Shown here piece by piece: positions 1 to 64,000 of a stretch of DNA of 64,000 nucleotides. The notes beneath the pieces were generated by a model. The model had not been told where the DNA came from and did not search any database. It saw only the letters and a program-made list of their open reading frames with translations. Within the stretch, counting starts at the first letter, position 1; every line of letters begins with the position of its first letter. The translations under genes were made by a program, and so were the position numbers. Origin of the DNA: Polytrichum commune (taxonomy: Eukaryota; Streptophyta; Polytrichopsida; Polytrichales; Polytrichaceae); NCBI GenBank assembly GCA_950295325.1, contig OX485803.1, positions 34,425,554 to 34,489,553 of the forward strand, in the 5' to 3' direction.

Positions 1-150
1 TTCTTGTTATCTTGTTTTGTATGTCTTATCTCATGGTGTGGAGTGTGTATCGGTTCAGAAATGGAGATTCAGATCGTTAGGCCAGTTTCTCTCTGTTGCG
101 GTCGTTGTTTTGCGTGATGGACTATATTCATCCTGATTTGTCTCGTTCAG

Positions 151-3100
151 GCGAGTCCAAGACTTCGGTTCAACAAGGATGGCTCCTTGCTAGCTGTGAC
201 TGCCTCAGATAATGGGATAAAGATTTTGGCCAATCGGGATGGAATTCAAATGCTTCGTGCATTTGAATCCCGTGCTTATGATGCGAATCGCGCTCCTCCC
301 GAACCAGCTGTGTCGAAGGTTAGATTTTGACATGGGTGCAGATTATTTTGTCTTCAGTAGTCATTCTCAAGAATGTAGGACTTTGTGAAGTATTGTTGCA
401 AATGTATGTATATCTCCATTTCTACAGAAGATATAGCACCAGATTTATCAGAGTCTTATGAATTTAGCTTGCACAAGTTTTCCTGTGCTGTGTGGTTAGT
501 TTGACTATTTGCTTAAGTCTACGTCCGTTTTGTCCTTTATTACCAATTCAAGTGCTTCGTGGAGTTAGTTTTCACATACAGTTCAATCTAATTATGTAAT
601 TGTCTTGGTATGCAGCCACCAGTTGGAAATGCACTTGGGGTGGTGAGTTCTCAAGGTCAAGGTCAAGGTGGTGGGCCTGGTGGGGGCGGGGAAAGACCAA
701 ATTCAACGTCAATGGCTGGGGCAGTTATGGATGGTCCAACTCTGAACATGGGAAGGGGTCGACCTAGAGACAGGGTTGGCAATGAGCATGTACTTAACAT
801 AAACACCCAGTTGTTGTAGTTTCAGAATGGTGTTGAGTTTTTCTGAAGAACTTTGGCCATACGTGTGCTGCATCAGCTTCTGGATGTTCTGATGCTTCTT
901 GTAGACATTTCCAATGTTTGCAACTGCGATTTTCCACTTTTAGTGATTCTATCCTGAAGTGTTAAAATTGTGTCTGTATGCAGGCTGGCATGGAACCTGT
1001 CCGGACACCTGAGACGAAACCCAGAATACCTGAAGAGATGCCAGATCGAAGCAAGAGCTGGAAGTTGACAGAAATCAATGATTCCACACAATGTCGGTCA
1101 ACAAGACTACCAGACACTCTACCACCTAACAAGGTTAGTTTCTACCTTGAATATGCTAGATTGTTCTGAGTAGGAGTGCTATTTACTGGATGCAACTAAT
1201 GAAACAGTTCTTAATCCTAGTGTGCCTCCAAATATGAATTTGACCCTCATTTTTATAGTGAATGTATCCAATACACTTACCAATACATGGTATTGGCACA
1301 GGTTTCAAGATTGATATACACCAATGCTGGAATTGCTCTGCTTGCGTTAGCATCTAATGCTGTCCACAAGCTTTGGAAGTGGCAACGAAGTGAACGAAAT
1401 CCTAACGGAAAGGTGTGAAAACATCTTGTCTACTGCCAAGTATTCAAAGATCATTTCTGTAATTTAGTCTTGAAGTCAGCAGATCTATTCCAGAATGCCT
1501 TGCATGTTAAGAGTGCTTAATCCTTGTAGCAGTTTTTGCAAACTTTTGTTGGAGTGTTTTAGTCAAACAAGACGTAATGCATTTGATGTAGGCTTGGACA
1601 TCTAATCTTCAATCAATTTGGTTGGTTCTTTTGATATGGATGAACATGTCTCTTGTTTCCTGACTAGTGAGCTTGTATTGTGCAATTTAACTTGCAGGCT
1701 ACAGCAAGCTTCCCCCCACAGTTATGGCAACCTGCCAGTGGTATTCTTATGACAAATGATATAAGTGACACCAATCCTGAGGAAGCAGTACCTTGCATTG
1801 CACTTTCCAAGAACGATTCATATGTGATGTCAGCTTCAGGGGGTAAAGTGTCCCTTTTCAACATGATGACATTCAAGGTACGAACTATCAGTCAGAAAAG
1901 TAAAACAATTACCAATTGTGGTAATGTCTCAGTTTTCTGTCACCTGGTTAATACATATGATCATATGTGGGATTTATCCACAAATTCTCCAAACAGGATG
2001 CAACTATGTTGAGAGAAGAGAATATAGGTTTGGGGCACTGCACTGTATTTGTGGGGCAGTGAGTGCACAGAAGCTTGATGCAAATTGTTTTTAACCATTG
2101 CTCGGAACATGGGCTTCAGGTCATGACGACGTTTATGCCACCACCACCAGCTGCTACATTCCTTGCATTCCATCCTCAAGACAACAACATTATTGCTATT
2201 GGGATGGAGGACTCTACTATCCAGATTTACAACGTTCGTGTGGATGAGGTCTGCTTTCTTAACCACTAAGCCAAGTGTTAAATGCTTTTAAAGCTTTTTT
2301 GCATTCCTCTTGTGAGCAAGCACCAATTTTTGTGAGGTTGATACATACCATCTTGTGGATTATTTGTTTTGTCTCATGGCGTCCAGTGCTTGTTTCTATT
2401 TCCAGTTCTGAAGTTTCACTTGTGTAATCCTTGTGCAGGTCAAGACAAAGTTAAAGGGCCACCAAAAGAGAATTACTGGCTTGGCTTTCTCCAATACCCT
2501 GAATGTGTTGGTGTCATCAGGAGCAGATGCTCAGGTATTGGAAAAGGATGCTTTACAGATATGTGACATACTTCCGTTTGTGCTGGTGATGTTCTTGACA
2601 AGTGGCTTTAGTGTATGTCTTTAGATATTCACATGCAATAGATTTGTTTTGACTTGTTCCTGACTGATGTGGATTGTGTCCGGTGGCAGTTATGTGTGTG
2701 GAGTACAGATGCATGGGAAAAGCGCAAAACTAAATTCGTGCAAGTATCAGCAGCAGGGAGATCGCCCTCTATGGGTGACACTCGTGTTCAATTCCACAAT
2801 GATCAAGTTAGACTTCTCGTGGTCCATGAATCACAATTGGCTGTTTATGATGCTGCCAAGTTGGAACGCCTTCGCCAGGTACTTGATTTTGCCATAGTTT
2901 TTGATAGGTTTCATGATAATGAGATTGTTGAATGGGTATGTGTGGCCATTAAAGGCATTTTGCTTACTTTGACTTTGTATGCAGTGGATGCCACAAAGTC
3001 CATTTTCAGCACCCCTTTCGAATGCCACATATTCATGTGACAGCCAGCTTGTGTATGCTGGATTTGTGGATGGTTCTGTGGGAGTATTTGATGCGGAGAG

Positions 3101-3579
3101 TTTACGGCCGCGATGCCGACTTGCTCCATCTGTACACATACCTCAAGGCGTCAATGGGTATGTACACAATTCTGATTTATCATCTTTTGCTTGCAGTAAA
3201 GACATCTAGGTGCATGTTGGAGGTTACTATGGAGCATGAATCGGAGAAGCAATTTGGTAGATGTTGTATACCTGGTACTTGTCCGGGTTTTGTCCATGTT
3301 ATGTACTGAATATCTATGAAGAAGTGGATGTGCAATGGACTAAATTGTGATGTCTGTCTGTCTGTCAGGTCCACTGTGTATCCACTTGTTATCGCGGCAC
3401 ACCCAGCAGAGGCCAATCAATTTGCTTTGGGCTTAAGTGATGGAGGTGTCCAAGTGATTGAACCTCTAGAGACGGAAGGGAAGTGGGGAACTGGACCTCC
3501 AGCAGACAATGGAGCAGTTAGTGGTGTACAATCTGGTCCTGCTTCTGGCAACCAAGGATCAGACCAAACTCCAAGATGA
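151..3579 (+). CDS. TPL-like: TOPLESS-type transcriptional co-repressor, C-terminal part (gene A; 5' end outside the window)
   Basis: Exons fit as 151-318, 616-774, 984-1133, 1302-1412, 1698-1877, 2120-2248, 2439-2534, 2690-2878, 2985-3157 and 3369-3579. All join in frame and give the last 521 residues of a Groucho/TLE-like plant co-repressor that acts in the nucleus with histone deacetylases. The translation matches TPL/TPR proteins closely: WKLTEIN, LWKWQR, ALSKNDSYVMSASGG, FHPQDNNIIAIGMEDSTIQIYNV, GHQKRITGLAFSN and LSDGGVQVIEPLE. These belong to the second WD40 propeller and the family's usual short C-terminal tail. A Gly/Gln-rich linker lies in the second exon, whose donor (gttggc at 775) is weak and is the least certain junction. 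Positions 1-150 are intron. The LisH/CTLH end and first propeller must lie to the left. The 3' flank is partly shared with the region after gene C. Confidence 0.93.
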
Positions 3580-5724
3580 TGTACAGTTGTGACTTTGTAT
3601 GGGTCTGAGGCAGTTGTAGCTGTGCTGCTGCTTGCAAACTGGAGCACTGTACCTCTCAATATATGCATGCAAGGCTCTCTACTTCTGTTTGCAAGAAGGG
3701 GAGATGGGTCTATTCTTGAGTTCCAGAGACAGATTCATGGCCTTTGATCGGGGTTTGGATTCATTTTTGTGAGCTCGTTGTGAAATGAAAACGGGGGGTG
3801 AAGGCCACATAGTGTAGGTCTACTATGCGTTTGGTGAGTACTTGGAGCCAGTGGTACGAGAGTTAACCTGATATTGGGTTAGGGGGAGGTAAGGAGGTGT
3901 TATTTGTACAGAAAAATGTTGTTTTCATCAATCACTTTTGGATAAAAAATTCTCTTTTCAATCTTGCGTGTTGAGAATACTGGCCCTTTTCGCTTCTTAA
4001 ACCCAAACAAAAGGGTTGCTGGATATGGTGCATGCACCTATATGTTTGGGATATATCAAGCCTTCAGAGTGAAGTATCCAGTTGCAGCTATATGAGCCCA
4101 AGTGGTAGATCTTCACAATTATATGCAGGAATATGCAGAGCTCAGACCACAGCATGGCCTATGCATACATGCAGATGGTGTTTTTTGCCCTTGGGGGAAA
4201 GCAAGTAATGTGGATACTTCTCTCTATATCTGACTGCTGTCATGGAATTAAATTCCACCCTCCCAAGCATTTGATGCTCAAAGAAGTGGTGAAGTTCATA
4301 GCGGTATGGAATCTGAGGAAAGAGCGCAGCAGGTTGGTTGTCCCATGAAATCAATATGAGCCTTGTACATATGGTGCAGCTGGTATATGTTCAATCATGT
4401 GCGGCAATGGAAGTATTGTCCACTAGACTATCGGTCCTACATAAAACAGGAGAATACCCAAAGGTATGTGAGAAGTTTTATGATCAATTGAAGTATCAGC
4501 CATAGATTCTCATCCACTCTACTACTATTACTACTACCAAACAGTATCAAAACGGCCGATGAGTGTTGGTGGCTCCAAATGGGTCTCCATAATTTCGACA
4601 TAATTATGATCTCAAGTATGCAATGCGAGTTACAGCAACATGAGAATGGTTATGCCTCTGAACCTAATATGATAGTCTCCCGTATACAATATGGAGACAT
4701 GGGTTGTGTTTTTTTGGACTTGACTAAATTAAGTGCGTGCTCAACTTTATACAACGAAGAACCCAAAATTTTCCACGAGCTTCTGAAATTTGTTTCTACG
4801 TCCTGATTCTTCCAAGTGCACAAAGTTGAAGCCATCCTATTCTGTTAAGTCAATGTCTCTAGGAAGAATGCTAGCAGGGAATGAGGCAATGTTGCCCCTA
4901 AACATGTCTTTGAAGTCACAACAGGGAGGCCGCATTTTCTGCACAGGGCTTTTGAGTGGAAAATATAATGCTGGATTCTGCTGCTAAATGAAGAAAAGCT
5001 GGGGGATATGCCTGTATTGAATGAGTTTCATTCTGTGGGATGTGATTTGGTGATAAACTTTTGAATACCATGGGACTGTCCTTTCACCGGTGGGAATGCA
5101 GAACTACAAATGTCAATCCACAGGGACCATATCACAATGTGAATCAGGACAAAGAGGGAAAAGTATGTCACACACAATCCTGAAATCAAACAAATGGTGG
5201 CTCTTCAGAAAGAAGACAGCTCAGTTCTTGTTTAAGTTCTGACGATCAGTACATAAGTTAGGTAGAAAGAAATTGAAACTCAATTTACAGTCGGAGTTCG
5301 CTGAGTGACAAGGGTAGTCCAAATTAGAGTCATTTATTGTGGTAGGAGAACAGCTGTAGTTCATATCTCCAACACTTGAATTGAATCATCTACTAGATTA
5401 GACATCCACCCTTGTCTTCTCTGTGAGTCATTGGCTTCCGCACATGGCACACGTCTTCATAACTTTCACATGTTCATCTCTGGTCACCTGCGCTTGCAAT
5501 AATGAACTCCTTAAGTATCCCTTCAATATTTAGAGAAAGATCTTGTAATAGAGGTGCCACAGTATTGGAAAGATGCCTACACAACACATGTAACAAAAAC
5601 AAGTAAACTCTACCTTCCAAGGAACGGGGAGAACTGACTGCTAGTTACAGATGAACCGGTTGAGTTTGAGAAACAACTGGTTGAAGTTCAAGACTTCAAC
5701 AAAGTACCCACCATTTTTGAGGAA

Positions 5725-5850
5725 TCTATAGAAAATACCCCAAATTATTAAAGAAAACCCGAAATATGTCAACATGCAACCGGTTGGACTTCGAAACACC
5801 AGGATGTTGACCAATTATGCACAGAAATCTCCCCCGACATTTGCTACCTT
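5725..5850. repeat. Dispersed repeat, copy 1 (pairs with about 50925-51040)
   Basis: About 110 bases resemble the stretch near 50925-51040 in the same orientation. Shared landmarks are 'aaaagaaaa', 'ccggttggactt' against 'ccggctggactt', and 'aaatctcccc'. This is a transposon-type repeat of unknown class; no coding capacity or terminal repeats were found. Confidence 0.6.
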
Positions 5851-6984
5851 CCCATCATCAGACTTGTTTATTCCTTCCTTCCTCTCCTCCTGCTTCCTTT
5901 GTATTTTAATTTTGTCTGTTGTTCTCTCTTCTTCCATACCTTACGCAATACTAGGGTCTTCCCTTTCTGTCATATAAATTGTGGTCAACTAAGCCCTAAC
6001 TATTCCCAAAATAATGGCTTGTATTTCAAGGAAATGTCCATATTATTACTCCAAATGCTCTCTAGGTTTTTATATTCTTGAATTTGAGAGGTTCACTACC
6101 TAATGAATGAATCTCAAGTTAAGTTTATGTGAATACCACAATGAATGCTTGTAACATGGTGTGTTGTCAGTGCATGTGAGATGTTGACTTTGGATCAAGT
6201 TGTTCCAATGCACCAACTTTCCTAATATCTAGATATCTTGATGATTTCTTTCCTTCTTTCATTTAGGCCATCTGACCCAATAATTTCCATAAAAATAGGC
6301 TTGACTATTTTAAATGATGTTTTGCCTACCTTGCTATCATACTACAGTAGTACCATCTCTCATGCCCAGAAAAAAATGGTAAAAGGGAATTTGGAAAAAG
6401 ATCTATGCCTTGAAAAAAATTATTCACTCATCACATAACTCAAGTGTAGACTTGTGTTTGCAAATATCCAAAGGATAAGCCCTCTCGAAGAAGGTTTCCC
6501 TTTAAAATATATTGTGCACTAAATTACCTTCATTTCACAAGCATCTAAGTATCGCAACGCCTAATCCACTTGTCGACATCTAAGTCTTGTGGAAACTAAC
6601 CTACTTCGAAAGCCATTTTTTCAATTTACTATGGCCAACTATCCACATGTTGGTTCTAGATCACCTGCAAGTGATACTTCTTCCATTTGGTCTATACAGT
6701 GAAATGACATGGTCAAATGAACTGATGACAAAATGAAAAATATGTTTATCCACTTCTCATCCCATTTGAAACAATCCCCATCCCACATTGGTAGAGTGCA
6801 TACATTGTAGTCGGCAGTAAAGAGAATGACACAAAATCCACCATTGTACCAAATAGTCGCCATGGATCGAGAAGAGCGCCAAGGGGGGGGGGGGGGTGGA
6901 TCGACTTGGACTTTTTTTCCGATATTGTTGTGTGCCTTCTCCCTAGTCCAAAATTCCCAAACCCCTTGTAGGATTGATGCCCAA

Positions 6985-7110
6985 CCTCAAAAGGCATTCA
7001 CACACAACCATGGCGGTTGCTAGTTTTAGTTTACTTTCTCTGACTTTGTTTTTGAAGGATGAGCATGGATAATGTGCATAGAGGACAACTTATCTTGCTT
7101 CATCAATTGT
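6985..7110. repeat. Dispersed repeat, copy 1 (pairs with about 13155-13270)
   Basis: The block containing 'acacacaaccatgg' followed by 'tagttt' and 'catggataa' recurs near 13155-13270 in the same orientation with moderate divergence. The two copies flank the gene B region on either side, which could have helped unequal recombination. That role is inference. Confidence 0.55.
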
Positions 7111-7675
7111 GAATATCCATGGGCTAAGACTCGGTAGTGTAGTACAAAGTCATCAAATTTTACTCAATCCTCTTACTCATTTATAGATGCAATATGTAGT
7201 TGAGGGTGATTGTGAAATTGTCCTTGCTTGTAGTTTGCTTTCTTTGGTTTTAATCACTATATGTGTTGAAGAGAAAACTTCAAATCCAAAGCATGGACCC
7301 GAAGTTTTCCATCCCTTCCAACATTGAACCAACTCAATTGGTAAACCTAAATCCAATATTCAACACATCATCATAAACTAAACCTCAAACACTCCCCCTT
7401 GAATATTCTCTTCAAAAAGGACCTTCAACTTGTGCTAGGGGGATCCTAAATCAAATACACACCCAATACTGGTGCAAACGCTGTTGATTTGGTCGTTGAA
7501 TGTCAAGACCTTTAATATTTGCACTCCCACCCTGTAACTTACCACAAGGTAGGCAATAAACCTTACCCTGTAAAAAAAGGGATTCTTAACCAAAACATGA
7601 CCAACGGGCTCCATTCATGTCGGTTGATACCGGTGTTTCTTTTTCTTTCCTTTCTCTTGGAATCCCAATGGAAAC

Positions 7676-7725
7676 GGGAATAGGGAAATGGGACCTATCG
7701 CCGTGAGTCCCATTTCCCTATTCCC
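7676..7725. repeat. Perfect 19-bp inverted repeat (hairpin) in the gene B 5' region
   Basis: The arm gggaatagggaaatgggac at 7676-7694 is followed by a 12-base loop and its exact reverse complement at 7707-7725. The matching point in the gene C leader (about 15205-15245) shares the loop-like 'ctatcgccgtgag' but lacks the long arms. It could be a MITE footprint or a cis-element of gene B. Confidence 0.85.
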
Positions 7726-7734
7726 GCGGAGCTC

Positions 7735-9084
7735 GGCTTCTTTCTTACGCTCACGGCATGGCGTGTGCCGTGCTGCGGGTGTCGGTAATGAAATATCTGA
7801 TGCGATTTGCAATTAACGTGTCAAGGTCTATACGTACTCCACGTCCATCACAATCCCAAATTCCCATTTCCATTTTCAAAGCTCCAGATTCGACTCACAT
7901 AGTCGCGCAGAGAGCTTTTTGGAGGCAGGAAGAGAAGAGGATTTACATTCTTAGGGACGAAGAAAACGAAGAAGAAGAAGAATGATGCGAGCTCACCATG
8001 CTGTAAGTCTTCTTGTCGAGAGTAAGTTGTTGTTGTTGAGCCACTGGGTTTGATGCGGTCACACAACAGAGTTCACTCGCTGGCCTGCTTCTGAGGAAAT
8101 TCATCGTTAGGTTCAGCTGTATGCACCAGACTTACAACAAGTTTGTAGGCTTTCTTGCGGCTAATTAATCATGTTGGGGTCATGTCTGCCTTCTCATTTT
8201 CTAAAATCCTGCATGGGGGATACCGCGGTCTTCTTTTGGGGGAATAATTTCTCCATGGCCACATGTAGCGTAAGTTTTGTTTTAAAGGAAAATGGTGTTG
8301 GGTTTAAGCTTGGCCGAATTGGAGGTTTGAGGTAAGGCTGTGATCAGGTTCGAGTGGCGTGGAGTTAAATGAACTGAGACATCGATCGATCACTGTGTTC
8401 ATGGTCGTCACAAGTCTTTCCTTTTGGGCTTTCTCGCATGGCTTGGCTCTTATGGGGATGGTTGATGGTGAGTAATATTTCTAATTTCAAGATGGGTGTG
8501 TATATTTGGCTTCCTCTTAATGTTGTGTCCGGTCAGAAGGTGGTTGTCGAGAGCTTTGCGTTTTCTTGCATTCACGAAGTTGTGGTAAAAATCGGTGCCC
8601 CCAGGTTTGTACTTAATCTCTATGCTCAAGAAAGATTCGAACAACTATAATCTGTCGCACATGTATCAATTTATCCATGTTAAGTGCCTTGTCAGTTCTA
8701 TCCCTTGCTTCTGTGCTTCAAGCAGATTTTGTGCCCTTGGTCATGCGGCCGACTTTTTATGGTTTCACTTGCATCTGCCTCCACTTTGTACTACAAAACT
8801 TTTCGCTGCAATTGTTTGTGCTCCAAATACAATAACTAAGAACCCAGTTGATGGAATTGGGTGCAATTTGGTGTGCAATTGTGATTCGAGAATGAGTTTT
8901 TTTTGTAAAATCCTAAGCAGCTGTGACAAACCCATAGTTAGCGCTCAAAGAAGGATTCAGAATTTAGGGTGACCATGTCAAGTTTCGCTCGGATATTCGG
9001 AACGATGTGCTCATGAAAGGGCACTATTCTGAATACTGGTTTTTGTGTTGACTCATTTGTTTTGCTACTTTTCATGCGAAATCT
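7735..9084 (+). promoter_or_regulatory. Gene B 5' leader, shared with gene C
   Basis: This stretch aligns piecewise with about 15240-16850 in front of gene C. Shared landmarks are 'acggcatg' and 'gtgccg', 'atgcgatttgcaat', 'tttccattttcaaagctcc', 'agaggatttacattc', a purine-rich run, a donor-like gtaagttg (8022 here, 15631 in C), 'tcgatcgatca' and 'gtcacaagtcttt'. It probably contains the promoter, a 5' UTR exon ending at about 8021, and a leader intron of roughly 1 kb. The acceptor in front of the gene B start was not fixed. Confidence 0.6.
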
Positions 9085-12000
9085 ATGGAGGACCTAAAAG
9101 AAGATGAGCAGATTATGGAGGCCAAAACTCCTGCAGATGACGATCTACTACAAGTTGCTGATAATCGACGTGCTCGCCGTTCCCGGAATGCAAGAAAATT
9201 TGGTGCTGCGCAATCTGCTCCTACTGTACAGGCGGATGTTAAAGGAAAGGGACGAGCTTTGTTGAAGCGCAATGTCGTGTGTGGTAGTGATGAGCATGTT
9301 GCAAAGAAGAAGCTGAACCCATTAATATGGAGAAACTTGCCCTCGGAGATTTTAAATCTTGTGTTGGATCATGTTCCACAAATGCAGCTTTATTTCCAAT
9401 TGGCAAAGAATGTGGTCCGCAATCTCAATCAGGGCTCATGTGTTATGAGCATGGATTTCCATCCTATGCAGCAAAGTGTCCTCCTTGGTATGTATGGTCT
9501 ATGAAGGTTCTTCCAAATTAATGTAATGTCAGATAGTCTTATTTAGTGAACTTAATCGCTGTTTTTCACTTATTAAACAAACCTGCTATCTTCTTTATCT
9601 CCCGGTTCGGAATTCAGAAATTAGACAAGAGCAGTAAAGCATACATTGCTTGATGTTTGTAGTTTGGCATGGATGTTACAGTTCGACTCTCTGCATGTCT
9701 CAAACGACCGACTTTGTCCCACTCACACTTCACTGTTCTATATGATTATGCAGTGGGTACAAATGTTGGTGACATTAGCATCTGGGAAGTGGGCTCCCGT
9801 GACAGGCTCGCTTCACGTACTTTCAAAGTCTGGGATACAACCGCTGCATCCATGCCCATGCGGGTGGGTGGTACTGTGTAAATGGGTTGTTAGTTTCTTG
9901 AAGGTCTTGATTAAACTTCTTATGGCTTGAAGTCCAGCAGAGAAATCTTTTCTTGATGTGCAAAGACATGTGGTGGGGATTTGGTTCTGGATGCCACAAT
10001 GAAAGATTCATTGGTAATTGTTGAGTTCCTGAGCCTAATCATATGGATGTGGTTCTCAGGCTGCCCTGGTGAAAGATCCAACTGTATCAGTGAATAAGAC
10101 TCTGTGGAGTCCAGATGGCATATTACTGGGTAAGTTTACAACTTCCACTACACTGTTTTGTCTAATTAGTGCGGGTTGCCTTTTGGAGTTATGTGTCGCT
10201 ATAACTTTTTACAGACATTATTGTTACTACAAACTAAATAATATTATATTCTTTGGTGTGCATACTAACTACTTGTGTTATTTGAGTAAAAAATGACACT
10301 CTCAGTAAAGGTTATAGCAACATGTAACTCCGAATGGTAACCCACACATATTAGACAAAACAGTGTAGTTTCCTTGTGTATTATTGACTAGGCATATATT
10401 ACCTTTAACACATTGTGAGTTACTCCAAGTGGTGTATGTATTTTAGTAACCAGTCATTTGGTTCTTGCAAATCATGCGTGTTCTCTAAACATTGTTGCTT
10501 TATGTTTCTGCAGTTGGATTTCTGATGGAATACTTATTCAGTGGTAGTGATAACTGGTGACCTTGTTCTCATGATTGTCATGTTCAGCTTGTAGTTGGCC
10601 TTCTGTTGTTGTCACATGTGCTGCCCTCATTAATGCTGTGCGAGTTGTAGTTGTGTCGTCATATTTTTCCCAATGTTCAGTTCAGACCATCTCAGTGCTT
10701 GGACTTGGTTATAAACAGGTGTTGCATTTTCAAAACACATTGTGCACATTTACATGTACACTGGTGGAAGTGATTTGCGGCAGCATCTGGAGGTATGTCT
10801 CTTAACATTTGTGTGTCAAGTATTTGACCTATTCCTTGTTATATGGTAAAGTTTGTACTGCACAGCATTCTGAAGTCAGTGGTTGTTGATTCTGATGATG
10901 GCTATTTTGAAAAGCAGATTGGTGCACATGTTGGCGGTGTGAATGACTTGGCATTCTCTTATCCCAACAAGCAATTATGCGTTATCACTTGTGGAGATGA
11001 CAAAACAATCAAGGTGACATTTTACTTGTGAAGAGCAATTCAAATGTGTAACCAGATCTGGCTGCCATTTGGAACATTTGAGTACCATGACTCGTTTATT
11101 CATGAATTCAACAGGTACTGTGCAGACTCCAGGCAGGGTGCAAAAGATTTGTGTTTCTGACAAGGCTGTGATTGTGCAAATGTTGCAGGTGTGGGAAGCA
11201 ACAACTGGGCGCAAGCTCTATACATTTGAAGGTCATGAAGCACCTGTTTACTCAGTCTGTCCTCATCACAAGGAAAGCATACATGTATGACTTGTGACCT
11301 GAAGGTGTCGCCACCTGCACATGTCCTAGTTTTTGCATCTATTTAAACCTTGGAACTTATTCTTCACATTTATGAATTTTTGCCAAGTGCACAATCTTAC
11401 CCATTCTTCTATATTGGTCCAGGTTGACTTGTCTTATGTATGACCTGAGCCGGGTTGTAAAATATGATAATTGCGTGTTGGAGATTGATCTGCTTTCATG
11501 AATGTGGATCTTCCTGGAAAAAATCTAATTCAGTGACGTGGACCTGAAATTGCAGTTTATTTTCTCAACAGCAATTGATGGTAAGATTAAAGCCTGGCTG
11601 TACGACCTTATTGGATCCAGAGTTGACTATGATGCGCCAGGTCACTGGTGCACTACGATGGCATACTGTGCAGATGGCACAAGGTACATCCATGATCTTT
11701 ACACTTAGAGAGGAAGACATGAAGACAGGATGGTTTTCTGGTTTGTACATGTAACAATATATATAGCACTGTGCTACAGTTTCATTGCGCCGGCACCTAC
11801 CCTTAGATTCATGGCTGCATAGGTCTACATAGATGCCAAACTATCTTAAACACTGCAGAAAATTAAGTAATTCATACATTTTCGTCTATTGCTCGTAGGC
11901 TCTTTTCATGTGGTACAAGTGAAGAAGGAGAGACATATTTGATGGAGTGGAATGAGAGTGAGGGGGCTATCAAGCGGATCTACAATGGTTTCCGGAAGCG

Positions 12001-12880
12001 TTCTTCAGGAGTGGTGCAGTTTGATACAACTCGGAATCGGTTCTTAGCTGCTGGAGATGAGTTTGTGATAAAGTTCTGGGACATGGACAGCACCAACTTG
12101 TTATGTCAAATTGAAGCGGATGGTGGCTTACCGGTTAGTAATGGTGGAGGTTCTTGTTATCTTGTTTTGTATGTCTTATCTCATGGTGTGGAGTGTGTAT
12201 CGGTCCAGAAATGGAGATTCAGATGGTTAGGCCAGTTTCTCTCTGTTGCGGTCGTTGTTTTGCGTGATGGACTATATTCATCCTGATTTGTCTTGTTCAG
12301 GCGAGTCCGAGACTTCGGTTCAACAAGGATGGCTCCTTGCTAGCTGTGACTGCCTCAGATAATGGGATAAAGATTTTGGCCAATCGGGATGGAATTCAAA
12401 TGCTTCGTGCACTTGAATCCCGTGCTTATGATGCGAATCGTGCTTCTCCCGAACCAGCTGTGTCGAAGGTTAGATTTTGACATGGGTGCAGATTATTTTG
12501 TCTTCAGTAGTCATTCTCAAGAATGTAGGACTTTGTGGCAGTTTTGTTGCAAATGTATGTATATCTCCATTTCTACAGAAGATGTAGCACCAGATTTATC
12601 AGAGTCTTATGAATTTAGCTTGCACAAGTTTTCCTGTGCTGTGTGGTTAGTTTGACTATTTGCTTAAGTCTACATCCGTTTTGTCCTTTATTACCAATTC
12701 AAGTGCTTCGTGGAGTTAGTTTTCACATACAGTTCAATCTAATTATGTAATTGTCTTGGTATGCAGCCACCAGTTGGAAATGCACTTGGGGTGGTGAGTT
12801 CTCAAGGTCAAGGTCAAGGTGGTGGGCCTGGTGGGGGCGGAGAAATACCAAATTCAACGTTCATGGCTGCAACCTCTTAA
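9085..12880 (+). CDS. Chimeric protein: F-box-like N-terminus fused to the first TOPLESS WD40 propeller (gene B)
   Basis: Ten exons fit with consistent phase: 9085-9487, 9754-9863, 10060-10129, 10719-10792, 10918-11013, 11189-11284, 11556-11683, 11899-12133, 12301-12468 and 12767-12880. They give 497 residues with no internal stop. Residues 1-77 are charged. Residues 78-100 (NPLIWRNLP, then ILNLVLDHVP) look like the first half of an F-box. From about residue 105 the protein follows TPL: NLNQGS, MSMDFHP, GTNVGDISIWEVGSR, FKVWD, AHVGGVNDLAF, CVITCGDDKTIK, FEGHEAPVYSVCPH and GDEFVIKFWDMD. It ends after the Gly/Gln linker, where gene A continues into its second propeller. LisH and CTLH are absent, so classic EAR-motif binding is not expected. 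Introns 8 and 9 and the last exon are about 98% identical to gene A, so part of it is young. It could be a decaying copy, but ten intact junctions argue against simple decay. Confidence 0.8.
10137..10372. repeat. Inverted-repeat (MITE-like) insertion in gene B intron 3
   Basis: Two arms of about 65-70 bases face each other. The left arm (about 10137-10210) contains 'actacactgttttgtcta' and 'ggagttatg'. The right arm (about 10308-10370) contains the complementary 'tagacaaaacagtgtagt' and 'gtaactcc'. The whole lies inside the intron between 10129 and 10719. A related arm fragment (tatagcaatgcgtaactcc) is present at about 14302-14320. No clear target duplication was found. Confidence 0.7.
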
Positions 12881-12992
12881 TCCGAAGCCAATATTATATG
12901 AAAATTCTGGTGGGGGAATGAGGTTGAAAGCCATTGAGGCTTACATTCCTACTCCTTGGCCTCAACCTAAACCATCAAACTGGGTTCGAATA
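12862..12992 (+). pseudogene. Exon-like fragment of an unrecognised gene joined to the end of gene B
   Basis: Homology to gene A stops abruptly at about 12861. The sequence beyond reads in another frame as an exon-like stretch (LNPKPILYENS, then IEAYIPTPWPQPKPSNWVRI) ending at a good donor, gtaagt at 12993. Gene B's own frame hits TAA at 12878-12880 just after the join, adding only MAATS-like residues. I do not recognise the family. It may be a captured exon, or chance. Confidence 0.4.
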
Positions 12993-13034
12993 GTAAGTGA
13001 CAGTAGTCGCATCATTGTAAATCTATAATGCCAA

Positions 13035-13140
13035 AATTTCTTCGAGGAATGACAAGCAATGTTAGGTTTACATTTGGTGTTGGTGGTACTAGACTGTCGG
13101 TTGACAATGAATAATGAGCAAGACACATAGAGTTGTTGAC
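13035..13140. repeat. Dispersed repeat, copy 1 (pairs with about 28258-28385)
   Basis: The stretch with 'atgttaggtttacattt', 'gtgttggtg' and 'gagcaagacac' recurs at about 28278-28345 in the same orientation. It probably belongs to the same transposon family as the 27.6-28.4 kb repeat area. Confidence 0.6.
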
Positions 13141-13154
13141 ACTCAATACAATAT

Positions 13155-13270
13155 TTAAGGGAGCATCAAGGGGTATTTACACACAACCATGGTGGTTGAT
13201 GGTTCTAGTTTACACTCTTTGGGTTCGATTTTGAGGGATAATCATGGATAAGGTGCTTTGATGGCAGCCA
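13155..13270. repeat. Dispersed repeat, copy 2 (pairs with about 6985-7110)
   Basis: This is the second copy of the block described at 6985-7110. It shares 'acacacaaccatgg' and 'catggataa' with intervening similarity. No coding capacity is seen. Confidence 0.55.
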
Positions 13271-13654
13271 CTGTTTCTTCATGACCTACAACAACTTTTA
13301 CTTGGGAGTTAGTTGTTTTGCATATGGAGCTGTCCATGTTTGATAAGTTTTGCGTGCATCCTTGGGTAGTGCAGAGGTTCAAACATAACTTTCTATACCG
13401 GTGTGCTAAGAATCTAACTTATTTTGACATGCCAAGATGTGCTAAAATGAGTTCGGCCCTTGATGAACCGAAATAGGTTGCTCTTCATTCAAACTCAATC
13501 ATAGCCTTTGAGCATGCACCGTAAGTGGAAAAAAATTCTTTATGTTGTATACAAAGCAACCAATGAAATATCATTGGGGACCAACTTTTGACAGAAATTC
13601 TCATTGAGTTGAAGGATCAATTTATTGTAGTACAAAGTCAGTGAGTTTTACTAA

Positions 13655-14181
13655 GGGCTTGTTTAGACTTGGGGCCAAGGCCATTGGGAACGAAGGCCAA
13701 CATGTCCCATGTGGCATGCAAATGGGCCCCCAAGGCCATTAATAAGAAAGTAACCTAACTCCATTTATTGCTTTCATGTGTAAACCTATTTAGGAGGGGT
13801 TGGGGCCATTTAGAGGCTGCAATTATGAGAGGCTTATCCACGTACCAACGTACTTATGAACTATTCAATGGATAATGATTAAAGTATAATAAATTTAGAA
13901 TTTCTCCCCTCCTATTCAATGCTCAAAGAATAAACTACTACAAGCAAATAAAAGCTATGACAATGGCCTCAACTAAAGGGAAAGAGTTCACAAGGTTGGG
14001 AGCTCTCTTTTCCAAGGCTTGAGGCCATTGTCATGATGAATAAAATAATTTATTTGTTAATTGACCCCAACTCATGGTGTAAACTTGAAGAGGTGAGTCC
14101 CAACCTCTCTACCAATGAGAGGAGTGGATTTCCTTCACCCCAACCCATTTTTGAGCCTTGACTCCAAGTCTAAACCCGCCC
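13655..14181. mobile_element. Harbinger/Tourist-type MITE with TAA target duplication
   Basis: The ends are imperfect inverted repeats of about 27 bases. The left starts GGGCTTGTTTAGACTTGG; the right, read on the other strand, starts GGGCGGGTTTAGACTTGG. TAA flanks both sides (13652-13654 and 14182-14184). Terminal GGGC with a TAA/TTA trinucleotide duplication is the hallmark of PIF/Harbinger elements. The 527-bp interior has no coding frame, so it is non-autonomous. Confidence 0.88.
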
Positions 14182-14329
14182 TAACATTGTCAACAAATCT
14201 TATCCATTAAGTTTTGACATGCATTACCTAGGCCTTGTTACCACTCAAAGGTAGTCTTCACAATGCTTCTATCCCATGATGGATAAAGCCAATAAAATGT
14301 TATAGCAATGCGTAACTCCAAACAATATG

Positions 14330-14709
14330 CACCAATTCACATGGGGTCCCAACTCCACACTCCCACTCATGTTAGCAAGTCCCAACATGGACACAAAGTC
14401 CCAACTTTTGAGCCTCAAGAAACCATTAACATATGGTTAATTATCATTAAAGTTGGACCTTGATTATTTTATGCAAAAATATTCACATGACTTGTGTTGA
14501 GCGTTGGGCCTAGCTTTTTGCTCAACCCAACTCTCAACACAGGTCCCAAGCCTCACCTCCAAAAAGTGTTGCCATGTAGGCATCCATGTCATACTTGGGA
14601 GCCCATGTAGAATGGTGAGTCCCAACTTCCATGCTCTCAATAACTGAGATCGCACAGAGTGACCTCAAGTGACTTGGGATTCAGGACTTGGGAACCCGTG
14701 TGAACTGGC
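14330..14709. mobile_element. MITE family copy 1 (pairs with 34860-35249)
   Basis: About 380 bases match 34860-35249 along their whole length. Landmarks are 'gttagcaagtcccaacatgga', 'aggcatccatgtcata', 'gtcccaac' and 'tccatgctctca'. Both copies end in inverted repeats of the type CCAGTTCACACGGGGTCCCAA. The insertion site duplication is unclear for this copy. Confidence 0.8.
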
Positions 14710-15180
14710 TAAGTCACATTGAAGTAGAAGCGCCCACAACTGATCATTGAAGAGATTCTCCGCTAGATCTGAAGAAGTATAAGGCAGTGCAAACTTATCC
14801 CGCATAGGAAGATAGATTCATGATAACTTCAAATTTTTTTTGGGTAATTTTATTCTCTAAATTGAAATTACTATGAAATTTTGAAGCCAAAAATATGATC
14901 CAAACATATTACCAATGTCTAGAGTCTGCCATAACTGCTCATTTTAACCGCTCATTTCTCCTCACTTTAACACTTAAAACCAGGGCATGTGTCATGGCAC
15001 TATTGGTTCGGGCTTGATCGAATTTCAGTCCCAACTCGATGGTAATTCCAGTATCTTATAGATTGCTAATGGGTCCTGGTCGGGAATAGGCGCCTCTATT
15101 ATAAATAGCATAGACGGTATAATGGTCCTGAAGCCGTCCAGTGTGGCCGGGGCTTCCACGATGGAGTCAAGTGTCGGCCA
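14710..15180. other. Intergenic DNA before gene C
   Basis: No gene or recognisable element is seen. The end of the stretch runs into the leader that gene C shares with gene B. Confidence 0.5.
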
Positions 15181-16959
15181 CCGGGAGCTTCATACGGAAT
15201 TAGGTAAGAGAGACCCTATCGCCGTGAGGCTCCTAAGACTGCGGAGCCCGTCTTCTTCATGAGCTTACGGCATGCCGTGTGCGGGGCTGCAGGTGTCGGT
15301 ATTGAAATGTGTCTATGTAATGTGTATGGCCTGCCCAATTGGGATGATTCACTTGCGCGAAATTTCCATTAGATTGCCAGCAGGCAGTCGGAGTGTTTCC
15401 CATCAGGGAGGGAAATGTGTGATGTGATCTGCAATGGCAAGGTATGACATACTCCATGGCCATCACATCGTCCCCACTTCCCATTTCCCATTTTCATTTC
15501 CAAAGCTCCGGAGTGCACTCACATAGTCACGCAGGGAGCTTATTTGACGCGGAAGAAGAAGAGGATTTACATTCCTAGGGAGGAAGAGGAGGAGGCGAGC
15601 TCACTGTGCGGTGAGGCTTCTTCATCAGAGGTAAGTTGTGGTTGCGCCACTGGGTTTGATGTGGTCACACAACAAAGTTCACTCATTGGCCAGCTTCTGG
15701 AGAATTACATCGTCAGGTTCAGCTGTAGTTTGTGTGAATCAGACCCACAAATTAGTTTGTGGGCTTCTTGTGGCTAGTTAATTATGTTGGGGTTTGGTAT
15801 GTCATCTCCTAAAAGGCTGCAAAGGAGGGCACCGCGGGTGTTTTTTGGGGGAATAATATCTCCATGGCCACATGTAGGAGGGCACTCTTTGAATTTGCAA
15901 ATTTTTTATGGAAAATGAATCAAACCCACAAATTAGTCTGTGGCCAATTACTTGTGTTGGGGGTTATGTCTCCCTTCTCATTTTGTAAGAAACTTGTTCA
16001 CGGCCATGTCATGTAGAGGAGGCACAATTTATACTTTCAAATTCTGGAAGGCAAATGGTAGTGGGTCTTGGCTGGTGAGGAGGTTTGTGATTGAGCTGTG
16101 ATTATGAGGTTCATCATTCCTTGTTTTTGGTGCGGAATCAGATGAACCGAGAGATCGATCGATCAGTGCGCTGCTCATGGTCATCACAAGTCTTTGCTGT
16201 TGGGCTTTCTTGCATGTCTTGGCTTCTGGAGATGGTTGTGAGTATTAAGGTTCATCTCAAGATTGATATGTTGAAAGTCTTCCTCTTAATTTTTTTGTCC
16301 GGTCAGAAAGTGATTCTTAAGAGCCTCGTTTCTTGCATTCATGAAGTTGTGGTGGTAAGAGCCGGCGTCCCCTGTTTTGTCCTCAATCTCCATCTGCAAG
16401 AAGATTCGAACAACTTCAACCTGTGTCTCGCACATGTGTATGTGTACATGTGTCCATGTTAAGTGCCTTGTCGATTCTATCCCCTGTTTGAGTGCTCCCT
16501 GCGTGTGGTCATCCGGCCTTCTTTTTGTGGGGTCACTTGCATCTGCCTCCACTTTGCACTACAAATCTCTTCACTGCAATTGTCTTGCTCCAATTACTAA
16601 AGTAAGAACCAAATCGATGCAATTGGGTGTGGGATGGCGATTTGAGAATGAGTTTGTTAGTTAAACCCTAAGCAGCTGTGGCAAACTCTCAGTAAGAGTT
16701 GAAAGTAAGATTTAGGATTTAGGGTGCTCAGAGTCTTGGACAGAATAGTCATGTCAATTTTCGCATGGCATACGGAGGGATATCTTTCTAAACGCTGGTT
16801 TGTGGGTCTTGAAGTCCTGTATAATATACTCATTTCTTTAATTATTTATCTGTGCAGTACTTAAGAGGTCTCTCAAGTGGTAGTACTGCTGACTTTTGTG
16901 ACTTTGTTGGCGAGACTCTCCCCCAGCTTATTATTATACCTTGGTCTTCGTCACCTGCC
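15181..16959 (+). promoter_or_regulatory. Gene C 5' leader, shared with gene B
   Basis: This region is homologous to about 7690-9084. It includes a likely 5' UTR exon ending at the donor after 15630 (cagag|gtaagt) and a leader intron ending at the acceptor tgtgcag at 16851-16857. From 16858 the frame of gene C is already open, and its first ATG is at 16960. Gene B lacks the segment corresponding to about 16858-17068. Confidence 0.6.
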
Positions 16960-19900
16960 ATGTGGAACTTCGCCATGAACATAGCAGGTATAGGGTGTTG
17001 TGCGGCAAAGGGTTCTGATAGAGCTGTGCACAAAATTGTCAATGTCCTGTACGCCTATAAGGATACTTTGAATGACCTAAAAGAAGCTGAGGAGATTATG
17101 AAGAGCGAAGGCACCCCTGAAGATGTTGACCTAATCCAAGTTGCGAAAACTTTGCGGGAGAGGGTTGCAAAACTGCTACTCGATGTACTTGAGGTTCGTA
17201 AATTGCAAGAATGTTTGGGTGTAGCTCAACCTGCTCCTCATGCACCGGCTTTCTCATCAACACTATGTGAGTATCCAGAAGTTAGTTGTGCTGGGGTCGG
17301 TGGAGAAGCAAAGAAAAGAAAAGTTCTACTGTCGAAATCAGGTGCAAAAACAAAGATAAGTGTTGGTGGATCAAAGGATGGTGTTGTTGTTCACACGGAC
17401 CTTAAGGGAAAGGGAAGAGTGTTGTCGGAGGGTGAACTCTTGCGTGGGTTTGGTAAGCACGTTGCAGAGGAGGAGATGAACCCATTGATATGGAGTAACT
17501 TGCCCGTGAATCTCGTAGAACTTGTGTTGGCTCTTGTAGTTCCACAAATTGAGGATTCTTCGCAATGCCAGTCGACCCGACTTCCAGATACACTGCCGCC
17601 AAGCAAGGTTAATTCATACCCATCTCCATAACTAAGGCATAAGAAATGTTTGAGGAGACACAAGAGTTATCCTTTAACTCAATGGGGCTTGAAGTCAGCA
17701 GTTGGTCCCGTATGACTTTTCATTGCTTGTTTTGCATACAATGTCAGCAAATTCTATTATTTGTGGTGCACGCCTGAAGGTAGTAGATTTGTATGAAGAG
17801 CAACCTATTTCAGCTGATTGAGGGCCAAACTGATTTTAGCACCTCTTGGCATGCCAAAATGAGCTTGATCCTCAATGAGTCACTATAAAATGTATGATTG
17901 ATTGAATGCTTTCATCCGAAACTTCTTTCATGGCATCATCAAACAATGAGCTTCAGTTCTGAAAACCTACATGGTCAATGTAATGACTCGAAATGTTTTC
18001 AGTCTCTTACCAGAGCAACTGATTGACACAGGTGTCGAAACTGATGTACACAAATTCTGGAAATGCCTTGCTCGCATTAGGATCAAATGCTGTCCACAAG
18101 CTTTGGAAGTGGCAACGAAGTGAACGAAACCCTAGTGGAAAGGTGCATTAACAATCATATATTTACTGTCATATATTTATAAACATCTAGTCTGTAATCT
18201 GGATGTCTTGAATTCAGCAGAGCTGTGACCCAGATTGTCTTTTATGTTAATAGTGCTCAGTCTTTGTATGTTACTACCTCTACTACTTGTAAAGTCTTGT
18301 TTGAGGTTTTTTTAGTGACTTTTGTTGTAGGCCTGTTCCATATAAACACCTCTCATCAATTTATCTGGTCCTTACTGATATGAGTGATCAAGTGTCTTGT
18401 TCAATTTCTTGGCTTATGACTGTCTATTGTTTTGATTCAACTTGGCAGGCTACAGCGAGTGTCCGCCCACAATTATGGCAACCTGTCAGTGGTATTACAA
18501 TGAAAAATGATATTAATGACACCTTTTCTGAGGGAGCAATGCCTTGCATGGCACTCTCCAAGAATGATTCCTATGTGATGTCCGGTTCAGGGGGTAAAGT
18601 GTCCCTTTTCAACATGATGACATTTAAGGTATCCACTATCTCTTTCTTTTAGAAAATAATTTTATAAAACAGATAATAACGATCATAACCTATTTCTGTT
18701 GTATTTTAGTGAGTGTCTTGTCACACATGCCTGAAGACCACACAGCCATGATCAACTAAGGGATGTGGCCCTATTGTTGGCACTTGCAACTCTACAGATA
18801 ATTGTGGCTGCTGGGTCAAATTGGGAACTATCTCACCCGGTTAGCAAATGGAAATCACATTGATTTTCACTGCAAGTTTGAGAATTGGAGTTGAGATGAG
18901 AAAGCTATAAGGGGTCAAAGTGAAGATACATATGTATATATATATATACACATTTTTAGTTTTCTTTTCTTATCAAGTGATCGCATCAGCCCACGTGTTA
19001 ACTATGGAACCTAGAATGGTGTCTGTATTTTGAGCACATAGTCCAATCTCATTGTGAAATGTGTCTTTTTTGGTGTCCATTCTTAACTACAAGCCTGTGC
19101 CATAGACCACTCAAATATAGGTGTCGAACTCAGAACAGTGACCACATAAGGCCCACATACATACCTTAGTTGACCATGGGAGCAAAATTTCACTTGGTTT
19201 CGTTCAGAGTTAAGTTTTGAATTACTGTTGTGTACGCCCACTGCAGATTATGACGACATTTATGCCTTCACCACCTGCTGCAACAGTTATTGCATTTCAT
19301 CCTCAAGACAACAACATTATTGCACTTGGGATGGAGGACTCTTCTATCCAGATCTACAATGTCCGTGTAGATGAGGTTTGTGCTTTCTTCACCATCATGT
19401 GAACTTTCAAACCCTCACTTCTTTTTCTTTTTGTAGTATGTTGGAACACCAACAGTTGTAGTATTGATACCAATGTTGGGCTGGTATATAGGTGAATCCA
19501 TGGTATTGATACACATTGTCAATAACAGTTTCAAAATTGTAATACTAGTCATACACCTATTGATACTTGGTGGGTATTATGAGATAAGAGTCATTGTATA
19601 CCCAAGTCATTATTTGGGTCGATACCATAAGACCATTTGGATACTAGGGAAGTTTTAACAACTCATTAAGGTTCTTGCATGGTATATAGACCAGTACGGT
19701 ATCAAAAGCATAAATATCCTCAAAAACTCATATCCTACTAGTATGAAATTAATGTGAAATCATGATTAAATACACCCAAGTGGTGTCAAAAAAAGGTGAT
19801 ACTAGTCCAACATGGGTTGATGCATGAGCTTCTGAATCATTTTTTCATGTATGTTTCATTAGGGGGACAATAAAATGGCTTTATTACGATCATATGTTAA

Positions 19901-22577
19901 ATATTGGTTCCTCCAATTCTGTGCAGGTCAAGACAAAGTTGAAGGGACACCACAAGAGAATTACTGGCTTGGCCTTTTCCAACACTCTGAATGTTCTAGT
20001 ATCATCAGGGGCAGATGCCCAGGTAATAAATATACTTGATCATGGGTAGGGATGCCTTGCAATTGTTTGAATTTTTTCTGGTGGCCTCAAATCAGTGTTT
20101 ATGTCACAGCGGTGTTGCGACCAGTAGTGTTGGACTGGTATCATCTTTTTTGGATACCACTTATATAATGAGGCTTTCACATTTTTTGGTACCAGTAGAG
20201 TATGGGTTTTTGATAATGCTTTTGTGTGTGATTCCATTGGGTTCTATATACCATCCAAGAGCCTTCATACCTAGGTAATAGTGCTCTAGTATCAATATGG
20301 TACTAGGTGGTAATTACCCAAATAACAACTCGGGGTATACAAGGATTTTTTTTCATTTTGTGATGCCCACCAATAATTTTTGTTTAAAAAACCATTTGGG
20401 TCTATTTGCCATCCAAGATGCTTCATACCTAGGTAAAATTACTTAGTAGCAATATGGTGTATTGACCTAAGAACAACTCAGATATAAAAAGATTCTCTCA
20501 TCTTGTGATACCCACCAAGTACAATATTTGATTGATATTACAATTCTGATATCGATCGGGTAGGTTCTTTGATGCCATTATTGATGTTGTGTATTGATAC
20601 CATACTTTTAGCTATGAACCAGTCCAACATATTCAAATGTATTAAAAGGATGCACAGTGCATACTTCTAATTTTACACATGGCCTTAGAATCTGATGTAT
20701 GGTTTTGGGTGCCAGATATCTGTGTGGTGTACAAGTGCATGGAGAAGGCGCAATGTTGCGGTAGTACAGCCAGTAGGGGGATTACCTTATATGGATGAAA
20801 CTCTTGTACAATTCCACAAAGACCAAGTCAAACTTCTTGTTGTCCGGGAGTCGCAGCTGGCCATTTATGATGCTGACACATTGACTCGTCTTTGCCAGGT
20901 AGGTATTGTTTTTGGACACAATGCAAACTTACCTCCTTGAACACTTTTTTGTGCTAGTTTCTTATACTCTCAGGTTGCACAACCAAACTCTGATGCAATC
21001 AGTGTAAGGATTGGTTTACATAGGGCATTTGGCTCTATTGTGGGCCTTCCAACTCCACAGACAATTTTGGTTGTTGGAATGGATCAGAATGAGAATTGTT
21101 TCCTCCAGTTTGCATATGTAAATTACACAAATTTCATTTTAAGTTGCAGAATTGGAGCTGAGATTACAAATTTGTAAGAGGTCTAAGTGAACCTTATCTT
21201 TCTCTTAAGTTGATCACATAAGCCCTCTCAATTGTATTAACTACAGAACCTAGATTTGTGTCTATATTGTGAGCACATAGTCTAAACTTATTGTAACATG
21301 TGTCTTTTTAGTGTCCATCCTCAACTACAAGCCTTGCCATATATATTTCTCAAGTACAAGGTGTCCAATCTAGAAGAGTGATAACACAAGGCCCACATAT
21401 CTTGTAATGAATTGGGTCATTCAAATATTTTTAGACATTTCTCCAGGTTGCCAAAAATAATCTCTACAAAGTTTGGTCATGAACACATTTTTCACAATGT
21501 CTATGTTCTCGAAGTTATCTGTTTTTTGTTTGCTGACTTTCATGGCTGGTGTTGGTATTTTTAAGCTTACTTTGGTTTTGGTGTGTTGGCTGTGTATGCA
21601 GTGGGTGCCTCAAAGATCATTGTTGCCTCAAAGATCATCCACATCACTTCTTACACATGCCACCTACTCATGTGACAGCCAGCTTGTATTTGCAGGATTT
21701 CATGATGGTTGTGTAGGGATCTTTGATGCAAAAAATTTAGAGCCATGTTGTTGGCTTGCTCCTTCTATATACATACCTCAAGGTGTTCACAGGTACGTAC
21801 CAATGTTGGACCAATATATAGATAAATGCATGGCATCAATACATATTTTCAATACTAATATCAAAGAATCTACCCAGGTGGTATCAAACATTGTAGTCTA
21901 GTCAGATATTGGTACTTGGTGGGGTATCACAAGATGAGAGAATCTTTGTATACCCAAATCCTATTTAGACCAATACCATCCCATTACCATATTTGATACT
22001 AGGGTAATTCTACCTAGGTATGAAGGTTTTTGGATGAGATGTAGACCTGAATAGTATCAAGAACAAAAATATCCTCAAATACCCATTACCTGTATACAAA
22101 ATAAAATGGAAAGTTCTCATTATATACCCAAGTGCATATTGATGCTGAGAATATCCACCACCTTAGTATCAGGCTCCCATGATGATTCTAAGTCATCCTC
22201 AAAACTTTGCATCCTTGTAATTTTTGCATATGTATTTTGAATCAAGACATACTTTGGTGCATTGGAATTCCTTGTGAATTGCTAATGACAACCATTTTTT
22301 TTCTTGTTTTAATGTTCTATCGTCAACACTTAAAGTGACTATCTTAGCACCATCTACCTTATGTGTTCCCAAATTTTGTGTAAAATTTAATTGAGTCTGT
22401 TTCTGTGGCAGGTCCACTGTGTATCCCCTTGTGATTGCAGCTCACCCAATAGAGCCCAATCAATTTGCACTGGGCCTAAGTGATGGAGGTGTCCAAGTGA
22501 TTGAGCCTCTAGATGAAGAAGGAAAATGGGGAAATGGCCCCTCAGCAGAAAAGGGAAAGGGTACTGGTAGTGTATAA
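16960..22577 (+). CDS. Chimeric protein: F-box-like N-terminus fused to the second TOPLESS WD40 propeller (gene C)
   Basis: Exons 16960-17607, 18032-18142, 18449-18628, 19247-19375, 19927-20022, 20716-20898, 21602-21792 and 22412-22577 join in phase into 567 residues. Residues 1-172 are non-TPL. They hold an acidic helix-rich stretch and a KKRKV nuclear-localisation-like motif at 118-122. Residues 173-197 (MNPLIWSNLP, VELVLALVVPQ) are an F-box-like first half. From residue 198 the protein is the TPL C-terminal part: QCQSTRLPDTLP, LWKWQRSERN, ALSKNDSYVMSGSGG, HPQDNNIIALGMEDSSIQIYNV and LSDGGVQVIEPLDEEGKWG. The first propeller and LisH/CTLH are absent. Introns do not align with gene A, so this copy is older than gene B's TPL part. 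Three introns hold MITE copies. The frame is open upstream to 16858, so an upstream start is possible. Confidence 0.82.
19471..19815. mobile_element. hAT-like MITE (GTTGGACTGGTAT family) in gene C intron 4
   Basis: It begins CAATGTTGGGCTGGTAT and ends with the inverse-type ATACTAGTCCAACATG. Internal blocks ('gtattgatacacat', 'tacttggtggg', 'gtatacccaagt') recur in the other family copies. The flanks ATTGATAC and GTTGATGC agree at 6 of 8 positions, as a decayed 8-bp duplication would. Confidence 0.75.
20126..20640. mobile_element. hAT-like MITE of the same family, opposite orientation, in gene C intron 5
   Basis: It starts AGTGTTGGACTGGTATCA and ends with ACCAGTCCAACAT. Internal order is reversed relative to the 19471 copy, and two partly repeated middle blocks ('ccatccaaga', 'cataccta') suggest an internal duplication or two fused copies. 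Confidence 0.7.
21801..22180. mobile_element. Degenerate hAT-like MITE in gene C intron 7
   Basis: The left end 'ccaatgttggaccaatatatag' and internal blocks ('ggtacttggtggggtatcac', 'gtatacccaa') match the family. The right end is eroded and its boundary is approximate. Confidence 0.6.
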
Positions 22578-25447
22578 TTTTGGCGTTGCTATTTCTTGCA
22601 ATAGGGAGCAAGCTTTCTTGAGTCTTCAACGATCGAACCAAACCAAAAGTGTATTCATGTTCAAGTCTGTGGCCACTGTGGTCATGCTGCTTGCAAACTG
22701 GAGCACTCTGGAGCGAAGGGATGAAGCCTAAACTCTAAATCGTAAATCCTAATCCCTAATCCCTTCTAATCCCTTCCTCTTTAGGGTTAAGGGTTTATTC
22801 AGAAAGTGGATTGGGTCCAAGTGGAAAGCATGAGACCAGGTCTATTTACTTTGGACTAAACTACATCAGACACGGTATGCGAGATGGGTAAATATGCTAC
22901 ACAGGCCATGTAAAGAAAATTCCCACAAAGCTTGGCCGAAGTTACAACATGGCCTATGCAAATGCTCATGCAGATGATGATGTCTTATACATTTTTGTAG
23001 ATCAGAGTGGTGGGTGCCGCTGTCTCGCTAATATTTCAGAGTTTTTTTGGTCTTATGGATGACTCTTTTTACAGCATCTGATTCTCCACCACAAACAATT
23101 AGGAGTTGGAAAGGAGATAACAGAACACTTTCTTTTTATGCGCTAAATTCATATGATGCATGAATGTACTGCAATGTTCTTACCATGAATATTACCTTGA
23201 TTTTTTGGCAAGAGTTTGAGCAATGCTAGAGTTATATGCCATGTGTTTCCGATCAAGTAGAGTGATCCTTTCCTTGCAACATTGTAGATGTTCAAAAATC
23301 TGAGACTATTAATTGAGACAATTGGACTATCAAATTGACATTATTCTCAAATAGTCGAATTCAAATGGAACATCAAGTGTACATTAGCCTCTATCCCATG
23401 GAGGCTATCGCACTCCGCCATTTTAGGGATTGGGTGACTTGACACGATCTTGATGTACATTAAATCCCATTAGCTTTTTAACTTCTTGGACTTCAAAATC
23501 GATTTCATTTCATTTCATTGGTCATGCAATTAGCAAGACGAGTATTTGTTGTGAAGTCATGTTTTTTTTGTTCCATATGCTTTGATCTGGATTGTGAGAA
23601 ATGGTTCTTGGAATACTCATTTTCCTGGCCTCTTCTCATAATTCATGGTTTCTCCTTAACCTCTAAATGCTTTGAATACCCGCACCCAATCTCCTCAGAT
23701 AACATATTCCTGGCGTCCAAATTCAAAATACCATATCTTTAAGGTCAGGAATGTATTTAAGATAAGGTATGTGGGTGTTATTTGGTCAGTTTTTCATGTT
23801 CTCCAACTTCTCATTTTTAGATTTACAAAGGAATTTTTTGCTACATTAGCAAATCTACAATGAAGCATCAACAAAACTACAATGAAGCGTCAACAAAAAT
23901 TGGATTGAAAATCGGACTTCCATTGATTTAGTTATGGTTATGGGAAGCGCATGTTTGTTGATTCCAAATTTTATTGAAGACTTAGGCCCTTCTAATTGTG
24001 TTCATTATTAAGTGAGGAGAAGTTAATAAAATTTGACGACGTATCCAAATCTCTTTAAACATGTGTCTTTATGGTGTTTGTTCTTTGATCCTCATCTAAC
24101 CATGCACCGGTCAAATACATGATTTAGATAGAGAGAAGTAACGGAATAAGACCAACATACCTCAGTAAGAGCTTTTCATCTTGGAAGGTTACGATTCTTG
24201 GCACTCACACCAACAATATGAAGAAATGTTGATGAAGATATCTCATCATCCATTATAAAGAGAGAATACACAATTAGTATGAAATCAATGAAAGTGTTTC
24301 ATAGTTAACCTATGAACTATCTCTTGTTGGTGGCCACCCAATTCAAGTTATGCTCTAGTCTTAGAACTAGATTGGTATTCACGATTATTTCTTGGTTGGC
24401 TCAAGGATAGTGAGGGTCTTCAAGGATACATATGGTATTTAATGCAAGGAGTCTTGCTATGGGCTCAAGTAGGCATTTAAGCAATAGAATTGTCACGTGG
24501 CTCGGTTGACTTGTGTTGGGTGCCTACTTCATCTGTTAACATGGCAAAATGTGTCCAATATCAGACGTAGTGGTCAAGCCATGACATGATCATCAATTAC
24601 AAGCGATAATGTGCCCTCTTGTATTCATTAGGAATAAGTAGTGTGTTGTTTGCTTGATTAGTTGAGATGGCCATGTCATAATTTTATGTTCATAGCAATT
24701 ACCTCATTGGCTGGGAAGTGTTGTGGTGTAGTTGAACTAAAATAAGAGTTAGCAGGACCAACATGTGGCCTTTTATGTGTACTATGCAACAGATGGTCCA
24801 ATTTGGGGAGTTGCCATTTTTGAAAGGCGTCTACTGATAGGCTCCTCCTTTGAAGGAAGATCGTGGAGGGAAGCTATGAGCTAAGTACATAATAAGTGCA
24901 ACACCCTTTATTGACATGGTACATGTGAGAAGTTAGCAAGAGGCAACTAGTATAGACGAACCCCTTAAGGTTGTTGTTTGAGGAAAATTGTATGTGATGT
25001 GTACAATTGGTGTTGATGCCTAAATAAAGGGTGTTGTTAAAGTTTTGTGGGACTAAATTTTGGTCTTGTGGACTAAACACCTCTAAACTAATAGAATGCC
25101 CAATATGGACACTAGTAATTAGTAACCAATATCCAAATTGCTTAACTTAACCATCATGATAACCCCTATGATATTCCCTCCCTCCTCCCCCCATATATAT
25201 ATATATATTTCAAGGTGCTACGCACATAAGGATCTACCCTTTGGATGAATTGATGATTGGTTGAAAGTTGTTGTGTTGTGTTGTGAAAGTTGAAGGTTGA
25301 CCTTTTCTTGTTTATAACTCCCCCCATGCCTTATTCTTGGAGTCAAGGTTAATTTAGGTTCTAATTAGTTCTATCTAGGTTCTTACATAAAAATCTAGTT
25401 ATCTAGAATCATTATATTCGTTAATAAGAGACTTTGGAAAGTCTCAA
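22578..25447. other. Gene C 3' flank and intergenic DNA
   Basis: The first few hundred bases are the likely 3' UTR and flank shared in part with gene A. No gene is supported beyond that. A block at about 23445-23520 resembles 54835-54910 in the same orientation, with 'ttcatttcatttcatt' against 'tttcatttcaattcaa' and matching neighbours. An (AT)n run sits at about 25193-25207. Confidence 0.55.
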
Positions 25448-25456
25448 AATAAACTT

Positions 25457-26718
25457 GGAGGACGTTAAGTTCCCCCCCCCCCACGAACTTTTTTGGGGAG
25501 GAATATTCGAGCAGGGGCAGCCGCCCATCGGATTTTTTGGACCCGACTGAAAATTGCTGCCCGCCGCCCGACTTTGAAAAAATCATTGCCCTTGCATTCT
25601 TGAAGGCCACTTATCTACAAATCCCATATTGAGTGCACTTCGTCTTCAAGGTCCCAAATCCAATATATATATATATATGTTCACTTTCATTGAGTAAGTA
25701 AGCAATTGACTTGGATTTCATTTTCAAAGTGAAATTGCCAATAAAACATGTAATTAACTTGGAAGTCAAAAATATTACAAAATCCTCATTAGCACTGAGG
25801 TTATAATTTTTGTGACTTACCATTGAAAGGGTCTTTGTCATTCTAAAATGGAACTAAAATTAGTAACTTATTTTTAAATATGTTAAATATTATAGTCTAG
25901 TTAATACTTTCTACTTTCACAAAGTATTCATATGCATTCAAACTAATTAAGTGTGATTGAATGTAACTAAGTCTAATTAATTCTGATTAATCCTAATTAA
26001 GGTCAATCAACTAAAAAAATATGCTTAACAAATTAATTAAGCCTAATTAATTATAAATTATATTTACTGGAGTTAATTCCAGTAAATCATGATTATTTCC
26101 AGTAAGTACATTTTATAGTTAATTAGGCTTAATTAATTTGATTAGCATGCTTTCTGATTTAATTGGGCTTGATTAGAATTAATCAGGATTAATCAGAATT
26201 TATCAGACTTAGTTGCATTCAATCACACTTAATCAGTTTAAATGTGTATGAAAACTTTGTGACAGTAGAAGGTATTAACTAAAATATTATTATATATTAA
26301 AAATTATGAATAAATCACTAATTTTAGTTCCATTTTAGAATGACAAAGACCCTTTCAATGGTAAGTCACAAAAAAAACCTCAGTGTTGATGAGGAGTTTG
26401 TAATATTTTTGACTTCCAAGTTAATTATATGTTTCATTGGCGGTTTCACTTTGAAAATGAAATCCAAGTGTATTGCTTACTTATTCGGTGGAAGTGAACA
26501 CATATATTGGATTTGGACCTTGAAGATGAAGTGCACTCACTATGGGATTTGTGGATAAGTGGCCTTCAAGAATGCAAGGGCAATGGTTTTTTCAATGTCG
26601 GGCGGGTGGACAGTAGTTTTCAGTCGGGTCCAGAAAATCCGACGGGCGGCTGCCCCTACCCGGATATTCCTCCCCCGAAAAGTTCGTGGGGGGGGGGGGG
26701 GGGGACTTTACGTCCTCC
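25457..26718. mobile_element. 1.26-kb near-complete palindrome: foldback/MULE-type element with 9-bp target duplication
   Basis: The element starts GGAGGACGTTAAGT and ends ACTTTACGTCCTCC. The direct 9-mer AATAAACTT stands on both sides (25448-25456 and 26719-26727). The two arms are complementary over nearly their full length of about 600 bases, through the C/G homopolymer, 'cacgaactttt', 'ggcagccgccc', a block reading MTKTLSMVSHK in both arms, and a short AT-rich centre near 26087. A 9-bp duplication with long inverted repeats points to the Mutator superfamily. No transposase is encoded. Confidence 0.9.
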
Positions 26719-26727
26719 AATAAACTT

Positions 26728-29560
26728 CACCCATAGTCTGGGATGCAATATTTTGAACATGGGGAACATTGGTAATGAGCGTTCTACGTATTCATGCATG
26801 AGGAATATGTATATATAGTAAGTATCTATATCATAATCAAAACGTGCACTAAACACGATATTGGACTTGAAGTCCTTGATTAGTCTCCAAATCATGAAAA
26901 AGTCTCCGATTAACGAATATAGTGATTAGAGTTGACTTAGTTCCATCCACATTAATTAGCATATATTCATCCACATTCATTCACATATATTCACTCATTT
27001 AGGGATAAACTTATGAGCGAGAGTTTTTTTCTTCACTTCATGATATTCTTCTTACCTTCTTAAATTCACCTACCTTTATAACATTTGGTTCAAATCCATC
27101 TTGAGCTTTCTATTTCATGTTCCTTGCAATATTGACTACATAACCAGCGAGAGAAAAATAGATACAAGTTGTGTTAACATCAAGGCATCCGAACGGCCTT
27201 ATTGACATCAAGAAATTGGTAGATGCAATCTAGAATTAGAAAATTTGTAATTCTAAAGTGTAGATTGTGAATTTGAAAAGCTTGTCGCACTTTGTGAAAG
27301 TGCATGATGCATGCCCTCCACCTAGACTACAAAGTTTGATGTCTACCCAATCACCTATATCGTAGAGGGCTCTTTCTTTCATTCATCTTTATATGTGCTG
27401 GAATGTAGTTCCCACGTGAGATATACAAGTGGTCTCGGCGAATCTGAACATGACACGTGGATTTTTTTTGAGAGGAAAATAATTATTTTGGGTCGGTATA
27501 GAAAGCCCTCTACGGTACAATGAAGTAAAAACCCAGGTTTTGGTGCTCTCGGTTTAATTCGACTTTCTCAAGGAAGAAGGTTCTTTGATGTGTTATTTTT
27601 AAGAATGTGAGGGTTTTCGAAGCTAAATATTGGGAGTTGTTAACATGGACTACACTAAATATGATAGTGTCATGAACTATTTAGAGTTCCACATTCCCAT
27701 ATCCTTTTATGATTGATGTAATTTTTTACCAAGTAAAGGTGCACATGTTCTATGATGTCCAAACAACTAATTTCAACTTTTTTTAGTAAAAATATGAGAT
27801 GCACAATGAACAGCTCATGGCGTTGCATAATTCCAAATAGTAAGTGACACTAAATACCATATTTAGTGTAGTGAACTAGTTTATGTACAAGTTATTTATT
27901 ATGGAGCATTAGCGGTGTGTAGTGGATGAAATGCTCCCTATGTGGCTAGAGAAAGCATTGGAGAGTACACTCCACATGGATGAGCCACTACACTAAATAT
28001 TGTATTTAGTGATGTATGGTAATTAGTGTCTCTATGGTAACTTTCCTAGTGACACTTCGTATGAATGAGTTCACAAGTAAGTTTGTCAGTTCAACTTACT
28101 TTTGGTTCACCCAAATGCCAATTATTGGAACAAAGTTTGGTATATTATGCACCCTAACATTTGGTGATTAAGGATCGTCATGGATGATTGATATTTGGAT
28201 GAAAATTCACTTAGGAAGTGAAAATAATTGCAACATTTGAAATCTATAATGCCTGTTTTTTCTCACAAGGAATTGCAAATTATGTTAGGTTTACATTTAG
28301 TGTTGGTGACACTATACCGCGGTTTACAATTAGTATTGAACAAGACAATTAGAATTGGTGACACTAAATATCATATTTAGTGCAGTGTGGTTGGCATGGA
28401 GAGGAACCAAAACTTAAGTTTAAAATGCTCTCTACATGGACACAAAAACACAAGAAATGAAAGTGCTCTCCACTTGGCTAAACGTCCATGGATGGCCAAC
28501 TAAAAAACCTTCCCTGTAAAGTAAAATCTAGGCTTTGCTCCTCTGGGTTTAGTTCGGCTTATCGTATGTTGATAGTAGGTTGGGCACAAAATGCCCATTA
28601 GTCAATTAATCTTAATTTAAAGGTTTTGACAGTCCGTAAAAATATTTATGCAACATTAAGAAAAGATGTATACATATGTTTATTTATTTAGGCCAAAACA
28701 TATCCTACATACAAATCTATGTACTTTAACTCTCTTTTTCATTCATTCATGGCGCCTAAGTGCATGATGTTAACTTTTAGGATTTAGGCTAAGCCTTCTT
28801 AACGCGTTGATTAGGGTTGTGAGAGATCTTTTATGTTGTGTTGTGCTTATGTTCAACATAGGTTGCTTGATGATTTGCAACCATGGCTAAGAGGCAGAGA
28901 CAAATCAGTCATACGTTCCATCCCATTGACAAGGATGAGAAAGTATTGGGTGTTGAGATATTTCCTAATATTTACACACGTTCATGATCATCTTCTTTCC
29001 ATTTAGACCATTTGACTCATTAATTTCCAAAAACAATTAGGTTGGTTTTTTTTATTAAATTGTTTTCCACCCAACATGCTATTAGCCCACAATACTCAAG
29101 GAAGAGAGTTTGAACCCAAACGTGAGGGGTTTTGAAACTTGTCTTGGACCATATGGACGACATGAGTGGACAAAAGTGAGTGGATGACAAAGTGCAATTG
29201 CAACAACATCTCCACCTACTCAAGCTCTTCATTTGGCTAGTTAGTAGTCATAATTGATCAACTCATGAACAAAATCTGAGAATTATCAATGATATCGTGC
29301 TCTTGCAGTGCGCGATCCTAGAGTCGGCTTTGAGCACTCTTTCAATCAACACTTGGAGAATTCTCCATACTACTTATAGATGCTTCTATATTACGGTACT
29401 TAGATACGGGTGTATTCTTTTCTTTTCTTTGCTTCTATATTGCCCAAAAACTACGATATAAGATGTGTTGAAATCCTATGTTAAAATGATCAAACAAGAC
29501 CCACCCAAATTACTTAAGGTAATCTAATTTTACCCAGATGCTTAAAAGGAACGCTTATAA
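26728..29560. other. Intergenic repeat-rich DNA
   Basis: No gene is supported. Between about 27640 and 28400 a short palindromic motif of the form CACTAAATA-x-TATTTAGTG appears at least three times (near 27850, 27993 and 28365), each in related surroundings. A half-motif lies near 27652. The stretch 28455-28500 matches 46262-46310 on the opposite strand ('agtgctctccacttggct'). Confidence 0.55.
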
Positions 29561-29765
29561 AGTGTAGTGGCCACATGCCAGGTTTCTTCTCGAATGCTCC
29601 GAATGCTCAATTCTCTCTGCGTCCTGAGGCTGAAGAAATCCCCAAGAAATGAGAGAATGAAACAATTCGCTCAATTGACAATCGTGCCTTGGCTACTCGA
29701 GGTAATTTTTGGCGAGAGAGACTGCTTAATATTCTTGGCAAAAAAAAAAAAAAAAATTTTTTGTA

Positions 29766-29850
29766 GATCCATTTCATCCTGCTTAGATTCCTGGGCTAAG
29801 TAGGTAGACAGGAAATGGCCAACTTAGCGAGCATTATGTCTCTTCGGTAT
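29766..29850 (+). promoter_or_regulatory. Leader block shared with the patatin-like gene (copy 1)
   Basis: The sequence 'gggctaagtaggtaga' with its neighbours 'atcct-cttaga', 'gaaat-g-caactta-cgagcatt' and 'tgtct-ttcg' recurs at 36451-36535. Each copy lies upstream of the coding start of its gene (29997 and 37335). The copies are on the same strand and similar over about 85 bases. It may be a shared 5' UTR or promoter module, or a small repeat. Confidence 0.65.
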
Positions 29851-29996
29851 TGAGGCTACTCACTCAACAATGTTATGTTTGTTCCCTTCAAGAATTCTTG
29901 TTATGTGTTTTGTCGCAGGACCCATGATAATTTGAGCTCCTTTCTTATGTATCTTTGAGGACTAGGAGTTCTGGAGTCAAGTATAGTCTTCCAGCT

Positions 29997-32820
29997 ATGG
30001 CAGCCGTAGCAGCAGCAGCATGGGGCATGCACACATGCTTCCTGCAATGTGATTTGAGCTTGAGAAATTCCAGGAGGATTTATTTCTCTAGCCTACATTC
30101 TTCCGCATTAAGGCACCGTACAGGTCGCTTCGGTGATTTGCGCATCCGTTCTTCCTCAACGCAAGGAAGGTGAGGCAATGCTTTTGTTGTGGGTTGGGAG
30201 TTTTTTTTTTTAGGGTTCGAGGCGCCCATTCAAAGGAGGGCGATTTTCAATGCATATATGTCCAAGAAAAATAACATCGTCAACAGATGTCTGTTCTATT
30301 TGTAATTTTCATCACTACTTTCGTTGGAAACAAGAGTTGATGTGCCACTCAGTCATTTCATTGCTTCGAACAGTATACTTTAATGAAACTTGAAGGCATG
30401 TTATCCTAGGCCATGAACTAGGACACCACACCAAGGTTGCAGCATTGAGATAAATCAGTGCATTTTAATTTTTTCAGCTGTTAGGGTGATTCAATTTGCT
30501 GTAAATGGATGCTGGTCACGTCAGTATACCTATCTGGGAACTCTGCCGTTTCAGTTTGAATTTTCCACTGGCACATATTCTCTTAAAGAATCCACAAGGG
30601 TTAAATTTATCAGTTGCTTGGGACAACTATGATGATGCCATTACATCCAAGGTCATAAGTTGGGTGTATACCAATGTAGGACCAGTATATAGTTGAATGT
30701 ATGGTATCAATACACAACATCAATAATGGTATCAAAAAACCTACCCGATTGGTATCAAAAAAGTAACAATATCAAATTTTGATAGTTGGTATCAAATTGT
30801 GATTGGTGAGTATCACAAGGTGAAAGAATCTTTGTATGTATACCCAAGTCGTTATTTGGCTCAATGCCATTCTAAACCATATTGATGCTAGGGTGGTCTT
30901 ACCTAGATATGAAGGTTACGAATGGTATATTGACCCGAATGGTATCAGAAACCAAAATATCCTCAACTACTACCCATACCCTACTAATATCAAAAGATCA
31001 TGATATCCTCATTGTAGATAACCGAATGGTATCAAAAATGACAATATCAGTCCAACACTGCTGTTTACACAGACACTGATTGTTTCTGCTTCTTGCAGTG
31101 TGGAAGTGCTCTCTATTGATGGAGGAGGTCTAAATGAAGCTTCAACATGTGCGGCATTGACAACCCCTTTCCATCTTGCAATACCTGTGCATGATATACA
31201 TGCCGCTCGAAGTTTTTTTGGAGGGTATGTGACACACATGGCCACTTCAAATTTTGTTAGGTCTCCATTTTTACAAAGACTTGCAAACATGAAGTCTCCA
31301 TTCCAAATGTGACAGGATATGCCATGGATTTTAAAACTAGGCTTCCTACACCACTGGAGATCAAATTGATATCCACCAAATGTTTAATTCTTTAAACATC
31401 AAAACTTTAAGCAGGTGTAAATTGAAATTGTGCTTCAGGGCTATGATCCAGAAACTTCTCTGTGATGCATTGTTTTTGAAGTGATTCCATTTTCTGGATG
31501 ATGATGGTCGGTTAACTATGAGATCATCTCAGAACTTACTGGGGTATGATGGCAGAGTGTTGGGATGCCCGGAAGGTCGATCAGCAAAAACGTGGGTTGA
31601 TTTCAATCTGTACGGCCATCAGGTAATCTCCAAATACTCCTGGCAGAATTGAGTTTTTTTTCCACAAATCCATAAGGAGGTTAATGCATTCATGAGATTT
31701 TGACATCGTGTGATTTATATGCGATCAGTGAAAGTTAAGGTTTTCTTCTGATCTAAAATGGACCCTCCCCATGCTCCCCCCAAGATGGTAGTGGTGAGCA
31801 TTGATGTTTTGTCTCTCAACCAAATGACCTGCATTTCTTATCCTTAGAAGAATCTCATTAGTATTTATTTTTGAAGTATATAATTTCACTTTGGTGCGAA
31901 AAGTAGGTGGCAAAATTGAGTCACTAATGGAAGTAGGCGCTTCTATCTTAGACTAAGGGAGAGGGGACAAAACCCTTAAACTTGGATCTTGGTTTCTATA
32001 AATATGTAGATTTATTCCTTGTCAAGTGTTTTGTAAAAAAATGTACCACCATGATTTGATGTGGAACTAACCAAATAATGTTCTGCAGGTGGTGTGCCAC
32101 GAGGTACAAAATTACAATGCAGCTACGAGTGCAAATGCTGTTGGTGAACTTCTACATCATCTTTTATTAACCGACTTTCTTATCTTCTAGGATATATGTT
32201 TAGGATTTAACAGAATTAGCAATGCTGATTGGTTTCTCATTTTTGGCAAGTTTGTGAAGCTTTCTTGTAAACACACTTCAGTGTTCCCAAAATATCACTT
32301 CCATGAAAATTTTGGGACAACATGGCGAAGCTTATAAACCTCTACTTGCACACTTGGCTACAAATTGACAATCATAAATGATTATTTTGGTTGTCCCTGC
32401 AACAGATGGAGACCCTGTCCCCGTTCCCCACTTTGGACTTGCAATGTCCGTGTCCGACTTTCATGCATTGGCTGAGTGTGTAAAAGCTGCTGGCATTAAG
32501 TTTGTCATTGAGCCACACATTCGATTCGTTGGTCAACCTGGAGAGCAGGTGAACATTGTTTGCACCACTCTGAATTCTGGAAAAAGTTGAAGCATCTCTC
32601 TTCTCTAGTGCAAATGCTTGATTTTCTGCAAAAGACTCTGCATGTGGTTCCTTCACATTGTAAAATGCGTGTTAAAGTTCTCTGCTCTTTGCAAAAATTA
32701 AAGTACATATACTATGTTTTGCAGTGGACCATGTTCTTCAAAGATTACAGTGGAAATGCGATAGAGTTCAAGGCTATGACTACTCCAAGCAACCTCTTTG
32801 CAAAGTACACTGTGGAGTAA
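29997..32820 (+). CDS. Glyoxalase/VOC-superfamily protein, probably plastid-targeted
   Basis: Exons 29997-30169, 31099-31224, 31556-31622, 32089-32143, 32406-32548 and 32725-32820 join in phase to 219 residues. The first 58 residues are Ala-, Ser- and Arg-rich without acidic runs, like a chloroplast transit peptide. The body is a compact VOC domain: [65 protein letters not shown] and GNAIEFKA. Conserved His, Gln/His and Glu positions (H of FHLAIP, H of HFGLA, E of AIEFK) are those that usually hold the metal in VOC enzymes. The substrate is not predictable. The first intron contains a hAT-like MITE. The start was chosen as the first ATG of an open exon; an upstream frame begins only with a non-ATG codon. 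Confidence 0.9.
30672..31060. mobile_element. hAT-like MITE in glyoxalase gene intron 1
   Basis: It begins CAATGTAGGACCAGTATATAG and ends TATCAGTCCAACACTG. The flanks GTGTATAC and CTGTTTAC agree at 6 of 8 positions. Internal blocks match the gene C and HAD-gene copies ('cctacccgattggtatcaaaa', 'gtatacccaagtcgttattt'). Confidence 0.8.
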
Positions 32821-32924
32821 AGTAGATGGGAAGTGTTAGCCCATGCACAGGTTTCTGTCCTGAAATTACATCAGCTTGTTTCTGATCTTGTAAATATCGT
32901 TTATAGAATCATGAAATCTTTTAT

Positions 32925-33040
32925 TGGTATACTAAGATTTTCTCACCTTTTCACACCCATCAAATATCAATACTTGACTGGTAATACAATCTTGATACCC
33001 ATGAGGTAGGTTCTTTGATACCATTATTGATGTTGATCAC
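32925..33040. mobile_element. Truncated hAT-like MITE downstream of the glyoxalase gene
   Basis: About 115 bases ('catcaaatatcaatacttgactggta', 'gaggtaggttctttgataccattattgatgttg') match the reverse strand of the family's left half. The remainder is missing. Confidence 0.6.
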
Positions 33041-34384
33041 TTTAATTCAAAGGACAGGTAATTACAATTGAATTCATAAACTTTGCATCATGTGATTTAA
33101 TTATGATTTATGAAAGTTTGTACTTTTATTTGCGACCTAAAGTGGTCTACACATGGAAGAGTTTCAGCATTTCAATATACATAGGGGTTTTGGAGAATAA
33201 AATAAAATATCATAAATACATTAGCAAATCCAAAATCAGAAACATGAGAGGTGGGTTGATTATTTTTGAAGTATGGCTTATTATCTTGTGAAGTGTTAAA
33301 GTGAAACTCACAGATGACTACACATTGTCTTTTAGCCTGTCATTTAGGTCATTGGCCATATTTCAAAAAAAAAAAATTCTAGGTTGATTGTTTGCAATAG
33401 ATGTACCTACCTTAGTGAATTTGAACTTAAGATAGTTGGATTATCAAAGGTCGCATAATCTAGATTAGACACTCTACTGGTGTTTCTTTTGATTTGGCAT
33501 AGTGTTGCATATCATTTAATTTCTTAAGATCCAAATGATTTTGGCACCTCATTTAGAGAAGTCAAAAGTTTGAACATGGGGACTTGGAAATTTCCATACT
33601 TTTGAAGAGCACTTCATGCACTATTCAAAAATCTTGAATTCCGGGACATAATATACATGGTGTACATTGGTTGTGGTTGTGGATGAATTGTTTGATGGCA
33701 AGCTAGAATGTCAACTAGTATTGTACATATTTTGCCCAAGTATGGCCTAGGATTCATGCTACTCAAGTGAGTTGAACGAGAACATGTTGGGAACCCATCT
33801 TAATAGATTTGACCTTCGAATAAGTATCATAGGTCCCAAATTAACCTTGTGAGATTAAGATGAGGGAAATTGACCTTTAACTCACGGAAATCAGGTTTTA
33901 AGTGGACCTTTTTACTTGAGTAACACAAATCCTAACCCGACAAGTATTATTGATACATATATATCATACAATTTATGGATAACTGATCATTTGTACAATT
34001 TTCCTAATATTAGGCAAAAACGTTCCACAAGTTTTACAAATTTTAAACAATTGGAAAGCAATAAATTCGTGCCTATTTGTATTGACTTGCACGTATTGTA
34101 CAATGGCCAGGGCTAGACACCCACCTCTTTGAACTGGAGCCCACCAACATGACCTAAGGTGATTACGCATTCAATTATATTATAGTCTAAATATTTGTTC
34201 GTAAAAGTAAAAATGTTCCCGGAAATAGCATCATAATTATTGTAAAAGTAGGTAGTCTTGAACAACCTTGGCCGTTCATGTATGATTTCCCATGGCTCTG
34301 CCTCAACATGTTATTGCTCAAACATTCCAACTACTCACATGATAACATGTGGCCAAGTTCAAATAATTTACACTTAATCTAATT
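33041..34384. other. Intergenic DNA
   Basis: AT-rich stretch without a supported gene, terminal repeats or RNA gene. Confidence 0.5.
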
Positions 34385-34394
34385 TGTGGGTAGG

Positions 34395-34643
34395 GGAGAG
34401 AGGGAATTATTGTATATAAGCACACCTATCATTCATCCATTATAAAAATCCTAAAATAACATGCAATCCGGAGGTTACTATTTTTTTTAGTTGATTTGAC
34501 ATCACACTTAGCTTTTAAGACCCCAAATTAGTAGACTTGAGGTCATTCAAGATTAATTGACAACAAACCTATAGGGGGGGGGGGGTCAAGTTTTATGTTG
34601 GATGGATGAGAGGTACGCTTGTATACAATAATTCCCTCTCTCC
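34395..34643. mobile_element. Small inverted-repeat element (MITE-like)
   Basis: A perfect 22-base inverted repeat, ggagagagggaattattgta plus two bases, lies at 34395-34416 and 34622-34643. Weaker complementarity extends inward through 'catccat' on both sides. The interior of about 200 bases has a G run and no frame. Outer limits and the target duplication are uncertain. Confidence 0.75.
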
Positions 34644-34859
34644 ATAGGTAGGATAGTTGAGCATTCCACATTTCACAAATGAAAGTAAGCACATGTCATC
34701 TTTTAGCTAAAATGTGCCGAATTCAACTCTTAGGGCATGTTTACACCAAAGGCATTAATCCATGGCTCGTAAATGACCATGATATCCTGCTTTTTGGATG
34801 AGACCATTGAGAAGTCCATGGACTGTAGACCAAAGTCTTTTGAAGGGCACAATCCCTTA

Positions 34860-35249
34860 GGGCCAGTTCACACGGGGTCCCAAGTCCCACTCATGTTAGC
34901 AAGTCCCAACATGGAGGCAAAGTCCCAACTTGTGAGCCTCAAGTAATCGCTAAAATATGGTTAAATTTCATTACAGTTAGATCTTGATTATTATATGCAA
35001 GAATATTCGTGGGACTTGGGTTGAAAGTTGGGTCTAGCTTTTGGCTCGACCCAACTCACAACACAAGTTCCAAACCTCACCTCCAAAATTTGTTGCAATG
35101 TAGGCATCCATGTCATAGTTGGGACTCAGGACTTGGGACCCCATGTGAAGTGGTAAGTCCCAACATCCATGCTCTCAGTGGTTGAGATTACATGGATTGA
35201 CCTCACGTGACTTGGGACTCAAGACTTGGGACCCAATGTGAACCAACCC
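34860..35249. mobile_element. Nested MITE, copy 2 of the 14330-14709 family
   Basis: It starts GGGCCAGTTCACACGGGGTC and ends with the inverse, GACTTGGGACCCAATGTGAA then CCAACCC. The left flank is TTA and the right flank GTA, compatible with a slightly mutated trinucleotide duplication. It is homologous along its full length to 14330-14709. Confidence 0.82.
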
Positions 35250-35250
35250 G

Positions 35251-35428
35251 TAACCGGTTGGCTGCTTTGTTTCGCCGAGGTGGCACTACACGATTGGCTC
35301 TGAACACACAGGTTTGCAGACGATAACCTCGACATCCCAGCCGGTTTTGATCATCTAAATCGGTTATGATGACAGGTGACCTACTGTTTAGGTCACCTGT
35401 GCGGCTCAACAAAGCGGCCAACCGGTTA
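35251..35428. mobile_element. Short inverted-repeat element nested in the Harbinger MITE
   Basis: The ends TAACCGGTTGGCTGCTTTGT (35251 onward) and its complement (ending at 35428) form 21-base inverted repeats with a single mismatch. A second smaller palindrome, 'acaggtgacc...ggtcacctgt', lies inside at about 35371-35401. Confidence 0.75.
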
Positions 35429-35433
35429 CATCC

Positions 35434-35493
35434 GGTAATCGTTTTATTGGAACCGGTTCTGCACCGATAACCGGTTCCAATAAAACGATTACC
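35434..35493. repeat. Perfect 25-bp inverted repeat with 10-base loop
   Basis: The arm beginning GGTAATCGTTTTATTGGAAC (35434-35458) is exactly complementary to 35469-35493. It shares the ACCGGTT core with the adjacent element. It would form a strong cruciform or RNA hairpin. Confidence 0.92.
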
Positions 35494-36450
35494 TAATACT
35501 TAATGTAAACCCAAATTTTTGTCACAAATTTTTTCAGGCCTACCTTCAAGAGCCATTCCTAAAGAAAAAAAGTCCTGGCCAACGTTATCCATACTTGTCA
35601 TTTGGGATTTCATGTAGATTTTTCATCCACTGAAAATGTTAAGAGCTGTGGTCCAAAACTACCCTCATGTAAACCCAAAGCGGACCCCACGACGCTCTCA
35701 ACCAATGAGAATTCAAGGATTTGCAAGTGCCATGGACTAACGGCTTTCGTGTGAACAAGCCCTTACTTCCTGCATCCGGAACTTAAGGCTGAAAAAAATT
35801 CGGCGATTGAAATGATCCCCACCCGGCACACAACAATCATCAACTTACTGACTTAATCACTAACTTAAGTTAAATGCTACGAATTTGCACTCTTAGGTTT
35901 TGCAGGCGCACAAGTTTCTCCAACTTTGTGCCACGCAGCCTCACAAGCTGTTCAAATTTCCTTGTAGCCACTGAACTTGGCTCTGTATTATCTGCAACCT
36001 GTTCAGTTCAATTTGGGAGGGAGTGAGTAGGTATATTCCCAAATTATTAATTCGAGTTCGGTGGTTCGTTTTTCCGTCTGTGATTTCATGTTTTTTTTGT
36101 CAAATTTGGGCGCGGGGAGTGCAAATCCAAATTTGGTTTTGCGAGGTGGTTTTTATTGGTTAGTTCAATTGTGTGCATCTTTTGTTTGCGTGCGTACCTG
36201 CAGAGCTCATCATTGCACTGGAAATTCTCATTGCTTGAAGCTATGCCGAATTCCATACCCACATTCATCATGGCAATCTGAAAATGAAATTTTGAGCAGA
36301 CGCATGCTCGCAATTTCGATCGAATAGTTGGGCCATAGGTCGGAGTCGCTGGATGAAAGTTTGAGAATGGTTTTTTTTTGGCGTGTTCTTGGGATTCTTG
36401 GCAATTGAGTTCTGTTTCTTTTTCTTTTTCTTTTTCTTTTTCTTTTCTTT

Positions 36451-36535
36451 TCTAATCCTACTTAGAAGCTTGGATTTTGGGCTAAGTAGGTAGAGAGAAA
36501 TTGACAACTTACCGAACATTGTGTCTTTTCGATTT
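36451..36535 (+). promoter_or_regulatory. Leader block shared with the glyoxalase gene (copy 2)
   Basis: This block matches 29766-29850 ('gggctaagtaggtaga', 'caacttaccga-cattgtgtcttttcg'). It is followed by a good acceptor (ttgcag at 36534-36539), which suggests it is the tail of a 5' UTR intron of the patatin-like gene. A (CTTTTT)n run precedes it at about 36416-36450. Confidence 0.65.
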
Positions 36536-37334
36536 GCAGATTACCTCTGCTATCGAGCGAAGAGGCACGGCCACGGTGAAAAAAAAAAGGATGGCTCAAT
36601 GAGAGTGGTGAGTTTTTTTGGGTAGGTAGGATTTGAACTCAAAGTTCTTAGGGCTACAAAATTAGTGGAATTGAGATCACTTCCATGTGGAGAGGAGGAG
36701 GAGGAATTGGAGGGGAGCCTCAAAGGACGTGAAAAAAAGCATGCAACGCAAAGAAGAGGCGAAAAGAATTGTCCAAAGAAGAAGCAATTAAGGTTTGCAA
36801 CCTATTCTTGCAAGGGAGTCGAAATTGAGCAGATTGAGAATTGGGTTAAAGATATGCATGCATCATCATCATCATCAAACCAGAGGCGTTGTTAATCTCC
36901 TGAAATGCAATCTTGGTGAGGGAGTGGAGTTTTTGGAACATTTTTTGTGTAGGGTTAATAATTTCATCTTCAAGTTGAACCTATGATTGTAACGTATTCT
37001 TGCAAGGGGAAAAGTTGAGCAGATTGAGAATTAGGCTCCCTTTGGGTGGGGTTAAAGATTCAATTACAACATCATTATAATCATAAGGGCATTGTATCTC
37101 TTGAAATTCAATCTTGGTGAGGGTGTGGAATTTATGTAACCTTCCTCCACTTCCTTGCGGTAGATTCTTTTGTGGAGGGTTATTAATCATTGGATTAGTA
37201 TCTCCTGAAATGATGCAATTTTGTTGAGGGAGTGTGGAGTTTTTGTAACCCTCCTCCACCTCCTCCTTGCGGTGGATTTTAAGTTTTTGTGGAGGACTAG
37301 GTGATAATTTGGTTTCTTTCTTTTTTTTGGAGTG

Positions 37335-40300
37335 ATGGTGCGAGCATTGGGGATTGGGGTGGGGGTGGGAACTGCTGGGATATCCATCCGCCAAGCATGG
37401 CAATTTATTCCAAGTGTGTACACCAAAGCCATGTACAAAAGCCCATCTTATGCGAAACCCTCGAATCGATCATACTCATACATACCCCCAATTTCAGCCA
37501 AATTAAGGGTTACCATGTCATTGCCCAAATTTTCACCTGCCAAGATTTTGGAGAACATCATCTTCTCCATCAGGTTTAAGAAGCCGGACACCGATGTGGA
37601 CCAAAGCTCAAGCCAAAATTTAGGGGAGAATGGGAATATAGGTTCAAGGAACAACATTGTGGATGGTCAAATTGCGGAGAGGGAGGAGCTCATTGAGAGG
37701 TTACAGGAAGAGACACGAAAGGCGGGCATTGTGGAGCCATCTGAGAGTTTGGGTGATAGAGGAGAAGAAATTACATCTGTGACTAAAGATGCGTTAAACC
37801 CTTCCATTTTGTGGGAAAGGAGGGAGAAGGATGTGGAAGCTGAGAGAGAGAGGCGGAGCTTCAAAAGCCCTGGGTTTAGCTTTTCGGCTGCAGGCTTGCT
37901 GTTCCCTTATCATCTGGGTGTCTGCCAATGCCTCCTTGAAAACGGTTACATCACGGTATGTATGTGGAAAAAACTCTCCATTCTTTCTCTCTTCATCAAT
38001 TTTGAGTTTGCCTGGAACTCCGTAAGCTAAATTTTGATGCTAGTTGACGTCACCTGCACATGATAGCATGGTCCAGCTTTGTCTTAGGGGGTGAAAATTG
38101 ATTTTGGCATTGAAAACACTGAACAGTGTAAAAATGCTACATTCAGGTCTCACAGAATGCTTTGGAAGTCACTTTGATCACATCAACGTAGATGGAAAAC
38201 CTTCTTTTTCTTTTTTTTCTTTTCTCCCTTTTTTCATCAATTTTGAGGTCCCTTGGAACTCTGTAACCTGAATTTTGCTTGGCATTGATGTCACCTGCAC
38301 ATCGCATGGTCCAGCTTGTTGTGAGTGAATCTGATATTGATATTAAAAACATTGGATGTTGTAAAATTTTCCACACGCTGGTCTTAGAGAGAGTTTTGGA
38401 AGTCACTTTGATCACATGAGCTAAGATGGAAAACCTTCCTTTTCCTTCGTTTCTCTCTCCCTCGTCAATTTTGACTTTGCTTGGAACTCTGTAAGCTGAA
38501 TTTTTCTAGGCATTCATGTGTTACCTGCACATACATTGTCCAGAAGTTGTAGGGAGTGCAATCCGATATTTACATAGGACTCCTTGAACAGTGTGAAAAT
38601 GTTACACTCAGGTTTTGTGTAACACTTTGGAAGTCACTTTGATCACATGACCAGAGATGAATCATGCCAATTTCATCACATGAGCATAGATGGAAAACCA
38701 ACCCTCTTTCTTTCTTTCTTTCTTTCTCTCTCCATCAATTTTGAGTTTGGAACTCTGTAAGCTGAATTTTACTAAGCATTGATTTCACCTGCACACAGCA
38801 TGGGCTTGCAAATTGTAGGCAGTGCAATCTGATATTTACATAGGACTCATTGAAGAGTGTGAAATCGTTACACTCAGGTCTCACATAGTCTTTTGTTAGG
38901 CAAAGATGTCTCGCATCGTCTGCGTAACAACGATGGTAACATCATACCTGATTCTACTTTGCAGGAAGACACTCCACTGGCAGGGTCATCGGCAGGAGCC
39001 CTTGTGTGCGCAGTGGTCGGAGGGGGGCTCAGCATGCATGATGCTCTCCAGGCTACCAAAGAGCTTGCCCTCGACTGCCGCACTTATGGCACTGCATTCC
39101 GCCTCGGCGTAAGTTGTTTGATATAATATCCATTTGGAATTTCTCTCGCTAATTTTGGCTTATTTTTCTGACAATTCGGTCAATTTGATCAACTTTGATG
39201 CCCAATTGAGACACTGCCCAATCAATACTCTATGTTTCTATGAGATGATTTTGGGGTTCTGACAAGTTGCAAATTTTGAATTATTGTGAAGCTTCTAATG
39301 CCACCAAACTTATGTCTGCAGGCTGTATTGAGGATCTTTCTTGAGAAATTCCTGCCTGACGACATACATGAGAAGGTTAATGGAAAAGTTCGAGGTAGTT
39401 GATTTATCCTGGTATTGTGAAATTATGTGTGAATCAACTTCTTGCATCTCTTGAACGATCATGCATAATTGCCTTTGTTTATGCTAGACTGATGAACTTT
39501 TATTGCATAACGTTCTAAGAGTATACTATGTGACAGTGCAGTTGCAGTAACACAAGTGTTTCGGCAGCCAAGAGGTCTCCTAGTGGACTACTTCGATTCA
39601 AAAGAGGACCTTATCAATGCGCTTCTTACGTCATGCTTTATACCTGGGTATGTGCAGAAGTGACCACCTAAGCTTTTTTCTTTCAATATGCCAAAACAAA
39701 AAGCTCAGGAAGCATTGTAGGGTTTCTTGTTAGTATTTGGTTTATGTTTCATGGCTACTATGATTCTGTAGCCACAAACCACTTATGACTCCTCACGAGT
39801 CATGTTGGAAATTGTGATTTAGGTACTTGGCACCAAGGCCAGTAACCATTTTCCGAAATCGAATCTGTGTGGATGGGGGGATTACATTGTTCATGCCACC
39901 AACAGCAGGTGATCAAACAGTACGTTCTGCACTGATAGTATCCCTGGACTCTTTATTTTAAAGAAATCAGCCTGTTCCACAAAGATAAATTGCAAAATCC
40001 AAGGTTATTTTAGAGCTTTCAAGATTGATGGTGTTCCAAGTTTATCTATTAACAATCACTGTAACCTTGAATGTTGTCTTAAAGAAGCTCATTCTAAGGT
40101 CATGCGGCGCAATGTTTTTATTCTGCAATTAATAGCAGTTTTTGTTCTAATCTTCTTTGAGATCTCCAGGTTCGTGTATGTGCATTTCCCTTGTATGCAC
40201 CTGAAGGCATTAGTCCTGATTTGAAACCCATGCCAACCCGTGCCAGCATGAGACAGGTTTGATTTCTCTGTCCTAGTAGCTTGGTTAAGGTTTTTTCTAA

Positions 40301-40766
40301 TTACCTACACAACCTATCTATTTCTCAGATTCTGTGTTTCTTGTCAAGCTCAATTTAGGTCTACCCTCTTACAGCATATTTGATTGTAAGAAGCCGTATT
40401 GATTACAATTGTCACATAATACTGCTCTGAAAGCCTTTGAACAGATGCACATTTTTGTTTGCGCAAGTGTTCTCAACCCATAGGGAAATTCTTGCCACAT
40501 AAATTTCCCAGAAGCTTTGGAAAGTCAGGATCTTGAACATTTGGGTTGAGAGGATTGTGGAAATGTATTGGATTTGATGACAGCTCTTCAACTGGGCACT
40601 GGAGCCAGCAGCAGACGAGATCCTCGATGAACTTTTTGAGTTGGGGTATCAAGATGCTTTAGTATGGGTCAATAAGCAGCAGAGTGTTCAGCAAAACTCA
40701 GATGGTGGAACAAATGGCTCAACTTCATCGTCATCACAGGAAGGTGCAAGTCAGGTCTCTCTATAG
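37335..40766 (+). CDS. Patatin-like acyl hydrolase, probably organelle-targeted
   Basis: Exons 37335-37955, 38965-39108, 39322-39394, 39542-39647, 39823-39919, 40170-40256 and 40584-40766 join to 436 residues. The enzyme should hydrolyse acyl esters of lipids with a Ser-Asp dyad. The nucleophile motif GSSAG is in exon 2, right after LLFPYHLGVCQCLLENGYIT/EDTPLA. The catalytic Asp motif DGG is in exon 5 (RICVDGGITLFMPP). The first 70 residues are basic and Ser/Tyr-rich, like a plastid transit peptide. Residues 71-185 form a poorly conserved, partly charged linker. The layout resembles a single-copy plant patatin-like family that I recall as Arabidopsis AT1G33270 (from memory). The Gln/Ser-rich tail is not conserved. 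It lies tail to tail with the HAD gene, 640 bases away. The first intron holds a tandem array. Confidence 0.92.
37994..38900. repeat. Four-copy imperfect tandem repeat in patatin-like gene intron 1
   Basis: Units start at about 37994, 38235, 38463 and 38732, a period of roughly 230-270 bases. Each contains 'catcaattttga', 'ggaactctgtaa', 'tcacctgcacat', 'gtgaaa-tgttacactcagg' and 'ttggaagtcactttgatcac'. Pyrimidine runs separate the units. The array fills most of the 1-kb intron. Confidence 0.88.
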
Positions 40767-41405
40767 GGTTATTGATAAGTTAGTGGAAGCTGTCTCTAGT
40801 TGAATGAACATTTCATGTAGGACTTGGTCAGGAGGTTTGATGCTTGATTTGGTGCATGTCAGTTGAGAAATGGTCTCACTGACATTGACATCATAGATTA
40901 TTTTTCCAGCACATTTGTTTGGTGCTTCTTAGTTGCACTATGACCTTGCCATTTTTGGCTGGTACATCCTCACACACATCCTCAGCATCATCTAGGACTC
41001 TTGATTCCAAGCTCTGAAAGATTCGGCTGGTGCTTTTACACCAAAAATGTATCCATATTACCATAGTAACACAAAATGTCTGTCCAGTGCATGCAGACTG
41101 ATTTAAATTTTTTATTTCTCTCCTTGACATCTGTTTGGCAGAATGGCATCTGGTTTGAACTTGTTTTGTATTTTGTATGACAAGAAAAGCAGCAAGATGG
41201 TCTCTATATACATTTTTGTTCGATCCTTACAGACATGAAACTCACAACTTGAAATCCAAACACTTGTGGTGACCACCTACACCAATTCCACACCAAAAGG
41301 TCACAAATCGCATAGTACCAGGGGGCAAATGAGACATAAACAAAGTAGATTATTGACAGTTTACTTGACAATAATTTGACTGCTCAGTCATCATGAATCG
41401 GTTTC

Positions 41406-44400
41406 CTAGGGTAGACTGATGCCCTCCTTTCCTGCAATGAATTCAACTGCTTCGTATACATCCTCCACCACTTTATCGGCAGGGTATAAATCATGATTTC
41501 TACCTTGGAAGCATCCAGTTTGGACTAGGATGGAGACCCATGGCCTCCCAATAGCAATAGCCCCCGCTATGTCCGTCTCTGGATTATCGCCTATCATATA
41601 CATTGTCTTCATAAAAGAATTGTCCTCACTCACATTTCCAGCTGATTGTGGTGAATTTTGATGAGCCATCTGCAAGATATCTTGTGGATGTTGAGAGCAC
41701 ATTGTTCTTGCAATATTGTGTAAAGCTTGCCCTGCCAATTCATATGCTACAGCTTTTGGTTTTCCAAATGACGTGTACAGGAGTGCCCGATTGGTTAATT
41801 TTTCGTAAAGGGTCTCAAGAATGATTCGAAAGGCACCCATGCCAAACCTTGGAATCGGGAATTTAGCTTGGTATTGAAAGTCATCGGCTGCAAAATACAA
41901 AGATGGTTGGGGATTCTTAGTATTGATTTTCCCGGGAAGTCCTCCTGAGCTAAGCACATCACACAGAACCTGTCACAACAGAAAAAACTCTGGACATTAG
42001 TGCTGCTTGCCATGTTGTTCAGAATCTGTTTTAACATCTTGTCCAAGGACTTCACGTTATCAATGTTTTCCACCTTTCCTCCAGGATTTCCTATCTATTT
42101 ATCAGCTCATGTGACCATAGATCCTAAATATAGATCTCATAGCACAACACATTAACATATTAAGGTTAGAAATTATTGCATTTTTTTAATGTTGTGCACA
42201 AAACTGCCTACTGCCACTGAGTTGGTCAGCACACAACAAGTGGGGTTGTGCATTGCTATTCTGTGGTTTTTGAACCTACTGTGCAGAAGTGATTGTAATT
42301 TGAGTCTTCCTATCACTGAAAATAAATCTCAAAACACCAGTTGTTCAGCTATATAGCAAATTTAGGCTACAGGTACGCTGTAAATTTTGCCTGAAGCCTC
42401 TGTAACACACACTGAGGAGAATAGCACCAGTAGATATATGATGGTAGCGTAAAAATACTAAAGCTCATCTTAGCCCCACAACATTTCTATTTCTGCATAT
42501 GTTTCCTCCTGTGACAAAAGGTAACATTCCTAATTACCTGAAGCTCTCGACCCCAATCCACCGGATCGCTAACTACAAACACAGCTGCAATCTGCCTCTC
42601 ATGTGCTGGCATGAGTTTGTTGCTGGAACTAGTATGAGGCTCTACCCAAGGCTTGTACGGCTGCAAAGGATCAATGTTGTCAAACTCCTTTGCATATGTC
42701 TCTGAAGTCACTACTTTCCTGGTAAAGAATAAGAAAAATGTCAAACATCTTTAATTGCAGTGTTGAAAGAAACTGTGAAACTGAAGTATTGACTTCACAA
42801 TTCACCCTAAACTCTACACTTTTGCAGGATCCACATAGAGAGTTCAACGTTAAATCCCTAAACTTCAGTGATCAACAAGGCTGTAGGGTTGAACCCTAAC
42901 CCTAAAATTCAATGGTTGGGGGTTGGACCCTACATGTTGTAGGGTATCCATTGAAGGCTAAGGTTTAGAGTATCAATCAACTTCAACTAAATTGAAGTGT
43001 AAAGAATTATGGTTCTCATTTGAGATACACTAAATGGATCCCCTACACTTCAATTTGAACCGTGAGATTATTTTGCATAGGTTTATGCAACAGTAATTAT
43101 GTGATTACACTAACTTCTTGTAAGGTAGTTCCAAAATAATTAACTTGATAAGAACCATATGAAAATGATATGCTGAGAATCTTACTGAAATCCATAGTTG
43201 GTTAGAGCTGTCGCCGGTGAACCTTTGCCTACTGCCAATACTCGTCTTAACCTATAGCTGCATCAACACCAACAAATATCAATGACGTTATCATCACCAA
43301 ATATTAATTTCTTACTAGTGCTTGAATTTGAAATATGCATGAACTGATCCTTGGACATCAGTAATTAACGAAAACATTTTTTCATTATGTAAGAGAATAT
43401 CTTCATAAGTTTTAAAAAGGACAACGGACATGAGAAAACCAACCGCGCTGCAAGATACTTGAATGGCGTATGACCTAGAAGGACCTGCATGCAATCCCAG
43501 GTATCTGTAGGATCTGAGAACAATCTCAAATTTCAGAGGATGGCTGTTTTAAGCAAATCTTAAGCGTTGAATAGGGGCCCCAGGAACAATCAAAAAAATG
43601 GACTCTCTAAGGATAGGACAACAATGTGCAAGCAATTTGTAGGAAGAATGGTCCAAAGTTCTCCAAGTGTATTCACCTTTTTTTGATTAAAAAATGGGTG
43701 AAGTTGAGAATGTATACAAGGAAATGTTCAAAAGATTCTCCAGACCTACCTGAGAGGGGTGTACAGGAATTCTTAATTGCTGAGTTAATTCTGCAGCTTT
43801 GGCAGCCTCAGTCATTCCTCCTCCTGCAATGAGCAAAATTTTCAGCAATTCTCACATGTAATTCACAAAACTTAGAAAGCAGGTTTGGTACAAATATATT
43901 GGTGGCAAGCAAGAATAACTGCTACTTCACAACATCAAATCTCAAGTATCTCAATATATCCTCATGAAAATTTGTTAATTAGAGAGATTATTTTTGCCAA
44001 TTGCAGTCAAATCTAAAAAATTCACTAACTGGTCCAGAATTCTACAATATGGATACAAGATGCACACCGTTTGTGAGGAACACAAATGGTACTTCAAGCT
44101 CGGCTGCACAGACATCCAGCCCTCACCAAGTATTAGTTGATCAAGTCTCACTACTTGTGTCAAACACCAAAACATTGAAATAAGCAGGCCTACTTTGGTT
44201 ACTTAGACGGACAGCTGTATTTAAGTGGTATGTAATTAGGCATATTTCTAAGAGAAAGACACCAAAAAGACGTGTTTTAAAAAGATTGGACTACATTCTC
44301 AGAATTTGTTAACAATACTAGGTTTGATAAAAATGTGGGGATGTATATGATCAATTAAGAAGAAATTGAATCTTCACTTTGATGATATATAAGATATTCA

Positions 44401-46037
44401 TATGAACTCCAAAAAATATGAGGAGAATGGCTACTGCCTCATTTTAGATTTGGTTATCATCTTGTACTAATTGCATGTTTAATATCCTAGGAATATTTGG
44501 CACATCAAAGAAAGTAACCATTTAAGACCTGTCTACCTAAAGTGAAATTTTGAGCTGAGCACATTCCACTCGTGAACATGATTACCCTTCTTGACATCTC
44601 TATAGAGGCGACGAAGGGCATCTGGTGCCCTGCCCAAGGGATCGCCCCCTCGAATAAGCACACCATCAATGTCAAATGCTATCCCGAATGAATTCCTGTC
44701 AAAAACCATTCAAACCAATGTTGGACTGGTATACAGGTAAAATGCACAGTATCAATTTTCAATGTCAATAATCGTATAAAAGAACCTACCCGACTGGTAT
44801 CAAAAATGTGATACTAGTCAACTATTGATACTTGGTGCTTATCACAAAATGAGGGAATCTTTGTGAAATTGGGTCATTGTTTAGGTCATTACCAGTGTTG
44901 GGCGGGTATTTGATTATGTTACTAACCTCCCAGTCTGGTTTTCGAAGACAAATTAGAAGCAAAGAACCTCCAATTCCAAGGTTTTGAGAGTCTTTACTAT
45001 AAAAGAACCTCCAGTCCCAGTTATTTAAACAAATTCAAAGATCCAACGGTTTTCATGAAAGAACTGGCAAAGAACCGGCGGTTTTTTAGAAGGTTATTTG
45101 ACTGGGTTTTGATTTTCTGAGAACCACAAAATATAAATCAAGTCCAGTTATTTGAAAATTTGAGAACTGTGGTTATAAATTTAAAGAACCACCCTAATAA
45201 CCAGCAGGAATTTGGTGCGAAATCTAATACCCGCCCAACACTAGTCATTACCAGCCTAATACCATAGTGATACTGGAGCAAATGTACCCACTAATCAAGG
45301 TTCTTGATTGGTTTATCAGAAACAAAAATATGTTCAGATACACAGCCCCTATCAGTATGAAGAATATATATAAAATCACCATTATACATACCCACATGGT
45401 ATTAAAAATCGGTGACATGTCCAACACTTATTCAAACCATCTGCCAAGAGTGATAACCAGCTTTAGGTCCCCCAGCAAAAGCATTTGGGTGGTGGAAAGA
45501 CGCGAAGGTAATTTGAACATCCTCACCCAAACAAAAGGCATACAGGTACCCAATGTATATTTAAAACCTAATTTGTGTTCTTGCATGCTATATAGACATG
45601 ATTGGTATATCCATATAACCGCATGGTATCAAAAATAGGTGATACCAGTCCAACACTGATTTCAACCATCTGTCAAGATCGATAACAGGTGTTTCTCCAC
45701 CAGCACAAGGATTTGTGTAATTCAAAAAATGGCAAGAAATTTTGACAAGCAATCGGCATACAGATACAGATAAATTGTTCAAGAGGAAGTGAAAGAAAAG
45801 GAAAACCTGGAGAGATGCAAACAAAAAACTTCTACCCCTGAAAGCTCCTTACCCAATATGCAAAGAAAATCAATTTACTGGAACAAAGACGCAATGCATG
45901 TTGAAGAGGAGTGAGAGAAGCATAACCAAAAACCTGGGGGTGCTCTGGGATGAATAATTCTTGAATGTTTGCCATAGAAGCGATGATGTTCTTGTTCTCC
46001 GAGCTTGCCTCACGAGGAGCTTGCTAGGCCCCGCCAT
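41406..46037 (-). CDS. HAD-superfamily hydrolase of the CECR5/HDHD5 type, probably mitochondrial
   Basis: Exons on the minus strand, in order: 46037-45934, 44695-44586, 44091-44068, 43823-43750, 43484-43444, 43251-43186, 42718-42538 and 41969-41406, giving 387 residues in phase. HAD motif I is FDIDGVL (nucleophile Asp) in exon 2. Motif II is FLTNGGG across exons 3 and 4. The Lys motif is YTSFGKP, and motif IV is MIGDNPETDIAGA in the last exon. The N-terminus (MAGPSKLLVRQARRTRTSSL) is Arg/Ser-rich without acids, typical of a mitochondrial presequence. Exon 3 is only 24 bases. Intron 1 carries a hAT-like MITE with another element nested in it. Family members in yeast and animals are mitochondrial; the substrate is unknown. 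Confidence 0.92.
44716..45429. mobile_element. hAT-like MITE with perfect 8-bp target duplication in HAD gene intron 1
   Basis: It begins CAATGTTGGACTGGTATACA and ends CATGTCCAACACTT. ATTCAAAC is present exactly on both sides (44708-44715 and 45430-45437). This is the best-defined member of the family seen in gene C and the glyoxalase gene. A second element is inserted at 44893-45243, and part of the right end plus flank is repeated at about 45560-45770. Confidence 0.88.
44893..45243. mobile_element. Nested hAT-type MITE with 8-bp target duplication
   Basis: It starts CAGTGTTGGGCGGGTATT and ends AATACCCGCCCAACACTA. GTCATTAC flanks both sides (44885-44892 and 45244-45251). Its ends differ from the host element (GGGCGGGT against GGACTGGT), so it is another family with the same CAGTGTTGG beginning. 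The interior is built from 'gaacc'-type repeats and codes for nothing. Confidence 0.92.
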
Positions 46038-48380
46038 AGCTGTGGCTACCCTAAACCCTAACACTTTTTAAAAAAAAAATTCAAGTCTCAACCATTACAT
46101 GCATCACAGTGCAGCAGAAGTAGAAGAGCCAACTCTTGCTCTTGAAAACCTTGTCTTCCAAGTTCAAAAACCCTCACAACCAACATATCAAACTCTCTTC
46201 CTCTTCCTTGAATTAAACCCAAATGCCAAAACCTGGGTTTTCCTTCAATGTATAGGTTTTCTGGGTGGGTCATCCATGGACGCTCAGCCAAGTGGAGAGC
46301 ACTTTGTTGTGCTGTTTCTATCCACGCAGAGAGCATTTCATCCATAACCAATTGCTCATCCCTCATCACTCATCCAAGAGTAGAAGGGTTATCAAGTGTC
46401 ATCCTCGTTGTCATCAATGAAGGCGTAATATCATCCATGATTTCTTTCATTCTGCCCATCAGCCAATTGGTTATGCTTGATAAACAGTTCAAGTAGGTGG
46501 ATGAGGGAGCAACAAGTCATCCACTCTCTTCTTGTTGGTTATTTAGTTCAAACTTGTCTTCATGTTCGAACTTGTCTTCATGTTCAAACCATGTTCATCT
46601 TAGACAAGAGTTTATAGGCGTCACATTTTGATAATGGTCGCAATTAGCTATAGTTACCATGTGTTTATGCAATGTACATCAAAACCGCATGATTACAATG
46701 ATTTTGAAGAAAATATGACTTCATGCGCTGATCAAATCAGGTGTAGACTATTATTTCTTTGGTTATTTATTTAGTTGCAAAATTTTTGAAATTTTGAAAA
46801 ATTTGGAGAACAAGTTTGTCCAATATTGAGAAACTTTGACAAATGAACATGGATCCATAAAATGTGTAACTAGGACACCAACATGGGCGTTGGGGGCATC
46901 CAAAGTAAATCTAGTTCATAGCAAATACACAAAAGTCTCCACCATGTCCTTCAACATAAACCACTTCAGAGCAAAATCTCCAATCCAAATTAGTGGAGGC
47001 ACAATCCAAGGATGTTAATTTGTTATCTTGACCCAATGATCCATGGGGACAAATCCAAGAAACACCTTCAACTCAAATGAGAAATCTCCTTTAAATTTGC
47101 ATAGTGTTTGAATAATGTGCTTGTTCTATTGATCTCCTTCATCTAAATGCAAGTTTTGCATCTACTTTCAAAGCTTCTTATTCTTGAATTTTTAGTTTTA
47201 TAACAAAGACAATTTTAGGCTTGTAAAAGCCCCCACTTCAATATACATGTATATTTCTATCATGGGTTACATATTAGGACATTGTAGAATTTGTTAACCC
47301 TAAACATAAGGCATAGCATTATTTATCTACTACAATGTGTTCTCTTCTAATTCTTTTGACAAGCTAAAGTTAGAGATGGCGTATGCCCTTTTTGATAAAC
47401 TCCAAAGTGCTCGATCGTTAAAGTTTCAACCATCGTTTTTGGGCATGTTCTATACATGTACATTTCAAAATTGAGATTTCAACACTAGGGTTGAATTGAA
47501 CATGTTCCTCACATTTGTAGTAAGTAGTTGTGGTGGAATAGGACGAGGTGTATGGATAGAAAGAGGAGGAGATAAATTGCTCATTTGCACATGGCTTATG
47601 CCCTTTGTAATTAATGAACATTGAAATGCCCCCATGCCACCACATGGCATATGTCAATATCCAAATAAACAACTTATAAATGGTCTTAATAATCCAATTT
47701 AAATTAATGCATAGTTGACAATACAAATCATAAATTCTAATGAAATTTACCAATATTATTTCTTTTTTGTTTTCTGCTACCTAAATCATATATCAGTATC
47801 AATGGTTTGGTGGGGGTTGGATGGGGCATCTTGGAACCTCTAATTTCAAAGTTCACTAATTCCTACCTACCTCACATCCACATTCACACATTGACTAGTT
47901 ACCCTCTTAGTTGTTGTCAAGTTAGTTATGACTAAACTTAGGCCATAATGATCCCATTGCCAAGTCAATGTTTATGTTAGGCCCAAGGGAAGATGCATAA
48001 CATAGGGTAGATGGGTGCTTCTCACACAACATTGCTCAGGCCTCTGCCTTATTTTGTGCATGGGTTTATGAGTCCATGCACATCAAGACACTATGTGCGG
48101 TCAAAGTTTGCTACCCTTACATTATATGCTACAAATATTTTCAAAAATAATAACTTATTTACATTAAATTTAAAATCATTGACAACATCAACAAAATTAT
48201 GTAATGTTTTATTCATTGTCATTTTTGTAGCAATTGTTTTAGTTGAATTTTGCGTCATTGTAGTTATAGAAGCAGAAGAGGTCACCAAATTTGGTAACCA
48301 TTTTTCCTCTGTAATCAACCAATTCCAACCCTCCATATATTTCATTTGCATACAACATTCTTATCAACTAATTGTAGTTC
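46038..48380. other. Intergenic DNA
   Basis: The first few bases are the HAD gene 5' flank. No other gene is supported. The segment 46262-46310 is the reverse complement of 28455-28500, so the two are copies of one repeat. The frames present have no family resemblance. Confidence 0.55.
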
Positions 48381-48384
48381 GTGT

Positions 48385-48945
48385 AAGTCGCTCCTTACCC
48401 CAACCAAAGGTAATTGCAAATTGCACTCCAAATTTTCCTAAGGATTTTGTTGGAGCGACCTTAAATAGTGATAAAGACCAAAAAGTAGAGAGTAGAAGAT
48501 GGGTACACCCTGCCTACTAGAGATAGTTTCTCGGAGCTTCAATAGTCGAGTTTCTTAGTAAAATTGGCGTAGAGGAAGTGGTCCACATCTAGAGTGTTAA
48601 GATTAAGGCCGAATGGGGTCCCAATAGTTTAAAGAGGTCCCCCTCTTCTACCCATTACCAATTATATATGGCTATTGCATGGATTTATCGAACCAATAAG
48701 CACACAATTCCCCTCAATTTATCTCCATACTTGAGGTCTCCCTAAAGGCTCTAAGGAGCCTAACCAACTCATCCATATACTGCTTATCTACTCTAATCAT
48801 GAATGATGAGTCGTCTGCATGTTGAGAGATACATTGCTACTTTTTACCTCTGACGAGGATAATTCATGTCAACCTTCCTTCCTCTACTACTTTATTAATG
48901 ATTATGTGTAAGGTCTACATCTATCCTAGATTTTGGGCATAGGTG
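48385..48945 (-). pseudogene. Decayed LINE reverse transcriptase fragment
   Basis: Read on the minus strand and allowing stops and frame changes, pieces of plant L1-type ORF2 appear in the right order: IIINKVVEEGRLT, ILVRGKK, CISQHADDSSFMIRVD (the catalytic ADD at about 48810-48824), MDELVRLLRAF, LLGTPFGLN, DVDHFLYANF, KLSLVGRVY and SNKILRKIWSAI. Several in-frame stops separate them. Only the thumb/palm part remains, and no poly-A tail or 5' end was found. The 169-codon frame on the other strand at 48011-48520 is a shadow. Confidence 0.8.
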
Positions 48946-50480
48946 ATTAACTTCAAGCAGTTGCAAACCAAACCAATTATGCACAAAGTGAAAATTTGAA
49001 ATCTCCATATATTCTTTGACTAGATGGGGCTTTGTCTATTTGCACGTTGGTTGTTTTTCACCTCATTTGGTAAATGATTTGCAAGATGGCAGATGTAAGG
49101 ATGACCATATTCTCTTGCGCAAATTATTCTCTTCTCGAATTGAATTGGTTGGAGATTCTACCAACCAGGAATGCATCACTATTATCCACATAGAGAGCAT
49201 ATGGTGGAGATTGAAAACTATGTGCACACTTAAGTGTGTTGAAACAACGTGTTGCCACTTGAAGCAAGTTTAGTGGCCACTAAAAACTCAAAAACAGGGC
49301 ACCACATGAGATAAGTTAGGTATCCAAAAGGATTGTCATCATCAACATCACAATCAATGCCACTCAACTTCAACAACCGGGATGAGACAAATAGGAGGGT
49401 TGAGATTTGAAGTGCTTATCCAATCGTCCATGAATTGAGGAAAATGAGTAGTTACCTATTATGATTATTTTCCACATGACTAGAATTTAAGTCAATGTGC
49501 ATATCATTCACATGGATAGATTTGACTGCAACGCAAATTGAGATGTCCACCACCATTAAGGTAAGACATCTTACATGGCCACTCTTCTCAATTGCTTACC
49601 AATATTTGAGTGGTGTATGGCAAGCCTATAGTCAAGAACATACACCAAAAAACACATGGTACAACCAAATGAGGTTGGACTATGTGCTCAAAATATATAA
49701 ACCACTTCAAGTTCAATATCTATTTAATACAACCAGGAGCCTCAATGTGATCACTCAAAGAGAAGAAATTGACCTCTTCTAGCTTTTGCAACCCAAGTAC
49801 AATTCTGACAATTGAATAATAATCTGCACATTTGCAAACCATACAAGACAATTAGGAATTCCCTATGGATCCAACAGCCCAATTCCTCTGTGGATTTGAA
49901 AGTCTCCAATTCTGGAATCTTGTACAGGGAGAGATAGGGAAGAAAAAAGGTTGATTGTTTGTGAAAAAAACACCAACATCAGGAGATTATGTACAAAATC
50001 CGGTGTTGACTCATCATTACTTCTGTGCAAGTAGTCTTATTGAGACTATTCCCACACTGTTGAATTCAACATGCACCACTAAAATCTCGCTCCAATTTTC
50101 AAGCATCTAAAATGCCGCGCTCATACTCCTTTGTGTCCTTTCTAAATTCATAACATACAAAGCTCATGTACATGAAAACTACCTTCTCAGTAACCTGTCT
50201 ATATTCAAGCCATTTCATTGACCAGTTATCCCAATCCTCCATCCACTATCTACGAAGATGGTACCAATGGCGAAAATGGTCCATCTACATACCGATCCCC
50301 TAGACATTGGGATAAAGAAGATGAACTTTTAGGGGCCCTGTCTGACCCCACAGCAAAAGTTGTGGTAGTGGTTGTCAGAACAGTCCCCATAAGCCTGGTA
50401 GTTCAACTTCGGGAGGATGTGCTGGATATTCAACTTCTCTGCATCCAGAATTTGGGTAACTTGGACAAATGTTTGTTGGG
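48946..50480. other. Intergenic DNA
   Basis: No supported gene. The part near 48950-49300 may be further LINE remnant too decayed to read. Confidence 0.45.
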
Positions 50481-52142
50481 TCACAACATGGCAGATAGTG
50501 GTTTATACCCAGCAGCATTGACTGAAATTTGTCTTTCTTGTTGTTTGCCAGTAGATTCTTGGTAGGTTACGGTGGATGCATTTGCAGCTGACTGGAGGAT
50601 GTTCAAATTGTAGGAGTAGAAAGAGGTCATGAAGCTTGTGAGCTCAGCTCGAGTTTGGGTGGCCACAGGGTCCACCGTGTAAGTCCAATCCACAGCTGTC
50701 TTTCCATGACCTGCATCGCGCATCTGTACACCAAAATTTAACACAACAAAACGCATCAGTACACACACTCAACTCATTGAGGGTTCTATTGGGCTTCATC
50801 AGAAATCACTACAACAGAATGTGGAATTCTTACGCATGCGTCCATTCAATGGAGCGTGTCCTATGTGACTTTGCAGTGGTGTTTCAACCTTATTAACCCA
50901 TCATTTTAGAGGAATTAACAGAATATATCTCAATTTAATAAAAGAAAAACCGAGAGATGTAAACATGTCACCGGCTGGACTTGGAAACACTAGGATCTCG
51001 ACCGATTATGCCCAAAATCTCCCCGGACATTGCTAGTGAGTTCGTTCAGGATTTCTATATCAACTCAAGGAACAAACCCTTCAAGAATCAGGATCCTCAT
51101 TTCTAGGAATGAATGCCGAGCTTAGTCAAGTGGCAAGCTCCTATTATAATTCCTGACCTCCATTATGAACCTATCTTAAGACGCAACAACCTTCGCACAT
51201 TCTCAGCTTAAGGACACTCTTGACATTGACAACTTGCCAACGCCAATAATAAGGTTGAAATTTTTTATTACACGGAAACGCCGATACAAATTGCCGAGGA
51301 GCTATTTTTGGGAAGGAAGGTGGAGACAAGGTGCAATCTTCCTGCCCACGAGCTAGAAAATTCCCAAGGTCTAAACTTGCACTATGAGAGCTACAGAGGA
51401 GTTTTGTTACACCGTGACACCTGCTATTGTGTTCTTCAATACAATGAAATGTAAAAACCATTCTCTGAGAGAAAACTGTATGTGTGCATCCCAACGTCCA
51501 ACCTCTACGAATCAAGCTTAGATCAAGGATTGTTCAATTTTGAGAAAAATTTACTCGCTCTTTTATGATTCCCATCACATAACCATCTTGGTTGCGGTTT
51601 CAATATAGTTGACAAACAAATTGATTTATTTATACCACTTCAAACCAGGAATTGGAATAATCAAGTCGCACTGAACAAACGTTTGAAATGGAATGAACAA
51701 GATTTCCTCGAGTGAACTAGCATGACTGAATAAGCAAGGAGGCTAAAAAAAAAATTGCTCCGACCGATCAATTGACGTTCGAAGCATGTTGATGTGGAAT
51801 CGATGCTTTGTGACTGACCTGAATGCGGGCGACGTAGCCTCGAATGCCGTCCTGGAAGCGGAAGCGGTTCTTTTCCATGCGATAGCTCATCTCGTGCCTC
51901 GCCTCGTCGATAAACAGCAGCCGCTCGTACACCCACGACTCACTCCGAGTTCCCTCGCAGTAGCGCACACAGCCCGGCTGCCTGTTGACGCCCTCCACCA
52001 AGCGGCACACCTTCACTGACGGGTTCCAGATGTGCAGCCCCGTGAAGTCTGCTTGAATTGCCCATGCGCGCTCCAACTCACATTCTAACACCACATGCAC
52101 GCCCCCACTCCACTGTTCATGCTCACCCTCCTCCGCCCCCAT
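50481..52142 (-). CDS. SRPBCC / lachrymatory-factor-synthase-like protein (copy 1)
   Basis: Two exons on the minus strand, 52142-51819 and 50723-50481, give 188 residues. The fold is the START/polyketide-cyclase type that binds a small hydrophobic ligand in a cavity. Recognisable pieces are WSGGVHVVLECELERAWAI, CRLVEGV, GCVRYCEGT, WVYERLLFID, MSYRMEKN, then in exon 2 DWTYTVDPVATQT with a C-terminal helix (FMTSFYSYNLNIL). Plant relatives include lachrymatory factor synthase and the wider Bet v 1/PYL-like group; catalytic function cannot be assumed. Its paralogue at 60831-63267 has the intron at the same point. Four copies of a 73-83-base repeat begin 9 bases upstream of the start codon. The start was chosen as the first ATG that aligns with the paralogue; the frame is open 28 codons further up. 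Confidence 0.88.
50925..51040. repeat. Dispersed repeat, copy 2 (pairs with 5725-5850), inside the SRPBCC gene flank/intron region
   Basis: This is the second copy of the repeat described at 5725-5850. It lies within the intron of the minus-strand SRPBCC gene (50724-51818). Confidence 0.6.
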
Positions 52143-52150
52143 GCCCCCTC

Positions 52151-52460
52151 CCTCAAATACGCAATGCAGTTGGATCAATCCAAAGCTCGCGATGTACTCG
52201 CTTCTCCACTCTGTTTCAGAGTACAAAGCTTCTCCTCAAATATGCACTGCAGTTGGAACCCAAAGCTCGAAATCTACTGACTTCCCTCTGTTTGGGAGTT
52301 GAAAGAGTATCCTCAAATACGCAAATGCAGTTGGAATCCAAAGCTCGGAACCTACTGTCTCTGTTCAGGAGTCGAAAGCATATCCTCAAATGTGCAAATG
52401 CAGCTGGGGTTTAGAGCCTCGCAATCTACTTACTGCTCTATGTTCAGAGTCGAAAGCGTG
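52151..52460. repeat. Four-copy tandem repeat directly upstream of the minus-strand SRPBCC gene
   Basis: The anchor 'cctcaaat' recurs at 52151, 52234, 52311 and 52384. Each is followed by 'gca-atgcagttgga', 'ccaaagctcg', 'atctact' and 'ctctgtt--ggagt-gaaag'. The period shrinks from 83 to 73 bases. The array occupies the expected 5' UTR/promoter of the gene. Confidence 0.88.
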
Positions 52461-52899
52461 GAAGATGCTTTGCTTGAACGCCTCGACGCAGCTGCTCAAA
52501 TTTCTGAGGTTGGAGGACTCACACACTGAACCAACAACGCAGCTTCGATATCTCCTAATGCTAGCTCGAAATCAACGCCAGCTTCACACCCTCGTACACA
52601 ACCCGAAAAGAGACAGAAGCAGGGCGGGAACCCCAAAACTTGGCTCAAATCTTCCCAAATGCCTCCGCTTGCAGAGAGCTCGGAATCCAGTGTCCACTGA
52701 AAAATTCCTGCCTGAAATACTTTCAGCTAACTTCAGCTTGCACGCCGAGCGAGCCACCGGAACGGCTCAAGCTGGGGACATACATGCTCCGAGCTCGGCG
52801 GCTACCGTCAAGGTGCAGTGAATGATGAGAGTTGCTGCGTGGAATAATACTGAACTGCAAATGGGTGGGAGCAATGTAATAAGGCGGAAGGCAATCGAA

Positions 52900-53640
52900 T
52901 GTGTACTACTCCTGCTCCCGGTCCAGACCGCGTACAGCGAGGTCACGCGCGACGGGAACTTCGCCGGAGGCGGTGAAAAGGGTGGAGCTCTCCGGGAGCG
53001 CCACGTGGAGAGCAGACTGGTAGTTGCGGGTCTCGTTTTGCCCCAGCCCCGTGAGTTTGAACGACTCCCTCCTGGACTCATACACTGTCCTTTCGGTGGA
53101 TATGAGTGGCGTTTTGCAATTCGCCTCTTCACGCAAAGGAAGAAAAGAAGAGTGAATAATAGAGTGTTTGTTGGCTCTGTCTGTAGGACAGAGCCTATTG
53201 GCGGGCCGCGGGAGCACATGGCCGGCCTGAGCAGGGGGCGCAGCATGCTTTGTCTGTGGGAAGACCGGACGGATGTGGAGTTTACATCCACCCCATCCAC
53301 CAGCGGATGGATGCTGCAGCCCTTCCAAGTGGAGGCTTTTTTATTTAGTTTTTTTTTTTCTCGTGCCCGCCGCTTTTGGGGCAGCCCAACTAAACCTATT
53401 AGAGACCTAATATGTAAGCTTAACTGGGAGGGTGGTTGCGAGGATACTTGTGAGTGTTTAGTTGCTACCATTTCTTGAGTTTGTATGTTTTTAAGGAATT
53501 TTTTGACCTGCCCGTTGAATTTGCCTTTTTTCCCACAACCCGGCGTGGCTACCCGCAGGCTAGGTTGTGGATGTGTTGCGCCTCCTGCCCAGGCAGCTCG
53601 CGTGAGGCCTCTCTCCCGAGCCCCCAAAGAAGCGCCGCTT
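52900..53640 (-). other. GC-rich island with long unassigned frames
   Basis: This stretch is clearly richer in G+C than its surroundings. On the minus strand a 286-codon frame (52767-53627) and an overlapping 140-codon frame (52906-53328) are open. The C-terminal half of the latter (ERTVYESRRESFKLTGLG, then NYQSALHVALPESSTLF) looks protein-like, but I recognise no family. High GC alone lengthens frames, so a gene is not claimed. It may be the promoter region of the SRPBCC gene or a captured fragment. Confidence 0.35.
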
Positions 53641-53642
53641 CT

Positions 53643-53712
53643 GTAAGTAGAGTAAGGCTAACCAACTAGTTATTTAGTAAGTAGAGTAAGGCTAACCAAC
53701 TAGTTATATAAT
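53643..53712. repeat. 34-bp direct tandem duplication
   Basis: The unit starting gtaagtagagtaaggctaac occurs at 53643 and again at 53677 without visible change over 30 bases, followed by a shortened third start (aagtagg). Confidence 0.9.
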
Positions 53713-53989
53713 AAGTAGGCCTAGCCACTGGGCCCGACACCACCCTAAATCCGGCCTCCCCAAAAAAGACATGAGGCCCACAGCCCCATCCCGCCTTGGT
53801 GGCAAGCACCACCCCGCCCCCCACCCCACCGCCACCTAGGATCATTGAGGCCCTTGGATGGGCCTTGGTGGATCAACGGTCCGGATGCACCATGAAGAAT
53901 CTCATATATAGCGCCTCAGTGACACGGCAACCGAACCAACAAAAAGGTGTGAATCTAGCCAAAAAAGGTGTGGAGATATCAATCCCCTA

Positions 53990-54415
53990 TAATTTATGTA
54001 GTCTATATTCCTTATAAGTAATAAAAAGTAATTCATGCCCATACGGAAAACCTTGTCCATACATACTATTGCAAACGTTGTTTCATGGAAGCCATTGCAA
54101 ACACAAAGTGCTGGAGGATAATAGTACATAACACAACAACACGTTTTTCCCACGTATCTTGAACGTGCTTTTCATCCATCCAACATGCAAGATGCTTACA
54201 TATGTACAAAGTAGACATACTAGGATCTTGAAATTCAATGCCTATATTGATTCTACTAAAAAGTAATGGCCCACATTTTATACTTATCTATTGTACTTGT
54301 AATGGGGCCCTTCATTATTTGAGATTCCTTTATAATGTTTATTTCAGATGGATTTGATCGTCCCAATATTATGTCGCACATAGTCTGTAAAATGCACTTT
54401 GTGCCCCACCCAAGC
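53990..54415. repeat. Dispersed repeat, copy 1 (direct pair with about 56645-57100)
   Basis: The segments share, in order, 'tctatattcctt-taagtaataaaa', 'aataatggcccac-ttttat', 'ccttcattattt-g-attcctttataat' and 'atattatg-cgcac'. They are about 2.65 kb apart in the same orientation. They do not show LTR ends or a primer binding site. Confidence 0.7.
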
Positions 54416-55357
54416 ATGCAAAGACCATGATCCTATGCAAGGACAAGGTTGATGTGCATCCACCACAAACTTGGGGACCAAATTCCTAGGCGGTGCACAA
54501 AAGGGGTATTGATTTAGTTTTACGAGCCATAGATCCTTTCATTAAAACATCAACATGTTTCATCCAACTTTTGTGGACACCCAAAATTTGTCTATACAAC
54601 TCTCACCTATACACGTTTTTAATCATGTGAGGTGCATTCACCTTCTAAGTTGCTACACCAAATCTTGTATTTTGTGCCATATGGTATTAAATGTCACATA
54701 TGTCTTTTCAACACCTTTGATTGGTTGGAGAAACATAATGCCCTAAGTCTTAACCAAAACGGAATGCACTCTAAAAAAAGGTGGAGCGCATAGGCTATCT
54801 CAAAGCACAAGAAAAATTGGTCTTGGGTCTTTACGACACCATCTTAATGTAATTTTACTCTCACAAGCTTTTGGCTTCCCGGACTTTGAAGCCAATTTCA
54901 TTTCAATTCAATTATATAGGTTGGTGACACTATGAGGATAAATTTCATCTATGACAAGGATGGGCCGTGCTTGCTTTATCATCCACCAAGGGCTGTCAAG
55001 GTCACATACAACGTACCTTTTCATGACGTGCTTGGGAAATGAGAAAACCATTGTATTATCGTGGTGTCACATATTCCATAACATGACAAATTGGAGCTCT
55101 TTGTCATAATAATGAGGTATTTCATGAAAACACACATTAGATATTTTGTCACATATGCAAAATATATGTATTTTCGAATGTCTTTATAAATATGCAAATT
55201 TTTCTCATGAAATTTATGTGGGTTCGAAGAAGGAATCAATAGTCCATTGATCTTGCCACTTCAATTTGACAACAAACATCTTATTTAACTTCTATGATAT
55301 GGCATGTAATGTCATTATGTATGTAGGAGTAAACTCCAATGGACCATTGATTGTTCA

Positions 55358-55609
55358 TTAAAATGTAGCTAACAATTGAGCATCTACCAGTTTCACAGTA
55401 GGTGGAGGTCTCTCATCAACATCTAAAGAGCCCAAAGGCTCCACATTAAGGTCAAAATTAGGTGGCTCTATTATCTGTCCCAAGGCCATATCTACCAACT
55501 CTGACATGTAATATTTAACTTCAATGATGTCTTCACCTTCCGTCATCAAATAATCTTCAAATGGCATCTCATCTTGTTCCAAGTTGCAGTTTTGATATGA
55601 GGAGTGCAA
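55358..55609 (-). other. Small unassigned frame with a DLNVEP (EAR-like) motif
   Basis: An 83-codon frame, acidic and with a compact motif FDLNVEPLGSLDVDERPPP near its end. DLNxxP is one form of the EAR repression motif that TOPLESS N-terminal domains bind. The first codon is TTG; the first ATG lies about 15 codons in. It sits between the two copies of a dispersed repeat, so it may be part of a transposon. No family was recognised. Confidence 0.3.
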
Positions 55610-56026
55610 AATCTTCGAAAGAGACAGAAGCTAATGAGTCTCTTGATTAGGTTTTGAGATAGAGAACCTAGTTCCCTTAGTTCCCATGTTTAACATCATT
55701 TTACATTACAATTTTTTTAATCCACATTTCATATGTGAAATTTTCATAAATGTAATATTAACTATGTACTTATAAATGTGTAAGACCTATCATATATGCA
55801 TTTATTGCCCCCATAATATGACATTTTGAGGTCCAAGAGTGTTGTATTAACAACATCACAGTCGTATTATGCCCCCTTCCCGCCTGACTTTAGATAAGAC
55901 TAAAAGTTGGTTCTAACAACCCGGCCTTCACACCATTGACATTATCTAGTGCCGAGCCTAATTGGCAAATGATGTGGCATGGCTTAAAAGTGGAGGTTGT
56001 GAGCCTCAAGCACCAACCCTCCCATT

Positions 56027-56420
56027 GGTAAGGTAGGGGTGGCTATTTCCGTCCAAATTTCAGATGTGCCTAGTTGGGATGCTGAAACTATTTTTTTTAT
56101 AAATTTTGAGCGCTCCGCAAAGCTGCTGCAAGAGCAACTATGAAAAAATCAAAATTTTCCAACATGTTTATGATTTCCTACAAATTTTTAAAGGAAACCT
56201 TGTAGAGTGACCAACACTCGCACATAGGGTACGTGGTATATCCACAGGATGGATTTCTAAAACCGACCGCTGGCAGCCAATGAAATGCTAGCAGCGTTGT
56301 GAACGGTAAAAACACCTTGATAGGTGCTTTTGTAAACCTAGGTAAAAGCACCTAGAAATGTGCTTCCGACATAGGGGTCGACTTTAGGACCCGCACGGAA
56401 ATTGCCACCCCTACCTTACC
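56027..56420. mobile_element. MITE-like element with about 28-bp inverted ends
   Basis: The left end GGTAAGGTAGGGGTGGCTAT and the complement of the right end (GGTAAGGTAGGGGTGGCAAT) agree with one mismatch over 20 bases and continue with TTCCGT. The interior contains a smaller palindrome (ggtgcttttgtaaacctaggtaaaagcacc region, about 56320-56355). The AGGGGTGGC core is common in hAT elements, but a target duplication was not identified. Confidence 0.8.
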
Positions 56421-56644
56421 TAAACATGAGGCAAGAATATAAGACCTTTAAAAGTGTCACCTCCCGCCCACGGGTAGATCACTCTAAGGCATTTTTGTGC
56501 ACCACGTGCGGTTGGGGTTTTTTTTTGTTTTGTTTTGGGGCTATTTACCTTCAAGGGTTGAATTAAAGCCTCCCTATAATTACTTAAATTTCAAAAATGG
56601 CCCATTTGTTTGCACCCTTCCATTACTTATATTGTCCAAGTCAC

Positions 56645-57100
56645 AGTAATTTTTTGTACTCTATATTCCTTTTAAGTAATAAAAGCTAATCTACTTCCTA
56701 ACGCAATTGACGAGTGTTGAGGGAAAGCATGGAAACAAAGAAGGGTGCAAACAATAATATCATTGCAAACAAAGTTATGAAGAAAACACATAGGAGACCA
56801 TAGCAAAGTGATACCAATTATCATCCATCCCCGTGAGTCCTAAACCCATTTACATACCATACTAAACATACCTTCCAGGATCCTTATCTTCAGCCCCTAT
56901 ATTAATTTTACAAAAAAATAATGGCCCACGTTTTATGCCCATCTAACTTACTTATAATGGGATTGTCTACATTTAATGGCCCCTTCATTATTTGGAATTC
57001 CTTTATAATTTTTATTTCAAATGATTTTAATCCTCTCTATATTATGCCGCACGTCGTTTTTAAAATGCACTAAGTGATCTACCCGTGCTCCCGCCCTTGT
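56645..57100. repeat. Dispersed repeat, copy 2 (direct pair with 53990-54415)
   Basis: This is the second copy of the pair described at 53990-54415. It is slightly longer owing to a short duplicated 'aatgg--cc-ttcat' stretch. No coding frame is shared between the copies. Confidence 0.7.
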
Positions 57101-57825
57101 GATTGGTTGCTTTTTAGTCTTAGCTATGAGGACACGAAGAGCTTCATCAACACAAACTGATGATAAGATAGGTGAGTAGTAAGGCATTTGGGGATGGGAC
57201 AAAAACTACCCAACATTCATTGCTTGGTGGATAGAACAATGAACATGTGTGAAAGCTACTTAACTAAAACCTACTTGAAAATCTCCGCAGCAAGTTGTTG
57301 TAGGTACATTGAGATAGCCGGATGCCTCCACTATAACCGAGGGAGCTTTACCCGGTTTTAAAGAAATACTTTGCCTTAGCTAAGGTCAGGTGGGAAAGGG
57401 GCATTATAGAGGTACATTCTAAAGTAGAAAGATTGGTTACGGCATTGTATTAAAGGAAGTTCCAGTGGCGGTAACAGCGGTAAAGATTTTCCGCAAAGGA
57501 ATCCCGGATCTTCCGAGTAGATTTCAAGGTCACTGTATTGTTGAGTGATTTGTCGATGTAAGTATGGATGTAATTATCTTGTGTCTGAAATCCCGCCTCT
57601 TGATTCACCTGCATCTGTGGCTGACTCAGGTTTTTGTGCAGAATAGCTGCGTGTCGCAGTACAATTATGAAAGTAACGTGAGTCATTCCAGCGAGAAATG
57701 CACTGAGCGGCCTAATTTCTACTCCCTGGATTCGAGGGGGTCAAGTGTCGGAAACTTTTGTGAAATTCATGGGTCCCATACACTGCCAATGTCAAGAAGG
57801 CATGATATTCCTCCATGTGTCGAAG

Positions 57826-58692
57826 GGCTAGGGTGAACCAACTCCTACACTCGTATCCTCGGGGGATGAAGGCCTCGCGGATGATACTCAAAAGTTCATT
57901 CTTCTTTATGGGAAAGCCCTCCTTTAGAAAGCCTACCTTTATGGCATGGGAAATATAGGGAGGATGTAAAGTACCCTCCCACGAACTTTTCGGGGGGGAA
58001 TATTCTGTCAAGGGCAGCCCCCCGACATTTTTTCTGCATCCGACCGAAAACTGCTGCCCGCCCGCCCGATTTCGAAAAAACTAGTGTACTTGCATTATTG
58101 AAGGCTACTTGTCCACAAATCCCATATTGAGTGCACTTTTTTTCAAGGTCTCAAATCCAATATATATGTTCACTTCCATTGAGTAAATAAGCAATTGACT
58201 AGATTTCATTTGCAAAGTGAAACCGTCAATACAACATGCAATTAACTTGGAAGTTAAAAACATTACAAAATCCTCATTAATATTGAGGTTATAATTTTTG
58301 TCACTTACAATTGAAAGGGACCTTGTCATTCTAAAATGAAACTAAAATTCATGATTTATTTATTTTATTTTAAATATAATATAGTTAATACCTTCTACTA
58401 TCACAAAGTTTCCATATGCATTTAAACTAGTTAAATTTGGTACGCATATTTTCTGATTTAATTGGGCTTGAATACGATTCTGATTAAGATGTCGGGGGGC
58501 TGCCCCTGACAGAATATTCCCCCCCCCGAAAAGTTCGTGGGGGGTACTTAACGTCCTCCCTATATTTCCCATGCCATAAAGATAGGCTTTCTAAAGGAGG
58601 GCTTTCCCATAAAGAAGGATGACGTTTTCAGTGTCATCCGCGAGGCCTTCATCCCCCGAAGGTACGAGTGTGGGAGTTGGTTCACCCTAGCC
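57826..58692. mobile_element. Foldback/MULE-type element with perfect 9-bp target duplication
   Basis: It begins GGCTAGGGTGAACCAACTCC and ends with the complement. GTGTCGAAG flanks both sides (57817-57825 and 58693-58701). The outer arms, about 140 bases each, lie outside a pair of inner arms that match the 25457-26718 element (GGAGGATGTAAAGT, 'cacgaacttttc', 'ggcagcccccc'). The right inner arm is shortened to under 80 bases by deletion, so it is no longer a full palindrome. Confidence 0.92.
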
Positions 58693-58701
58693 GTGTCGAA
58701 G

Positions 58702-59569
58702 GGGGTCGAATAGTACTGTAAATTTCTGCAGGTATTTATACATGTAGAAATTGCAGGCTCCACAAGTCTACGTAATTAGTGTTTTTCTCATTTACTGTGT
58801 GCAGCGTCGGTATTGTTGTTCAAGCACTCCCGTGGTGACAAGGAACATTGTATCCAGTTCTTGAGTTTCTATCGGCTTGTGAGTTTTCTGGGTTAAGTTG
58901 CTGCAACCATAACTGACTTGAGGGGCGAAGAGAAAATTGCCAGGGAAGATGGCGATGGCAGGTCAGTCGACTTTCGAGTTTTCATTAAGTTTTGGGTGAT
59001 ACTTGAATATGTTATTTGCGTCCATGCTTTTCTTCCATCATGCTCAATCGGTTGTCAAAACATTTTCACCGACGAGGTTGGAATCGATGGAGCGTGCATG
59101 TAGATGTGGGTCCACTAGTGGAAGTAGTTATAACGATCATGATTCTTCTGTTCACCTCCGGTCTCTAATGAACGACCGCCTAGCTCCGACCGTCTGGTCC
59201 CTGTACCTGCAGAGGAATTTTTCATCTTTTCTGATGATTTCTTCAATCTCTCGAGACTCTCTTCGCTTGCACCAAGATAGTACTGCCGATCGTCTTGTAG
59301 TTAACAATTAGACGATGCACCGGAAGTGATGAACGTAATCATCTTTGTCTAATTTGGGTGAAATGGATGTCTAGATGCAGTACCCGGAAGAAGATAATTT
59401 TGGCAGCTCAGGAGCAATTTACCACGTAGGGAAGCATGCGGTGAAGGGCAAAAACCTGGGGAATACCTAAGTCTCCTTAAGAACGCTTGAAAGAATATAG
59501 GTATAATTCCTTTCAAGGGAGCAAGAGAGATAATCCTCTTCTTGACGGTGCTTGCTCTTGACATCCTTT
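58702..59569. other. Intergenic DNA
   Basis: No supported gene. The two short plus-strand frames at 58918-59311 have no recognisable relatives. Confidence 0.45.
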
Positions 59570-60225
59570 CCATAGCTCATGGTTGGGTGCTTTGTGCCCA
59601 CAACTTACTCTTCAAGACTCAAGAATGTTACTTTATGTATATTGATCGTTGTCCCGCAGATTGCCAGAGAATGAAAGAGTGCTGAAACACCATCTGTTGG
59701 TATATGTGAATATTTGTGCAATCCAAGCGAAAGAATCTGGCTTTCAACTAGAAATTTATATTTTCATGTCCATGCATCCTCTCCATAGCTCATGGTTGAA
59801 TGATCGTGCCGCAACATACTCCTCTAGACTAAATAATGTTCCATCAACGCCCGCCCCCCGCCCTACACTTGCCAGCAGAGAATTAAGACAATCTTAAGCC
59901 TGCTATTTGTAAGTGTGACTTTTTTTTGCCCTGGACGCTGGAAAGCAAAAGACATTGGCTTGACTTTACTTAGAAATGTAAATTGTCCAACCTATCCATA
60001 GCTCATGGGTGGGTGGTCATGACACAACATACTGCTCTAGACCTAAGAATGTTGTATCAATTATGTAACCCCGGCGCACCGTCCCGCAGTACTTTCCAGC
60101 AGAGAATGAAGAAATCCTTAAGCATGCATGCTGTTGGTAACCACAGTAAAAGCAATTGCGCTCGGTGCCGGAAGCGAAATACTTTGGCTTTGGCTAGAAC
60201 TGTACAATTTGCGGTCCATCCATCT
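59570..60225. repeat. Three-copy tandem repeat, 213-bp period
   Basis: The anchor 'ccatagctcatgg' occurs at 59570, 59783 and 59996, exactly 213 bases apart each time. It is followed by 'caacatact-ctctagac', 'aatgtt' and 'cagagaat-aa'. Most of a fourth start ('gtccatccatctttc') follows at about 60214. Copies differ at many positions, so the exact period is notable. Confidence 0.85.
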
Positions 60226-60239
60226 TTCTATCTGATAAC

Positions 60240-60355
60240 CTGGAAGTGATTGGTTGAGTGATTAGTTGATTGATTGGTGTATTGGGATGCACAGATCACA
60301 CCACCACCACCACCAATGCTTGTTCGGAGGAGAAGTTGAGCAGCGGGGTGCAGCA
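60240..60355 (+). pseudogene. Partial decayed copy of the SRPBCC gene first-exon start
   Basis: This stretch (gattgattggtgtattgggatgcacagatc, 'ccaccaccaccacc', 'gaggagaagttgagcagcggggtgca') matches 60822-60930, which is the 5' UTR and first codons of the downstream SRPBCC gene. It has no ATG in the equivalent position and breaks off after about 110 bases. Confidence 0.75.
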
Positions 60356-60830
60356 CACGAGTAATGGTATGAACTTTTGTTGGTAAGAGATTGATGTGCC
60401 TTGTAGGATATGAAACACGCAATCAATGTGGGATGATTAGCAAATCCAAATCATACATACTCATAACCATTTTCTCATACTTTTCAGAGCTCATATGAAT
60501 GTTCATTATCAAAGTCAAGATTGACGTGGTCATTAAGTGGTCCTATAGGTTCCCGACCATTTTCAACCTTGAATAGTTTGTATTACTTTGAGCCTATAGT
60601 CCAATCTCTTTTTGAGCACATGTCTTTTTAGTGCCAATTTTAGATTCACGTCTAACTACATATATACTACTCAAATATAGGTGTCCAAAACACTTTTGTG
60701 TTTGATTTAGGCACATATACCTTTTGTGAAGACTTATGTGATGCAAACAAATAAGTTTAGCTATCACTAAAACTATCAATATTGGGGTCCATATTGGTTA
60801 GAATTCTAACCAATGACCAAGAATTAATTG

Positions 60831-63267
60831 ATGAATGGTTGGTTGGATGGATTGGGGTGCACAGATCCCACCACCACCACTGCCAATGGTTGTTTGACTG
60901 GTGAGAAGTGGAGTGGCGGGGTGCACCTTGTGTTGGACTGCCCTGTAGAGGCAGCATGGGCGATCCAATCAGAGTTTTTAGGGCTTGCAAAATGGGTGCC
61001 CACCATTAGCATCTGCAAGTGTGTGGAGGGAGAAAACAAGGAGTTAGGTTCCCTACGCTATTGCAAGGGTACTGGCACCACCTGGGTGTTCGAGAGGTTA
61101 CTGGAGTTTGACGATGCCCACAAGTACATGTCTTACCGAATGGAGAAGAACCACTTTGTGTTTCGTGATGGCTTTCAAGGCTACGTATCCAAAGTCAAGG
61201 TAAAAATTGATCACATTATCTTCTTTCTTTTTTCTTTAAAAAATAAATGAAATCCTTTTTTGGGGTGTTATAAAACATATTAAGCTCATGCTAGATCCAA
61301 AACAAAGATAGAGACAATTCGTTGAGGTGCACATGGTGGAAACACATAACCCCCAAAAGGGGTATGACATAACATTATTAAGTGTAGTACTCTCTCCTAT
61401 TTTTATACAAGGCAATATGGGATAACATCCCAACCCATACCTTGGGGGGTGGACACTTCATTGGAAACCTAAATGACGTGCGTGGGTCACTATGAAATTA
61501 AACCTCCTATACACGAGAAGTTTATAGAAAACACACACACACACACACACACACATGTGTATATGTACTAACAACATGCTAGAAAATGCACTCATGAATT
61601 TATACTAAGATTTTCAATTTAATGTAATAAACGCCTTCACTACATACGCAAAACATAAATCTCAAATTAAATTAAAAAAATATTACACATAAAATCCACT
61701 TTCACTTTCCGATAAGAATGTCATTGAATTTTTTTTCATCCATTACATGTAAACATAAAGATTGCATCAATTGGGATTTATGTTTATTTGGATTTATGCA
61801 TGAACTTTGAGCAATTTCAACTATCAATATGACGTACACTAGATGGCAAAACTATAAAGATTGGGAATTGGTGAATATGGCATACAAACATTCAAAGTTG
61901 TGGTTTTTGTGTTGTTGCTTTCAATGTTGTGTTGGATGTTTTTTCCCCCACAAGTGCACATCCCTTGTTATTTTTTGACTAGTGGTTTGTCCAAATATAC
62001 TTAAATGTCAATTCGTCAAGCAAACAAAGACAAGAGCATAATAGCCTAGCCACAATCCAATGAGCAAAACTCAAGGAAGCCCATAAGCGCTTCATGAGCC
62101 TTTAGATTGTAAAACCCTAGAAACCAAGTGCAAACCCCAACAAGAACAATCAAGGTAGTCATTGAGGACTATTATCATATGACAACAATGGATGAAAATG
62201 TGAATTGGATGGAACTAGCACATCTATTGTCAATTTTTCTCTAAACCATGGGGCCCCCTTTTGTACATCTATCTTTACTTCAACATTCTTGATAGCCTTT
62301 CTAAATGTACACACTAGGAAAAAAAGTATTACCTCTCCCTTATGTATATTATGTACGCTAATGCCTCAAAGAATACTCCTTCTTACACTCACGTTAGTTC
62401 ATACCACATATGAAGAGTCCATTCCCCAGGGCCCATACACGTAACTCAATCCGAAGCTGCTAAAATCAAATGTTTAGTATCATGGATTCCTCTTAATGTT
62501 CACTCTTGTATTGTCAAGTAGGTTGCTCTACACACTAGGATATAGTTTTACCTCTCCCTTATGTATACTACGTACGCTAATGCCTCAAATAATACTCCTT
62601 CTTACACTCACCTTAGTTCATACCACATATGAAGAGTCCATCGCCCAAGGCCCATACATGTAACTCAATCCGAAGCTGCCCAAATCAAATATTTAGTATC
62701 ATGGATTCCTCTTAATGTTCTCTCTTGTATTGTCAAGTAGGTTGCTCTACACACTTGGAAATAGCATTACCTCTCCCTTATGTATACTATGTACGTTAAT
62801 GCCTCAAATAATACTCCTTACACTCACGTTAGTTCATACCACATATGAAGAGTCCATCGCCCAAGGCCCATACATGTAACTCAATCCAAAGCTGCCAAAA
62901 TCAAATATTTAGTATCATGGATTCCTCGTAATGTTCTCTCTTGTATTGTCAAGTAGGTTGCTCCTCTTCATGAATTAACAAATTTTCAACCATTGAGAAG
63001 CTTTTGGAATGGTGCATTCTAATCAGCTATTCTAAAGGGGATTGTTGTGTCTGCATGTGGTAGTTGAGTGATGTTGACGAAGGGAAGAAGACGCTAGTGG
63101 ACTGGACCTACGAGGTCAACCCTGTGGCCACGCAAACGCACGAGCAACTCACGGAGTTCATGATCCAATTCTACACCGAGAATCTAAAACATCTTGAAAC
63201 AGCCGCACAGAAGGCTACCACTTGCACAGTTCCTATTGCTAACGACCCGCTTAAAAGCCACATGTGA
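60831..63267 (+). CDS. SRPBCC / lachrymatory-factor-synthase-like protein (copy 2)
   Basis: Exons 60831-61199 and 63064-63267 give 190 residues. It pairs residue for residue with the 50481-52142 gene over WSGGVHLVLDCPVEAAWAIQ, CKCVEGENKELGSLRYCKGT, WVFERLLEFDDA, MSYRMEKN, FRDGFQGYV and DWTYEVNPVATQT. The N-terminal 27 residues, with a Thr run, are specific to this copy. The fold should form a ligand-binding cavity; the ligand is unknown. The C-terminal tail differs from copy 1, as expected for a free end. The 1.86-kb intron contains a (CA)n run and a three-copy tandem array. The start is the first ATG in frame and lies within the segment duplicated at 60240-60355. Confidence 0.9.
61533..61555. 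repeat. (CA)n microsatellite in the SRPBCC copy 2 intron
   Basis: About eleven to twelve uninterrupted CA units, useful as a length marker. Confidence 0.9.
62310..62965. repeat. Three-copy tandem repeat, about 220-bp period, in the SRPBCC copy 2 intron
   Basis: The anchor 'cacact-gga' occurs at about 62310, 62530 and 62750, each followed by 'ttacctctcccttatgtata' and, later in the unit, 'catatgaagagtccat' and 'agtatcatggattcctc'. Units are more than 90% alike by eye, so the array is recent. It ends about 100 bases before the exon 2 acceptor. Confidence 0.93.
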
Positions 63268-64000
63268 TCGATCATGGAGTATCTCTTTCCACATGAATAA
63301 ATAAGAATCTTTGGGAAGCGCGAAGTACTAAAGATTGCACCACTTCCAATGAGTTTGGTTATGCTTTTGAGATCTATTATGTCGCAGTAAACGTATTATA
63401 CATATGCTATAAAAACAATCAACACATCTAAATTATGGAAAATAAATTAAAATTTTGTCAAAAAAGGAAATGCCTATGCGGACAGAGTTGTCTACAATGC
63501 AAACTTTATATCAGTGGATTGAAGGATTAACTCAGGCATTTGCATCGAATGTTTTTATGCATGACATCCAAAACAAAAATATGGGTTGAATATTAAGGTT
63601 CATAAGTGGTTTTGCTTGATGGAGATCATGAGATATTGGGGTTCGATTACCTCACTAACACATACAATAGATGTGATTTGTATCTCGACCTTTACAATTG
63701 TTCTAATGATACCATTACCCAATAACTTTGGTGAGAGAGAGAGAGACCGACTTTTTAGAGTTGGCTTGAGTAAGGGGCGCTTCACGTCCTATGAAGAGAT
63801 AAGGTTGCACTTTCCAACTCAATCAGCTATGTTTCTTAAGGCCCAAACCGCACGGGAGGAACGGCAATGAGTTGGATGAATAGCATTGGTTCAAATGAGC
63901 AAGTGGTTGCCACATGAGAGGAAGTATGGGGAGTGGCAACAATGATTTTTTAGCTTCGGATTTAGCTTTGGATCTTGCTTCGGGATCTACTTGGCAATAA
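63268..64000. other. SRPBCC copy 2 3' flank and intergenic DNA
   Basis: This contains the likely 3' UTR, a short (GA)n run at about 63732-63746, and no further supported gene. Confidence 0.5.

Follow-up and report, generated by a model that had tools for sequence, protein, structure and literature searches.

In Polytrichum commune a complete TOPLESS (TPL) gene, A, is followed in the same orientation by two chimeric genes, B and then C, each of which joins the front of an F-box-like gene to one TPL propeller, the first in B and the second in C. The array lies in the 64,000-nucleotide stretch of contig OX485803.1 that was analysed (the window; Table 1). Judged from its substitutions, the propeller of C is under purifying selection relative to A, and the pattern of divergence points to an old age for B, with later overwriting from A through gene conversion. 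Our preferred reading, held at slightly less than even confidence, is that nested tandem duplications built the array, that C may be a propeller-only competitor for TPL partners, and that B is non-functional or neutral.

Table 1. Features of the TPL array in window coordinates.
Feature	Position	Strand	Remarks
Gene A, 3' part	1..3579	+	Complete TOPLESS gene; 1164 aa encoded by 25 exons in the model
Duplicated intergenic stretch	6987..7103	+	75% to 13166-13282 before C (self-comparison)
B 5' flank, presumed promoter/leader	7674..9082	+	Paralogous to C 5' flank (15194-17067)
Gene B	9085..12880	+	497 aa from 10 exons; TPL propeller 1 behind an F-box-gene front
B F-box-gene front	9085..9399	+	105 codons; Pfam F-box partial match, alignment to C, frame check
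B TPL propeller-1 segment	9400..12869	+	Homologous to A -2514 to 718, introns included
MITE in B intron	10151..10363	.	63-nt inverted ends with 84% complementarity
Unconverted B intron patch	10364..10680	+	22.6% diverged from A versus 2.2% in remaining B introns
Dispersed-repeat fragment	12882..12999	.	Directly after truncated end of B
Intergenic stretch ahead of C	13166..13282	+	Copy of 6987-7103 (self-comparison)
C 5' flank	15194..16959	+	Paralogous to B 5' flank
Gene C	16960..22577	+	567 aa from 8 exons; TPL propeller 2 behind an F-box-gene front
C F-box-gene front	16960..17553	+	~198 codons; N-terminal extension plus ~half F-box
C TPL propeller-2 part	17554..22577	+	74% to A 782-1147

Structure of the two chimeras

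The start codon of gene A lies upstream of the window (G000:C1:34419266), and the gene encodes LisH_TPL (residues 5-34), CTLH (TPR1-like_2nd, residues 37-161) and zf_topless (residues 164-204) domains as well as two WD40 regions. It is the sole TPL found in the genome. The original prediction, of two neighbouring F-box-like/TOPLESS chimeras that divide the TPL propellers between them, was borne out: both gene models were rebuilt with all introns GT..AG, zero internal stops and frames open over the junctions, and protein alignment to A placed one propeller in each gene (B residues 106-494 against A residues 345-733, 94% identity, 367/389; C residues 196-565 against A residues 782-1147, 275/372 identical with gaps counted). 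What did not stand is an even split in a single event, since the B half is near-identical to A and the C half is old. The shared intron positions, together with these identities, indicate that both propellers derive from TPL, and the retention of TPL introns in B and C leaves a retrogene route unsupported. The likeness of the B propeller half to A extends to the DNA, most intron sequence included (blocks of 96.7% and 94.0%), and the gaps in the C propeller relative to A are in-frame only.

B and C resemble the TOPLESS/TOPLESS-RELATED proteins of plants (Groucho/Tup1-like) in the propeller-1 and the propeller-2 region, respectively, but have a single propeller each and an F-box-like N-terminus, and thus fall outside full TOPLESS/TPR membership. 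LisH, CTLH/CRA and the TPL zinc finger are absent, with B beginning at A residue 345 and C at residue 782; the 25 best Pfam matches of each chimera (out of 33 for B and 41 for C) did not include LisH_TPL.

The F-box-like start proved real in both fronts, but it amounts to about half an F-box. Exon 1 of B matches positions 1-21 of the 43 in the Pfam F-box at 14.6 bits, under the 20.5 cut-off, no Pfam F-box match was listed for exon 1 of C at E up to 10, and a complete F-box (~43 positions) is absent from B and C alike. A separate C-terminal recognition domain is present in each (WD40 Pfam matches). The B front is damaged: alignment to C and a frame check revealed two compensating frameshifts plus deletions, the N-terminal part is lost, ~15 codons stand in a shifted frame, and ~half an F-box remains at its end. 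Over residues 55-244 of P0002 the C front is 40% identical to the F-box-like gene sequence C3:56982091-56982690, and the junction of this front with the propeller is positioned accurately to a few codons.

A paralogue of both fronts, L002, is an uninterrupted 574-aa F-box-like frame on another contig (G000:C3:56981992-56983713). This F-box/kelch-like gene has in common with the B/C fronts the N-terminal extension and roughly the first half of the F-box, whereas in the chimeras a TPL propeller replaces the F-box remainder and the entire C-terminal domain. The F-box of L002 scores 16.5 bits, also under the Pfam cut-off (24.3). Beyond residue ~200 many F-box genes match it (at least 34 of 46 matches overlap a Pfam F-box match), and four matches to solved structures, with E 0.12 or worse, were not convincing. 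Searches using B exon 1 and C exon 1 found no further chimeras, and AlphaFold2, given exon 1 of C with that of B, reached a mean pLDDT of 35.6, too low for use.

Divergence, selection and gene conversion

A dN/dS near 1 in both copies had been named in advance as grounds for abandoning the prediction, and C withstood this comparison with a ratio of 0.20 against A (interval 0.145-0.283). Exon 22 carries 1 nonsynonymous and 12 synonymous changes (p 5e-7), the conserved exons are scattered along the propeller, and none of 4000 neutral simulations of C at K 0.33 (0/4000) was free of stops. Part of the constraint could predate the fusion. For B the outcome goes against function: the pairwise dN/dS against A is 0.53 with an interval that reaches 1.15, and at 0.025 the dN lies near the divergence of the introns (0.022). 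The B propeller is ~2-3% diverged from A, and the fronts of B and C, compared with each other, gave a dN/dS of 0.67 (interval 0.38-1.17; 103 codons, the frame-shifted stretch of B included).

One intron patch of B differs from A at 65/287 sites, against 39/1769 in the other B introns (p 1.8e-32). This diverged patch (22.6%), which lies beside a MITE with at least 39 further copies in the genome, is evidence of a recent A-to-B conversion. The divergence of the patch (K 0.27) is similar to that between the 5' flanks of B and C (346 differences at 1355 aligned sites, K 0.31; p 0.33). A recent insertion of the B piece, favoured by the 94-97% identity, was dropped on account of the patch. Selection keeping the B exons distinct from A was likewise considered and rejected (34/1167 exon sites versus 39/1769 intron sites outside the patch, p 0.23). 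Synonymous differences between A and B, taken alone, exceed those of the introns (12/267 sites, p 0.034), and the differences cluster at both ends of the shared segment.

Origin of the array

Nested tandem duplications fit the gene order, orientation, shared flanks and divergence. In such a scheme the front of an adjacent F-box gene (X) would have been joined to TPL. An older duplication would have given X5'|propeller 2, that is C, and a later one, from A exon 8 to the C front, would have placed X5'|TPL between A and C; this copy would then have lost propeller 2 to become B and been held close to A through conversion. We infer both the order of events and the former neighbour X. Synonymous divergence (A-C 0.67, B-C 0.55) does not separate the two events, so the order rests on the A-C introns, six of seven of which are without a local match. 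Compared with what is expected of a chimera made by tandem duplication, the TPL source is adjacent, on the same strand and with its introns kept in the copies, and the F-box source was not found adjacent: tblastn over the window plus 20 kb upstream gave no hit at E <1 other than the fronts of C and B. The Drosophila tandem-duplication chimeras described in PMC4503668 are similar in orientation, exon-internal breakpoints and an intact adjacent source (here TPL), and differ in that the present array holds two products and underwent later gene conversion.

A single two-propeller chimeric ancestor, duplicated and then reciprocally trimmed, is a possible alternative that agrees with the similar F-box breakpoints, but it predicts an A-B age equal to that of A-C. 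Past the shared CCACAAAT the B-C junction has ~10/17 matches by eye, a length insufficient to choose between origins. Independent fusions, in which two tandem F-box genes each took a TPL piece by transposon or template switching, the B piece recently, would explain why TPL is joined at slightly different F-box places in B and C, why the B piece is near-identical to A apart from one patch, and why its right end borders a dispersed-repeat fragment. Against this, the diverged intron patch is a sign that the B piece is old, no inverted repeats of at least 25 nt other than the MITE of the B intron were found in 3580-13300, and it is unlikely that two independent in-frame joins would fall no more than ~25 bases apart in a reading frame of 1.7 kb; we regard such fusions as improbable. 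For a Pack-MULE-type capture, terminal inverted repeats would be expected around the captured genes; no such pair was found flanking gene C, and the inverted repeat copies at 13409-13628 and 17658-17872 enclose the C front only, not the whole gene. An assembly or annotation artefact is extremely unlikely. The near-identity of A and B over ~3 kb and the reliance on a single assembly would be in its favour, but A and B differ by 34 exon sites, many intron sites, the 213-base MITE and the diverged patch, C differs from A in all eight shared exons, and each chimera sits in its own flank.

The repeat fragment after B is 71% identical to a stretch ~31 kb upstream in L003; it has a weak protein match elsewhere, with stops inside. 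A third-gene fragment at 12864-12995 was rejected as an exon of a known gene and is read as dispersed repeat.

Possible function and significance

C carries the surface of the second TPL propeller on a new N-terminus. Missing from it are dimerisation through LisH/CRA, the CTLH groove that binds EAR, and the repression helix of the TPL N-terminus. TPL propellers are described as binding RLFGV/DLN recruitment motifs, with repression carried by the N-terminal helix (PMC8203292, PMC13251949). Since C lacks the N-terminal functions of TPL, it would hold propeller-2 partners without delivering repression, and its likeliest function is that of a propeller-only competitor; B is probably neutral or non-functional. 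The decoy role that had been offered as an alternative for both genes is the better functional reading for C only. A bolder version, to which we give clearly less credence than to our preferred reading, is that C is a long-preserved TOPLESS antagonist tuning the sole TPL found, with B a second experiment reset by conversion.

The main rival takes neither chimera to be functional: both would be left over from local duplication, with a recent fusion and the constraint on C inherited from a full TPL copy. The near-neutral change of B and the loose evolution of the B/C fronts agree with it, as does the tendency, described for Drosophila in PMC4503668, of young chimeras to be often tandem and of long-preserved ones to be more often dispersed. 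On the other hand, the ~198 codons of the C front are open and the flank shared with B is old (K 0.31), C keeps its GT..AG introns and only in-frame propeller gaps, and its conserved exons are spread across the propeller; on balance we consider this rival unlikely, though a serious contender. As one possibility, the original prediction had put forward SCF ubiquitin-ligase adaptors. In such a role SKP1 would be bound by what is left of the F-box, and the propeller would recruit the partners of TPL for ubiquitination. The remnant is correctly placed, N-terminal to a WD40 domain, and the half in B is recognisable as F-box. However, both genes retain only about half of the domain, which makes a working SCF adaptor unlikely, the B front is partly frame-shifted, and the C remnant, with pS 0.31 and pN 0.31 against L002, has no synonymous excess (28 codons only). 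This reading is therefore unsupported, was ruled out as the main one by the truncated F-box, and is left with very little probability.

A propeller-only competitor would resemble the engineered F-box decoys of PMC6483598, in which a substrate arm lacks the F-box, in that its recognition domain likewise comes with no complete F-box; those decoys are described as constructs of one E3 protein, whereas here the domain is corepressor-derived and the competitor role a proposed one. If C competes, TPL output would be lowered, as with the moss dominant negative PpTPL2-N176H described in PMC10953049, which is a TPL point mutation, whereas in C the first propeller and all that precedes it are gone. Among the papers listed by literature searches, no title or opening of an abstract mentioned a TPL/F-box chimera or propeller-only TPL gene. 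TPL is reported to be essential in Physcomitrium patens, where double knock-outs were unobtainable (PMC10953049).

That conversion left only the patch beside the MITE untouched calls for caution in dating such chimeras by overall identity. We know of no clear account of the role of each TPL propeller alone, and a natural, selected gene with the second propeller only offers a ready means of probing what that propeller does. If C is a competitor, the array may be a case of a corepressor tuned by a rival born from its own gene.

Gene A and the structure of the chimeras

Gene A, the complete TOPLESS (TPL) gene, was assembled by adding about 10 kb of DNA (L001) upstream of the window, which spans G000:C1:34425554-34489553, and its gene model comprises 1164 residues from 25 exons. 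Residues 1-209 match solved rice TPR structures (4zhe, E 1.7e-128). When the genome (408 Mb, 64 contigs) was searched with A residues 1-241, five matches corresponded to A's own exons and the next best had an E value of 0.02 (11 of 11 candidates scored). With the full A protein, all 33 matches at E 1e-10 fell inside the A-B-C array (40 of 82 candidates scored). Gene A is thus the only TPL found in the genome, within reach of both searches.

The rebuilt gene models reproduced the predicted lengths of chimeric genes B (497 residues, 10 exons) and C (567 residues, 8 exons), and the frames are indeed open across the junctions, with GT..AG introns in both. As proposed, B holds the first TPL WD40 region (B 106-494 against A 345-733, 367 of 389 identical) and ends three residues past the codon matching A residue 733. 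C holds the second (C 196-565 against A 782-1147, 275 of 372 identical, gaps included), the match extending to A residue 1147. The TPL parts of both genes retain introns, and were therefore copied as DNA.

Positions of features in gene A, the window and contig C3
Feature	Position	Description
LisH_TPL	A residues 5-34	domain match
TPR1-like_2nd/CTLH	A residues 37-161	domain match
zf_topless	A residues 164-204	domain match
WD40 matches	two regions of A	domain match
Gene B	9085-12880	F-box-gene front, TPL propeller 1
Gene C	16960-22577	F-box-gene front, TPL propeller 2
Flank before B front	6987-7103	recurs before C front, 13166-13282 (self-comparison)
MITE	10151-10363	213 bases, inverted ends of 63 nt; patch starts at its end
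Diverged intron patch of B	10364-10680	
Repeat just past gene B	12991-13157	at least 39 other genome copies at 78-84% (40 of 2360 candidates scored)
Repeat pair in inverted orientation	13409-13628 and 17658-17872	enclose C front; one in C's first intron
Nested inverted repeats, foldback-element-like	25472-26698	about 1.2 kb; arms 71-94% complementary, flanked by C and G runs; portions also at 57959-58434
73-bp tandem repeat	52151-52407	3.3 copies
219-bp tandem repeat	62308-62963	three copies, 93% matching
Similar open frames	51768-52235 (-) and 60828-61250 (+)	WSGGVH...ECELERAWAIQ and WSGGVH...DCPVEAAWAIQ; by eye, look like one small ligand-binding-like family
F-box-like gene L002	G000:C3:56981992-56983713	uninterrupted
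Broken close relative of L002	G000:C3:56961470-56962595	58-65% identity, several stops; about 20 kb from L002, opposite strand

The F-box-gene fronts

Both starts had been described as F-box-like. B matches Pfam F-box positions 1-21 of 43 (14.6 bits); no F-box match was listed for C. C exon 1 matches the uninterrupted 574-residue frame of L002 at 40% over residues 55-244 of the query protein P0002. L002 itself covers F-box-like positions 1-45 of 47, and its 16.5 bits fall short of the 24.3 cut-off. Used as a genome query, it found 46 further matches, of which at least 34 overlap a Pfam F-box match, a lower bound since 45 of the genome's 126 such matches were used; C was the sole match to its first 170 residues among the 46 listed.

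The B front resembles that of C, and its resemblance to L002 is weak. Exon 1 of B and exon 1 of C, used as genome queries, recovered each other, A and L002; neither revealed other chimeras, the remaining matches being weak (E above 0.3). Aligned with C, B is without the first 36 codons and a 147-base piece of the front, and gaps of 29 and 1 bases shift about 15 B codons into another frame, the C/L002-like frame being still readable but unused. For C against L002, pS is 0.50 and pN 0.32 in the N-terminal extension (80 codons); in the F-box remnant pS and pN are equal (0.31), so it exhibits no sign of constraint, albeit in a small sample of 28 codons. B against C over the front gave a dN/dS of 0.67 (0.38-1.17; 103 codons, B's shifted stretch included).

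Selection and probable gene conversion

C is kept as a protein. The dN/dS of its TPL half against A is well under 1 (0.20, interval 0.145-0.283; dS 0.67, dN 0.136, 364 codons). Exon 22 carries one nonsynonymous and 12 synonymous differences (p 5e-7), constraint is looser in exons 23 and 24 (dN 0.27 and 0.21), and synonymous sites of exon 18 are saturated. Neutral simulation at K 0.33 gave a mean of 9.3 stops and no stop-free run in 4000; at K 0.10, 2.3% were stop-free. With an Arabidopsis TPL sequence as outgroup (363 columns), 41 changes were C-only, 13 A-only and 34 undecided.

For B against A, dN/dS is 0.53 (bootstrap interval 0.27-1.15; dS 0.048, dN 0.025, 389 codons). A and B differ at 34 of 1167 exon sites and 39 of 1769 intron sites outside the patch, and the same outgroup (358 columns) assigned 11 changes to B, none to A and left eight undecided. 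B thus changes at about the neutral rate. Its open frame is unsurprising, since neutral simulation at K 0.011 left 61% of runs stop-free (indels not counted).

In the self-comparison, A and B share two blocks, at 96.7% and 94.0%, the A-C exon matches are old, and the fronts of B and C match at about 74%. Divergence between A and B is uneven, with 65 of 287 sites differing in the patch against the 39 of 1769 in other introns (p 1.8e-32). The adjoining MITE recurs in the genome: scoring 40 of 1647 candidates gave at least 39 other copies, at 81-87%. The patch K of 0.27 (our own arithmetic) is close to that of the B-C non-coding front (0.31, 346 of 1355; p 0.33). These figures are most simply read as an old TPL part in B that A sequence has overwritten on either side of the patch, the MITE having halted copying on one side. 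Of the seven A-C introns, only intron 2 retains a local match (K 0.36), and the synonymous divergence of neighbouring exon 20 is below that of the remaining exons (p 0.02); this is perhaps another converted patch.

Origin and possible role

Gene order, orientation, flanks and divergences are explained by nested tandem duplication. A first duplication would have joined A exon 18 to a neighbouring F-box gene, X, giving C; a second would have joined A exon 8 to C's front, giving B, whose second propeller would have been deleted later. Against this count the failure to find X in the array neighbourhood and the inability of synonymous divergences to rank the events; the rivals are that independent fusions gave B and C, or that both descend from a single ancestor with two propellers. 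No counterpart of the inverted repeat enclosing C's front was seen before B.

PMC8203292 and PMC13251949 assign dimerisation, EAR-motif binding and Mediator contact to the TPL N-terminus, and recognition of other recruitment motifs (RLFGV and DLN) to the propellers. C retains one propeller surface and nothing of the N-terminus, and the most economical mechanism we infer is that it would compete with A for propeller-2 partners. Chimeric genes born of tandem duplication are already known (PMC4503668); among the papers listed by literature searches, judged by titles and abstract starts, there was no published fusion of a TPL propeller to an F-box-gene front. In moss, TPL is indispensable and a dominant-negative version causes pronounced effects (PMC10953049), so a natural TPL competitor could matter.
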